From: Haliclystus octoradiatus
Lineage: Eukaryota; Cnidaria; Staurozoa; Stauromedusae; Haliclystidae
Length of the DNA stretch: 64,000 bases
Direction of reading: 5' to 3'
NCBI GenBank assembly: GCA_916610825.1
Contig: OU744447.1
Span: 818,146 to 882,145, forward strand
In this document: piece after piece, positions 1-64,000 of the stretch
How positions within the stretch are numbered: the stretch's first letter is position 1
Layout: every line of letters starts with the position of its first letter
Made by a program: the position numbers and the translations under genes
The notes under the pieces: generated by a model
Told to the model about the DNA's origin: nothing
What the model saw: only the letters and a program-made list of their open reading frames with translations
The model's database searches: none

Positions 1-201
1 AAAAGAGGATATTAAACGATATCAATTTTATCAACACACCTCCATAAATTGTCCGATGTGAACCATTAAAACTTGACTTCGGCAAACAATAAATTGATTG
101 ACACAGGCAATTGCGTGCGACCTGTAAGAAGTAATTGATTAAGCAGTTATTGTCTTGCAATCCAAAAGCATACTCAACAAAATAGAATAGGCCTACGGTA
201 C

Positions 202-3200
202 CTTAATTTTGGTGATTCATGTCTGAAAAATTGTAAGAATTTTGGAATCATCATATTTAATGGTCTATTCTGACTATCACCGTCAAGTTGAGGCGCCAAA
301 TCTTCGCAGATCTTTTTTAACGCACCAAATGCACCCTGCACAATGTAAACAGATAAACAAATAAACAAATACGACACAGACAGTCATCGTCTGTTTTATC
401 AGTACACATTGTGACATCATATCTTTGTGCTTTTGATTCAATTTGAGTGAAAAATATCAAGAATTCGTAAAATCATAAATCAATTTCTTTGAAACATATT
501 GAAATATATTGATGTAGAATTGAGATCAATAAAAGTAATTCATTTTCATATTTGTTATATTTGTTAAAAAAAATATCCAACTAAACCATGATGTCATAAT
601 CAGACATAACCCTGCAATTTGATTGGTTAATGTGTTTGGAAATTCTAGGATAAACTTGGATTTCCGTCAAAATTTGACAATAGAATTTTGTCAGAGGCCC
701 AAGGCTGAAGAAGAAAAAGAAACTAAAAGGTATTATTAAAAAAATGATATCTACAAAATATGTCTCTATTTAACAAGGACTAACACTGTGAAGTTCTATT
801 TTTCATATTTTTCATTTTTCAATGTGGAGTTCTACTAACACTTTCTCATTTCTGTCTGAGTTTTAACGATAAGAGCCTAGAGCTAGTTCCGACGCACATT
901 TAAAAATATTTTTCGACTCTCATTAGTTCAGAATATCATGGTGAAAAAGTCTAGACTATTTCCAATAAGTATCTGATAGTCAAAGTGTCCATATGATTGT
1001 TTGATTTTTTCAATAGGATTATAGTAATACACAGATTGTAGATTTGCATTCTACTTTAATCCAAGGACATTTTAGTAAGTAAACATTGAAATGAAATTGA
1101 ATTTTAAATCATTAATTTTAAATTTGAACGACCTTCAGCACAATAAGCTAACTTGAAATTTGTTTCTAAAATATCACAAAGGTTTTCTGCGATCTAATTG
1201 GTCGAAAGAGCGTGCATGAAATCCTAAGGTAAAACATGGCTCCAAAAACCGGGAAAAACCGCTAGCTTCAAAAGTTTGATTTGTGATAAAATGCAGAAAT
1301 TATAACTTTCCGATAACAATCAAATAAATGTCTCAATTATGGCAATGAATTACAAAACAATATTTAGCTCAAGATGTTTATATTTATTGAAAAGCGTCGT
1401 GAATGAGTTATTTGCCGTGCAGCATGCAAAATAAAAACACAGAATGAAAGACAATTATAGGGCTACGCTGTTTCAAGGTAAACCTTAAATTTAGATAACA
1501 ATTAGTACATCAATTTTTAGAGAACTATGTGCAATTTACATTACAAACGTTCTTGTATGTGTCTTTCTTTATTCAACAATATCTATCTTGTTGTGGGATT
1601 TATGAATTGAAATTGAATTTTAAATTGTGAATTCATGAATTGAGAATTCGCCTTCGAATGAGATTCCGACGTTTGTTTTATTTTAGAAAAGGGTTACCAC
1701 ATGCTTGCAAATGTTTGGCATACACTTGGAAAACTGTTGGAAGACACGAGTGAAGTGTTGAAAGCATTTGCCTTTGGGGGGTTTGAGCATTTAACTCTTC
1801 ACTTGTGTCTTTCAACATTCATTGTGTAGCAAATATGAATTTATACAAACAAGGCAAGTGTGGGGTACGCTAACTCTTTATTCATTTCTATAAAGATGTT
1901 CATAAAAAACTAATTAAACATGCCAAAGAAACCGCATTGAAAACTTAGTGAAATATATTAAACGATTTCAACTTAGAAATTAGAACAGTACTTTTCTTTC
2001 CCAAAATCTTAAATTGAGGCATTACTTGTTGTAGTGTTGTTCGATATTGTGATTCCTAGAAACTATCCAATTATCCGATGTTATAGTTTCAAACCCTGAT
2101 CCGATGAAAAGAACATTTATAATGTTCACTCGTCCTAGAATCCTATGATTTCATGATTTCTTAGCAAAAAAGTTTTAAATATTGAATAAGAAAAGTGAAT
2201 AATAGCAAAATAATCCCTTAATATATCAAACTTCAAATATATTGAACATACTGTGAGCTCAGTATTGTGGCGTTGTAATTATTGATTGGCATCGTCATCA
2301 TGCACCTACCTCACACACATTATATTCTTCACTATCCAACAGATGAAGTAATGTTGGCAATAACTGTGGCCATGTTGATAATTCCTTCTGCGCTATCGTT
2401 GTGATAAGTATACCAATGGTGGCACGAATAAGAGGTGATGGGTCTCCAATAGCACTGAGACATTCTGCCTTGACAAATTCTCTTGCTTCGTTTGGGAAGG
2501 TTGTATAGTTGCTTTTTACGTTATTCTTCAAAATAAGACCAGCAAGTGACCGAGTTGGTTCATCTATTTAAAAATGAGATAAGATGTAATTATTGATATA
2601 ACATAAACGTTGAGTTTGAAACTATAGAAAAAACATGAGTTTGTCATAATACCTACGACACTCACTTACAGGGTTCGACAAAAGTGGGGATCCTGGGATC
2701 CTAGACCCGGAAGGGTAGACAAAATTCAGAAGAAGATTGATATTTTAATGATTTATTAGTCAAACATGAACAAAAAAATTCAGAAGAAAATGTTGAAATG
2801 CCTCTAGGATTCCAGAAGGCTGAACCTTTTGTCGGACCCTGCTCACTTACATTAATTATAAAATACTGAATTTGGTCATTTGAATAATTCAAAATTTTAT
2901 CAAATTCCTTTGAGCCTGCTTTTAGATGCTGTCATGTCGACCACCCAGGTCGGTAATATATTAAACAACGACCAGAAGAAATACAAATAATGGAAGAACA
3001 ATACCAAGAAACATTTTGCTGCTGATAAGCTATTTTAAATGTGATTGCCATTTCATTGTGTTTGTATTGTATATCCGTATAATGTAATTAGTTCTTGTGC
3101 TAAAATATCTCTCCAGTAATTATTGTTTGCCATTGCTAAAAAGTATGACATCTTTACGATAAATTCCATAAACAAAGAAATTAGATTTTATATAATATTC

Positions 3201-6094
3201 ATCTAACTTTTTAACTCTTTCTTTTTACCTAGCCTGAAGATGATTTTAGATTAAATCGAAACTGTTGCACCAATTATTGTGTGTTTTTTATCGCATATAG
3301 GGGAGACCGGGTACACATCGGACGCTTTTCGGTTTCTGACTTCTAATTATTTTATTTTTCGCTCGAAACAAATAAATCGTATATCATTTAATAGCTAATG
3401 TGCCATGTTTAAAAGGGTAAATTGTTGGAAAGTTAAATATATTCGAGTGCCAAGTATTTGATCATTCTTTTACCCCTAGTTGAGCGGGGTGACTTCGGCC
3501 AGACTGGGGTGACTCTGGACAGTGAATTTAAACTCTCAACAATGCACGAAACAAATGTTTATTGACATCAATTGAAAGCTTCACCATTCATCTACTCAGA
3601 GAAATCAATGAAATTATTCATAAATTACAAACCATGCTAATATTTATAATTTCTTTAGCGCGTCAAAATAGTCATCGAAAGCCGTAGATTCAAGTGATAA
3701 CTCAGCAGCCCCAAACGAAAACAAAACATGCTCGTAAATCAACAAGAGTAAACCAAACTCTTCGACATATATAAATTGAGACATATCTGTAATTAAATGC
3801 ACTTCATATTTGATTTTTCATCCACAATTTGATATTCTATTTAACTAGACCATATTATTTCCATATATTCTAAGCCGACGGATCACGCGTGCTCTGAAAT
3901 GTTTACACAACATCGCAGCTGGAGCGTGTCAAACTTGAATGGAATGAGAAACTTGACACCCACTTAATTTCGGATTTACCATTGTTTCACAGCTTGATAT
4001 TTTACTTCTTCATCGCTTTGCTATGTTTTGACGCTCACCCCGTTTATAAACATTGAAGAATATCATTTCTGCAGTTGAATTTTCAAAGCGCACGTGAATG
4101 AAACTTCAGTATGAGGCACACAACGTCACTGGCTTCAAAATGGTACCAAATATCAACATGTTGGTTGCGTGGATTTTCTTCGTCAAACTTTTTCTTCGAG
4201 AACAAATAATACACAAAAGCGGGACAAAGTTTCAAACCATAATAACTTTTTTATTACTTGATGAAATTATCTAAAATTTTGGCAATAGGTATGTTTTACC
4301 TTTGTATTTAACATACTGAGAGGTTGTATTTTTATTTAAACTAAAACCGTTCTGTCCGAAGTCACCCGCGTCCGAAGTGACCCCGGTCTCCCCTACCATC
4401 ATAAAATTCCTTTGAGATATGCAAAAATATACGTTCAACAAGTTTGTTATTTAGACAAGACAAAATGAATACCAAACTAAATGCTATGATCTTCATAAAC
4501 ATAACTTTGCCTTGGAATGCTATACTTTTGAAAATTTATGCAAACATTGTTTAAATCACAACTATAATACATAAATTAAACCCACCTATCGATTCTCCTT
4601 TCAAGCGGGTGAGAACATAAATTAAATAGCTATTGAAGTCTGGTAGTTGATTCAAGCGTTCCAATTTCTAGAAAGAAGCGAAAAAATATTTAAAATACAA
4701 TTATTTTCAATATCAACATCAATAGCAACAGGGTTTTTCGTATTTTATTTTATTTAATATTTACAAGCTTAATTACATCCACTAAATGAGCTAATGATCG
4801 GGGCTGCAATCATTTTGAATTTAAATTCCTAACCGGTATTAACTCAGTACATCTGGAATTAGTGTTGTCAGTGACATGAAAAAAGCATAATAACATCATC
4901 AAAAATGTTCATACCAATTACCATACCAGTTCAGATGTTCGATGCCAATTATTTATATGCATATTATTCATAATAATCGACCGATTAATCGGATTTTCCA
5001 ATTATTTTCCAACCAAACAAATTAATACAAAAAGAGCATGACACAAAATGTGATCATAAGCAGGAATCGACAAAATGTTTTACCTTGCGCAAACCTCAGC
5101 TCTTTAAATAAACATTTGAGTAACTTTACTGACATGTAACAAAATGTAAATTTTATTTTTCATATTTTTCTAATTATTTTAGCTTTATATACAGCATTTC
5201 GCTTTTTCCTCCTGAATTTTGCAAGCCTTCTGCAAACCAGGCTTCAAAGTTTCCGGACTTAGTTGTACCCTGTTCATGATTTTGTAGCTATCAAACAATT
5301 CGGCATTATATAATGCAAAGGTCAATCCTGCAACTAGCTGAATAAAAATAAAGGAAGTATATTGTTTTGTTTATTATTTTAAGGTTTTGAGGATAGCAGA
5401 ATGTTTTTTAGTCTTTTGTTTCCACGTAAAGAAGCTTATAGCTCATGTGGTTGCATGTAATATTATAAATGTCAAAGCAAAAGAGAATTGCACACACACA
5501 ATGGCTATTTCATGAATTGAAAAATATACAATATTTGATCATGTGTCTGCAAACATCTATGCTGCTATCAAATGTATCTGAGTGTCTAATTGACACATTA
5601 AATAATTTCAAAATCAAAATGATGGCTTTTAGGGGGTCTAACTCGAAAGCTTGAATGCAACATTATTTATTTGGACAACGTGATGATGATCAAGAAGCAA
5701 CTAAAGCAAGCTCAATAAAAAAAGCTCGTAATTCGTTCAACTTGGGTGCACTTGCTTGGTTTGGATGTCATGGTATCGTCCATATAGTTCATCACTAGTT
5801 TTATATAGGCTACCATTTCACTTCAATGGATAAACTAAAAAGAGTTTTTAACTTTAAAATCCAAGAAGATTTGAGGGCAAGAATTTCTCAACATGTATAG
5901 GCCTATGTAAAATAACCTAAATAAATCAAATCTACGCATTTTCAATTCACATTCAATTTTAATAATAACTAATGCATGATTCTTACTTGTTGAACATTTC
6001 TCTGTACTTCAGTGTTGGGGTTCAAACTATCTTTTAAAAGTTGTAAAATATGTTCTAAACCTTCTTGCATCGGTTTCCAATTTGAACCGTCCAT
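202..6094 (-). CDS. TNPO1: Transportin (karyopherin-beta2), N-terminal exons, partial
   Basis: Nuclear import receptor of the importin-beta family. In other animals it carries PY-NLS/M9 cargoes such as hnRNP A1 through the nuclear pore and releases them on RanGTP. Four coding exons are visible, read right to left: 5987-6094, 4586-4667, 2310-2563 and 202-335. All have GT-AG borders and their phases join, giving the first 192 residues. These are the N-terminal HEAT repeats that bind Ran, with family stretches such as [16 protein letters not shown] and [19 protein letters not shown] that align closely with vertebrate TNPO1/TNPO2 from memory. The start [20 protein letters not shown] matches the family N-terminus. 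The remaining roughly 700 residues lie beyond the left edge. Introns carry transposons, including a 1.1 kb inverted-repeat element and a hAT MITE. TNPO1 and TNPO2 cannot be told apart here. Confidence 0.93.
1713..1833. repeat. Fold-back (hairpin) element
   Basis: Imperfect inverted arms around GTTGGAAGACACGAGTGAAG (left) and CTTCACTTGTGTCTTTCAAC (right), separated by about 40 bases, in transportin intron 3. It looks like a small MITE. No coding content. The rest of this intron (336-2309) shows nothing I can identify. Confidence 0.5.
2669..2841 (+). mobile_element. hAT-type MITE, copy 1
   Basis: A 173-bp element with terminal inverted repeats of the form CAGGGTYCGACAAAAG at the left and CTTTTGTCGGACCCTG at the right. 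It is flanked by a perfect 8-bp duplication, CTCACTTA, at 2661-2668 and 2842-2849. CAGGG termini with 8-bp target duplications are the hallmark of the hAT superfamily. No transposase is encoded. Related copies lie at 9656, 15746, 16108, 54374 and 55423. It sits in transportin intron 2. Confidence 0.88.
3298..4395. mobile_element. 1.1 kb non-autonomous DNA transposon with GGGGAGACCGGG termini
   Basis: Begins TAGGGGAGACCGGG and ends with the inverse, CCCCGGTCTCCCCTA. Just inside the ends are further related motifs: GGGGTGACTTCGG and GGGGTGACTCTGG on the left, and GTCCGAAGTCACCC and GTCCGAAGTGACCCC on the right. This is a clear inverted-repeat architecture with subterminal repeats. The interior has no long reading frame, so it would depend on transposase from elsewhere. 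Superfamily not assigned. Lies in transportin intron 2. Confidence 0.75.
5185..5337 (-). CDS. Unassigned terminal-exon-like coding segment in transportin intron 1
   Basis: A 153-bp open segment follows a good acceptor (TTTATTTTTATTCAG, read on the minus strand) and ends at a stop codon: 50 residues beginning [19 protein letters not shown] and ending KAKCCI. Composition looks coding rather than intronic. Only one frame is open after the acceptor. It requires an upstream exon ending in phase 0, which is what transportin exon 1 (5987-6094) provides. It could be an alternative 3' exon giving a short transportin isoform of 86 residues, the last exon of an unrecognised minus-strand gene, or a remnant. 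I do not recognise the protein family. Confidence 0.35.
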   Translation of the reverse strand, partial: LVAGLTFALYNAELFDSYKIMNRVQLSPETLKPGLQKACKIQEEKAKCCI

Positions 6095-8438
6095 CTTGAA
6101 ATGTGCTGAGATGAAAAACTTACGAGAAGAGTCTGAGAACGAAGCTTGCGCGCCTCAGCCCAGGCCGCAGGAAAAATGCAAATGACTTACTGTAAGTGCT
6201 ATTTACACAGGCAGATAACAGGCAGATTGAAACACTTGCAATAAATGAAAACTTCTCGAAAGTTCTTGCAGATAAAACTCATCATTGTAATTCTAGGTTT
6301 TACTTAAGAAATGTTTTTAGTTCAAAGAATCTGTGAGATTTAACTTACAATAAGTTGTGTTTACACCTTCAATTAGGCATAAATGTACAGTAGGTCTACA
6401 TATAATAGTCTAGTTTACGGCTTCTATGAATATTGGTCTCACATATTTGCAATTTACAGGTCTGATGAAATGTCGGTAAATCTTAAATATGCTCACTACA
6501 AGAAATGATAGGATGACATCGTCTACCGGCTGCCATTACGAAATTTTCCATTCTGGCATTCTGCTCACACATATATTTTTCGATATTCTCCCCTGCATGG
6601 CGAACCACATGAAACTAAGGCTTGCATCTGCATTCATACACCGTTATGTACATGTGCCGATCCTAAAAGATCTAATCAAAGATCGACTTCAGAATGGCGT
6701 ATGAAACGGAATAAAAACGCCTTTAATAATGGCATCGTGTCCAGGCGTTCCGAACTTCCGAACACCTTCTAACCCATTCCCAACGACTCCATCGGGTGTG
6801 GATCCATACATGGAATTCTTAGAACGGCGTCCGAATTCAAATTGTTCATGTAGTCGATCTGAAAGGCGTTCTCAACAGGAAGAGGAACGACACATGTATA
6901 GAACAGCGTATAAACCATGCATAACAACATACTGTGAACACACTGCGAACCATAAACGAAAGAAACGTAAAGTGGTATTTTAAAATGTAAGTAAATCTTT
7001 TTAAGTAAATCGTAAGTAAGGAACATTTTTCAATGACATTAGAATGTATGTATAGATTTTTAAATATGACGCGAGCAGCAGTTTAACAGTTGAATAGTTT
7101 AATAGCTAAATATAGTTTAATCTATTTGTAATCATTTATATGATAATTTTATGTTTATTTTATTTTTATTATTTTTGAGTAAAAGATAAACGAAAAAGTG
7201 TTAAATAATTACAATAATTAATGACTCATTGGCTCGTGTTGCTCTGACTTATTTAAAAATGCATCTCTTAAAGAAAATATGCATCCTGTGGTGTTTCATA
7301 TTAAAAATAACAACGACCACCAATCAATCCGGTTGTTGTTGTTGTTGTTGTTATGTCTGAACTAAATATATGTACAGAGTAGCATACTTTCGTTATTAAA
7401 AATACTTGATGAATTGAATACAGTACTGTTTCTGACAAACAGAGTTCGAATATTAGAACTCGTTTATTCAGTTGGTCTGATAAACTACTGTTATCGTAAT
7501 CGAATCAGTTTTTTTTAGGGTAATTATTATTATTGTCATCTTAATCCTAAAAGGAATACGTAGACATTTAGATGATTTGAGACGATATGTTTTTGAAAAC
7601 TGGAAAATCGCAGGTACTTCAACGGAATATTTTACAGAAATTTACTGGCCATTAATACTAACAGCTAACATCGCACAAAACTGTTGGGAGTACAAAATGG
7701 AGGCATTAAATATCAAATCTTCAAAGGGATACATGAATAATAAATCAATAATTACAAGAAGAAATCTCAAATTAAACATTATAATTATCTAAAAATAAAT
7801 TTTAAAAATAGCGATGGCATATATAGCGAGACCATGCGAGACATGTATTATTATCAAAGACGGTTTCATTTTCACTTTAACAAATATAATATGTAATCTA
7901 AATCTGAACAAAGCAAATTTAGAGGTTGAACAATATTTTAGGAAAGCCACAAAGGTCGCAAAACAGTGTATTCCGTCTGTGTTTACCAATATCTTAAAAA
8001 ATATAATCAGTCAAAAGTCAGTAAGAAAATCAGACAGTAATTGTAATATCAATATATTTCGATGTGCATAAATATCACGCGGATTTTGCATAGAAAAATT
8101 ACGGAACATGTACAAGGTTTTGTTTTTGTTATTATTATGAAATATGAAAACCCTGCCAATATATAAAGTAATTGAACCTATTGACTAATTCAGGAAAAAC
8201 GCCTCGGTAACTTAATCGCTTGTTTTTAGTTTCATTTCATTTGAAGTGGTTTTAATCGAGCTGTTCTCCGAAGTTCATAAATACTATCGAGCATTGGATT
8301 ACAAATTCTATAAAGAGGTTCGAAGTATTTGGAATAAATTTTACACCACGGGAACTTGATACTTAATACTTTACTGCCAGCGGAAAACGTGGAAAATATT
8401 GTTTATTTTGAAAGCAGTACGAAAGGAAAGAGCTCCAA
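6095..8438. other. Intergenic region between transportin and the coiled-coil gene
   Basis: Holds the presumptive transportin promoter; the first 100 bases upstream of its ATG are the only GC-richer patch. A plus-strand open frame at 6729-6983 (84 codons, with a basic HKRKKRK tail) shows no family I know and no splice or promoter support, so I do not call it a gene. There is a short GTT microsatellite near 7333. Otherwise AT-rich sequence with nothing identifiable. Confidence 0.4.
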
Positions 8439-11400
8439 ATGTTTTGCTCGTAAGTATATTTACATTATGGTTAAAGTTGTAGCAAAATTACTTTTTAAGT
8501 AATTCAGCATGTTTGTGATTTCATCTTTATAACCGAATTTTCATTTTATCGAAATAATTAATCTACTGGAATTATTATTCCGCAGACCAAAAAAATCATT
8601 TTCAAAGCGAAACAAACAGCAACAAGGAAGAAATGGAATATTGAATGTAATTACGAAGAAGTTCAAAATAAAATCCGAGGTAAGGAATCATATGAGGGTT
8701 AGTATTATTATTGTATTTATGCATCGTGTACAGTCCTGATTCAAAGGTGGATTTAGCGAAAAACATAATTTGAGAAAAGGTTGCAGTCTGGTTGCAGCTA
8801 TAGCTTGTCCATAAATGTTTGCATTTTAATATCCCAGTGAAGTTTTAAAGGCCTAATTGAATGTATTATGTGAAACAGATTCATTGAATTTTGAGTTTTT
8901 TTACTACAAAATTGTGATTTTTAAGCTTAGTAATATTTTTGCGTTGCCAAGAATCACAGCTGATCACATCTATGAATACTTGTCACGTGACTCAATTCAG
9001 TCCTTTTAATCCTCGATACACGTCATTCGCACTTACTCAAAGAAAAGCAGAAAGCGATTTTCAACATTTCTAGCATATCTATCAGATTCCCACCCGCACG
9101 ATCCCTGTTGCGTAGTGTTTGTATTTGTAGTAAGAATCGGAAGTCTAGACACAAAGCGGAGAAACTGCATCGAGAATTCTCTTTTTAGCAAATCAAATTA
9201 TTAAAGTACTTGACCAGTTAATATATTTGATTATTGAAGAGCAACTTTACAATGCTCTGTAGTTTTAATAGCAGTGGGTAGCATATGGTTTTCAATGGTA
9301 AAAATGGCTTGATGAAGACGTTTCTACCGAATACTGAAACTAGGAGAGGTTGCAAGCTTGGGGGATTTTTCTGAAGGGGGAACACCATTTCATGGCGTGG
9401 TAGAACTAATCAGAAATAATCAGCCTATTTTCAAAGACTTGTCAAGTTTTAAGTTTATGTTGCCTCTGAAAGAATACTATATTGGACCTGTTATTAGTGA
9501 CCACTGACCATGGTCATCCAAGACAGGTATAGTTAGTTTTAAACAAAAAATTTTCAGAATTTCAGTGATGTTTTGATGGGGAAACACAATGTTTCCTGGA
9601 GAAACCCCGTCCCCTTTCTATTTTCATTTAAAGTGAAGTTTAATGTGCATATGCTCAGTATCAGACAAAAGATGTAGCCTTCCGGAACAAATTTTCAACA
9701 TTTTCTTTTGAATTTATTTTTGAGGTTTGACCTATAAATTAGAAAATTATCAATTTCCTTCTGAATTTGCTCTAGCCTCCCGGGATCTAGGATCCCCACT
9801 TTTGTCGAGCCCTGCATCTGCTATACAGTATTATTTAATGTGTTTCTGCTATGACAAATGTTGTGTACATGACACAGTAAGCAAGGTTGACTTTATTGTA
9901 CTCAGTGAATCTCAAAAATGCCCCAATGAGAGCCCCTAAGAAGGAACCTGATAGGACCATGGCCATCTAGGGGCCATTCCCACTAGTTACACCCAAAAAA
10001 CATCAATGGTTTAGAACAACCCAGGGACGATTTAGTTTGTTCTCAAATTTTCAAGAATCAGAAACACAAAGTGTATATATAGTTCCTATAAAGTGAGGTA
10101 TAATGGAATAGTTTAGGTAGTAGAGGGGTACATCTTGATGACAGAAATGACACACACTGGTAAGAACGCTAGCCGGCACTGTTGAAATTCTAATAGGTAA
10201 CATTTGATGACATTTTCTCATTCAAAAACAGTTCTTGTCCATTTCTGGATAAATGTTATATGGCCCTTCTATAAATAACCACTAATTGATAACATTTACT
10301 GCTGCATTTTGTAATTTGATAAAAATTAGTTACAAGGAGAAGCATTAATATCCTTTATGATTACATTGCATGATACCAAGGGGTCAGATCAGATGCCCCT
10401 CTTACCCGAACTGTGGCTCCCTATTCCCTTAATAATGATACGGAACGTTATTTTGTATTTGTTTATATTTGGCAGCATGGAGATATTCCATCAACACAAG
10501 AAGATCACAATGATAAAATGGATAGCATTCGAAGAATGGAAATTACAAGACAAATAAAATCATTAGAAAGATATAATGAAGACTTGAGAATAGCATTATT
10601 CAAAAAAGGCAAAGATTTGTTTAATGAACCCAGAATATTTGTTGATGAAAACGTAAACGAGACAGCAATACAAAAAGAAACTGCCTTGACACAATCTGAT
10701 GGCATTCAAGATAAACTTATAACTGAATTACAAGTAGAATGCCAGGATTTAAAAACAAAAGTACACAGCCAAAGAGATTCCTTATCATTATTACGACGTA
10801 AATTGAGCGAATGGGAGGAAAGAAGTGAAGAATTATATTTAAGAGATCAGACATCTGACATTGAAATCTTACAGAAAGATAAAGAAACCTTGAAAAATGA
10901 ATTGAAAATGGCTGAAGATAAAATTGAACAATTTATAGAAGAAAATAAGACATTAATATTACGAAATAATAATCATAAAATACAAGACAGAAATGAACAT
11001 GTATGTGTAAGCGAAAGAACTGAACGAGAAACATATGAAAAAATGAGAGCTGCTATAGAAACGAAATGGAAACAAACAGAATTAGAACTTCGTACATCAA
11101 CAAAAGAATGCCAAACCTTGAAATCAACATTAGAATTAGAAAGAAAACATCACACCCCACTATTTGATGAAAATAAACAATTAAAATTAGAATTAACAGA
11201 ACGGAAAATAAACTTTGATAAAAAATTAAAATTGAACATTGAGCGTTTGAAAAATGAGCAATTTTCAAAAAACAAACTAATGATGGAATTAAAACAATTA
11301 AAAGAATATTTAGTAGAAAAAGATGAAGAGATTGCATCATTGAAAACACTTTTACAACCTCTTAAAACTTTGATGCCAATAACAGAAGATCTGTCATTGC

Positions 11401-12188
11401 ATGAGAACCAATTATCAAATAATCTAGAAAACGAAAGTAAATACAAACAATATTCTATTAATAGAAAAGAAGCAAGTGATTCTGGGATTGGACTAGAAGA
11501 AAATACCAGTTTATCTAGCATTGAGAATCGCATTGATGAAGTTGAGAATCGTTTTCATAATCTAGATGATGTCTGTGAAGTGGATAGCACAGGCAAAGCA
11601 CTACAACACAATAGTAACCATGGTGATATTAATCAATCTGATCTTACTGATGATGTCATTCAAAACAGAATGACCAATCAAGACAGTGATCAGTCTAGTG
11701 ACATAAGAAAGGCTAAGATCAATTGCCAAAGCAAGAGAAATCATAGCGATACAGTTAGACCCAGTCTTGTTCGTCAAGGAAGTAGCAGTAATAGCGATAA
11801 AGTCCGACCAAGCCTTACACGTCAAAGCAGTAGTATCCAAGATGATAACCAACCTAAACTGACTCGACAAGGAAGTAGTAAAAGTGATTTAAGAAATTTA
11901 TTATTATCACGTATGTATGGAATGCGAGACGAACCAGAACTTACTAGTCCTGCAGCAATGACGTTAGCTGTTGCTAGGAAACTACAACAAAGAAATATCC
12001 TTTGTGACTTGATGGATCCAGGTGAAAGTAACTTATATCCATCATTTGAGTCTAACGATAGTTATTACGATGGTATAAATCGACATTGTGTAAAATCATC
12101 ATCAACGATAGCAAATCTAAGAGATTTACATCCATATGAACTACATGAAAATGATAAATCATCATCCGAAGTCTCAGTATTTGATTAA
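8439..12188 (+). CDS. Coiled-coil protein of unknown identity, with SLxRQxSS repeats
   Basis: The main exon is one long open frame ending at 12188, open from about 10374. The first internal ATG followed by continuous coiled coil is at 10518 (MDSIRRMEITRQIKS). Roughly residues 10-300 from that ATG are charged heptad sequence, strongly coiled coil. The C-terminal half is Ser/Asn-rich with three spaced copies of an S/K-LxRQ(G/S)SS motif, a pattern basophilic kinases phosphorylate in other proteins. Two upstream candidate exons join in phase: 8439-8449 (ATGTTTTGCTC) and 8586-8679, encoding a basic Lys/Gln-rich stretch. Their phase does not join directly to the main exon, so an exon may be missing or they may be separate. 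Likely a cytoskeletal or centrosomal-type scaffold, but this is inference only. Confidence 0.6.
9656..9814 (-). mobile_element. hAT-type MITE, copy 2
   Basis: Same family as 2669-2841 in the opposite orientation. Left end CAGTATCAGACAAAAG is a diverged terminal repeat; right end CTTTTGTCGAGCCCTG. Flanked by near-identical 8-mers CATATGCT (9648-9655) and CATCTGCT (9815-9822), a 7/8 target duplication. An older copy, lying between exon candidates of the coiled-coil gene. Confidence 0.78.
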
Positions 12189-12955
12189 TTAATATAATTA
12201 TATTTTTGTGAAATACAGAATTTGTAAATATATTTTTATCATTTCGAAAAGAAAGCTTTAAAAATACGACATCTAATGATATTGTGATTAAGACTCACAG
12301 CAGATTAAGATTAAGATTTAAGATTTAGATTAAGATTTAACATTAAGATTTAACATTAAGATTACAATAGAACTCATCTACACAATAAAATAATTAATTT
12401 ATGAACTTGATAGGGCAGCAGGTAGTGAGCCTATGTACCAATTGGACGTTCAAGGTTTGATTACATACACAGACGAAGTAGCATTATACCTGTACAATCC
12501 AGATTTGATCTCTTTTTAATTTAATGAACAGTTCATGAACGTTTTGAATAGTTTGCAAACTCTTTGGATAGATTATCAACTTGATAAACAGTCCAGCAAC
12601 TTCCAGATAGGTATTTGGGACAGCATTCCACTGACTGTTTGCTTAATTGAATCAGATATTTCATACCACAGTCTCTGAATCAAAATCAATGATTTGATAC
12701 GGCTATTTTATATAATCTTGCATTTCATTACAGTGTATGATATAATTAGCTTTTGACAACCAATTCTTGCAATGCCAAATTCAAGATATTTTGATCCAAA
12801 TGTTTTCCTATGATGAAAAATACAGAATTAAGACAAAAGGAAAGTGGGATAGTTCCAAACTAGTTTGTGGCACAGTGCTCGTTGAAAATAATTAGGGCCT
12901 CAATAGCATGCAAGTTACAACTAAATGAACAATAACATAATTATAACCAATGAGC
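12189..12955. other. 3' flank of the coiled-coil gene; AAGATT-rich simple sequence
   Basis: Probable 3' untranslated region of the gene ending at 12188. Bases 12301-12365 are a run of AAGATT/TTAAGATT-like repeats. TTCATGAACTG-type palindromes begin near 12530. The final exon of the minus-strand ZNG1 gene would be expected between here and 13970, but I could not find it. Confidence 0.4.
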
Positions 12956-13045
12956 TGTAGAACAACCCCTGCAAATAAATCAGGAGTTAATGAACAGTTC
13001 ATGAAAATTGAGGCCATTTAGCGTTCATGAACTGTTTTCAAAGGG
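12956..13045. repeat. Dispersed repeat with GTTCATGAAC palindromes
   Basis: Contains TGAACAGTTCATGAAAATTG followed by CGTTCATGAACTGTTT. The same two blocks in the same order occur at 41222-41345, and a related cluster lies at 17931-18085. These are dispersed copies of one family defined by the perfect 10-bp palindrome GTTCATGAAC. Confidence 0.5.
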
Positions 13046-13096
13046 GATAGTAGCTCATATAGGATATGGATGGATTTTTGTAGCCTACTTGAAATA

Positions 13097-13136
13097 AATC
13101 GCCCGATGATCACCAGATGGAGTGAAGTATCGTAAT
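13097..13136 (+). ncRNA. Degenerate hammerhead-like module
   Basis: CCGATGA, then a TCACC..GGAGT arm pair, then GAAG and a CGTA, in the same order and spacing as the better copy at 13706. Two core bases are wrong (CCGATGA for CTGATGA, GAAG for GAAA), so it should not cleave. Followed by a TTTTATT-rich tail as in the 44954 and 57046 copies. Confidence 0.35.
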
Positions 13137-13705
13137 CTAGCAAGTCTCATTTGTGTCTCTCATTATATATTTGCTCACTGCAAGATATATTATTTTATTT
13201 TTTATTTTTATTATCCAGTTTATTACCAAATGTTATATTTAGTACTTTAAGTCAGGTATTGGATATAATTTGGGAACATGAGTTTTCTGCAAAACAACGA
13301 ATTTAGAGATTTATATAGAGACAAAAGCTTAAATATTAGGTATAATTTTACTTTTATTCCTTAAATATAAAATAATTTAAATATATTTGTAAAAAGATTA
13401 AGAGACTTTCAGAATTAAGTATTTCCTTAAGGCAGTAAATAAATTGAATTGTCTGTTTGCAATCACACAGCAAATAGGTAACGCCTAGTTTACAAAAAAA
13501 CAGCAAAAACGACAAAAAAGATTACAGTCGCAAATGCCGACATCAAAATACGTTCTATTTATCAAACTTTAAATCTTAACAATAAACAGGAACTTTCCGC
13601 TATACGAACAATGTAATTACCAAATATAAACAATAGAAAACTTAACAATAAAATTAGCTGCTTATATATTTACCATATAATGTATCACATATTTTTCACA
13701 GATTA

Positions 13706-13790
13706 AATTGCCTGATGATCGCCTTGGCGTGAAACTAATAGTACCAAATATGAATGTCTAATTTTTTCATTTATTCATTATTAACGCCCA
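13706..13790 (+). ncRNA. Hammerhead ribozyme-like module with AT-rich tail
   Basis: Core CTGATGA (13712-13718), stem II CGCC-TT-GGCG, GAAAC, a tiny stem III (ACT..AGT closing an AAT loop) and a GTA cleavage-type triplet at 13741-13743. Stem I is poor in this copy. The tail continues into TTTTTTCATTTATTCATT. Related copies at 44954 and 57046 supply a consensus with a good stem I. Order and spacing match type I hammerheads with short stem III. Confidence 0.55.
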
Positions 13791-13798
13791 GCCCAATG

Positions 13799-13950
13799 TA
13801 CTATGAAAACTGTATATAACAGCCAGCTACGAGGATAGGTATATTGACCACTATATACAGGTGGCCCTTATACACAGGGTTGATTCAGTAGAAAAATACT
13901 ATTTGATATACTATATGGACATATCAAGAGTGACCGTGTGTTTGACTGTA
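13799..13950 (+). mobile_element. TA-flanked MITE (CAGTGAAACCTG family), internally deleted copy
   Basis: Diverged terminal repeat TACTATGAAAACTG at the left and TTTGACTGTA at the right. The interior matches the family seen intact at 48820-49000 (CAGCCAGCTA, TTGACCACTATA, ACAGGTGGCC, TTGATTCAGTAGAAAA). Part of the right half is missing. It ends 20 bp from a ZNG1 exon. Confidence 0.65.
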
Positions 13951-13970
13951 TTGACCAAAACATTACATAC

Positions 13971-16900
13971 CTATAAATACAAATCGATTGATTCCTATCT
14001 CTTCAGTTTTTAATTGTGTCTTATCGAATGTTTCATAGACACCTTGCACTAACAATGGGTGCGCTGATTCTGTAGTGGAAACTAAAGCCTGGAAAATGGA
14101 ATAGAATAAAAAATGATATGTAAACTAGATAATAATTAACTAAGAAAAACATGTTAATCTGTGATAATCAGTTACATTATAAAATACGAAGTTTGATCAC
14201 TTTAGCTCAAAAATGAATGAATTCCTTTTTGAGATACAGACAATTACATCATAAATAAAATCATACTTATTATTTTAGATAAATGGCAGCGATAAAAGAG
14301 ACATGATTGAAGTCAAAATGTTGCTCTTTGTTTTGAAAAATCATTTATGCCGGTTTGCCTTGCTTCGTTTCAAATTCCTGCACTCGGGATGTTAGGAAAC
14401 AAACACTCTCTGGAAAAGCTAGAAAATGTCATCCCTGGCTTATTTATCCATTACAACAGCATCTCTCATTTGTGTGTTTGAAGATTGAACAGTGTTTTGA
14501 TTAGGCCTGGCTTATTTATCCATTACAACAGCATCTCTCATTTGTGTGTCTGAAGATTGAACAGTGTCTTGATTAGGCCTGGCTTATTTATCCATTACAA
14601 CAGCATCTCTCATTTGTGTGTCTGAAGATTGAACAGCATTTTGATTAGGCCTGGCTTATTTATCCATTACAACAGCATCTCTCATTTGTGTGTCTGAAGA
14701 TTGAACTATTGATTGTTTTGATTAGGGATGAAGTATGTGTCTGTAAACGACAATATATGTCTATATTAATTGCATTAAAACGAGGTCAAAGTTTTATTGT
14801 TTTACTATCTACGTATAGGCTCGTATATTAACGTCATTATTTTACTAATTATTTAGTACTCGTAATCTGATTGCTGGTAAATTATATTGCGCCTTTAGTT
14901 TAGCTTATAGTAATTTGTAATCGAATATATATTTATTGATCGTTTGAGTAAGTCTTCATGTTTAGAAGCAAGGTCAATCACAGAACCGTACAATATATAT
15001 TTAAATTTGCTTGTATAAAGTTGTTACGAAACGATACCAAGGTATGAAACTTGTAATCATTTATCTAATTATCTTAAATATTATTCATTTATCATTGTTT
15101 AATTAGTTTGTTTTCTATAATTGTTTTAATAGAAAAACCTGCACTGCACTGCACTGCACTGGTACTGCATTGTATACTGCACGTTCAGAGAAAATTGCTC
15201 TTTGTCATTTATCGAGTTTTATGTTTATGTGCTGGTATTTTCAAATTCAAATGAGTTTCAACTATTACGAGGTTTAGCAAATTCAGATATTAAAGTGTCT
15301 GCACTAACCCTGACCATTACAATATGACCAAGGTTGGCTCTAGAGGGGGAAGGGGCTGCCGTCCTAATGTAGGGGAATACACATCCCCTGACCAGGAAAG
15401 AAGATTTTGATTGTTCGCTACTTTACGTATATGTTTGAAAATTTCTAAGAAATACCCTTCGTGGGGAGTAAGCTTTCTTGTTTGGGATATCATATTATTA
15501 CTTCACAACATTAAAAATCATTTCTTACTTTCATTCGATGAACATTCATACAATCACCATGTGAATCACAGATTTTGCCTTCCCAAAGTAAATCCTAAGT
15601 AAGAAAAAAGAAGCTATTGTGATGGATATTCGTGATTGGCTAAGATTTAAAAAACTTACTTAGATGCGGAGGGTGAAGAACTAAACTGTCCTGAATATAT
15701 TTCATAAAAATTTAAAAAATCTCCATCAACACAGTTACACAGGCACAGGGTCCGACAAAAGTGGGGATCCTGGAAGGCTAGACAAAATTCAGAAGAAAAT
15801 TGATGTTTTATAAATGATTTTCTGGTCAAACCTCCACAAGAAAATTCAGAAGAAGAAGTTGAAATGCCCCCAGGATTCCAGAAGGCTGAACCTTTTGTCG
15901 GACCCTGCACAGAAATGTAATAATGATAAGTTTTATGTTTCTTAATACAATCAGAGGCTGTCAAAAAAAACACAGAAAAAAATACAGACAACATTTGACA
16001 ACATATTTAGCCTGCATGTAGACCATAAGAATGAAAATCCAACCTCCTGGCTCTTACAATCTGCACATTCAAGCTGAGTTACTTTTTCTAACATGAGATG
16101 TTGAGACCAGGGCTCGACAGTGGGGATCCTGGGATTCTAGATCCCGGAAAGCTAGAGCAAATTAAGAAAAAATTGATAATTTTCTGATTATAGGTCAAAC
16201 CTCAGAAAAAAATTCAGAAGAAAATGTTGAAAATTTGTTTAAGATTTCGGAAGGCTAAATCTTTTGCCGGACACTGGTTGAGACTAAAAATAGAGTCAAC
16301 TCTTTTGTTTTATAAACCAATCTCTTTGTTTAATTTCTTGTATCAGTCACTGATTGGATAAAGTTTTCAGCTATTGTTTCAGCTATGGGCAATATTGCAA
16401 AGATGTATATGTAGGCTAGTATGTGTTCAAATTTCAATGGAATTTTGTATCTTTGTTATTTTTAGATAATTGTGGAAATTAGAACAGGTGTAAGATATAC
16501 AGAAAAATGTTGGTGCTCTGGTAAAACCAATTAATAAAGTTATGGGAGCTATCTTCTTTGCTAAAAGCTAAATTTGAATGTCATAAACATACTTATTAAT
16601 TACCTGCAGCCAAACGTCAAGTTTTTCTTCCGAGAGAAGCCCCTCCAACTCAATATTAACTGATCTGAGTTCCTATAATAAACAAAAATTAAATGTCTGT
16701 GCATTTTGTTACAAATGTGTTATCATTATTTATCTGGATTATGGAGGATTAGCTCAGATGGCAGAGCAACCGAACTTCAGATCGGATCATATCTGATCGA
16801 CCGTGGTTCAAATCCCCCTAAGGTCAACTCAGCCTTGACTTTATCTGAAACATCAAATGAGTACCATCTGAGGATGGCGGATGGAATGGTCAAGAGGGAA

Positions 16901-19900
16901 TTGCATCGTGAGTAGCTGCGGCGCATCGTTGCGCATTGACAATCAAGACCTATCTGCCATAAAATCTGTTGAAATTGATCTGCAGTGTCGCGGCTGAGAT
17001 CAACAAAGAGCGTTTAAAATCATTGCTCTCAGCGAAAAAAGCCACTCATCTAGAAATAGAGGAGTGGTACGGGTGCTTTCGGTAGGGCGACACCGTCTAC
17101 ATTACTTTTATTTTTTATTATTTACCTGCTATAGGAATATACATACACCCAACTATTGCAAATCATCAGTTTCTAGAAAAATAATTATTGCTTGTCTTGT
17201 GTTGCTGTTTATGATATCATATTGCTCTCTGATCCATACTAATTCAATTAGCACAAACAAATATCTTACGCTAGGTACTATGCTAATGGGCCCCATCGGT
17301 TATTCATCCCTCTGTCATGTAAATGACGGGTGTGTGAAGTAAATTCTTTATGTAGATGACAAATGTCAGTTAAAAGAAACTTACATATGTCTTAGATCTG
17401 CTGATGATAAAGATAAGATATATTTAATAGATGTGTTGTTTAATTGTTTATCACAAAACAGAATGTGATTTATCAACTGTGATATTAATTGACTGTTGAT
17501 TGATTAAAACTAAACGTTGAATTATTGATCGATTGATTGATTGATTTTGTTCATTAATCAACACTATCAACTTATTACAATCATTGGACTGCATTATTAT
17601 TAATTGTTCATTGGCCACACGCTGCAGTGCCTCGCATACATATAACCGTTTATAGATTGATATAATTACCTAATCAACCTATTGTAATCAGAGTAGTGTG
17701 TTGATGTGATCGAAGAGAACTGATTGAATATTATACCTATAATATAATGCCACACGCAATTGGCTTTACCTTGGCTAACTTGTGTCCAGAGACAAGTGCA
17801 TTCGAATCGCCACCTGTCAGTTTTATTCCTTGCAATGAATCTCTTGGATAAACAAACACAGCACTTGTTACAATTTGGTATTTCCGCCCTCCGTAAGAAA
17901 TTCAAGAACTGCTGATGAATAGATCATTATAAACAGCTCATGAACAAACATCACAAAAATTTCAACAAACTGTTCATGAACACCTTATAAAAAAATCATG
18001 GACAGTTCATGAACATTAAATGACATGTTTTTCATGAACTGTTCACAACAATTTGTGCATTTAACGTTCATGAACTGATTCCTCTGTGGTGTGGCTTTGT
18101 GTTTACCTAGTAAGACAACAAACTTGATGTTCTTGAAATAGGTTTATTGTATACTGGACTAAGTAATATCATCTGGTGATGATCTATGTTGTGGAAATGG
18201 TGAACACAAGAACAGATATTGAGAATGTTTTTCCTTTTCTAATTTGGGAAAAATGAGAATAATTGTATTCCAAAATTTGGCCAGTTTGGTTGCCGGTTTT
18301 GATGGATCTTGATAATAAAATAACATTAATAAGTATCTCTGATGGCTGTGTGTCTGTCTGTCTGTTATTCCATCTTACCTATTTGATGTTTCATAGCAAT
18401 GCAGATCGAGTATCGATTGAACGTTAACCCTGTAATCAAAACATGATATATGTATCAGATAAGATCAACTTCGTTGAATTATATATTTCTAATTGGTAAA
18501 ACATTACTGACCTAGAATACTGTGTCTCTAATATTTCAGCTAAGGAATTCATTGAGCTGAAAAAATACAGAAACAAATCACAAATTAAAGATACGACAGC
18601 CTGTCAGGTGAAGGAATTCTGTTTGCAGGCAGTAACACCTGAATATAAGGTAAGGTACATAAATCGACCGTTATATAGATAGATGGATATTTCAAACATT
18701 TCAATAGGGAATGGATACAAATAAGAATATTAATTATAAATAACTAACTTATATTCAGTCAAACCTGTTATAACGGTCACCCCTATACAACGGCCACCTG
18801 TCTATAGTGGTCACTCTTGCAATGTCGAAAATAGTACTTTCTATTGACTCTGTATATAAAGGCCATCTGTCTATAATGGTCAATTTATCTACCTCTCGTA
18901 GCTGGTTGTTATATACAGGTTTCACTGTAGTATAAATTTTACAGTGTTTTACATTTACAATGAATGGGGTCACCTCTGAAGCAAAAAATAGGTTGTTTAT
19001 TGAGGGACATTGGAAAGTAAATTGTAATTGTTGTCTGAATCCGTCAAGTTGCAAAGATAAAGAACAGACAATAGGCTATAGATATTAAAATAAAAAATCA
19101 TTGTTCTTATACTGATCGCTGATTGGTTGTTGTTGATGTTTGTGTCAGGCTACAGAAAATGGTAAAATTACGGCTTAAAAAGTATTTTACTGCTTCAAAC
19201 GTATAAACGCATAAGATCCTGTATACGAATAGCTGAATAATAACTAAAATCTTCTATATTAATAATGTATTCAGACTTAACAAATGCTTTATGCGTTATA
19301 TGTTTTATTCCATAAAACCCATAACTTGTTGTAGCGTTCCTAGAAAAGAGCAGCGTGTTTCCATTGAATATCTGCGCTCGTTCTAGCCTATACAATGACG
19401 TCATTTGAGGAGAAACTAGATATGATCATCATTTTGAGCTTTTTAATGTCAAAATAAACAGGTTATTTATTTTATGAAACAAATAGAAAACAGTTAGCTG
19501 TGTTAAGTACTCTGATACAGACATTTTTGGGGGCTATGAGACACTCAATTTTTTAAGCCTCTTTCATGTCTCATTACGCATCTAGCGTGTTTGTATCAGA
19601 GTACATAAGACTCAGCACCGTTTTCTATTAGTTAAATACAAAATTTATACGAGAGAATTATCATATAAGACCTTATCATTGGCATTAGAAAACATACCAA
19701 AGGTTTCTTTTGATTTCATTCATTTTGCCCGCGTCAATTAAATCTGTTTTATTCAACAGAACAATGTCTGCTAATGCCAGCTGCCTGAATAGAAAGAAAA
19801 AGAAACTTTTAAGTGGCATCAACTGTGTCATAAACATTGGAATAGTTAATATCGCCCTTGATAATAAATAAATTATTTTATAAAGTGAAACCTACAAATA

Positions 19901-22900
19901 AGATTGTATGCAAAGTGGCCATTATAGACAGGTGGCCTTTATATACAGGATTGATTCAATAGAATATTCAATTTTAGACATTGTAAGATTGACCAATATA
20001 GACAGGTGGCTGCTGTATAGAGGTGACCGTTTAACAGATTTGATTGTATTGTCATCCTCTTTGGTAGTGATGGAGACATTATATGAAAAATAAGAAATGT
20101 TCATCTTACCTTTGAAACTCGTTGTCTTCAGCGCAATCAACACCACCAAAGTTCTGAAGAAAATTGTAAATAAGTTGCAGTTATAGTTGCAGTGCGTCAT
20201 TTGAAAGTTTGTTATAACACATGGCCAGCAGTTCAGTTTGACATGTGATATTCATTATAATGTTTATGATGCAATTAAAAAACATTGATCTAGAAGATTG
20301 ACACTTACATTATATGTGGATGGCTAACCGGGGAGTAAATATAGCGAAAATACAGTATAATGTAAATATAACGTTACTGTTTTTACGAATGAGGACTGTA
20401 TTTATAATATAAGAGTGTATTTAAACTCAAAAGATCAAGCATTGGATGAACCACACAAATGAACACAACCAACCAACCTTACTTTACTTTCTTTCTAATG
20501 AGGAGTTAGCTCAACACTCCACAAAACTACCGCATAACTTGACGTAGCTTGGCATAACTCTGGGCATAACTGACTAACTAATACAAAATCGAACTATTTA
20601 TACTACATTATTACGTCATTACAAAGGTTAATTATTACAATATTACTCGTGCTTACATAAAAGGAGGTTAACTTCTCACTAAACGAGGCTATCTGAAATG
20701 TTGAAAATAGTTACTTATAATAGTGCAAATAAGTACGGTTTTCGCCCAAACATCCTCCCCCTCATCGACCATCTGTGTCTTCCTCTAATTATATAATGGT
20801 CGATCACAACCGTAACTTTGTTTCTAATGTACGATTTCAATAATAAGTAACTCATAGCTATATGCTTTAACTTGAATATGATAACTGTGATTAAGTTCTA
20901 CTATTTATGTTTACCAAGATTAACCATTTTCTAAACGCAGAATCTATTTTAGCTAATAATAAAGATACATATAATTATAACTTCGTTTTAACCCTGTCTT
21001 TCCTTCATCTTACTTCATATCCAATCGTAAAGTCCATTAATCGTTTTGTATTCTAGTTTCTTCATCTGTAAATCTTTGTATATTATAACTTTTACTTCTA
21101 CGTAATACTTTGAAAAGGATCTTTAAATTTAAATATTCTCAATTTGCTGGCTTCCATTGACAACTTTTTAGCAATATTGTTTCTTTTAAGAATATCATCG
21201 GCGTATCTGTTGTTTTTATTCAAATAAATGCAATCAATAATTGTTTTCCTTTTACCTGCCTTTACTGTTATCACATAACGTTTACTAGGTTGTTCTATAG
21301 TAACTTTTGTAAAATGTTTCACTTCATGACGCTTGATATTCTCTTTTTCATTACTAACTGTACATGATGATAACGCAGAATTAGTTTTTTCGCAATTTGA
21401 CTTTTTACTGTTCTTCTCAACATCGGGGCCATCAGTTGTATTCTCCTCGATGCTTAAAATTTTTATATATATTTAACACTTCAGTTGTTAATGAAACTTC
21501 TACTTCATCAAATTCAAAATCATATCCGTAATAGCTTTCAGCGAGTATACCGATGTCCAATACTTCCTCGAATACATCCGTCAAATATTCTGCTTCGATA
21601 TCAAAACCGAGTTCAGATAAGATAGCGGAAAGATCATCTGTTAATCTTTCTATTACTGAATAATTTGCCTTCAGGATGTTCATATATTTTCTTATTACTT
21701 TGATACCTGATGACGTTTTTATTAGACATTCCACCTCTTTTATTATTTTTTCGACTACACCCCTTTGGGCATCTCTCTTGTTTTTGATGTGACGTATTTC
21801 TTTCACATGAGATGCTGTTTGTATAATATCATCTCCTTCCTCTCACTGTTTCGGCATTTTTCTTAAATCACTTAAACACGTAAAGTCAATTTTAACCAAA
21901 ACATCTATCGTTTAAACTTTCTAACTAATAACAAGATTTCATTACTTTGCATTACCATCGATGCTTTACACTGTCTGTTATTGTATTTAAACTTTATAAT
22001 GTTAACCTGTTGTCGTTTTAATAAATCACTTAAATCTATAATTTAAGTAATTTGTTTTTGTGTTAAATTTTGTGATATTATAATCCACTATTTAATGACA
22101 ATATGTGTATCTTAAACAATATTTCCTTCTTTTAATTCGTATTCGATAGCGGTAATTATTCAACAATATTTTTAATTAGTGTAAGATATATCAATTCTTT
22201 ACATCTAATGACGATTTCAACGTCCTTTATTGATTTTTCAAAACTTTGAATTTAAAGGTTTATCGGAGAGTTCTTAATTCTTAAAGAATAATTCCGACAC
22301 AATGTGTCGCTTCGATTCCACGAGATCGAAGTTAAAGAATTTAAACTTAAATATAACGTAAAGTTTTTTCAGCTAATAAAACTTCATTTATTTTATCAAT
22401 GTTATTTATTCTCACCAAAGTCACTAATCTTCAGCAGTTTTCAGGGATTAAACAAACAATTTCCAAATACCAAAATCTTTTAATCAAATAATTACAAGCT
22501 TTTCTTTCTTTCAACTTGAACCAATTTTCTTTTTTCTTGTTGTAAATTGTTTGCTCTAAATTTGTTACTTGTTCGTCTCCGGTTAGACGTGACCACTTGT
22601 TCTTGCGAATGAGGACTGTATTTATAATATAAGAGTGTATTTAAACTCAAAAGATCAAGTATTGGATGAACCACACAAATGAACACAACCAATCTTACTT
22701 TACTTTCTTTCTAATGAGGATTTAGCTCAACAATCCACAAAACTACCGCATAACTTGGCGTAGCTTGGTATAACTCTGGGCATAACTGACTAACTAATAC
22801 AAAATCGAATTATTTATACTACATTATTGCGTCATTACAAAAGGTTAATTATTACAATATTACTCGTGCTTACATAAAAGGAGGTGAACTTCTCACTAAA

Positions 22901-25900
22901 CGAGGCTATCTGAAATGTTGAAAATAGTTAATTATAATAGTGCGAATAAGTACGGTTTTCGCCCAAACAGTTACATGGGAATCAACATAGTTGCCTTCAA
23001 AGACATCTATTGTACATCAGTTAATCAACATTAACAAAATGGTTTTCAGATTGTTTCATAACTTCAGTGGAACTGAATCCATAAACTAAACATCGTCAAT
23101 TAACAGATCCATAAGATGGAAATCAAGTAGAGGAAGATTTTTTGACAAATCAAGCTTTTACCTTTGTGTAATTTTTTGCATCAACGACCGTCACAATTGC
23201 ATCCAAGTAAACATCTGCCTCCAGTTCATCATCTAACCAAAACATTCTAGCAATTGGTCCGGGGTCAGCTAAGCCAGTTGTTTCAAGTAAAATGTAATCA
23301 AATTTCCCTTTCTTTCTCATTAGATTCTCTATTGCAGCTATCCCGTTATCCCTGAAAAGAAAACGTTGAGATTGAGTGTGACTGACTAACATCAGACGTT
23401 GAGATTGAGTGTGACTGACTAACATCAGAATGTAGACGCTACTTTTAACTATGCAAATATTACACGCTAGCAGTTAAGGTTGCAATCGAATGACAATATC
23501 AAAAATGGTGTCAAACGGGGTGGCAAATAAATAACAGAGTTGAATTACGATGTCTCGCGATGTAAACAAACATTAATGACCTACTCAACGAAAGTTAAGT
23601 TGTGAAAGAATAAATCAAAGAAGCTTTGTTTTCCATAAATAAGATCTACATTTAGAAAGAACAGAACACAATTATAAAAAATAAACTATTTTATTGCACA
23701 AAAACCACTAAAGAAACAAAAGTATTTTTCACGATTTATCGATTCACAATTTCATAATCGATTCATGAAAATATAATCGATTAATCGATGAATCAGACCC
23801 TCCCCTATTCAGATATTATAAAAACCTTTTAATTTATTAGCCTGTGGACAAAGTTGGCAAAATAATGAAGTTAAATCAAATGATATTATCCTAATTTTGG
23901 CTACACAATGACAGTGATATTAACATATTTACTGACGAAAAGCGGCAGATTCCCTCTGGAATGAAGTATAGATAGAGAGAGATAGGTGATGGTTGTAATT
24001 ACCTAACTGAGCAACACAGACAGCCGTTATTTAATTCCAACCATTCTTCGTATAATTCCCCAGATTGACTCACCATCAGTGGTTTTTCAACTGCATTTCC
24101 TGGAACAAAAGAAATCTTTATTAATCTGAATTTTAATTGATCTGCGTTATTAACAAGAATATCTTTGTTGATAATTTATCTCAATTGCGTAATGTGTCCA
24201 GTAAAAAGTTACGGTTTTCAAGATAAAATGTCCACAACACAGTTGGAAACATTTTCCCATGAAGAGTTGATCATTACTGGACGTCATGTAATGTATGTAA
24301 ATTTCTATATACTAGATTTCTAGTTGCATGCAAATGCATCCTTGTATTGAGTTGTGAATTATCTGGCTCGACTGGTTCAAATAAATGCATGAAGAAATCT
24401 ATGTAGAAAAGATGATTGAAGCCGAAATTTAATTCAGAAATTATTCTATTTTATTTTTTGCTGTTCAAAGAAGCAAAAAGTTGAGAAGTAAAAAGTGGAT
24501 TTTAAGTAGCCATACACCCCCCCAAAAAAAAAAATCGAAGAAACATTTCTAACCCGAGTGTCATAAAGCTGCAAGGTTACAATTATTGGGGGTTTGTCTA
24601 AATTTTATTATGTTCCACCTAACAACACTGGCACATCCCAAAAAACTTTGATTGATTATTTTTTATTCATAACGTGGTTATTCAACATTTACAAGTGACT
24701 TCTGAAAAAGTATAAAATGAGAAACTATTTATCATCTTTACAGCTTATTTTATTAATTACTGTCAATGTAGGCCTACATTCTTTTATTATATTTTAATTT
24801 ATTTGTTGTCACTGATGAAGTGGGAGTTGGTATTGCAATTGTTTCTATATTTTAATTAATTTCATTGCAGTACTGTACAATTTAACACTGGCTGTAATAA
24901 TCAGGAAATATTTTTATTTTATATCTTCGTAATTTAATTTCCATAACGCGTGTTTGTTTACAAATTTCATAACCTTATATTCAAGTCATTTTCAAATAAT
25001 AATTTATGATAAATCATTAAATAATTTCCAACTGAAGATAAGATGATGACACATCTTATTTGTTTCACTTTCATATAAATATACGTGTTGTTTTGTTAGT
25101 TTACGTTTGAATTTCATTCTGATAATTACTACGATGGAAATACACAAATTACCTGTCACGTCACAACAAAGGATTGTGCTGTTTCGTGTTTGCGAGACAA
25201 TAGAAATTCATTCAAGTGCGAAACTGCTTAGTTAGCGCTTCAGTCTGAGAAAGCATTGTTGTTGAAAAAGGAAACAGTTTTCATTGGTTTTTATCAACTT
25301 CGATGTATTTATTTAAGAAATGAAGCCGGCCATGTACGCCTCTGGTTAATAACGAATCCATTGATATGTGTTCAAGTCAATTGCATCAAAAAAGGCATCG
25401 TGAATCCCCGCCTTACATACAGACATACAAATGGAAATAGCGTAAATTTAAAAGTAGGAGCCTAGATGGATCTACATTAGAACTTATGAGATTTTATTAT
25501 TATTATTGTTGTGTATTGATAGCTTTTAGAAATCTTTAGTAATTATTTTCTTTTCAATTTTAAATTTCTTAATAATGTAATTCTTTCTACTACACTATCT
25601 AGGTATCTGGATTATTTCATGTAGCTATCAAAAAACAATACAGATACTGATATTAAAATTGTGAAGTGATTTGAGCTGGTTCTCAGAAACATGCATGCTC
25701 CCATTTTACAAAGTGATAGACATCAAGATTACCAGCGTGTGCATGTAGGCTACTGTAGCTTACATTAGATACGGCCATAATGCTGTGATTATGTAAACAA
25801 GTCATCTGAATTCAACTCACATGCAAACCGTCTGAACAAAATGATAACCAGAAGCTGAGTGTGATTATGATTGTGGGTCTTGATAACACATTCGGAGCAT

Positions 25901-28900
25901 ATGACCGTATTCAATAAGCTACGGTACATGCAAGCACAAGGCGGTCTCAATTCTTAATGTCTATCAGTTTGTCACATTGCGTTTTGGACAATCTAGTTGC
26001 TGATTCATCATTGTAACCATAGTAGCCTACTAACTAACCTTCGCCAAACTCATTTAAAATCACAGCAATTTTCTTCCCATGTTCAACATTCAGGATGTGG
26101 TTAAGCAGTGTAGTCTTTCCAGAACCTAATTTAAATATTTAATGAAAAAAGTACTGTAAAACGATTCCAACTTTCGTGTAGCAATTAAAACGTAGGATGT
26201 TGGCTGAACATCACAGTCAAACTCTCTTATGGTGAATAATATCATTTCTTTTATGGTTTCAAAAAGTGGGACACGAGAATCTCCAAAATACCATGTTCAA
26301 GGTCAATTTTGACAGGAAAAGTGTTGCGGCATGCAAAAAAGCAATGGTGACATGCACGGATACAAAAAAAGTTCTACCCAATCCGTTGTGTTCCAAAAGG
26401 CTATTAATACATTATAAATGTGTATTCAGTAGAAACACTATCTTGTCTTTTTGTCAAACTTATTAAGCAAATAGTTTTTATTATTTTATTATTATTATTA
26501 TCATAGTTAATTATTGTGTAGCCAACATACCCAAGAAACCAGTAATGATTGTAACAGGAATCTTCAAAAGGACATCATCATAATTAGCATCAATTAATTG
26601 TGGACAGTCATCATCTTCTTCTGGACTGGTATCATTAACATCAATCTAAAATTAGGAAGAACATGACAACAAATTAAAATTTTAACAGCCAATTTCTGAT
26701 GAAAAGATGATGATCACGAGAAAAATTATTGGGGGTACAGCTGCTATGCTTTTCAGACTGGAGGTTGGAAATGCTTGAAATATGCCATTGGCTGCTGTGA
26801 CTGTGTGCTGCCTGGCTGAGCCTGACTCTGGTCTCTGACAGAAGCTGGAGCCTGGACCTGGAGCAAGTCTGAAGATTATGGCAATGGCGCATCCGAGATT
26901 CAACGATATTTAGATATTTTACGGTCAAACATCAACAAAGTATTTGCTGTTGCGTACCCAAGATCTCGGCAAAAACTGTCCTTTTCTGCAGACTGGACCT
27001 GGAGGACATAGTGGATTTCATGTATGTTACGCAGGATATATCCTATGTAAAATGTAGTTGATTTTACAAAAATTTGGCGTACAGATTCTAAATCCTGGTA
27101 TTTTCCTATAGTTTCTAACTAATTGTTGGCGTATTTTGGCGTGGCATAGAATTTGTATTTGTGTGGCGTGAATTTGGCGTAAATATCTGACGTTCCAACT
27201 TCCAAGTACAAGGATTCCACTTCCACTATGGCCTGCGGCCTGCGCCTGGCCCTGGAGGCTGGAGATTGATTTCAAATTGATTATTTGAAGCCTTGATGGG
27301 CATGGCTAAGGCTTGATCACTTCGTCTTGATGCCCTTGAAGGCAAGGCAATGAAGGCATTGAACTTGATTGAAGCCTGAAGGGCGTAGATAAAGATGGAA
27401 ATGCTCTGTACTTTCATTTGGGAAATCATCTATTTCGGATGCTGCGTATCAGTTAGATGGAAAGGCATTATCACGTTCATCTTCTGTGAAAGATCTTGGA
27501 ATCCTACTAACTGCAGATCTAAAGTTCACAGAACACTGTTCCATGCTAGCCGCTAAAGCAAAAAACCGTTCTTTCCTAATCAAGAAATGCTTTTCCTCAA
27601 ATAATCCGGAGCTGTTAGTGAAAGCGTTCACAACATACATCAGACCAATGCTTGAGTCATCTACGCCAGTCTGGAATCCCTATCTCATCAAGGACATAAA
27701 TATTTTAGAAAATGTTCAGCGCTCTTTCACAAGAGATATGTTGTTTGAAAAATAATTCTTACAAGCCCTATGTAGATCGTCTTGCCTACCTCAACCTTGA
27801 GTCTCTAGAATTACGCCGCCTTAAGTTTGATCTTCACATGGTCTTTAGAATTTTGAAAAACTTGATTGATTTGGCTCCAGATGAATTTTTCACTATTAAA
27901 CATTCCAAATATTCCTTGAGGCCCATTTCCGAAGGAAAAAGTTTTCCCCGCAGGGGAAAACTTTTTTCTCCCCGTGCAGCGAGCGGAGTCGAGCCCACAA
28001 TAACCAAACCCGGAACGCAATATTTTTTTTAAACTTACGTAGAGAAGCTAGATTTAGCGGCGTTTTTTCGACCAGAACGGGCGGCGCTACTGCCATTATT
28101 TTTCGACCATCGTGCTTGTCGGCCTGCAAAACCTGAACACCACAATTTTTTTTTCGTTCTGATCACTTTAACTATTTTATTTTAATTTTATTTATTCAGG
28201 AGTTTATCGCGGATTTTGGCGGGTGGCGCAATATATTCAATGGACGATCCGAGACAATTATTTTAGGCACCGCCTCCACCGCGAACGGATCGACCGCCTC
28301 TTGCTGTTCACCACTGTGACGATGACGTCTGTCTGCTGCTGCCGTTGTTTATGCAACAAAGAGATCACAAAGACCTTTGCAATTGCCATTGACGAACCGA
28401 ACAAAACAGCAGCCCACGCCATGCATGACGATCACGAAGCCAAGACGACAATATACTACGAAAGACCATTTACGCATTATTTAATAATATGCAACTTGTT
28501 GCCCATAGCGGATTGATTATTTATCGCTGGGATTGTTATTTAATACTGTGTGTATATTACCATTTGTTTATTGCTATTGACGTTTCTTACTGTGTGGCTG
28601 TTTAATCGACGAGTAGTTTTTGATCGGTGTTGTTTCTGCTACTGCGTTGTTGTCGAACGATAAAATGGCCCCTATCAAAAGTGTTGTCGTTTGCCACTGT
28701 TTCTTAACGGATTTAAACTCTGACGAGGTGAGTGAGCTGTTGTGTGTTTAACTTGCTTGCCACTGGGCCCGATCGCTTGTTGTTCGTCTCGATTAGTTGC
28801 CTTGTTGCCATGCCGTTTGAATGTTTTGACCGCTGTCACTTTTGCCAATTGTTTTTCGACATTTACGTTTGACTATTCTCGCGCGCGCTGGGCCGGTGTG

Positions 28901-30336
28901 ATGCCCTCGACACTTTGACCTTTTGACCTGTTTGTTTGCTACTTTGGCCTGGGCTATCTACTCGTGGATTCTCCTTTATTTGCTTGTCTAACTATACGTT
29001 TTTATTTCGACGTTTTCACATTGTTATTTCGACTTCCTTGTTGTTGCCTTCGTTCGCACACCGCGCAGGTGTTGTTGTTGTATTTCACTGCTTTGTGTTG
29101 ATTCCGTGCGCGCGTGTATTATTCTGTAAACTTTATTTTGTTAAGTACGTGTTAAGCAGTACGTGTTCTTCAAACAGGCAAGTCGTGAAGAATTTAATTA
29201 CCACTGCTGTGTATGTTTGCAATTCATTGACTATCAGTGCTGCGTGTTTTCGAGCTTCGTTGAACGACAATCAACAATAACTGTTTACACGTTTTGACGT
29301 TCTTTTGACTACTGTCTGTACGATTGTTATTGGTTAATGCTAATTATAGTGTCGTCCCGTTGATAAGGAAGCAGTTCACTGCTGCTTTTGCCTTGTTGTG
29401 TGTCGAATTAATTTTAATAGTTTAATTAATACGGCCTGTTGTCCATTTATACTATCGCTTCGCTTTCGCATGTTATTTTAATTCTATTGACCTTGTTGTA
29501 TTTGCATTTGTGCTGATTTTTGATTTTTCAGAGACGTGCAGGCCCCATTCGCATTTTTATTCCGCATTCTAGTTCTCTCTGCCGCCCCATGCCGACCCTC
29601 AACGACCCCAAATACCACCGCCTTTCCCCGTGCCCTCTTTCGGTAGTAGTAGCAACAGTCTGTAGTAATCATCATTGTATCATCATCGTTCTTTTAATAT
29701 AGTAGCAGCAGAAGTAGGAGTTGGAGATAACAATCAAATGGCAGTAGTAGGATAGGACAGAGAGAGTCTGATGGCCTGGGCTCACTAGTGTGGACATTCA
29801 CTGACGCTGTACCCAACTAAATCATTTAACTATGACTGTTGCAAACATTACTTTGCAAATAGAATAATCAAGCCATGGAACTCTCTTCCTGAAGAAGTTA
29901 TATCGTCTAGTTCTTTACAAACATTCAAATTTAAACTTAATCATGTTAATTTATCACAGTTCTGTAACTTTTCCTTTGCCTGTTAATTATTTCTGATAAC
30001 ATAGTTTTCTTTATATATATATACTTTTTTTTAAAGGTCACATGTAAGTGAGGATACATTTAAAAATATCCTCCTTTGTTTATTTGCCTGTTAGCCATTG
30101 TGCTACAAAATACATACATACATACATACATTATGAAGTGAAGACTGAAGGCAGCATTTCTATTGCTTAATTTGCCGTGAATAAATACATTTGTTTTAAA
30201 TAGTGCAACACATGGTGAAAAGAAAGGCATCAGGTCTTCCCTGTCCAATTAGTCTAAAATTTCTATCAGGCTCTTCTTAATCTTCTATCTAATTATCTAA
30301 AATCTAAAAAATTCATACCTTCCTCTCGTCAGTCAT
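13971..30336 (-). CDS. ZNG1: ZNG1 / CBWD zinc-chaperone GTPase (COG0523, CobW domain), nearly complete
   Basis: G3E-family GTPase that in vertebrates delivers zinc to methionine aminopeptidase METAP1. Exons, right to left: 30319-30336 (MTDERK), 26531-26645, 26039-26125, 24003-24099, 23162-23351, 20110-20153, 19698-19784, 18512-18556, 18379-18429, 17770-17842, 16604-16672 and 13971-14088. All have GT-AG borders and phases join. Visible motifs: Walker A GFLGSGKTT (residues 42-50), the diagnostic metal-binding CLCC (100-103), switch II stretch [11 protein letters not shown], base-specificity NKTD (195-198), and the CobW C-terminal domain ending in [12 protein letters not shown]. Two pieces are missing: about 22 codons expected between 14089 and 16603, and the final exon after residue ..RFVFIG. 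A 2.6 kb LTR element and a LINE fragment lie in its introns. The promoter is shared with the divergent gene at 30475. Confidence 0.9.
14437..14727. repeat. 72-bp tandem repeat, four copies
   Basis: Units start at 14437, 14509, 14581 and 14653, each opening GGCTTATTTATCCATTACAA and ending in TTTTGATTAGGCCT or a close variant. The last copy diverges after about 55 bases. Copies differ by only a few bases. Located in a ZNG1 intron. Confidence 0.9.
15139..15166. repeat. Pentanucleotide microsatellite (CACTG)n
   Basis: About four to five copies of CACTG/TGCAC followed by a broken unit. Short and ordinary. Confidence 0.7.
15746..15907 (+). mobile_element. hAT-type MITE, copy 3
   Basis: Terminal repeats CAGGGTCCGACAAAAG and CTTTTGTCGGACCCTG are perfect inverses. 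Flanking 8-mers CACAGGCA and CACAGAAA match at 6/8, consistent with an eroded duplication. In the ZNG1 intron where one exon is missing. Confidence 0.82.
16108..16276 (+). mobile_element. hAT-type MITE, copy 4
   Basis: Diverged termini CAGGGCTCGACA and TTTTGCCGGACACTG, with a perfect 8-bp target duplication GTTGAGAC at 16100-16107 and 16277-16284. Only 200 bp from copy 3. Confidence 0.87.
16737..17116 (+). mobile_element. tRNA-derived SINE, full-length copy
   Basis: The head at about 16743-16815 has an A box (TAGCTCAGATGG) and a B box (GTGGTTCAAATCCCC) at tRNA spacing. The body runs about 300 bp to a conserved 3' end (GAGTGGTACGGG, then TAGGGCGACACCGTCTACATTA) and an ACTTTTATT tail. Flanked by a 12-bp duplication, ATTATTTATCTG (16725-16736) and ATTATTTACCTG (17117-17128), one mismatch. 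A second full copy lies at 55597, a 5'-truncated copy at 34378 and a fragment at 47511. The head lacks a complete acceptor stem, so it is not a working tRNA gene. RNA polymerase III transcription is expected for such heads. Confidence 0.88.
17931..18085. repeat. Cluster of GTTCATGAAC palindromes
   Basis: Contains TGTTCATGAACACC, AGTTCATGAACATT, TTTTCATGAACTGTTCAC and CGTTCATGAACTGA within 150 bases. Same family as 12956-13045 and 41222-41345. In a ZNG1 intron, 90 bp from an exon. Confidence 0.5.
18754..18929 (-). mobile_element. TA-flanked MITE (CAGTGAAACCTG family)
   Basis: Ends CAGTCAAACCTGTTATAAC and ACAGGTTTCACTGTA are inverse of each other. The interior shows the two mirrored blocks typical of the family (CCTGTCTATAGTGGTCACT and CTGTCTATAATGGTCAAT). 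TA at the right end. In a ZNG1 intron. Confidence 0.8.
19477..19636. repeat. Fold-back element with ~47-bp inverted arms
   Basis: The left arm has AAATAGAAAACAGTTAGC..TAAGTACTCTGATACAGACA and the right arm TGTTTGTATCAGAGTACATAAG..CGTTTTCTATTAG. The arms pair over most of their length around a 66-base centre. Non-coding MITE-like hairpin. Confidence 0.7.
19881..20048 (+). mobile_element. TA-flanked MITE (CAGTGAAACCTG family), diverged
   Basis: Begins TAAAGTGAAACCTAC and ends TTTGATTGTA. The interior matches the family (ATTATAGACAGGTGGCCTTT, TTGATTCAATAGAATA, GACAGGTGGCTGCTGTATAG). Sixty bases from a ZNG1 exon. Confidence 0.7.
20378..20752 (-). repeat. LTR (3' LTR of the minus-strand element)
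   Basis: Direct partner of 22598-22969, preceded on the minus strand by the polypurine tract. Roughly a dozen substitutions plus small indels separate the two LTRs, so the insertion is not brand new. Confidence 0.9.
21432..21806 (-). CDS. Gag-like open frame inside the LTR element
   Basis: 124 codons starting [16 protein letters not shown], rich in Glu, Lys, Ile and Leu and predicted helical. Position directly after the 5' LTR and leader suggests a gag remnant, but there is no zinc knuckle and no confident family match. It may be what is left of a longer gag after internal deletion. Confidence 0.35.
   Translation of the reverse strand: MKEIRHIKNKRDAQRGVVEKIIKEVECLIKTSSGIKVIRKYMNILKANYSVIERLTDDLSAILSELGFDIEAEYLTDVFEEVLDIGILAESYYGYDFEFDEVEVSLTTEVLNIYKNFKHRGEYN
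22598..22969 (-). repeat. LTR (5' LTR of the minus-strand element)
   Basis: Partner of 20378-20752. The minus-strand transcript would start in this copy. The right flank is GTTAC, the target duplication. Confidence 0.9.
23363..23428. repeat. 33-bp perfect tandem duplication
   Basis: ACGTTGAGATTGAGTGTGAC plus 13 more bases occurs twice back to back, about 11 bp upstream (minus-strand sense) of the acceptor of ZNG1 exon 23162-23351. The duplication lies where a branch point and pyrimidine tract would be. Confidence 0.9.
24100..26038. other. ZNG1 intron 3, no other gene seen
   Basis: AT-rich intron between ZNG1 exons. Short open frames here show no family resemblance. I see no inverted or direct repeat of note. 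Confidence 0.4.
27385..27919 (+). pseudogene. LINE reverse-transcriptase C-terminal fragment (CR1/Jockey-like)
   Basis: From about 27390 the frame reads [10 protein letters not shown], then [44 protein letters not shown], and after a frameshift near 27753 [22 protein letters not shown]. These are hallmarks of the thumb and C-terminal part of non-LTR retrotransposon reverse transcriptase. It is 5' truncated and frameshifted. The coding sequence breaks at about 27919 and resumes at 29785. It lies in ZNG1 intron 1, antisense to that gene. Dead copy. Confidence 0.82.
27920..29784. other. 1.9 kb segment of different composition splitting the LINE
   Basis: Inserted between the LINE codons for ..SKYSLR and ..[10 protein letters not shown]. 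It is markedly richer in G, C and CpG and in TTGTTG runs than its surroundings. It starts with a hairpin (AAAAGTTTTCCCCGC then GGGGAAAACTTTTTT at 27938-27969). One spliced possibility is ATG at about 28664 ([16 protein letters not shown]..) to a GTGAGT donor near 28728, then an acceptor near 29531 opening [16 protein letters not shown] recognise neither part. No target duplication or transposon termini could be defined. Confidence 0.45.
29785..30131 (+). mobile_element. LINE 3' end (C-terminus of ORF2, 3' UTR and ATAC tail)
   Basis: Encodes [20 protein letters not shown] and [14 protein letters not shown] up to a stop. The WNSLP box is the usual C-terminal signature of CR1, L2 and Jockey-type elements. 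A short 3' UTR follows and ends in an (ATAC)n microsatellite tail at 30110-30131. This is the continuation of the fragment at 27385-27919. Confidence 0.8.
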
Positions 30337-30474
30337 CTTTGTTGTGCTATCCTCTTGCGTTTGCCTCGTATCAGACACAATCCAAAACACAGTTTTCATT
30401 TCAAAAGTACAGTATTGTATTTAGTAAGTTCACTCTCTCTCCTTTGACTTGCATTCTGATTGTAGGATGAGTTT
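30337..30474. promoter_or_regulatory. Bidirectional promoter region between ZNG1 and the divergent coiled-coil gene
   Basis: Only 138 bp separate the ZNG1 start codon (30336, minus) from the start codon at 30475 (plus). Both transcription starts must lie here or in each other's upstream sequence. The plus gene's start is preceded directly by an acceptor-like GCATTCTGATTGTAG, so its ATG may be in a second or trans-spliced exon. No TATA box stands out. Confidence 0.55.
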
Positions 30475-33400
30475 ATGATGTCTAGATCAACGCATAGGTC
30501 TTCACGAAGGCCTTCGTGGGATCATGATTTTGATGATTTGACGTCTGTTTTACATGACGCTGACCTGGCATTAGCAAAAGTAAAGGTACGGTAAGCTTAG
30601 CTAAATTTTGCGGCGGCAAAGCGTTTGCGGAGCCGCGGAACGGAGCCTGTTTAGGCGGAGCAAAACATTGCCCTACTAATTATAGAGCGAAGAAACTGCT
30701 GGTAATGTAACAAAGTTCTGGTCGGCATTAGTTCATAGTCAACATCGGTCCCATCAGGGCCTATCTTTACTGTGTCATGGATCACATCGCTCTTTGGAAA
30801 GGCATGCGTGTAACAACCATATCTAACAGGTTGCAGTTTGATAAAAAACGAAACGTAAATAAATTAATACATTACAATAAATAATTCTTTGATGGGAGAT
30901 CGAACTAGAACGATCAAGTTACCTTAACCGCCACCGTAGCCATCAAACTATGGTGGATGAGAGCAAAGGTTACACATTAATAGATAAACACGACTGGGTT
31001 ATATCACGTGATGTTGACCCTAACACTAGCCCTAACAACCTAAATAGCGAAACGCGTGTTGAGGAAAACACGTGACCGAATTTTAGCCCCAACAAATTAG
31101 CCCGACGTCAGAAGGGACCGATGTTAACGATGATCTAATACCGACCAACATTTTGAGTCCATTCGGAAAAACAGCATGGAATCTTCCAACTTACAACACG
31201 TTTCTCCGTTGCATGAAAATGATATCTTCTTTGTTAAGTTGGATATCACTATCCTCAATCTTTCCATGCAACTGGTAGTAGTTTGAGGAATAAGCTGCCA
31301 CCCATTCCCAGACAACGCATTACGAAAAGATACATATATATAGCCTACCAGACCTTCCAAGTCTCACGCTTTTGCGCTGAATCTCATGGTCTCAACAGCT
31401 TTAATTTTACTACGTGTTAAAATCTAGGAAATTGACATTGTAAAGCAGAAAAGTGTGACCGAGCGCCTGAGTCGAACCCACAACCTAGCTGAATGTCAGG
31501 TCCAGTGCTCTAATCTTCACAACAACTGCAGGTCAATCTTGTTATGCCAGCTGTGAACTCAACTAGTTACATAGCATGCCATTAGTTTTTATTGTGCCTC
31601 ATGAGTTGATTTGCTAAGTGTCTAGTGACTACTTGTACTTTCCAACATTATGTTGGATTAAATTCTGGGTGTTGTTTCTAGACTGTTTTTATGTTTTAGC
31701 TAGATGCAAAAGCGTCAACATTATCCAAAATGTTGATGTAGATTTTTGTTTAAAGCGACTTTGAATCCATGACAAAATTCATGCTCCAAGACCCCTGGAA
31801 TTGTGCCCCCCCTGGGGGAGACCCCTATAATTTATCCCCAGAAGATGGAATTTCAATAATCTCACTATTATTCAAAATTTAAGTTGGAAGGGCTGATATT
31901 ACCTGTCTCACAGGGGAATACTTGAAAGTTAAAAAGTATCTCTTCAGTCTTGAATCCTTCTAAGAAATGCTATTTCATCAACATACATTGATGCGACACG
32001 GTCGGAGACACTGGGAATTGATAATCTTCGATAAGCCAATGGTCAACCTGAGATAAATGAGCATTTTATAAAAAATATTGTTTCATCGGAGTTGAATGAG
32101 CTGCAACATTTGACATAACTTTTATGCTACCTAGCTAACTACCTTGGCCCATTACATTAATTTCTGAGTTTTGATTATCTGCAGAGTCAACTATATCCAA
32201 ATTCACCAAAACTCAAAGGTAAGGAATGTTTTCATTTTCAGGGTATGCCCCACTTTCAGGGTAGGCTAATTGAGTGACGCAAGAGGCTCATGCCTCAAAC
32301 AGTTCTCGTGTGGCTCCCAACATTCCTTATAAGGCAAATATGAGCAAAAACTCAGTTAAGAAAATGAACAAAACACGAACAACCATAGTCCAGATCTAGC
32401 TCCAGGCTCTCTAGTCAAATTTGAGGGACTATTTTGAGATAGTCATACCTATTCTGCCGTTATTGTGCTTACCGTGTTTACAAATATATTTCTTAAAGGC
32501 TCCATGAAATAGCGTCTAATACGTATGTGTGAAATGCTGATCAACTGAATCTTGAAACTTTAGAGTTGAAACAAATAAATTGATTGATTGATTGAACTAG
32601 TTGATGGTTTTAACACACATAGGCTAAGGGGTAGCTCAGGAGAGAATCTGCTTGTATCCTTTTTTATTCCAAGCAAACTCTAATGTCAGGTTATCTAGCA
32701 ACTTGGATCTAACAATAAAATTAAATTTTGTTTTTGTTTTTGAGCTTTTAAAAGAGCAAAGATAATTGCATTTTATAACTATTATTGCTGACTTTGGATT
32801 TGAGGAACTACCGTATTTGCTGAATGTGTAATGTCTATGTTATTTTCAGTTTTGAGTAATATCTAAGAAGCGAACGTAATATACCGGTAATGAATTTGAG
32901 CATTGCAAGTTTTTGATCAACTTTTGCAAACACTCAAATCAAAACATCAAACCTGCGGACAAAGCACTTTCAAATCTTCCAAAATATATTGTAGATGTCA
33001 AAACTCTCCAATTTTCAGGCTTTGAATGTGTATACTTCATCACATGTAAAAAGAGAGCTTTTATAGGAAGTGCTTCGTACATACTTTTCTTTGCTTGTGG
33101 TTCTCTATCGCAAAATCAGTTATAAATTCAAAATTAATTGTGTTAATTGCAATTTAATAAGATCATATATTAACTATTAGTCGAACCCGACTAGGGTACT
33201 ATTCGATGAGCTGCATTCTGATTGGCTGCTCAATCGTTGACTATTTTCTCATAGTCAACGCTGGCAAGTTTCCTCGCAAATTTCAAAAAGTAAACAAGGG
33301 TTCGCAAATGTATTTGAATCAAAATTTTATACGAATTACGAGAGTAAATTATAATTTCCGTCCCTGAGAAAACAAAACAAGTAACAAAATCTGAGATGAA

Positions 33401-36400
33401 GTTGCAACATGTTCAATGGTAAGCTATGCATATACAATTTAAATTTTATTTAACAATCTTCTTGCAACTTCTCGCTACTTTATTGCAGATATAAATTAGT
33501 CCGGTAGTCAGCTTAAGTTTATAAACAACAAACTTTTATATTACAGTACAAACTGCTAACATGTATGTATTTTTAGATACTCAATAGTTACCTTCTCAAG
33601 TTTGCTATTTTGTGGGGCTGTATTTTGTAGGAAGTATTAATATCCAACTGTTTTATTTTAAAAATTAAAGCTGAATCAAATCGAATTAAAATTCATTCTC
33701 CAAATCACGACGCTGCAGTCGTCATGGATGCCTTTGATTGACGGTTGTATTTAAAATTAATTTTGCAGAAAGCGAATAAATAGTTGGAATTTATATTTTT
33801 TGATATGTTTTGCTTGTAGCTTGTACCACTAGTCGGTTTCTACTAAAACAATTAGACAACCTGGGCTCGCATTATTTAATTTTTAGTATTTTTGTGAGTC
33901 ACATTATAAGAATGTGTCAAAGTGTCATTCCTCTTGTTGCCAACATCCAACTGAGAAATAGGCTGCATATACTGTATCCCTTCGGAATCCTTTCCATCTA
34001 CATATTCACTGTCATCATTTGATGTATTAAGATGTGCCTGTTTGAGTTATGGATCCACTTCTACTTATTGTCTGCGCGTTTATTGCAATGGCATTAACTT
34101 CTGTTTGGACTGCAGCTACATAATATGTAAATGATTTCGAATTGATCAATTTTTATAGCCTACCATTTAGTGTACTATAGGGCACAAAGGTAGATAAGCC
34201 AATGGCAATAAAATAAACTGGAAAAATGGAATAAACAACAAATTTTGGATCTCTGATATTTCACCCTCATCAAATGAAGATAATCACAGTCATCATCCTC
34301 TTATTTGATCGAAAGAGAAACATATTACCAAACCTGTCTATAATGGTCACCTGTCTATAGTGGTCCTTCTTGCAATGTTGATCTGCAGTGTCGCAGCTAA
34401 GATTAACAAAGAGCACTTAAAATCATTGCTCTCAGCGAAAAAAGCCACTCCTAGATAATTAGATAGAGGAGTGGTACGGGTACCTTTGGTAGGGCGACAC
34501 CGTCTACATTACTTTTATTACTTTTATTTGCAATATCTAAAATAGTATTTTCTATTGAATCAAACCTTTATAAAAAGTTTACCTGTCTATAGTGGTAAAT
34601 TTATCTACATCTTGTAGCTGGCTGCTATATATACAAGTTACACTGTATTTGATTACGGTAGCATTTTCATTGTTGGTATGTCTGGTGATGATGATCATTG
34701 TCTAAGCCTACAGTCTAATGTGTTTTCAAATGTTAGGCTATTGTCACAATTTTACCAAAATGTTTTTTATTTCAATTTTCCAGTCTCAGAATCAACTCAT
34801 GGAAACCTCCCTTTCAACCATTACTCTACACCATACCATGGTTCTGCATCAGCAAAGACCCAATATAATAAGCTGCAGGGACTTCTCACTCAACAAGAAC
34901 TCGATTCAAACATTAATTCTACATTGAATATCAACCAAACATCTAGCAGCCATGATTTACTAATGACAATGTATGAAAAACTGGAGACTCAGCAAAAGGT
35001 GTACTTTTCATTGTTACACTAACTATTATGATATTAAAAGTTATTTTGTTTCTATTGGGGAATAAATAGCTTATGTAAATCTTTATGCTCTGTTTTCTCT
35101 TGTTGGATTAAGACTATCAACAATTTGAGTCAAACAATTCGTATCATGGAAGAGCAGCATAAAGATCAAGCTATTGCTGTAGAGCGTCTCCAAGGTAAGT
35201 ACATATTACGATTAATACAAAAATTTCAGATAAAATGAAATCAACAAATCCGGACTCCCATTTGAAACAGACACATCTGTTTCCATTTCCATTCTAAACA
35301 GATCCATATATTAAATCTGATTCGTCTTTCAGGATTTCAGATCATAGGATCATCAGGCCCTGCTTGAAACTTTACACATTCAAAACTCTCATAGCTGGCT
35401 GTTATATACGGCTTCATTGTAGTATTTTCTATTGCATCAACCCTGTATAAGTGTATATAGGTCACCTGTATATAGTGGTCAATCTATCTACCTCTCATAG
35501 CTGGCTGTTATATACGTGTTTCACAAATTTCACTGTTATTTTCATCCCCTTCTTTCGATTTGAACCATCATGATTTTCATTGTGATGCCTTAAAAGGCTT
35601 TATTGGAAGAAATTGCCTCCATTTGAAATTGTCTCCATTTGAAATTTCTTCCATTTGAAATTGCCTTCATTTGAAATTGTCTCCATTTGAAATTGCCTCC
35701 ATTTGAAATTGCCTCCATTTGAAATTGTCTTCATTTGAAATTGCCTCCATTTGCAATTGTCTCCATTTGAATTGTCTCCATTTGAAATTGCCTCCATTTG
35801 AAATTGCCTCCATATGAAATTGTCTCCATTTGAAATTGCCTCCATTTGAAATTGTCTCCATTTGAAATTGCCTCCATTTGAAATTGTCTCCATTTGAAAT
35901 TGCCTCCATTTGAAATTTCCTCCATTTGAAATTGTCTCCATTTGAAATTGTCTTAATTTGAAATTGCCTCCATTTGAAATTGTCTCCATTTGAAATTGTC
36001 TCCATTTGAAATTGCCTCCATTTGGAATTGTCTTCATTTGAAATTGCCTCCATTTGAAATTGCCTCCATTTGAAATTGCCTCCATTTGAAATTGCCTCCA
36101 TTTGAAATTGCCTTCATTTCAGAAAAGATTGTGTCCATGCAAGATATCAAAAGGGACTCAAAAGAGCAATTACAATGGTCAAAGGTAATCTAATATAAAA
36201 ATAAATAATTATAATGGTTGATGGCCGTTGGCCACTGATGAACAGTTCAACTTCTACTGGCTTACAGCCGCTTACATATATGTTTGAACTAGCAAACTTA
36301 AATTTATCAGCTGTGTCAACCAATCAAAAATATACACACTGGCGGTTGGTTGTTCACAAGCAGCAGGCAATGTGACTTGTGTTTATGTAACAAGCATTGA

Positions 36401-39400
36401 TGATTTTGAGTGTATCGATGAAAATTTAATTTTATATATAATGAGCAGTTGTATACAGGGTTTTGAGAAAAGCCGTATTCGAAAGAGTTGTTATTTCACC
36501 CATAACAATATGATATTTTTACAGTAAAAATAACACTTTCAAACCAATCAATGAACTCCAAATAAAGCTCTATATTATCAAATATATCAATCATCGCTTT
36601 ACTTATTTACTGTATTGTTTTTTTACTTATCGTTATATTTTCCTGTTCTATTTTACCATACATCTTATTATAGTAGTCTAATAAGTCCTTTTAAACAAAG
36701 TTATACGTGTAATCTGACTTAAAGGATTCTGAATTAATGATGATGATAATAATAATTCAATGAACGTTGCTTTTCGATGTTTAGAATTTAAAACTGGAGT
36801 TTCAATCCAAAATGTACTAATAATAGCAAAAAATAATTTTATAAATCAAGTATTACACAGTTCGTCTTGCAGTGTTAATCAATAGCAAGTTTTGCAACAT
36901 TTGATAATTATTGCATAACAGTAATTGTTTGCTAGCCTTTAACTGTAATTATTTTAATCAAAGTGGAAGACGTCTCAAGAAAAAGGTTTAAGAGAGCTAG
37001 ACGATCGCATCAATCATGTTGAAGAAATGACAATAATGTCAGCACCAAATACTGACATAGACAGAAGGTAAATTATATTGTCACTGGACTATGCATGTGA
37101 TATTAATAAGAGATGCTGAGCACTGTGGTATACTGCAGAAATAAATATATCAATGCCTAGGCAATCTCATATTATATTGTTCACCTTCACTTATTTTCTC
37201 TTTGACGTTATTGTCTTAATAATAATAATAATAATAATAATCTTGCAGGTTAAGTTCCCACCTTCAAGAAATGACAAACATGTTTCAACACGCTCCTAAC
37301 ACAAACAATTTGGAGAAATTTATATTGAATTTCAACCGCTTTTTCTTTTACGTTTCACATTTTAGATGCAAAATAAATTTCACAACTACTGCACATTGGA
37401 TGATTTCAAGTCAATAGTCAAAACTCATTTATTTTTAATTCAAAATTATGTTATTAAAGTTTATGTTAATGTTGAAAAAAAGCGCTCTTGGATTTATACC
37501 AGAAAAAGAGCGCTATTTAAATGTAGTTATAATAATAATAATAATTATTATTATTATTATTACAGTAATATTGATTATCCTTAATCTTAATTTTAGATTT
37601 GCAAATATTATTGATGACTACAAAAATTTAGAAAGAAATGTCAAGACAGTTAAATTTTCTGTCTGTAAGTCCTTTACAAAGTTATTGATTTAACCTAGGT
37701 AACATGATCATTTATTGAGCAGTACATGCAATTCATAATATTCAGAAAAGGCTTCACTACAGTTCATTACATAAATCATCATAACTGCTAGATCAAAATG
37801 AATTGAATTGAATTTGAAAACAGTTCCTCGTAATAATAATATATTTTTATTGGCTACACCCCCTGGACAAACATTCTGGATTCTTTTGAGTTTGTCAGAT
37901 ATGGAATCCTTAACTCTACTATCAACTACAGCAGCTGCATTCAGCCGTTAGAAAATCCCCTTGAAATTGGACATGGTTGGATATCTGGAAATTGTCTGTT
38001 GCACATGTTTACAGACTTACCAAATAATCAACTTGCCGCACTGAGCACACTGTCCTGATATTATCAGATATTGAACTCTCTGTTCCAAATTCCTCAGCTT
38101 CTATCCAATTTTTGAAACAAAATTATCTGAATTAATTTATTTTCTTCCATTCATCTAGAGAGGGCAATTAACAACTATTACCGACTATCCACTTGTGTTT
38201 AACGGCATAGGCAAACAAACGCAACCTTTTTGGTCCAACAAAACCAATAAATGTGGAAACAACATACTTGTGGTTATTCCCATGATCCTTAGTCCATCTG
38301 CATACTTTATTATATTTGTGTTGATCAAATAATTCTTTTTCAGCTCAATTAGAAAACTCAAGGAATGACATTGGTTACTTCAAATCTAGTCCGCAAAATG
38401 AAAACAGTCACGTTTCCAAGGTAACACGTCTGGTAGGATGAAATCAGCTAGCTGAACAAACAAAATAACTATAAATAATTTGCTACTTTTATAACAATCA
38501 AAACGTGGAAGTGTTCAATCAATTGTTGCCTGCCATCTGAGTGAGTACAGGAAACCTGTATATAACAGCCAGCTATTAGAGGTAGACAGATTGACCACTG
38601 TAGACAGGTGGTCTTTATATACAGGTTTGATTCAATAGAAAATACTACAGTTAAACCTGTATATAACAGCCAGCTATTAGAGGTAGATAGATTGACCACT
38701 GTAGACAGGTGGCCTTTATATACAGGTTTGATTCAATATAAAATACTACAGGGAAACCTGTATAAAACAGCCGGCTATTAGAGGTAGATAGATTGACCAT
38801 TGATTGTGCTTTTGAACCTAGTTTTGGTATGGTTATTTTTTTTCATAACTCTAAACCAATCAGATTAATCAAATCAATTTCGTTATAATACAAAGATAGG
38901 TGGATGTTGTATAGAGGTGACTGTTATAACACGTTTGACGGTAATACATTCTTACCTATACTAATTTAAATATACTAATCAGGCTGGCCTGACACGTGTT
39001 TCATCTTTGCCAAAAGACTCATCAGGGATCTTTCTGATATTGTGGCTCTTAATTCTGAAGTCCCACTGAATAGTTGATCTAGATCTAGATGTTATTTAAA
39101 ATTGGAAATGTAAATTAAAAATTGTCTAAACTAAACATCAAGTTTCGAATAAGTTAATTAAAAAATGGCAAAATGTTATACAAATATCAAACTAATTGAC
39201 TTTTTAAATTGTTTCTATTACAGGAAATAGATATCTTGCGGAATGATCACATCTCTCAACAAAATACTATTCAAAGAATAAATGAAAGACAGATTGATTA
39301 CAATACACAATTAATAGATTTATGGTAATGCATTGAGATTGAGACATTGTTTTATCATACTAACAATATAGAATAGACAGAAAGATGAGGCAAAAGCCTT

Positions 39401-42400
39401 TTCCGTTACTCGGAGTTCCACCACGCGTTTACTTTGTGTTCATCAGACCGTTGACGGAAACCGTCTGATGAACGCAAAGTAAACGCGTGAAACTCTGAGT
39501 AACGGAAAAGGCTTTTGCCTCATCTTTGTGTCTATTCTATATTATGCTTTGTCTTAACAAACATTGAGCACTCTCACATACATGTGTTCACCTCATAATA
39601 TACTATATTATCATATTAACACTATGAGATTTAAAAGTAGCCTACTAAAAATACACTGAGAAAAAAAACTCTACTGAAATCCCAGTGATTTTTTTAGTAT
39701 ATTTTCAGCATTTTTTCAGTAGTTTCAGTATATTTTTAGTTTATTCAGGAGATCTTAAGAAGAGATAGATAAAGAGAAGATGCATTACGCAAAAGTTTCA
39801 TGAAACATTCATCTGCATAAAATAGTCCCTTTTTCATTAAATTTTGATAGTCACTTATAATATTCGTCTTTGTACTATGGTTTATATGTATTGTCTATGT
39901 ATCCTGTTCATTGTTCATAAAAAGGATCATTTCAATGTTTTAATAATAATAACAGTAATAATAATATTATATACATTTATATAGCGCTTTACAAATTTAA
40001 ATTAAGTGAAACTATAAGGAACTGAGAAAGTAAAACAGTATTTTAGACATTTAAGTAATCTGAAAAATAAAAAGTAAAATTAGCTATTCGTTTAGACAAT
40101 ATGTTGTCAGCAGTATTCATCGAACGCTTTCTAGAATAAATAAGTTTTCAACATGTGTTTGAAAATTGGTATCGAAATGCAATTTTTCAAATCACCTGGC
40201 ATTTTATTCCATAATAACGGCGCTACCATAGAAAAGGCTCGGTCCCTGTAAGTTTTAAAATTACTTGAACGAACATGTAAATTGTTTTTGGATGATGAAC
40301 CCTAACGTCTTGGAGGATTTTAAACCTCTAACAATTCTTTCAGATATACAGGGGCCAGGCCATGAAGAGATTTGAAAGCAAGCAATAATATCTTGAACTC
40401 AATTCTTTAACAGACAGGAAGCCAGTGAAGTTCAAATAAAATTGATGAAATATGATCATATTTCAGTGTTTATGAATCAAAGAGCTGCGTTAGCATATGT
40501 TTAATTTGGTTTGTCTTTTATTTTTAGTAATGCCATGACAGAAATAAAACAAACTTTAGACAAGGAAAAATCAAATCAAAAGAAATATTACAACGGTTAG
40601 TATAAAAAGTAATTGAAATTCAGTTCAACTTCTCAAACGAAGCTTACGTCAAGATATGTACCACAGTCCCCTAATTTCATTAAAAAATAATAATTGACCT
40701 TATAATGGCTAATAAGTGCTACAGTTTGGCTGTATCTAACTGTGTGATGAAAGGTCGGCCTTCTGCAATTCTTGAAAGTGTTTTTTCTTCTGTTGAATTT
40801 TTTGTAAATGTCTTTCCCATGAATCAGAAAATAAAATTTGTCTTCTTAAAGATTTTTCTCTAGCTTTCTGCAATCTGGGGTTGAAGATATCCTCGCTTGT
40901 CAGACTATGCTTATATATGTAGGCAATGGAACTGTTTATTGAGTCTCATGAACCTGAAATGGTCCAACTGTTTATGAAGTTTCAGAGTTTTGGCAATTTG
41001 ACGACTGTGACCTGTTAATGGTCCGTTACCAAAATGTTCATGAAATGTTCTTGAGATATTCATAACGTTTCATGAAGATGTTGGTGATTTGAATTTCATG
41101 AATGACTGTCAAAAAAATATCCATAAAATGTTCATGAACTCATCAATTTTGTTGACAATTGTGATGAGCACCTGTTTAGAGTTAAGTCAATATTTCTGTA
41201 GGTTACTATAATGTGCTAATGATCCCAACCCCTGCGAAAAACAGTTCAGGATGTCATGAACAGTTCATGAAAATTGGGTCATTCAACGTTCATGAACTAA
41301 TTCATGAAATGTTCATGTACTGTTTATAAACTCCTGAACTGATTTTCACAGTAATTTGTATATATTTTATTCATCTATTTGAATTTTAGCAGTGGAATAC
41401 AGTAGGCATGTTAAGAAATGTCAGCCTCTCGCCTCAAAGAAGTACCCACATAAAAGTACTGGAAAATATCCGTCTTTGGATAAAACCCGTAAATCAAAAT
41501 CAGATTTAAAAATTCCTCTTAAATATCAATCAACAAGATTAAAATCAAACAATATTGATGACGTTAATGATGACATCTCATTACAATTCACAACAAATTA
41601 TTCTGACGTTGTCACAATTTCTGATATCGATACTGACGGTGAGTCACTATTGACTTTTTCAGTTTTGTTAAAATAATTGTAGTGTAGTAATTTAATTAAA
41701 AACTATGCTACCATTTAGCAGAGAAAAGTTGTCTTTGGTTGCCTTCTGCTCAATATTAACTATGCTACCATTTAGCAGAGAAAAGTTGTCTTTGGTTGCC
41801 TTCTGCTCAATATTAACTATGCTACCATTTAGCAGAGAAAAGTTGTCTTTGGTTGCCTTCTGCTCAATATTAACTATGCTACCATTTAGCAGAGAAAAGT
41901 TGTCTTTGGTTGCCTTCTGCTCAATATTAACTATGCTACCATTTAGCAGAGAAAAGTTGTCTTTGGTTGCCTTCTGCTCAATATTAACTATGCTACCATT
42001 TAGCAGAGAAAAGTTGTCTTTGGTTGCCTTCTGCTCAATATTAACTATGCTACCATTTAGCAGAGAAAAGTTGTCTTTGGTTGCCTTCTGCTCAATATTA
42101 ACTATGCTACCATTTAGCAGAGAAAAGTTGTCTTTGGTTGCCTTCTGCTCAATATTAACTATGCTACCATTTAGCAGAGAAAAGTTGTCTTTGGTTGCCT
42201 TCTGCTCAATATTAACTATGCTACCATTTAGCAGAGAAAAGTTGTCTTTGGTTGCCTTCTGCTCAATATTAACTATGCTACCATTTAGCAGAGAAAAGTT
42301 GTCTTTGGTTGCCTTCTGCTCAATATTAACTATGCTACCATTTAGCAGAGAAAAGTTGTCTTTGGTTGCCTTCTGCTCAATATTAACTATGCTACCATTT

Positions 42401-44276
42401 AGCAGAGAAAAGTTGTCTTTGGTTGCCTTCTGCTCAATATTAACTATGCTACCATTTAGCAGAGAAAAGTTGTCTTTGGTTGCCTTCTGCTCAATATTAA
42501 CTATGCTACCATTTAGCAGAGAAAAGTTGTCTTTGGTTGCCTTCTGCTCAATATTAACTATGCTACCATTTAGCAGAGAAAAGTTGTCTTTGGTTGCCTT
42601 CTGCTCAATATTAACTATGCTACCATTTAGCAGAGAAAAGTTGTCTTTGGTTGCCTTCTGCTCAATATTAACTATGCTACCATTTAGCAGAGAAAAGTTG
42701 TCTTTGGTTGCCTTCTGCTCAATATTAACTATGCTACCATTTAGCAGAGAAAAGTTGTCTTTGGTTGCCTTCTGCTCAATATTAACTATGCTACCATTTA
42801 GCAGAGAAAAGTTGTCTTTGGTTGCCTTCTGCTCAATATTAACTATGCTACCATTTAGCAGAGAAAAGTTGTCTTTGGTTGCCTTCTGCTCAATATTAAC
42901 TATGCTACCATTTAGCAGAGAAAAGTTGTCTTTGGTTGCCTTCTGCTCAATATTAACTATGCTACCATTTAGCAGAGAAAAGTTGTCTTTGGTTGCCTTC
43001 TGCTCAATATTAACTATGCTACCATTTAGCAGAGAAAAGTTGTCTTTGGTTGCCTTCTGCTCAATATTAACTATGCTACCATTTAGCAGAGAAAAGTTGT
43101 CTTTGGTTGCCTTCTGCTCAATATTAACTATGCTACCATTTAGCAGAGAAAAGTTGTCTTTGGTTGCCTTCTGCTCAATATTAACTATGCTACCATTTAG
43201 CAGAGAAAAGTTGTCTTTGGTTGCCTTCTGCTCAATATTAACTATGCTACCATTTAGCAGAGAAAAGTTGTCTTTGGTTGCCTTCTGCTCAATATTAACT
43301 ATGCTACCATTTAGCAGAGAAAAGTTGTCTTTGGTTGCCTTCTGCTCAATATTAACTATGCTACCATTTAGCAGAGAAAAGTTGTCTTTGGTTGCCTTCT
43401 GCTCAATATTAACTCTCTGAATGCAGTTTCAATTATTTATATTTCAATATCATATCACTTCTTTCAAACCTGATGAAATTTAGAATTGAGATTGTGAAGG
43501 GGAATTAATTCTGCAAAATTCTACAGACTGTTGAACTGAATATCTTTGATTGTGATTAGAGTGGATCACGGATGATTGCCCTTCTACTACTGCTTCTCTT
43601 TCACTCAAGAGTGAATTAGATGTTAACTAACTTGATGCTTCTTTATGTTACAAAACAATATAAAATCCAAAATTAGATTCAACGGCTTTGCAATGAGGGC
43701 TACTGAATAGAATACAGTTACAATAGCCAATAGTTGCTAAATTAATGTTTCAACTCAAATATAAACAATTAATGCTTTATAATTAGATGTTATCTAATAG
43801 CAAAGAATATAGTTCTCAATGTCATAAATGGCAGAGCTGTAAATAATAATAATAGAAATAGAAAGGAGTCTTTTCTGTCTGACGATTGCTATAAAAGCAT
43901 GAAACTTAAAGTTACAGTATAAGAATGTGTGGTCTCTGACTCCTTTCTATTTCTATTATTATTAATTAATGCTTTATTTACAAATCTCTACCAACAAATG
44001 AATCACAAAATTAAATACACAAGCAAACGAATTTAATTGTTTGGTTAATTAATATTTAGAGAGATTTTATTCACATGTTTTGCTTTATATCGAACCGTGG
44101 AGATCTTTTTTATAGGAACTGCTCTAATACAAGCCATTGTTGTATCTTACTCGTACTCTAACACTAAAATATCATCACGTCATCGTTAAATTTATTCAAT
44201 GTTTATTTTTGTTAAATTAACAGAATTACTTCAAAGCAGTCTATCATCCGATGGTGGAGAAGATATTTTTGAGTAA
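30475..44276 (+). CDS. Coiled-coil protein of unknown identity, thirteen or more exons
   Basis: Exons: 30475-30585, 32185-32218, 34784-34998, 35113-35194, 36123-36184, 36964-37067, from 37249 (3' border unresolved), 37597-37664, 38344-38420, 39224-39324, 40528-40595, 41390-41638 and 44224-44276. All except the seventh have GT-AG borders and matching phases, which is strong evidence for one gene of about 430 residues. It starts MMSRSTHRSSRRPSWDHDFD and ends SLSSDGGEDIFE. The middle is rich in Glu, Gln, Lys and Asn and predicted coiled coil; the penultimate exon is basic, then acidic. I do not recognise the family; a centrosomal, ciliary or cytoskeletal role would be a guess. Introns hold two large minisatellites, several MITEs and hammerhead-like modules. 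Confidence 0.72.
30720..31146. mobile_element. 430-bp element with ~36-bp terminal inverted repeats
   Basis: Left end GGTCGGCATTAGTTCATAGT then CAACATCGGTCCC; right end GGGACCGATGTTAACG then ATCTAATACCGACC. These pair over about 36 bases with few mismatches. The interior includes a tRNA-like stretch (30892-30955, minus). Non-autonomous DNA transposon or fold-back. Confidence 0.65.
30892..30955 (-). repeat. tRNA-like sequence inside the inverted-repeat element
   Basis: On the minus strand GGTGGCGGTTAAGGTAAC is followed by GTTCTAGTTCGATCTCCC, resembling a D arm and TPsiC arm (B box) of a Leu/Ser-type tRNA. No full cloverleaf, so a pseudogene or SINE-like relic. Confidence 0.35.
31445..31535 (-). 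repeat. tRNA-derived relic
   Basis: On the minus strand ATTAGAGCACTGGACC (D-arm to anticodon-arm like) and GGTTGTGGGTTCGACTC (TPsiC arm with B box) lie at roughly tRNA spacing. Acceptor stem halves do not pair, so this is a tRNA pseudogene or the head of an old SINE. Confidence 0.45.
32219..34325. other. Intron of the coiled-coil gene, nothing identified
   Basis: AT-rich intron sequence between exon 32185-32218 and the MITE at 34326. An ATTG microsatellite lies near 32580. No coding or repeat structure that I can support. Confidence 0.35.
34326..34647 (-). mobile_element. TA-flanked MITE interrupted by a SINE
   Basis: The left part TACCAAACCTGTCTATAATG to TTCTTGCAATG and the right part GCAATATCTAAAATAGTA to TTACACTGTA are the two halves of the CAGTGAAACCTG family, split by the SINE fragment at 34378-34527. 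Confidence 0.8.
34378..34527 (+). mobile_element. 5'-truncated SINE inserted in a MITE
   Basis: Matches the last ~130 bp of the SINE at 16737-17116, from TTGATCTGCAGTGTCGC to the conserved GGTAGGGCGACACCGTCTAC plus an ACTTTTATT-repeat tail. Flanked by TTGCAATG (34370-34377) and TTGCAATA (34528-34535), a duplication of MITE sequence. Truncation at the 5' end with an intact 3' end is what target-primed reverse transcription produces. Confidence 0.87.
35387..35525 (-). repeat. Fragments of the TA-flanked MITE
   Basis: CATAGCTGGCTGTTATATAC occurs twice, around GTATTTTCTATTGCATCAAC and CACCTGTATATAGTGGTCAA. A rearranged or tandemly duplicated right half of the CAGTGAAACCTG family, lying before the 16-bp minisatellite. 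Confidence 0.6.
35606..36116. repeat. 16-bp minisatellite, about 32 copies, abutting a splice acceptor
   Basis: Unit CCTCCATTTGAAATTG with frequent CCTCC/TCTCC/CTTCA variants, one 15-bp unit near 35770 and other single-base changes. It ends in TTGCCTTCATTTCAG, which is the acceptor of exon 36123-36184. Three units make 48 bp with no stop on the minus strand, which creates artefactual repeat-protein frames of up to 161 codons there. Confidence 0.95.
38546..38943 (+). mobile_element. TA-flanked MITE with its left half triplicated
   Basis: A ~100-bp block starting TACAGKNAAACCTGTATA and running to TTGATTCAATAGAAAATAC occurs three times in tandem (starts 38546, 38646, 38747). The normal right end, GGTGGATGTTGTATAGAGGT to TTTGACGGTA, follows at about 38895-38943. 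Confidence 0.8.
38985..39030 (-). ncRNA. Hammerhead ribozyme-like module
   Basis: On the minus strand: CTGATGA (39019-39025), a six-pair stem II GTCTTT-TGGC-AAAGAT, GAAAC, a stem III of ACAC/GUGU type (ACACGTGT) and a GTC triplet (38991-38993). Core and stems II and III are intact. Stem I is weak (C·A then G-C, G·T). In an intron of the coiled-coil gene. Confidence 0.55.
39368..39543. repeat. Long palindrome made of two inverted hammerhead-bearing arms
   Basis: Arms of about 80 bp: GATGAGGCAAAAGCCTTTTC..ACGCGTTTACTTTG on the left and its inverse CAAAGTAAACGCG..GAAAAGGCTTTTGCCTCATC on the right, with a short centre GACCGTTGACGGAAACCGTC. Outer flanks ATATAGAATAGACA / TGTCTATTCTATAT also pair. 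A fold-back element. Confidence 0.88.
39461..39505 (+). ncRNA. Hammerhead ribozyme, all three stems present
   Basis: Stem I CCGT (39461-39464) pairs with ACGG (39502-39505). Core CTGATGA is at 39465-39471, stem II ACGC/GCGT closes an AAAGTAAAC loop, GAAA is at 39489-39492, stem III ACT/AGT closes CTG, and the cleavage-type triplet GTA is at 39499-39501. This is the arrangement of type I hammerheads with minimal stem III, known from Penelope-like elements and metazoan retrozymes. The opposite arm (39403-39450, minus) carries a decayed copy (GGAAC for GAAAC). Activity is inferred, not shown. Confidence 0.65.
41222..41345. repeat. Dispersed repeat with GTTCATGAAC palindromes
   Basis: CATGAACAGTTCATGAAAATTG then AACGTTCATGAACTAATTCAT, collinear with 12956-13045. 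Related TTCATGAA words extend left to about 40910. It ends 45 bp before exon 41390-41638. Confidence 0.5.
41705..43414. repeat. 57-bp minisatellite, 30 identical copies
   Basis: The unit is ATGCTACCATTTAGCAGAGA followed by 37 more bases ending ATATTAACT; 30 x 57 = 1710 bp. I see no base differences between copies. It lies wholly in the last intron of the coiled-coil gene (41639-44223). Because 57 is divisible by 3 and one frame lacks stops, it shows a 571-codon open frame that repeats a 19-residue unit; I regard that as a by-product. Perfect identity means very recent expansion, strong homogenisation, or an assembly artefact. Confidence 0.97.
43842..43965. mobile_element. MITE with perfect ~26-bp terminal inverted repeats
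   Basis: Left AATAATAGAAATAGAAAGGA-GTC and right GAC-TCCTTTCTATTTCTATTATT are exact inverses. A 14-bp direct repeat AATTAATGCTTTAT occurs at 43767-43780 and 43964-43977, so the inserted unit may be larger and include the bases from 43781. Confidence 0.75.
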
Positions 44277-45504
44277 TTTTAATCTATGTTTAAATTAAAG
44301 CACTATAAAGCACAGTAATATACATTTTTATACTATATTTAAATAAGCAAAACAGTGTCTTATAAACTGTGAAACGCATTATATTTTCATATATATTCTA
44401 TTTTTTTAACTAATATTTCTGTAAATTCCTCTTTATAAACCAACTAATTAAAGTCTACTGATTACTTAATTTGCTATGATAATGTTAAATTTATTGTAAG
44501 TTTTTTTTATGAAAAGAACTAATAGATTTGCACTGTCTGTCTGTTGTTTTGCTGAAAGCGTTGAAGGTAGATGTTACAACCTTTTTCTTAAGTTGCTAAT
44601 TTCTACCCAAACAAAGAATTATTTTTTTCGAAATATAAATATATTGCATGTGTTTTGTTCCGTATACTTTTGAAACAGCTCTTCTCTGTTATTCTCAAGC
44701 CTCTCAACGGCTATTCATTATGCTTAACCAACAGAATAAATACCATTCACAGCAATATTTAATATTAAAGTAGTTGATTCCCGAAGAGTCGAAGACACTG
44801 TAATTATAAATGTCAAAGACAAATAAAAATGAGATTAACACGTACAATAGTTGACCATAATTAGGTTTATTGTTACTTTTGTCATTGTACGTATATTTTC
44901 ATAAAAATATTTAGAATTATATCCATAATCCTGAAATCTTGAATAATAAATTTATATTTGCCTGCTGATCGTCGTATGGCGTGAAATTCGGAGTAGAGAG
45001 AACAGTATGTCTCTTTTTTGACTCATTTTATTAATTTATTTATTAAAGCTCTGGTATTTGAAATTGAGCATTACATACCTACGCAAATGTTGACAATTAA
45101 CTTCTCATCATTATTTATCTAGAATTATATTCCAATTATTATTCTCAAATCATATGAGACAAGCTTTTGTTTAAACGTTTAATAAACACCTTTCTGCAGT
45201 AAATTCCTATATTCCTAAATTATTCCGTAAGTAATGTTATGTAAAAAGTGAAAGTTGAGGTAAAAGTTGTAAAAAGCTATTGCCATGGTGATATTGCGTT
45301 TACGTAATAATTGTTAAATTGCCTCAGTTTCAGTTTATCGCACCTTTTGCATGGTGGCACAATCATGGAGAGTTGGTGTCATGTGCAATTTTGACACAAG
45401 ATTCAAAAAGTGATACAGTTTCTTTGTATCAGGAACACACGAATTTCACATCTAATGGACTAGAGCTTTGTCTCATGTTATGATTATATTATTCGTACAT
45501 TGAT
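44277..45504. other. Intergenic region before MPV17L2
   Basis: 3' flank of the coiled-coil gene, then AT-rich spacer. It contains the hammerhead-like module at 44954-45047. No other structure identified and no clear promoter element for MPV17L2. Confidence 0.4.
44954..45047 (+). ncRNA. Hammerhead-like module with TTTATT tail (one core base changed)
   Basis: TTTGC, CTGCTGA (for CTGATGA), a GTCGTATGGC arm, GAAA, TTCGGAGTA, GAGAGAAC, then GTATGTCTCTTTTTTGACTC and a (TTTA)n-type tail. The 57046 copy is collinear. The two together imply a stem I of TTTGC with GCGAAA and a GTA triplet. The core change makes this copy probably inactive. Confidence 0.5.
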
Positions 45505-48500
45505 ATGAACATCAGTAGACATGTTTTTGCCCGTGGACGCCTTGCATTTAATTCAACAAGGCGAGCAGTATCGTACGTTTTCACCAAACATACATTTGCA
45601 GCGAATACAGTAGTTTGCGTATCATTATTTGGATGTGCAGATTTAATTACTCAAACAATAGAAATTAAATTGTCTGAAGAAGCAAAACAATATGACTTCG
45701 AACGAACAGGACTAATGTTGAAAGGCGCTTGTATATTTGGACCTATGGAATATGCTTGGTACTTCTTTTTCATTGAGAAATACAAATTCAAAGGCTCAAT
45801 TCATCGTGTTATTTTGAAGAAGATTACATTGGATCAATTCTTATTTGCACCACCTTTTATAGCATTTTTTTATGTTGGTAAGGAAAGGATACGTAAATAA
45901 TTCATGTCGTGATCATTTCAGATTTGAGCTCTAGTCAGAGGTCTATTAAAAGACCCAATAGTCTATAGATAGCTCTGTCAAGACCTCACTTGAAGAAGCT
46001 TAAATTGTTACCATGCTGTTGTTAGGGAAGGAAACCAACCCAGTAGCAGTAACGTAATTGTGTAGAAGGACCCTTACGGCTAGCATTCCAGAGATCGTGT
46101 GCTCTGCATCAATAAATACATAAATACATCGTGATCACTTCAATCAAGCTATATCAGGTCAACCCAGTCTGTGAACAATCATTTTACTAAATACTTATCA
46201 GGTCATAACTTTGTGGGCATATATTGCAGGGTGACATTCTTATAATGAAGTTACATCACTGACTTTTTGTACGCAAGCATAAATTCAATTGAAAAAATGG
46301 CAGTCAAACGAAGTTTTTCTTCAAATAAAGTTGGTTAATTGTGTTTAATAGAGAGATATGCTTGGAGAAACTATCGGCTGAAATTTGGGTCTCCAATATC
46401 CTTGGTTGAATTTTGACTCCGTATGCGCGGATCTGGGTGTAGGACCATGGCTCGATGTGAGAGAGACAGAAACAACGACTGTGAATTGACTTTTACATTT
46501 TAATGAGACAACATCAAGGTTTACAACAAGACTGATGAAGGATGATTGACACCCTAATTTGACTACACTGGGCTGGCGGTCACGGCCGCTTCGTGACCGC
46601 TTGCCTGAGCTTGGGTCTCCGCCCCTCGCTTTGCTCTGCCCTCAAGCGGTCAATAGTCGTCGAATGTTGACACGTGATCTTTGTTGACTGGTTAAATATG
46701 ACAATGTTCAATCATGGATCAAACAAACACCAACATCATAATCATCATTTATTCAGTCTGTCTGGTGAGTTTACAAAAACTGTTCAAAGACTGACAGCTC
46801 TAAGATTTACATTAATGACCTCGTTTTCAGAATAATATCCATCTGGCATTCAATTTGTGCATGCGTAGTTTGAAACGCGTCCATTAAACCAAACAAGTCA
46901 CACAAAATTCATCAGTTAAACAACATTGTAAATATTACAATATTACAATTATATTGACAATATTAGAACTATTGTTCACTTTTATTTGCGCCAGCATCGT
47001 TGAATTTGATGAAAAGATGAGTCTTCTTCTAATTGGTCAACAATGACATGCAGTCCAATCTGTTGTTACAGTCACCTCTCTAGAGAGACCACCTGTCTAC
47101 TGTGGTCACTTTTGCAATGTCTAAAATAGTATGTTCTATTGAATCAACCCTGTATATAAAGACTACCTGTCTATAGTGGTCAATCTATCTACCTCTCACA
47201 GCTGACTAGTCACCAACAGAAATAAACAAAACTGCTTCAAGGAGATACTTGGAACTTTTTCATCTTGAAAACTTCTTCAACGTTGACAGGATCATTCAAG
47301 TTATGCTCACTAGAAGCGTTAAATCATTTTGAAGTAATTGGCATTTTGTGAGTGTGGCCCTTGTTTTATTTGATCGAGAGGAGGAGCAAACCAGGCACTC
47401 AGACAGGGTTCGATAAAATGGGGATTGTATTCATGTTTTCATGACAATAACCCCCAAAATAATAGATAGAAACGCTTAGGCCTACATCCAAACATTTTGG
47501 AAGCAATTGAGATGATAGTCCCCCTTCCAAAGGCGCCCGTACTACTCTACTTTTCGCTAAGATTAATGATTGTAGATGATCTATATTGATTTTGGCCGCG
47601 ACACTGCAGACATTCACAGGCCTTGATCCAATGTGAACATCACAAACATTACTTGCGACTTCATCCTCAATACAAAGCTATATGTCAACTATTATTAACA
47701 AACCATGTACTATATGCCACCAAAAAGCTGTTTGTTGTGAAATCTGCAGTCTGACGAGGATTCTGATGATGGTATTATGCCATATCTCTGGAATCTGCAC
47801 TTCCCAGCTTCCCTTAGTGGGCTATAGGGAGTTTCATAGGAGGGACAACTTCCCTAACACACCATATGTTAATTCTATTCCTTTTTGCAGATTTACTTAA
47901 AATCAGCTTTCTTCGCCATTAGGCCATTAAAATTCCATTTATGTTATTCACAAGAAGCTGATCACATGTTTCAGCAATTACTATTTAGAAATTTGATTTT
48001 TGATCATTAAAGAAACTACCAGTGCCATTATATTTTATTTTAATTACCAACCAGAAATTTTATTGCACCCAAAGTACACTTATTTAATCTAACTGTAAGG
48101 CAAGCAACGCATCATGTCGCCCAACATATTACACAAATGACGCACTTTCTTTATGATGATATACTTTTTAGTTATGGGAATGATTGAAAAGAAAAGTAAA
48201 GAAGAAATTATCTGTGAAACGAAAGAAAAATATCTGCCAACATTCTTGGTAAAGGAACTATTTAAATATTATTATTACAATACTGTTTACGTAACTATGG
48301 TAACTCTCACTTGTGCACTCTGCTGATGATTTATTAACTCATTTTGAATTTCAGACGGAACTTGCTGTCTGGCCACTTTTACAGGTAATCTCAGCCTAAT
48401 TGAGGCTACAATCAATGCTTATACCTAACCTACAACGATATTTGTTATACACATAAAAATAATTTATTTATATTATTTACATGATATGAAATGCCTTGAC

Positions 48501-49290
48501 TCCTTTCCAAAGTTTTTACAACAAATGGACAAGTAGTTGTTTTTAGAAATAAGCGTTTGAAAAGGGGATTATCGGCCAACACACAATTCGTTGACCTAAA
48601 TTGGTGTATGTTGGTGAGAAAAAATGAGAGGTGGCCGAATAATTGTTTACATGTGGCCAACATTTTATGAGTAGACCTATCCCTTTTAAACATTGATGAT
48701 ATTGCATGTTTACTCTCATCTAATCTATCGTCTGTCTATATCACGCAATCAAATAAATTTATTTTACATTTTTACTGGCCCCAAATTCTACTGTACCTGA
48801 ATCTATTTTCTGTAATTGTTACAGTGAAACCTGCATATAACAGCCAGCTACCAGAGGTAGATAAATTGACCACTATAGACAGGTGACCTTTATATACAGG
48901 TTTGATTCAATAGAAAATACTATTTTAGACATTGCAAGAGTGACCACTATAGACAGGTGGTCGCTGTATAGAGGTGACCGTTAAAGCAGGTTTCACTGTA
49001 TACTGTATTCACAAATGTAATAAATAATAAACCAATCATTAATTATCGTTATTCCTTTTCCAGACTGTCAATTTTTATTTTGTTCCACCTCATCTACGAA
49101 TGGTTTACATCGGAGTGGCCTCTTTGTGTTGGGATTGCACGTTATCCTTTTTTAAAAATAGGGTGAGAAAAATGTTGAGTTCCTCTTTTGTTGCATCTGA
49201 TATAAATAATATCATTTTGCACATAACTCATATATGTTTTTTTATTTCCAGGAACACATTATTCCAATTGCTAACCCAACCTCAACATAG
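45505..49290 (+). CDS. MPV17L2: Mpv17-like protein 2 (Mpv17/PMP22 family), complete
   Basis: Inner-membrane mitochondrial protein family; human MPV17L2 is linked to mitoribosome assembly. Exons 45505-45877, 48172-48248, 48355-48384, 49064-49162 and 49252-49290 join in phase to 205 residues, close to the 206 of human MPV17L2. N-terminus MNISRHVFARGRLAFNSTRR is basic and arginine-rich, as in a mitochondrial targeting signal. Family features: a hydrophobic segment with GPMEYAWYFFF, DQFLFAPPFIAFFYV, and the C-terminal signature WPLLQ-TVNFYFVPPHLRM followed by WDCTLSFFKNR. The pattern VNFxFVPPxxR favours L2 over other Mpv17 paralogues. The first intron (2.3 kb) holds MITE and SINE fragments; a MITE lies 60 bp before exon 4. 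Confidence 0.93.
47068..47215 (-). repeat. TA-flanked MITE, ends eroded
   Basis: Interior of the CAGTGAAACCTG family (CCACCTGTCTACTGTGGTCA, GCAATGTCTAAAATAGTA, TTGAATCAACCCTGTATATA, CTACCTCTCACAGCTGAC) without clear termini. In MPV17L2 intron 1. Confidence 0.7.
47511..47609 (-). repeat. Diverged SINE 3' fragment
   Basis: CCAAAGGCGCCCGTACTACT and GCCGCGACACTGCAGA match the 3' part of the SINE family on the minus strand, with many substitutions. Just upstream, CAGGGTTCGATAAAATGGGG at 47405 is a stub of a hAT MITE end. Confidence 0.65.
48820..49000 (+). mobile_element. TA-flanked MITE, best complete copy
   Basis: 181 bp with termini TACAGTGAAACCTG and CAGGTTTCACTGTA, exact inverses starting and ending in TA. 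The interior is two mirrored blocks around TTGATTCAATAGAAAATACT. TA target sites suggest the Tc1/mariner group or another TA-inserting superfamily. No protein encoded. Confidence 0.88.
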
Positions 49291-49506
49291 TATTTTATAA
49301 TTACATTTACTTATAAAGAGAATATTTTCAAATTGAATTTTTATTGTGTATATATGATTGAATAAATTTAAAGTTTTATACAAACTAAGTAATTGTGCGT
49401 AGTGTAACTATGAAAATGAACAATTGGTATGTGCTCTCTATTATTTTGCTTGCTACTTTCTTTGCATTTTAATAAATCTGAATTTATTCTGATAATTCAC
49501 CAAGCG

Positions 49507-49602
49507 TAGCCTGCGTACAGACTAAAACGTTTCTGAAGGAAAGTGTAAACACTTACACTTTTACACTTTCCTTCAGAAACGTTTTAGTCTGGACGCAGGC
49601 TA
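49507..49602. repeat. Near-perfect hairpin (fold-back) with TA ends
   Basis: TAGCCTGCGTACAGACTAAA..GAAGGAAAGTGTAAA pairs with TTTACACTTTCCTTC..TTTAGTCTGGACGCAGGCTA, arms of about 42 bp around a ten-base centre. Flanking ATTCAC/GTGAAT extend the symmetry. Between MPV17L2 and ISCA1. Confidence 0.9.
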
Positions 49603-50366
49603 TTAGTGAATTGATTAACAATAATTGCAAACCAGTTTGAGCATGGTAGCAATAATTATTAGACCAATTAGCGGTATTATCTCTCAATCTGTATACACTG
49701 GACAGCAACATAATTTAACGGCTGCGTCAATGACATGTGTGTATGACTGAAATATACAGTCCTCCCAATTATTAGTTTCTGATATCAATAGTTGAAGTAG
49801 CCATCAAGTTATGTTGTTGTAATGTATCTAGATTGAGAACTAACACATGCCAGTCGAATTGAGGCACATTTTTGATCGATAATGGTTAGGTAACGTTACA
49901 CAGCTTTGACGCCATCAAGATTCTATATATTATCTCATTATAACGGCTTGACGCTATCAATTTGATATTCAAAATAAGACCATCAGTGACAAAGGCTTGA
50001 ATGATGAAAAAATCAATCTTTTGAAAAAAAGTTATGTGAACTGATCAGACCCTGAATAAATGATGATGAGGATGATTATGAATGATGCCGTGCTGTTTGT
50101 CATTCTCAAAAGAATAATAGAAATATATAACGTAGAATTTTGTGGGCCTCCGCATGTTATTCTTAGTCCGAATTTGAATTTATTATAACAATTGTAACTA
50201 TTGTAACCAACCAAAAGCTGCTAGAACAACAAATAGATTGGTCAGATTGGATCGGTTTATTTTATCAAGATTATTATCCGGAGGCTGATTGAATTCACGT
50301 GACATAGACTCTCGTTTTGACTTTGAGATTTGTTACGCAACTGAGACACAAACACATTCGTCTGTC
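49603..50366. other. Intergenic spacer and presumptive ISCA1 promoter
   Basis: No repeats or genes identified. An in-frame ATG at 50289 precedes the chosen ISCA1 start at 50367. Confidence 0.35.
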
Positions 50367-53300
50367 ATGGCGAGCAGAAAGCTTATTAGTGCAAGCATTC
50401 GTACTGCTGGAAAAACACGATTACTACGACCACAGAAAGCTCCAATCGTACTGGTAAGTTTTAGTAAAGACTCAAATAACTCAGTTGCATTCTAATTGTT
50501 ACTTCTATGAGCACGTAATTGCTACAAATAGATTCAATTTTGGGAGCCTTTTTGTTTTGAGTAGACAGAAGTCAGAACTTCAAATGTAGGCAGGCTTTTT
50601 ATGTATCACTTAACTAGCTGAAAGTATTTCAGATGTCATGGTAATAGGAGTACTAGCATTGATATTTCCGAAAGATTTTGAGTTCAAAGTTTTCAACGAT
50701 CATCATCAGTGGCAACTATAATTAGTGTTCAACAACATATCACTGTCAATCTGTTCATCGTGATAAATCTTTTTTTTGCATGATTGCATCTTTTGCATGA
50801 ACGACTTTTGACTTTGCTTCAAGCTTGTTCACAATAGAATTTAATTCAAACGCTCTCAATCATTATCTATTTTCCCTTGCAGCGAGCACTAGTCAAGCCT
50901 TACATCTGTGTCAGCCAGATTGAAGAGTTTGTAATTTGTTAGGCTAAATTATATTCCAAATCATATTTTAGAGGGGCTGGATGCACATTTTTTGATACGA
51001 AGTGGATATAGTCCCGGTAACCGGGTCTTTGGTTGAAAAAAACTAAAGTCCCGGCAGTCAAATGCGCACGCGCACAACGCCAAGCGTCAAAGCGTGAAAC
51101 ATCAATATCGTATTTTCATTTCTGTCACGGCTTTAGGCTTTTCGATGCAATGGGATTGAAAATTCTTTCGTGAAAATTAAACTACATTGATCAATTTATA
51201 ATCTGATATGCTGATATACATCTATATATATATTCGATAAATATAAAGAAGCACTGCTTCAGATGTTTTCTTCAAAGTTTTCCACATTCTTAATATTGTG
51301 GAACAAAGTGAAAACAGCGATTCTTTAGCTAGGCTAGCCGCTATCATGATTGTGAAACTATGTCGTTGCTGAAATTATTGACAGAAAACAATTACAAATA
51401 GTTGATCCACTGTGTTTAGGCAGTAAAATATTATATTCATTCTACAAATGTGAGATCTGATTTCAGCTTGTTGAACGTCTTGAATGTATCCGTCGGCCAT
51501 CGTGAAAAACGCGACGTCGATTAAATAATTTTCTGTTTCTGCTAAATCAAGCATTTACTGTAGTTCCACAAATGTTGAATCCGTTTCACAAGTTACCCTA
51601 TTTGCCTCAATGTCATTATCAAATAAATGTGATATCTTTTAATAACTTTTAAAATAGATATAACTTTAAAGTTTAAGCAGAAAAGCGTTCTGCGCATGCG
51701 AATTGGACTACCGGGACTCTTGCTTTTTTCAACCAAAGACCCGGTTACTGGGACTCTATCCACGTCCTTTTTGATATTTTTGAATCATTTCAATAATTAT
51801 GAATCATGAATTCCAATCATCTCTCATCAATTTCACTACAACAATAATTTGTTTTCTATTTTAATGGGTCATTGATTTTTCATTAAATACAATTTAAAAG
51901 AAATTCCTACCAATATCATTTCAAAACATTAACATGAGGAATTCAGTATGGTTTTTCAAACTCTTAACATGTTTGTATTATTAAAAATATAATTATGGTG
52001 GTTACATCTGATTCTGAATATCGCAACTCACAAGCTGATTATTAATGTTTTATTAAATTTGTTCGTACTTGATTTTCAACATGACTGGATTGCTGTGTTC
52101 CTGGCAGCAACAAGAATAAAATTATTCACAATCACTTAAATTGTCATTATATGTGATTTCAAAAGACAAACCCTTTGTCAAAAATGGCTGATTGGAATGT
52201 AAACAGCTGGTCAAAGTGGCCCCAACGTTATAGCTTCAGAACCGTACAATTTTCAAAATTACCAACGATTACACAACCAAAACTATTTTCTTGCTTCAGC
52301 TTTAAGTCATCTTTATTCAAATTTTCCATTTTGATATCAAATTAAACGAGAGAAACACACCCAATAACAAACTATTGACTTGCTAGCTGCTTACTTTGGA
52401 AACCGAAAATGCAAGGCAATCATACCCCATCATGCATCTGTGCATTAATTTACGATAATACGCATGCGTGCATTATTCAAATTAGTTGAGTAGATATTTA
52501 TATCATAATCACTCTATAATTCCTCTTGCGCCTAGCATTTATTATCTTCTATTTGAAGAATGTCATCAATTTATTAGACACTTCAACTGATAAGGATATA
52601 ATGCTTAATTTGTTTTAGACTCAATCTGCAATTAAAAGGGTTCAAGAGCTGATGACAGAAAGTGAAAATGACGTAAGACTGTCCTTTTACTTAATATCTC
52701 TTGGCAGTTGAACAGTGCTAATAAAAATACTGGGGACCATCTTGGCTTGTAAGAAGGGAGCAATAGAGCAAATTCATAAGACATTGATATTTGTATAGTT
52801 AGTATAATAATCATATAGTATGACGTTGTTCGGAGAAGCGACAAGCACGAGAACGACAGCCCGGTAGAACTGAGATTAATGATTCTTTATCATAATTCAC
52901 TAAATGAAAATATTATACATACAAATTAATACTATTCAAATATACATAGACAGTTAATTAGCAAATGCAAACAACTTTACTTACATCGGTGGCTATTCCA
53001 GGCGGCGGAGTATACAATTATAGCCTTCTCCTTCTCTCTATCTCAACAACTGACAATACAATTCTACACACAAAGTTTACAGGACAAATTAACAGTGAGA
53101 TATCTAATTTACGCGACATATTAGCACATTTACAATCATTACATGCTGCGCTAACAAATCTACATATACAATGAGGTAAGACGAAAACTTGATCAATATA
53201 ATAATAAATCTAAATCTAAGTTACATAATATTCTCAACAGACGTCATTGTCACATAACAATGACACATAGACATATACAACAGTATTCTTCTTGATCGTC

Positions 53301-56300
53301 ATACATAAATAGTCACTCGCTATCACTGAGTATTGATTTATCTCATCTTGCATTGTTGAATTATTACAATTAGTTTTCAGCAGATTTTGAAAAAACATGC
53401 ACTCCTGTGTTGCAACCCTAAATTGCAGAAGGCTGCTGTAAAAATCACAAGGCTATATAGGCCTACAGCTAATTAAATTGCAATGGCTGTGCTTGAAAAC
53501 ACCTTTCTTCTGCTACTCAATTGCATATAAATTCCAGTTTAGTTTTAAAGTTTATATCCTGGATATTGGGAGATTGCTACCTGCTTTCGGAATGATGTTT
53601 TCAACGTCCAGCTGAAGATTTTGAGCTATATTTGGTGCACTATATTTGATCAATAACGGGATCCAAAAAAAGATATAATACGCCTTAAAGTCGAAAGTTT
53701 TTAGTTTTGGATTTTTCTCATTCAAGTGCTCACACGATTAACACCCCTTTACAACTTCATCTAAGCAGGTTATCGCTGCTGGTTATTGAAGGTGTGTGAC
53801 TATTTTTAATACGCTTCAACTATGCCGACTATGCTTAAACGAAGTCGTAAAGAGGTGTTAATCGCGTGAGAACTTAAGTGAGAAGAATACAAAACTAAAA
53901 ACTTTGACTTAAGAGGCTAATATCTCTTTACCTGTATCTTGAATATTGATCAAATATAGCTCTAAATCTCGAGCTGAACGTTGAAAACTTCATTCCGAAA
54001 GCAGATTGCCATTTGGTTCAGTCGTTTTTTATTTAGAGACAATTAAGTAAAATGTTTAGTGTTTTTTCCGGTGTAAACTCTCTTGTTGAAATAAACGGGT
54101 TCCTGTTGGAGGAAAAAGAGTGAGACACAAAACTAACCCAAAATCGTCACTTTGACTGCATTTTTGAAGGAGAAATGAACGCTCAAAGTAAAAAGACAAG
54201 AAGATCATGTACGAATAGAAAATTATTCTCTATCTAAAGAAGCGATCTCCCAATATCCGGGATATACACTTCAATTGATTACAATGTCATCATGACTACC
54301 AAAACGCTCAATTTTACCTGTGCCAGAAGAACATCCGTTTGTAGTGGTCATTGCAAGTGATCAGTATCATAGCCAGGATCTGGCAAAAGGTTCAGCCTAC
54401 TTCTGGGATCATTTCTAGAGGCATTTCAGCATTTTATTTTGACTGATCTATGAGTCCCGCTTTAATACGCCGCAATTTGACGAGTGGTAAGCGGGATCAA
54501 CACTTACCAACATATCAAAATCGTCAAAGTAAAAGTGAGACTTGGGCAAGTCAACATTTTCTTCTGAATTTTTTCGTTGAAGATTGACCAATAGATCATA
54601 AAAATATCAATTTTCTTCTGAATTTGCTCTAACCTTCTGGAACCTACTTTTGTCGGACCCTGATCCTTGTTAAACCCTAGATCGCCAACCAAACAAAGTG
54701 TTTCTTCTTCTGCAATAGGTTGCACTTCGTATTGGCGTAAGAGAACGTGGCTGCAATGGACTTTCCTACACTTTAGAATACACAAATGAGAAAAAAAAGT
54801 TTGATGAGGAAGTTAAACAAGGAGGTAGGCTACTGTCTCTTTAATCTTTACAAATCCTTTACAAATCCATCATCAATAGAGATCAAACATTATATTGTCA
54901 TCTTCAGGAATCTGAATATTTTAAAATGGAATAATTTGATTCAACCCATTGAAAATATTTTACTGCTACAGTATATGGTGTATATATTAACGCAGGACGC
55001 AGATCTAAAGCAGCTTCTGTCCACAGGCTTAACTTGAAAAAAATCAATCAAAATTCCTATGGCTGTAACTTATAATAAGTGCTGTTCATAACGCTTTAAA
55101 GAAGTTTAATGAAACAAGGGATGGAAAGTATTTTGACGTTGAAAGTCATCGATGAATATGTCCCATTGTCTGAATTTTAAATTGGTTTAAAAATTCTGCC
55201 ATTTGATGAACATGTAATGCCACTTGGGCAATGATTTTGAGAATTAAATCATTGAAATGTTATGAAACATTTGAGTTATCTTTATCTGATAATTATCACA
55301 TGAATCATTAGCTTGAATTTGAAAATAGTTCCTTATGATGTCATGCTTCTCAGTTCAAATGTTTATGTTATCGTCACGTGTCACGAGGCTTGCAGGGGTA
55401 CCGATAACATGACACCCTATGTCAGCGACAAAAGTAGGAGTTCCAGAATTAGGTTTCGATATAAACAGTAATCCTGGAATCTTAGATCCCAGAAGGCTAG
55501 AGCAAATTCAGAAGAAATAATGATAATTTTTATGATTTATTGGTCAAACTTCAACAAAAAGATTCAGAAGAAACTGTTGAAATGCCTCTAGGATTATAAG
55601 TAATGTAGATGGTGTCGCCCTACCAAAGGCACCCGTACCACTCCTCCATTTCTAGAGGAGTGGCTTTTTTCACTTAGAGCAATGATTTTAAATGCTCTTT
55701 GTTGATCTCAGCCGCGACACTGCATGTCAATTTCAACAGATTTCATGGCAGATAGGTCTCCATTGTCAATGCGCAACGATGCCCCGCAGCTATTTACAAC
55801 AATGCAATTCCCTCTGGACCATTCCATCCACCATCCTCAGATGGTACTCATTTGATGTTTTAGGCAAAGTCAAGGCTGAGTTGACCTTCGGGGGATTTGA
55901 ACCACAGTCAATCAGATATGATCCGATCTGAAGTTCGGTTGCTCTGCCATCTGAGCTAATCCTCGTCTAGGATTACAGAAGGTTGAACCTTGTGTTGGAC
56001 CCTGTATGTGAGGGGCCTCGATAATATATTTGTTTCTATTTCAGTTTGAGTTGTATTTGATTGAGTAGGCTACATATTTCAAGTTGGCTTTAGATGTCAA
56101 ATTTCGTGATCAAATAAGATTATGTCAATCTCTAAGGCACCATGCGGAGGTTTATACACGTTTAATCCTCATTTGTAGTAGATCAACTCAAATGAATTGT
56201 CTGTGGAATATAAAAGTTCTACTATTGTTGCCTAACGACCGTTTCAAATCAGCAATGGTTGTATGATTATGGCTTAGGATTCAATCCTGTTTAATCAGAT

Positions 56301-56516
56301 TAATCTTTTTGTTTAATCGGATTAAGATCAATCTTTTATTTAAAATTTGCTATTATTGTCTTAACAGATGTGAAGATTTTCATCGATTCAAAGGCACAAC
56401 TTACCTTACTTGGGACAGAAATGGACTATGTTGAAACAAAATTAGGAAGTGAATTTGTTTTTAATAATCCAAACATTAAAGGGACGTGTGGCTGTGGGGA
56501 AAGTTTTCATATTTGA
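50367..56516 (+). CDS. ISCA1: Iron-sulfur cluster assembly 1 (ISCA1, A-type carrier), complete
   Basis: Mitochondrial A-type Fe-S scaffold/carrier that in other eukaryotes works with ISCA2 and IBA57 to make [4Fe-4S] clusters. Exons 50367-50453, 52619-52672, 54719-54824 and 56368-56516 join in phase to 131 residues (human 129). The three cluster-ligand cysteines are present: Cys59 in RGCNGLSYTLEY, and Cys123 and Cys125 in KGTCGCGESFHI at the C-terminus. LGTEMDYVETKLGSEFVFNN is almost identical to vertebrate ISCA1. The N-terminus MASRKLISASIRTAGKTRLL is basic, as expected for a mitochondrial presequence. The start was chosen by similarity, because an upstream in-frame ATG at 50289 would add 26 residues unlike the family. 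Introns contain the 51002 and 53553 elements, a hAT MITE ending 56 bp before exon 3, and a SINE. Confidence 0.97.
51002..51763. mobile_element. 762-bp inverted-repeat element (GTGGATA..CCCGG termini)
   Basis: Left GTGGATATAGTCCCGGTAAC then CGGGTCTTTGGTTGAAAAAA; right TTTTTTCAACCAAAGACCCG then GTTACTGGGACTCTATCCAC. The ~40-bp ends are inverse with few mismatches. Subterminal GCGCACGCGCAC and GCGCATGCG motifs also mirror each other. The interior is non-coding. In ISCA1 intron 1. Confidence 0.85.
53553..54266. repeat. ~714-bp imperfect palindrome (fold-back element)
   Basis: Left arm TATATCCTGGATATTGGGAG..GCTTTCGGAATG..GAGCTATATTTG; right arm CAAATATAGCTC..CATTCCGAAAGC..CTCCCAATATCCGGGATATA. 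A further inner pair is CACGATTAACACCCCTTTAC with GTAAAGAGGTGTTAATCGCG. No coding content. In ISCA1 intron 2. Confidence 0.8.
54374..54662 (-). mobile_element. hAT-type MITE, enlarged copy
   Basis: Left CAGGATCTGGCAAAAGGTTC and right CTTTTGTCGGACCCTG are the family ends. It is ~290 bp rather than ~170; about 100 unrelated bases (near 54441-54540) sit in the middle. Target duplication not recognisable. It ends 56 bp upstream of ISCA1 exon 3. Confidence 0.7.
55423..56004 (+). mobile_element. hAT-type MITE split by a SINE
   Basis: Begins near CAGCGACAAAAGTAGGAG and ends GTTGAACCTTGTGTTGGACC-CTG. The two halves are collinear with 2669-2841 and are separated by the SINE at 55597-55965. In ISCA1 intron 3. 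Confidence 0.8.
55597..55965 (-). mobile_element. tRNA-derived SINE, full-length, inserted in a hAT MITE
   Basis: On the minus strand it starts GAGGATTAGCTCAGATGG (A box), has GTGGTTCAAATCCC (B box) and ends GGTAGGGCGACACCATCTAC. Perfect 10-bp target duplication TCTAGGATTA at 55587-55596 and 55966-55975, both inside MITE sequence, which dates it after the MITE. Confidence 0.92.
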
Positions 56517-57004
56517 GAATACAGTTGGTTTTGTTTTCAAACTTATTATTGTCTTTCTGTAAGAAATGTAAATAGAATGGTTATTATGAGTGTATTAGCT
56601 AGTTACCACACAATAAATTAATAATAAAAGCTAATTATGTTATTCTTTCCATATTTCCTCTGGCTGATGAAAGCACAATTAACCTGCTAAAGCGCCCACC
56701 CTTTTAAGCGACCACATGACTGCATTATGATCTCACATTTACATAATGAGATTGTTCTCAATGTTTCTGTTTATTTTGAAGCTGCCAATGCTGTAATGCC
56801 ACGTAGCGTGTTCGTTCGATTAGAGACCCGATAAAATAGCTTATCCTGCAGAAAAAACAAGGTGAACAGCGCCGTTGCTGGCTGCCGAGAGAGGGGTTAT
56901 TCTACGATCAATTTAGGACATAGCTTAAAAATTTTCTAACTCATGTATTTAAAAAAGTATAATTTAGATTTTTATTTCCCTTCCATAATAAACAAATGCC
57001 TTTT
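56517..57004. other. ISCA1 3' flank
   Basis: AATAAA-like signals follow the ISCA1 stop (AATAAATTAATAATAAAAGC near 56610), probably its 3' end. Nothing else seen. Confidence 0.4.
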
Positions 57005-57095
57005 TAAATAAATAAATAAATAAAATGAGTCAAAAAGAGACATACGGTTTTCGCTACTCTGAGTTTCATGTCAGACGACGATCACCAGAATATCT
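57005..57095 (-). ncRNA. Hammerhead-like module with TTTATT tail (one core base changed)
   Basis: On the minus strand: TATT, CTGGTGA (for CTGATGA), stem II GTC-GTCT-GAC, GAAAC, TCAGAGTA, GCGAAAAC, then GTATGTCTCTTTTTGACTCA and a (TTTA)n tail. Collinear with 44954-45047. The GTA triplet and short stem III (ACT/AGT) are kept. Confidence 0.5.
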
Positions 57096-60000
57096 TTGTA
57101 TCGAATGCGTTTTTAAATACTAATTAAAAAATGTTTACATACATTTTCAAACCCAAAGTAAATCTTAAAACTAACTTAAAATATAGTAAAATATAGTAAA
57201 ATATAACAACATTTTGATTAGAAAAGAGTATGTCCATGTTTCAAGGTACCCATGTACAAACAAACAAACACGTAGTCATTTATTTTCCCCAACCAAATAT
57301 TAGCTTCGAGGATTTTTCACAAAACTGTTGGGCACATCAAGGCCCATCAAGGGCACGTAAGTTTCCGTATCCTGCTACGTGTAAACTTGAAGGTCGCAAT
57401 TACGAAAACAATCTACTCATCAGGAATCACAATACTATTAATTAATTAGAATATAGCTATCGATATAACTCTATGTGTATTTATAGAAAATAATGATATT
57501 GGCGATGTTCAACCGACAAATTAACTTCAAATTGAAGATACGATGGCGACAGCTTCGATTATGTCTAGCGGTCCTCTATATGACTATTGACTATGTCCCG
57601 TGCTAATTTCTTTCAGAATGCTTTTTGTGCGAACTTTAATATAGTTTTAATTAGCCTGGCGGTTTCCAAGCACCTGAAAAGCTAAATTTGATAGATGCCA
57701 AAACGGTAAAGGAAAGCCCGCACACGACTTGCACACGACGCGAAATATTGAAAGAACGATACTCAATAGTCTTTTTTGGGACATAGTAATGGGGTGTGAA
57801 CCAAAGGGAAAAACCCCTTTCCCGAGCAACATCAGGAATACGGTCAATCAAACTCAGTCATTTTGTTACAAAATATTTGATAGGTTGAAATACAACTGTA
57901 GACTATCAAGTTATCACGGATAAAACTCAACGACGTGTTAAACTATCCAGTCAACCAAATATCGTAAACCTTCAATGGACCCTATTTCGAACCTCATCGA
58001 AGAATTTTTGATACCAAAAATAACACAGACACCAAACAGCCGACCATCATTCGTGTGAAGTTTTAACAATCAAATTTAATTTCGGTGATTGTCTATCAGT
58101 CTGAACATCAAGCTCTCTCTAATTAAATGTTGGGCAGCTTTCCAATACAAACAGACGATTTCCAAAATCCAATATATTTGGTTCGTATTTTATGATAACA
58201 AAAATTTTCTCATGAAGATTGTTGAAGTTAGGATTTGTTTATCTTATTTTTATGGCATTTTTGCAGAGCATGAGATGGAAGTACAATAGATAATGGTCTT
58301 GGTGATGAAATGAGCTGCTATTAAAATTAATTAATGAGGTATTTTATCTGGTTTGATTACAACATGTACGTGAGGGCACAGCAGGGAGGAGCGACCCCCG
58401 GGGTGTATGGAACATTAAACAATAGTAAGAATAATTAGTTACCTACCACATACCGAGATAATGGGGTTTTAATTTGCAATTGATCTGTGATTGTACTATG
58501 ACAAATAACATTGGAATGAAAATGAGAGGAATGAAGCTCGTTTTTAATCAATCGTATTTTTGTATCTCAAGAATTGATCATTTATTACCTTGGTTGAACA
58601 CCCCCTAACTGTATGTATGACCACGTTAAATTAAATTAATTTAATGTAATATCAATCGACGTTGCAAAATTTTGAAAGTAGACAGATAAAACCAGAAAGG
58701 GCTGTACAATTACGTCATACTGTTTTCAGAAGACAATAAAATCCCGATCAAATGGAATATTTTATTCGGTGTTCTTGGGAAAGCATTGCACTGCAGTATA
58801 GCGGCATAGCGGGCTGCTTCGATTATTTTTAATAAAGTTTGTCTGTTTATCACAGTAGGATTTTAAGATTAATTACACAAAAATAGACGATGAAGATATG
58901 TTGAGATCTCCTGTGGTTATACAAAGAGCATTTTGACGCCAATCTCAAAATATTAGCATTGAGTCTAATTTAACTTTCTTTGCACAGCTAGATGATTTCT
59001 TAGCGGGGTGCCGTCGCCACACAATGAACAGTTAAAAGTAATGTCTATAATCATCAAATCGATCACGTGCGTGCAATCTGATTGACATATCTTTTGTTCT
59101 AAAATGTCCGGATGGTCAGACATCAACACCGGTTGCGTGTGAATACAATAATACAATACGTTGATCTATCTTTTATCTTGTGAGAATGTGTCATGAAACG
59201 TTCTCTTTGACTCAATCAAACTCTATTTTCTTCTAATTTCCTACTTTGCCGGTGAATCACCACCGACATTCAAAGATCATCATTTGTTTGCAGATAACTT
59301 GACGATCCACGTGCTAAATACCAATGTCTACTCGTGATTACCGTAGAGGCTGTCCGATAACAAAACAGCCATTCCAACATTGCTGGTCCCTTGTTTGTAA
59401 TCAACTTTGCTCTGTGAGATATAATTCCAACCTTGTATAGGCTGTAAATAAAACAGTGAGACTGATCCCTAATTCCCTGAGAACTATGTATGCTGTACTT
59501 CTCTTTCTTCTTGATTTTTATCTTGATAAACTTCTCTATGAGATGTGCTCCCCTGTGGCTGAAATCCTGAAGGAAACAACGCCCGCTGCTTAAGAGGATT
59601 GAAAAAAGACAGTTTTAAAACAACCGAAAGGAATAAGACATGTCAGTTTTTAATCATGTTTGTCTGTGAAAAACTATTGGGTTAGTTTAATAAATTTTGC
59701 AGTTTCACTCAATCTGGTCAAACAATGATGTAGACTTTGGGACCCCCTTCGCGGTTCAACCATTCACACCTAAACGAACCCCATGAAATTTCACAGTTCG
59801 TCGGGGACCTTTCGTGCGATCATTCGAGTAACCCGCTGATGCTCAAACGTTTGGTGTTTCTAGTTAAAACAGCAGTCTTTACAATTCAAAATGTTTTTTT
59901 GTAGCTGCCTTGTCAAATCTAGAAGAAAATTCAGGTTCAAACAAGACGTCCCGTTAGCTTGTCATATCTCGAGGACTGACTTTTTCCCCACGACGTACAA

Positions 60001-60805
60001 TTTTGAATACCTCGCCCGGAGCGCGTCTTGAATTATGCATGGCTTCCCAAAGAGGCGCCTTGGCGAGACGGCGCCAGCGAGACTGTTCTGTCAATAGGAC
60101 ACAATAGGCGACAAGTCTTTGGAAAAGGTGGCCTGCGACGATAGAAATTAGGCCAATGGAAGTGAACCGATATCAGCCCAGCTATTCCTCCGTAGTTATG
60201 AGAGCTGAGAACAGGAGATGTCAACACAATCTTATTGCTTCCTCGCGGTTTTCTCAGCGCCAAGTCTTTTCAACGCTATGCTCGCGTGCTGATTTTGAAT
60301 TGACCGCAGGAGTCTTGCTACAGATAAAACTATATGCAACGCCCCTCTGTTAGGGAAACGTCATCATACACCTCGATCGACCTGTAAGTGGAAGTAGACC
60401 AAACCCTTTCGTGCAGCCTTTTCATATGATTTAAGCTTGTAAACGAGTGTTTGTGTCGCCACGATCAATAAGTGCTTATTGGATGGCCATAGTAGTCCAT
60501 AGGTGTCTGTCTACCAAAACGATTAAGCATTTAAAAGAACGTTGTCAAACAGTCAGATTACATCATTATCATCTGACTGACATTGGGGTATTGTTAGAAT
60601 ATTCTGTACTGGATATCAATTCAGTCAGCCCGCGGTCTGTTGTGCCTATTCAAAGGTGAATGACGTTGAGCACACACGCTCACAAACACAAGGAGAACGG
60701 AACCGCTTCACATATTAACGTTTAAACTGCCTCGTTGGTCGGACGAAACGAAAACGATAGCGATTACTTGTTCATGTAAAGTTTCATTTTATTTCAAAGA
60801 TCATT
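57096..60805. other. Intergenic region upstream of the ZSWIM gene
   Basis: No protein match in any short open frame. Composition rises in G+C between about 59740 and 60350, probably the upstream regulatory region of the ZSWIM gene. No tandem or inverted repeat stands out. Confidence 0.4.
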
Positions 60806-63731
60806 ATGGCATCTAATGCCAAAAAACGTTGCCTTAGTTCAAGTTTATGTACAGCGTTCGACTCTTCAAAACACGAACTCTTAAAGGCGCACGTGGATTG
60901 GCCCTTAGCAACGTATGTTAGAATACCGTCACTGACAGACTTATGTGCAAAAAAAGTGGCAGAAACGTTTACTTTTCAAGATGTGGAAGAAAGACTTCAC
61001 CCAGTACCAGAACCTCTTCAACGTAAAATTGTATTTTATGCATTTCCAAGGAATGAACAAGATATCAAATTATATTCATCAAGCTATTCGACGTTACAAT
61101 CGTCTTGCGATGGCAACAATAATAATATCAATAACAGTCGACAGCCATTTTCAGTGGCACAAAATTTGATCGAAACTGATGGAGTTAGAGATGTGTTACA
61201 AATAGGTAGGTCATTTCATCGAACGAACATATTGTATTTTATACATCCAACAGGTTGTATATGACTAAATTATGGCTTGGTTTGAAGGGGTTACTCAACG
61301 TTGCTTTATCGTCCCTAATTCTATTACTATGAATGGGCCCTATCCAAATCGTATTGTCTTACACATTATTATATCAAATTTTAACTGTGATGTGGACGAT
61401 TTTCGAACCAAAATTTTCGAGGTTTATTTTTTACTTGGATCATTACTTTTTCGTTTGCCTTTCATTTTTGTGTTCATCAAAACACGAATTCAATATTTAG
61501 TGGGGATTTGATTTTCCCATTTATTAATCTCTTTGTATTGTTCCAGTGTACCTGCTACTGTAAATAGTACGTGTTGGAACGTTTCATGTTCCGTTTGACG
61601 CGATTTTTCGCTTCTGCGTCATAATTTCCTGCCGTTTTCTGTCCATGACCTGGCGCCACAGATTTTAGGTGACGCTGTGACTAGTCACAACAAGGGATTC
61701 AATACGCGCTGTCACCCCTGTCGAGTTCCCTGTTTTATCTAACTGTGACATACAAATCGGTCCACTTATGGGGGGAGCACACACTGCTAAAAGTGAACAC
61801 CGAAATATGAAATCCCCGAACTCTACATACTGCGATGCAGGGTTCCCTTTGATTGTGAACGCTCTTTTTCTCATCTATGCCGTAAAACGACAAACAAGCG
61901 AGGGTATCATGGTGATTGTTTTATCTTTACCAGCAAAAGATAACCACGTTTTTCATGATATCGTTGGGTTCTCACAGGTAGGAGAGGACCTGTTTGTTGA
62001 AACGCCATATCGCATGGTCCTCATGATATGGGATAGGGAACGAACGCATATCACGATTTTACAAAACGTCTTTGATAAACTGGTTTCGTCAGCTACATTT
62101 TATGGTATCCTGATTGCATCTATTGTTAAAATATGCGTTTCATCTTGGCAGGGGTTTGGAAATTTTTAATTTAAAATTCGCCCACAGAATTGGTCTATTA
62201 AGACCTGTTGTTTAGAAGGCGAACAAAACTTTCTATCCCAAACTCGTGACTTTTTAAGGAGAATTGAATAAAACATAATTTATACTCAGTAATTTCTGCT
62301 TTGTTCTTTGTCTTGTTGTTCTCCGGTGTTTACCAATTACTGATTTTGTCTTTGATTCAAGTGTCCCAAGATTAAACACCGTAGGTTCATTTTCCTATGT
62401 TCAATTTATAAGAACTCCCGCCCTCATTTGTATTATAAGCGGAAAGATCTTTAAAGTTTTGTATATAGATGGTTCCTCGTATCGTGTTCTATTTATTTCT
62501 ACCATGCTGTTTATTGTAAAGAACATTTGTTTACATTTTTGGTCAAACACAGCGTGAGGCAATCCACCTAAAACAATGCTATGGAACGTAATTTCTGTTG
62601 CTTTCCTTTGCTGTGAACTCTTCGGAAGAATTCAAACAATCGCTCGTAAGGTTTGCGGTGCATAAGCTCGCGCCATTCAAGAGGATGTTTCCCGCCAAGT
62701 AACTTCAATACTCAGTCAATTATAAGATCAGCATACGGCACGATATCACCACGTGATACCAAATTCGACTCTTACAGATAGCTAACCATCTTTTGTTGAT
62801 CCGTTTTTGTTGCAAATATCTTCGTAGACAATGCTACTTTTGTTGGATTATCAGAGGTTGAGTTTTATGTCTCGCCAGTAATCATGATAACACAGCTAGG
62901 CTTCCTTAAAAAATTATCAAATCAAAATATTACAATTCCTTTTCAAATTATCAATGACGTCATAGTTGACGAATTATTAGACCTGGCATTGATTAATAAG
63001 AGGCTTGCCTCTTTTTCTGCAGTCAAACTTATCTAATGTTACATGATTGAATTGAATTTCAATTATTTTTACTTCATTTTTCAAACTGGTATAGCTAGGA
63101 GTAGAGTGAGGCTGAAGAGTGGGTACTGTTGCCGCCCCCCCCCCAAATGTCCAACTTCTCATTTGCATATTTCTATGTAAGGGGATTTGCATCGTGAATC
63201 TAACTTTTCTCAATTGTTTTTTCTTTAGGATTTCATTTGAGTGGAGTTATTCATGAAACACACGGCATTTGCCATCAGAAACGTATCAAGCAATATGCCG
63301 TTTCAATGTCTTTTGATCGCTGTAAAATAACATCTGTCAGTTGCAATTGTTCGAATGGAAATCTATTTTGGTGTCACCATGTAGTAGCACTTGCGCTATA
63401 TCGTCTCCATCATTCAGAAGATGTTCCTATTCATGTGCCAATATCAGAAACTATACTCAAATTAGATAAACGTCAGTTACAGAAAGTATTATTACAGCTA
63501 GTTGCAAAACATGAAAACTTTATTTTACCATCAGTTCAGAATGCGTTAGATGATATCTGCGATGCTGAATCTGAAATTAGTAAGATGAATGGTTTACCAG
63601 ATCCAACTGCTGGTGCTTGCACGGGTACTTACAATCGTTGGTATCTTAATTCAGAACATATTAAAAAGGAAATACATGCTGGATTATGCCAGGGAAACAC
63701 TGGGAAAAGTATCAGTACAATCTTTAATAAG
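60806..63731 (+). CDS. SWIM-type zinc-finger protein of the ZSWIM4/5/6 group, N-terminal exons, partial
   Basis: ZSWIM proteins are putative substrate receptors of Cullin-RING ubiquitin ligases; roles of ZSWIM4/5/6 in neural development are reported in vertebrates. Exons 60806-61205 and 63229-63731 join (..DVLQI-G-FHLSG..) to give the first ~301 residues. Seen in order: SLTDLCAKKVAETF (BC-box-like, near residue 50), QDVEERLHPVPEPLQRKIVF, then the SWIM finger FDRCKITSVSCNC..FWCHHVVALALYR with metal ligands Cys172, Cys174, Cys182 and His184, and NGLPDPTAGA. All align with vertebrate ZSWIM4/5/6. The start is the first ATG of the open frame. The rest (over 600 residues in relatives) lies beyond the right edge. 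Which paralogue it represents cannot be decided. Confidence 0.93.
61206..63228. other. ZSWIM intron 1
   Basis: Two-kb intron. An open frame of 133 codons at 61768-62169 has no recognisable family. A C-tract (CGCCCCCCCCCC) lies near 63135. No transposon ends found. Confidence 0.35.
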
Positions 63732-64000
63732 GTAATATTAGATTTATAATTATGTAAAATATATGCAGCTAATCTAGCTAATGGGTAGTAAGAGAAACAG
63801 ACACCTTGAGGAAAAATCTGTAATCCTTTTTTCTTTGTACACTGTACAACCAGTCACTGTCAGACACACAAAGACAATGACGTAAAATACTGTCAGTATG
63901 ATAACATTGTATTTCATGGAATAATTTTGAAAAAATTCAATCCTTTTCCAAGGTTGAACAGTAATGATTCAGTTTTGGTCTTGGGATTTGAATTAAATTT
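63732..64000. other. Start of ZSWIM intron 2
   Basis: Begins with the donor GTAATA after ..FNK. No feature visible before the window ends. Confidence 0.5.

Follow-up and report, generated by a model that had tools for sequence, protein, structure and literature searches.

A palindromic repeat carrying a minimal type I hammerhead motif in Haliclystus octoradiatus, and its probable origin as a dispersed non-coding retroposon

The locus

The window, by which we mean the whole 64,000-nucleotide stretch analysed here, contains a minimal type I hammerhead ribozyme (HHR) motif with an intact core in one arm of a 179-bp palindrome. Putative exon and hammerhead features at the locus are given below, with scores from three covariance models: R1, which was built from 25 phage HHRs, R2, built from the 39461 and 43874 motifs only, and R3, built from all five copies of the family.

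38991..39025, minus strand: separate minimal hammerhead relic of the Penelope type (CTGATGAGTC...GAAACACGTGTC), stem I broken; R1 16.9 bits
39224..39324, plus strand: putative coding exon upstream of the palindrome, 33 open codons, AG before and GT after
39365..39543, no strand: head-to-head palindromic element, an inverted duplication of HHR and 3' tail, 179 bp; arm complementarity and self-BLAST
39400..39453, minus strand: decayed hammerhead copy in the minus arm; R2 39.4 bits, R3 30.2 bits, arm alignment
39461..39505, plus strand: minimal type I hammerhead motif, intact; descriptor match, R1 14.9 bits, member of the R2 and R3 training sets
39506..39543, plus strand: 3' tail of the repeat unit, which makes up the outer palindrome arm; tail comparison with the 57088(-) copy

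Stem I of the 39461 motif is formed by CCGT (39461-39464) and ACGG (39502-39505), 4 pairs, and encloses the core CTGATGA (39465-39471), a stem II of 4 pairs between ACGC (39472-39475) and GCGT (39485-39488) with a loop of 9 nt, GAAA at 39489-39492, and a stem III between ACT (39492-39494) and AGT (39498-39500) with the loop CTG, for which there is an alternative of 4 pairs with a 1-base loop. The cleavage triplet is GTA, and the predicted cut lies between 39501 and 39502. Every element of a type I hammerhead that the initial annotation had listed was thus found in place: the core set (C3 U4 G5 A6 N7 G8 A9, G12 A13 A14, A15.1-U16.1 and H17, as defined in the available text of PMC3088659) is complete, the core-adjacent pairs of the three stems (4, 4 and 3 or 4 pairs) are formed, and the conserved C-G beside A15.1-U16.1 is present. 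Stem II has an A-U pair at its foot, a state shown by 0 of 103 phage reference HHRs. Tertiary contacts between loop I and loop II were not evident in the motif; such contacts are absent from minimal HHRs according to the part of PMC7761336 available to us.

The sole basis for placing the motif in an intron, as initially proposed, is the same-strand putative exon at 39224-39324. The phase of this exon gave no simple fit to the next open frame (41383 on), so that the gene model is incomplete or wrong. A Pfam search of the exon gave no match at E 0.1. Elsewhere in the window, a CobW-domain reading frame was identified at 23153-23473(-) (Pfam PF02492, 1.3e-14).

Structure of the palindrome

The palindrome had been described as 176 bp long with the motif in its plus arm; the arm was correct and the length is 179 bp. 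The outer arms (57 nt) are 95% complementary and the inner arms (31 nt) 94%, and self-BLAST aligned the element with itself at 89% over 182 columns. The order of the parts is inverted tail, inverted HHR, 6 nt, HHR and tail, with the centre of the palindrome at the HHR end of the unit. The minus-arm HHR at 39400-39453(-) is decayed, in agreement with the initial annotation: stem I and stem II are each broken by one change, and GAAA by a change together with a 3-nt insertion. At stem II and GAAA the plus-arm state is common to the related HHR at 43874 and the minus arm differs, for which reason the minus arm looks like the decayed one. At the differing position in stem I, 43874 carries a third base, which pairs.

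The 65 nt past the predicted cut at 39501 resembled the equivalent segment of the 57088(-) copy (under each of two nulls, 6 of 2000 segments drawn at random from the window scored as high), while the similarity of this same tail to the other three copies was weaker or absent. Two further palindromes were observed in the window, a near-perfect one at 49507-49602 (arms of 43 nt, 98% complementary), with none of the listed hammerhead-model matches inside, and an imperfect one of 440 bp at 53573-54012 (73%, self-BLAST).

Related copies within the window

Four other members of the family and a possible sixth were identified in the window, one of them within a second inverted repeat.

43835..43973, no strand: second inverted-repeat element of the family, arms of 36 nt, 92% complementary; inverted-repeat search
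43875..43917, plus strand: related hammerhead (43874 copy), intact core, with U-U as the foot pair of stem II; R1 15.0 bits
13705..13750, plus strand: family member (13712 copy), intact core, stems I and II mismatched at their feet; R2 29.4 bits, E 8e-5, and tail
44955..45002, plus strand: family member (44962 copy), core residue A6 lost; R2 18.1 bits, E 0.054
57048..57095, minus strand: family member (57088 copy), core residue A6 lost; R3 55.2 bits, R3 having been built with it
13096..13146, plus strand: possible sixth, decayed family member; R3 14.6 bits, E 0.1

In their stems, the 39461 and 43874 motifs have 15 of 20 positions in common, a level matched by 0 of 270 chance HHRs, and their flanks alone showed no significant likeness (158 of 4913 and 197 of 4922 window segments were as good). 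The R2 model recovered the three copies on which it had not been trained, at 13705, 57048 and 44955 (29.4, 19.9 and 18.1 bits), compared with a best score of 15.8 bits in 100 kb of AT-rich T4 DNA; the match to the 57088(-) copy (E 0.019) was shorter, covering 57048-57081, and in the register adopted here it fits no more than the 3' half. For the candidate at 13096, random segments aligned as well in 10 of 2000 draws against 13712, 8 of 2000 against 44962 and 140 of 2000 against 57088. A match at 45667(+) (R3 14.9 bits) was partial and was not counted, and an early reading of 13707 as the end of a coding exon was dropped once the R2 score and the tail similarity had tied it to the family.

The tails of all five copies each resemble at least one other (at most 16 of 2000 random draws as good), although several of the ten tail pairs do not stand out, the worst at 274 and 387 of 2000. 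Between 44962 and 57088(-), 32 of 40 columns are alike over the HHR and 44 of 53 over the next stretch, followed by 36 of 69. Upstream of the HHR these two copies are 55-57% alike, at or just above the null 95th percentile of 55%, and a BLAST alignment of the two extends across 229 columns at 67%. The 5' end is therefore not sharp, and the unit may be longer and more diverged. Among the arrays that Tandem Repeats Finder lists, none extends over a copy of the family. Searches of viral contigs, genome contigs and phages yielded no copies beyond the window, these viral, bacterial and archaeal collections being uninformative on animals.

Covariation among the five copies

The hammerhead structure was applied to an alignment of the five copies (A3), giving 12 pairs and 60 stem cells. 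Of these cells 51 were paired, a value reached in 1 of 500 shuffles, and in 6 of the 12 pairs both partners had changed (reached in 12 of 500 shuffles). The covariation score was 0.50 against 0.28 in the shuffled alignments, none of which (0/500) attained the observed score, and structures slid along the alignment gave scores of 0.04-0.18 with 32-53% of cells paired. The number of further pair types was not unusual (72 of 500 shuffles). When the 3' halves were permuted among the copies, 2 of 120 arrangements, counting the real one, paired as well as observed, with single stems at 16, 12 and 6 of 120. Between 39461 and 43874 there is one C-G to U-A exchange in each stem, which 68 of 500 two-sequence shuffles equalled. 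The shuffles ignore the kinship of the copies, and since the copies are related and were found with stem-bearing models, which favours paired copies, we regard the covariation as support and not as proof. Together with the arm comparison with 43874, it supports the initial assignment of the motif to the short-stem-III hammerheads of the Penelope or retrozyme kind.

A three-stem RNA with paired changes could also be the tail domain of a SINE or LINE, serving for example in reverse transcriptase binding, that at no time worked as a ribozyme. In favour of this are the U-U at the stem II foot of four of the five copies (A-U only in 39461), the loss of A6 in 2/5, the short stem III, the lack of recognised loop-loop contacts, and the single dispersed copies with a T/A-rich tail. 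Against it, all core residues except A6 are retained in 5/5 copies and the whole core in 3/5, and weak cleavage, 22% in one hour, has been reported for a natural HHR of the axolotl whose stem II has U-U at its base (PMC7229834, available text). Some core-adjacent pairs are mismatched in the copies other than 39461. We consider this origin unlikely.

Inverted ends and flanking repeats

Inverted ends in 2/5 copies (39461 and 43874) are also what would be expected of a foldback or MITE-type DNA transposon that had acquired a hammerhead, with the arms as terminal inverted repeats and TA or TATA as the target duplication. Consistent with this, TATA flanks the 39365-39543 palindrome on both sides, and the 57088 copy is bracketed by a 16-nt inverted pair (56945-56960 / 57105-57120, 88%) that is AT-rich and is not its tail. 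On the other hand, the TATA repeat is itself palindromic and TATA/TA flanks are uninformative as a target duplication; no bracketing inverted repeat was found at the 13712 or 44962 copies, and a retroposon-like tail is present in the 57088 copy, as is a possible direct duplication of 16 bp. The latter matches at 15 of 16 positions, is weak (129 of 3000 null pairs were as good) and is the only suggestive target-site duplication around the family copies. In the second inverted repeat, at 43835-43973, the mirrored part is the tail only. A DNA transposon seems to us quite unlikely on this evidence.

Chance expectation and comparison with reference hammerheads

Motifs as compact as that at 39461 occurred 6 times in 3,080 Mb of random sequence matched to the window in dinucleotide composition, or 1.2e-4 per 64 kb. 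A shorter-loop descriptor gave 25 matches in 2,520 Mb (6e-4 per 64 kb), and 0.015 matches per 64 kb were obtained when long loops were allowed (200 shuffles). The chance rate varies with the descriptor, and the motif by itself is no proof of a ribozyme. With a looser minimal descriptor, 0 matches were found in 100 kb of T4 DNA, in line with the chance prediction. Candidates from the loose descriptor at 20149(+) and 20151(+), which overlap and have long loops and CTGAAGA, were dropped, as was 45671(+), in which stem III has only two pairs.

A scan of the window with Rfam at the gathering threshold returned no hammerhead. The Rfam model RF00163 (Hammerhead_1) has the same core and stem order as the 39461 motif, and no hammerhead was matched at E up to 10 on 601 and 65 bases around 39461, nor did RF00163 match 43874 at E up to 10. 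The relic at 38991-39025(-), which has a perfectly palindromic stem III (ACAC/GTGT) and which we take to be of the Penelope type, scored 15.0 bits (E 0.33), below gathering. As a control we used viral contigs fetched by an HHR pattern (120 loci), and Rfam at gathering was silent in 16/16 of the loci scanned; an evident phage HHR in one of them, L062, scored 30.5 bits against a gathering score of 34. Silence at gathering is therefore uninformative and does not refute the 39461 motif, and Rfam was set aside as its judge. The initial annotation would have rejected the motif on the lack of a covariance-model hit; there is indeed no Rfam match, but that rule is too strict, as the L062 hammerhead shows. 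The silence at E up to 10 shows that 39461 lies further from the Rfam consensus than this control.

We also scored the stem pairs, N7 and H17 of the 39461 motif against 103 distinct type I-order HHRs from viral contigs. The score of -5.1 bits was below all 103 references (lowest real value 0.1) and was reached by 7 of 793 chance motifs, with the caveats that the score was trained on the same 103 HHRs and that it is doubtful whether phage HHRs are a suitable yardstick for a family from an animal. The low value is due mainly to the A-U at the foot of stem II, where the pattern used to fetch the phage HHRs fixes G-C; the 31 references outside the pattern have G-C in 29 cases and G-U in 2. In the R1 ranking of the window, 38991(-) came first with 16.9 bits, followed by 43873(+) with 15.0, 39459(+) with 14.9 and 46756(+) with 13.9 bits, the next being at 10.3; the best R1 score in 100 kb of T4 DNA was 12.5 bits. 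The partial match at 46756(+) aligned without the GAAA half and was not counted. When run on 25 phage loci, part of which had served to build it, R1 gave 34 matches (E up to 0.1) at 14.9-66.9 bits, placing 39461 at the bottom of the range.

That a palindromic repeat merely happens to match a short motif, as the small size of the motif, its low phage-based score, the silence of Rfam and the approximately 2 equally compact matches expected per gigabase might suggest, is very unlikely given four relatives with paired changes within the same 64 kb, 4 matches to the looser minimal descriptor against 0.11 expected, and the location of the second related motif, 43874, in an inverted repeat when the seven chosen long-armed inverted repeats cover 1.6% of the window.

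Predicted folding and activity at the locus

As RNA, the 39365-39543 element is predicted to form a hairpin of -136.7 kcal/mol. The predicted cost of enforcing the HHR fold rises from 2.8 kcal/mol for the 45-nt motif to 6.6 for 65 nt (10 flanking bases on each side), 26.5 for 101 nt and about 60 kcal/mol for the full element, and even when the 45-mer is taken alone, the predicted probability of stem III is about 0.02. Transcription produces the left arm first, and the predicted minimum energy drops steadily as the right arm emerges. By these predictions, the ribozyme would be silent at its locus with the arms paired, and we would expect an effect on the host RNA like that of a long hairpin and nothing further.

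The initial annotation had suggested that the motif might cut the host pre-mRNA or release small circular RNA. Its core and stems are intact and in sense to the putative exon, amniotes have conserved intronic HHRs (PMC6155905, available part), and most invertebrate retrozyme HHRs have a stable stem III and cleave as monomers, although a weak stem III often blocks monomer cleavage (both in the accessible text of PMC7761336). With the hammerhead predicted to be locked in the hairpin and lacking a tandem partner, the suggestion finds no support here: cutting of the pre-mRNA is unlikely, and so is a circle, since this requires two cuts and the locus has one cut site. We hold an active intronic ribozyme to be highly improbable. 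For a Penelope HHR of the anole, cleavage needed the protein of the element and insertion did not need cleavage, according to the available text of PMC11167929, which also mentions earlier self-cleavage of a Penelope-type HHR in 3-25 mM magnesium.

Relationship to known elements and proposed origin

Animal genomes contain thousands of dispersed minimal type I HHRs, some of them in Penelope pseudo-LTRs (pLTRs), and their activity and role have been called a mystery for the Penelope type (PMC7761336, as far as available). Like the HHRs of Penelope-like elements and Terminons described in the accessible portions of PMC7761336 and PMC7229834, the motifs found here have the type I order and a very short, near-palindromic stem III and are dispersed in non-coding DNA. 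They differ from these in having A-U or U-U and not G-C at the foot of stem II, and in the very short unit, which has no recognised open frame and is non-tandem in the window. In four regions around the copies, inspection by eye of the 20 longest open stretches revealed no Penelope reading frame, which would encode a reverse transcriptase and a GIY-YIG endonuclease; an intact element may lie elsewhere.

Inverted pLTRs that form head-to-head palindromes have been described for Penelope elements and read as self-priming on an antisense template (PMC3846280, available text). The 39461 element resembles these in that its copies are inverted head to head and meet in a palindrome, but the arms in the family measure 36-88 nt against about 180-220 bp for the pLTRs described in that text, in which the word hammerhead does not appear, and no reverse transcriptase was recognised nearby. 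The inverted HHR units are seen without a recognised element body and so cannot be named pLTRs. Metazoan non-LTR retrozymes, as presented in the available part of PMC7229834, are likewise small, non-coding, low-GC repeats with a type I HHR and a weak stem III, and one axolotl class has U-U at the base of stem II as the family copies do; they are tandem repeats of 150-450 bp, whereas the copies here are single and shorter. In a limited search, the literature available to us contained no published case of a hammerhead inside a palindromic or MITE-like element.

Because of the likeness to inverted pLTRs, the thousands of dispersed HHRs and the relic at 38991(-), which lies 0.5 kb from the 39461 motif, we place the family with the dispersed minimal type I HHRs and regard its derivation from, or mobilisation by, Penelope elements as probable. 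In our view 39365-39543 is probably a copy of a dispersed non-coding retroposon of the Penelope-like or retrozyme kind, inserted head to head with its own inverted copy and with its ribozyme now predicted to be silent. In a unit of about 100 bp, the minimal type I hammerhead would sit at the 5' end or close to it, followed by a linker and then by a T/A-rich tail. The inversion would most likely have arisen by self-priming at the ribozyme end, either of the cDNA or of an antisense template. The hammerhead of the plus arm retained all its core residues, and that of the minus arm decayed. In the active period of the family, element RNA was probably cut by the ribozyme at GUA|A, perhaps as a dimer through the near-palindromic stem III (ACUC-U-GAGU). 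The analysis shows the motif, its palindrome, the related copies with their paired changes and the predicted locking, and from there past cleavage, self-priming and Penelope-type mobilisation are what we infer for the family.

A bolder reading, to which we give little but not negligible weight, is that of a SINE-like family of about 100 bp, below the sizes described for retrozymes, whose 5' end is the hammerhead, in which self-priming recurs and yields head-to-head palindromes with a ribozyme on each strand; these would fold in the manner of a viroid rod, every ribozyme being shut off by its mirror image. The at least five related copies of the window, two of them clearly inverted, form a concrete family that allows tests of the ends of the unit, its past activity and the way it was inserted. 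The 39461 case also illustrates that an intact-looking intronic ribozyme need not work, and that the Rfam gathering score can miss an evident hammerhead.

Other repeats in the window

The window contains a 57-bp tandem repeat at 41701-43414 with 30.1 copies that are 100% identical and with open frames on both strands (574 and 578 codons), suggestive of an expansion in the very recent past or of an effect of the assembly. A 16-bp repeat at 35609-36119 has 32 copies and a minus-strand open frame of 172 codons. The open stretch at 40134-40301(-) resembles, by eye, the end of a LINE reverse-transcriptase frame, and a 101-bp repeat unit (CTGTATATAACAGCCAGC...) at 38546-38799 has relatives in the window, for example at 13804, 18877, 35476 and 48825.
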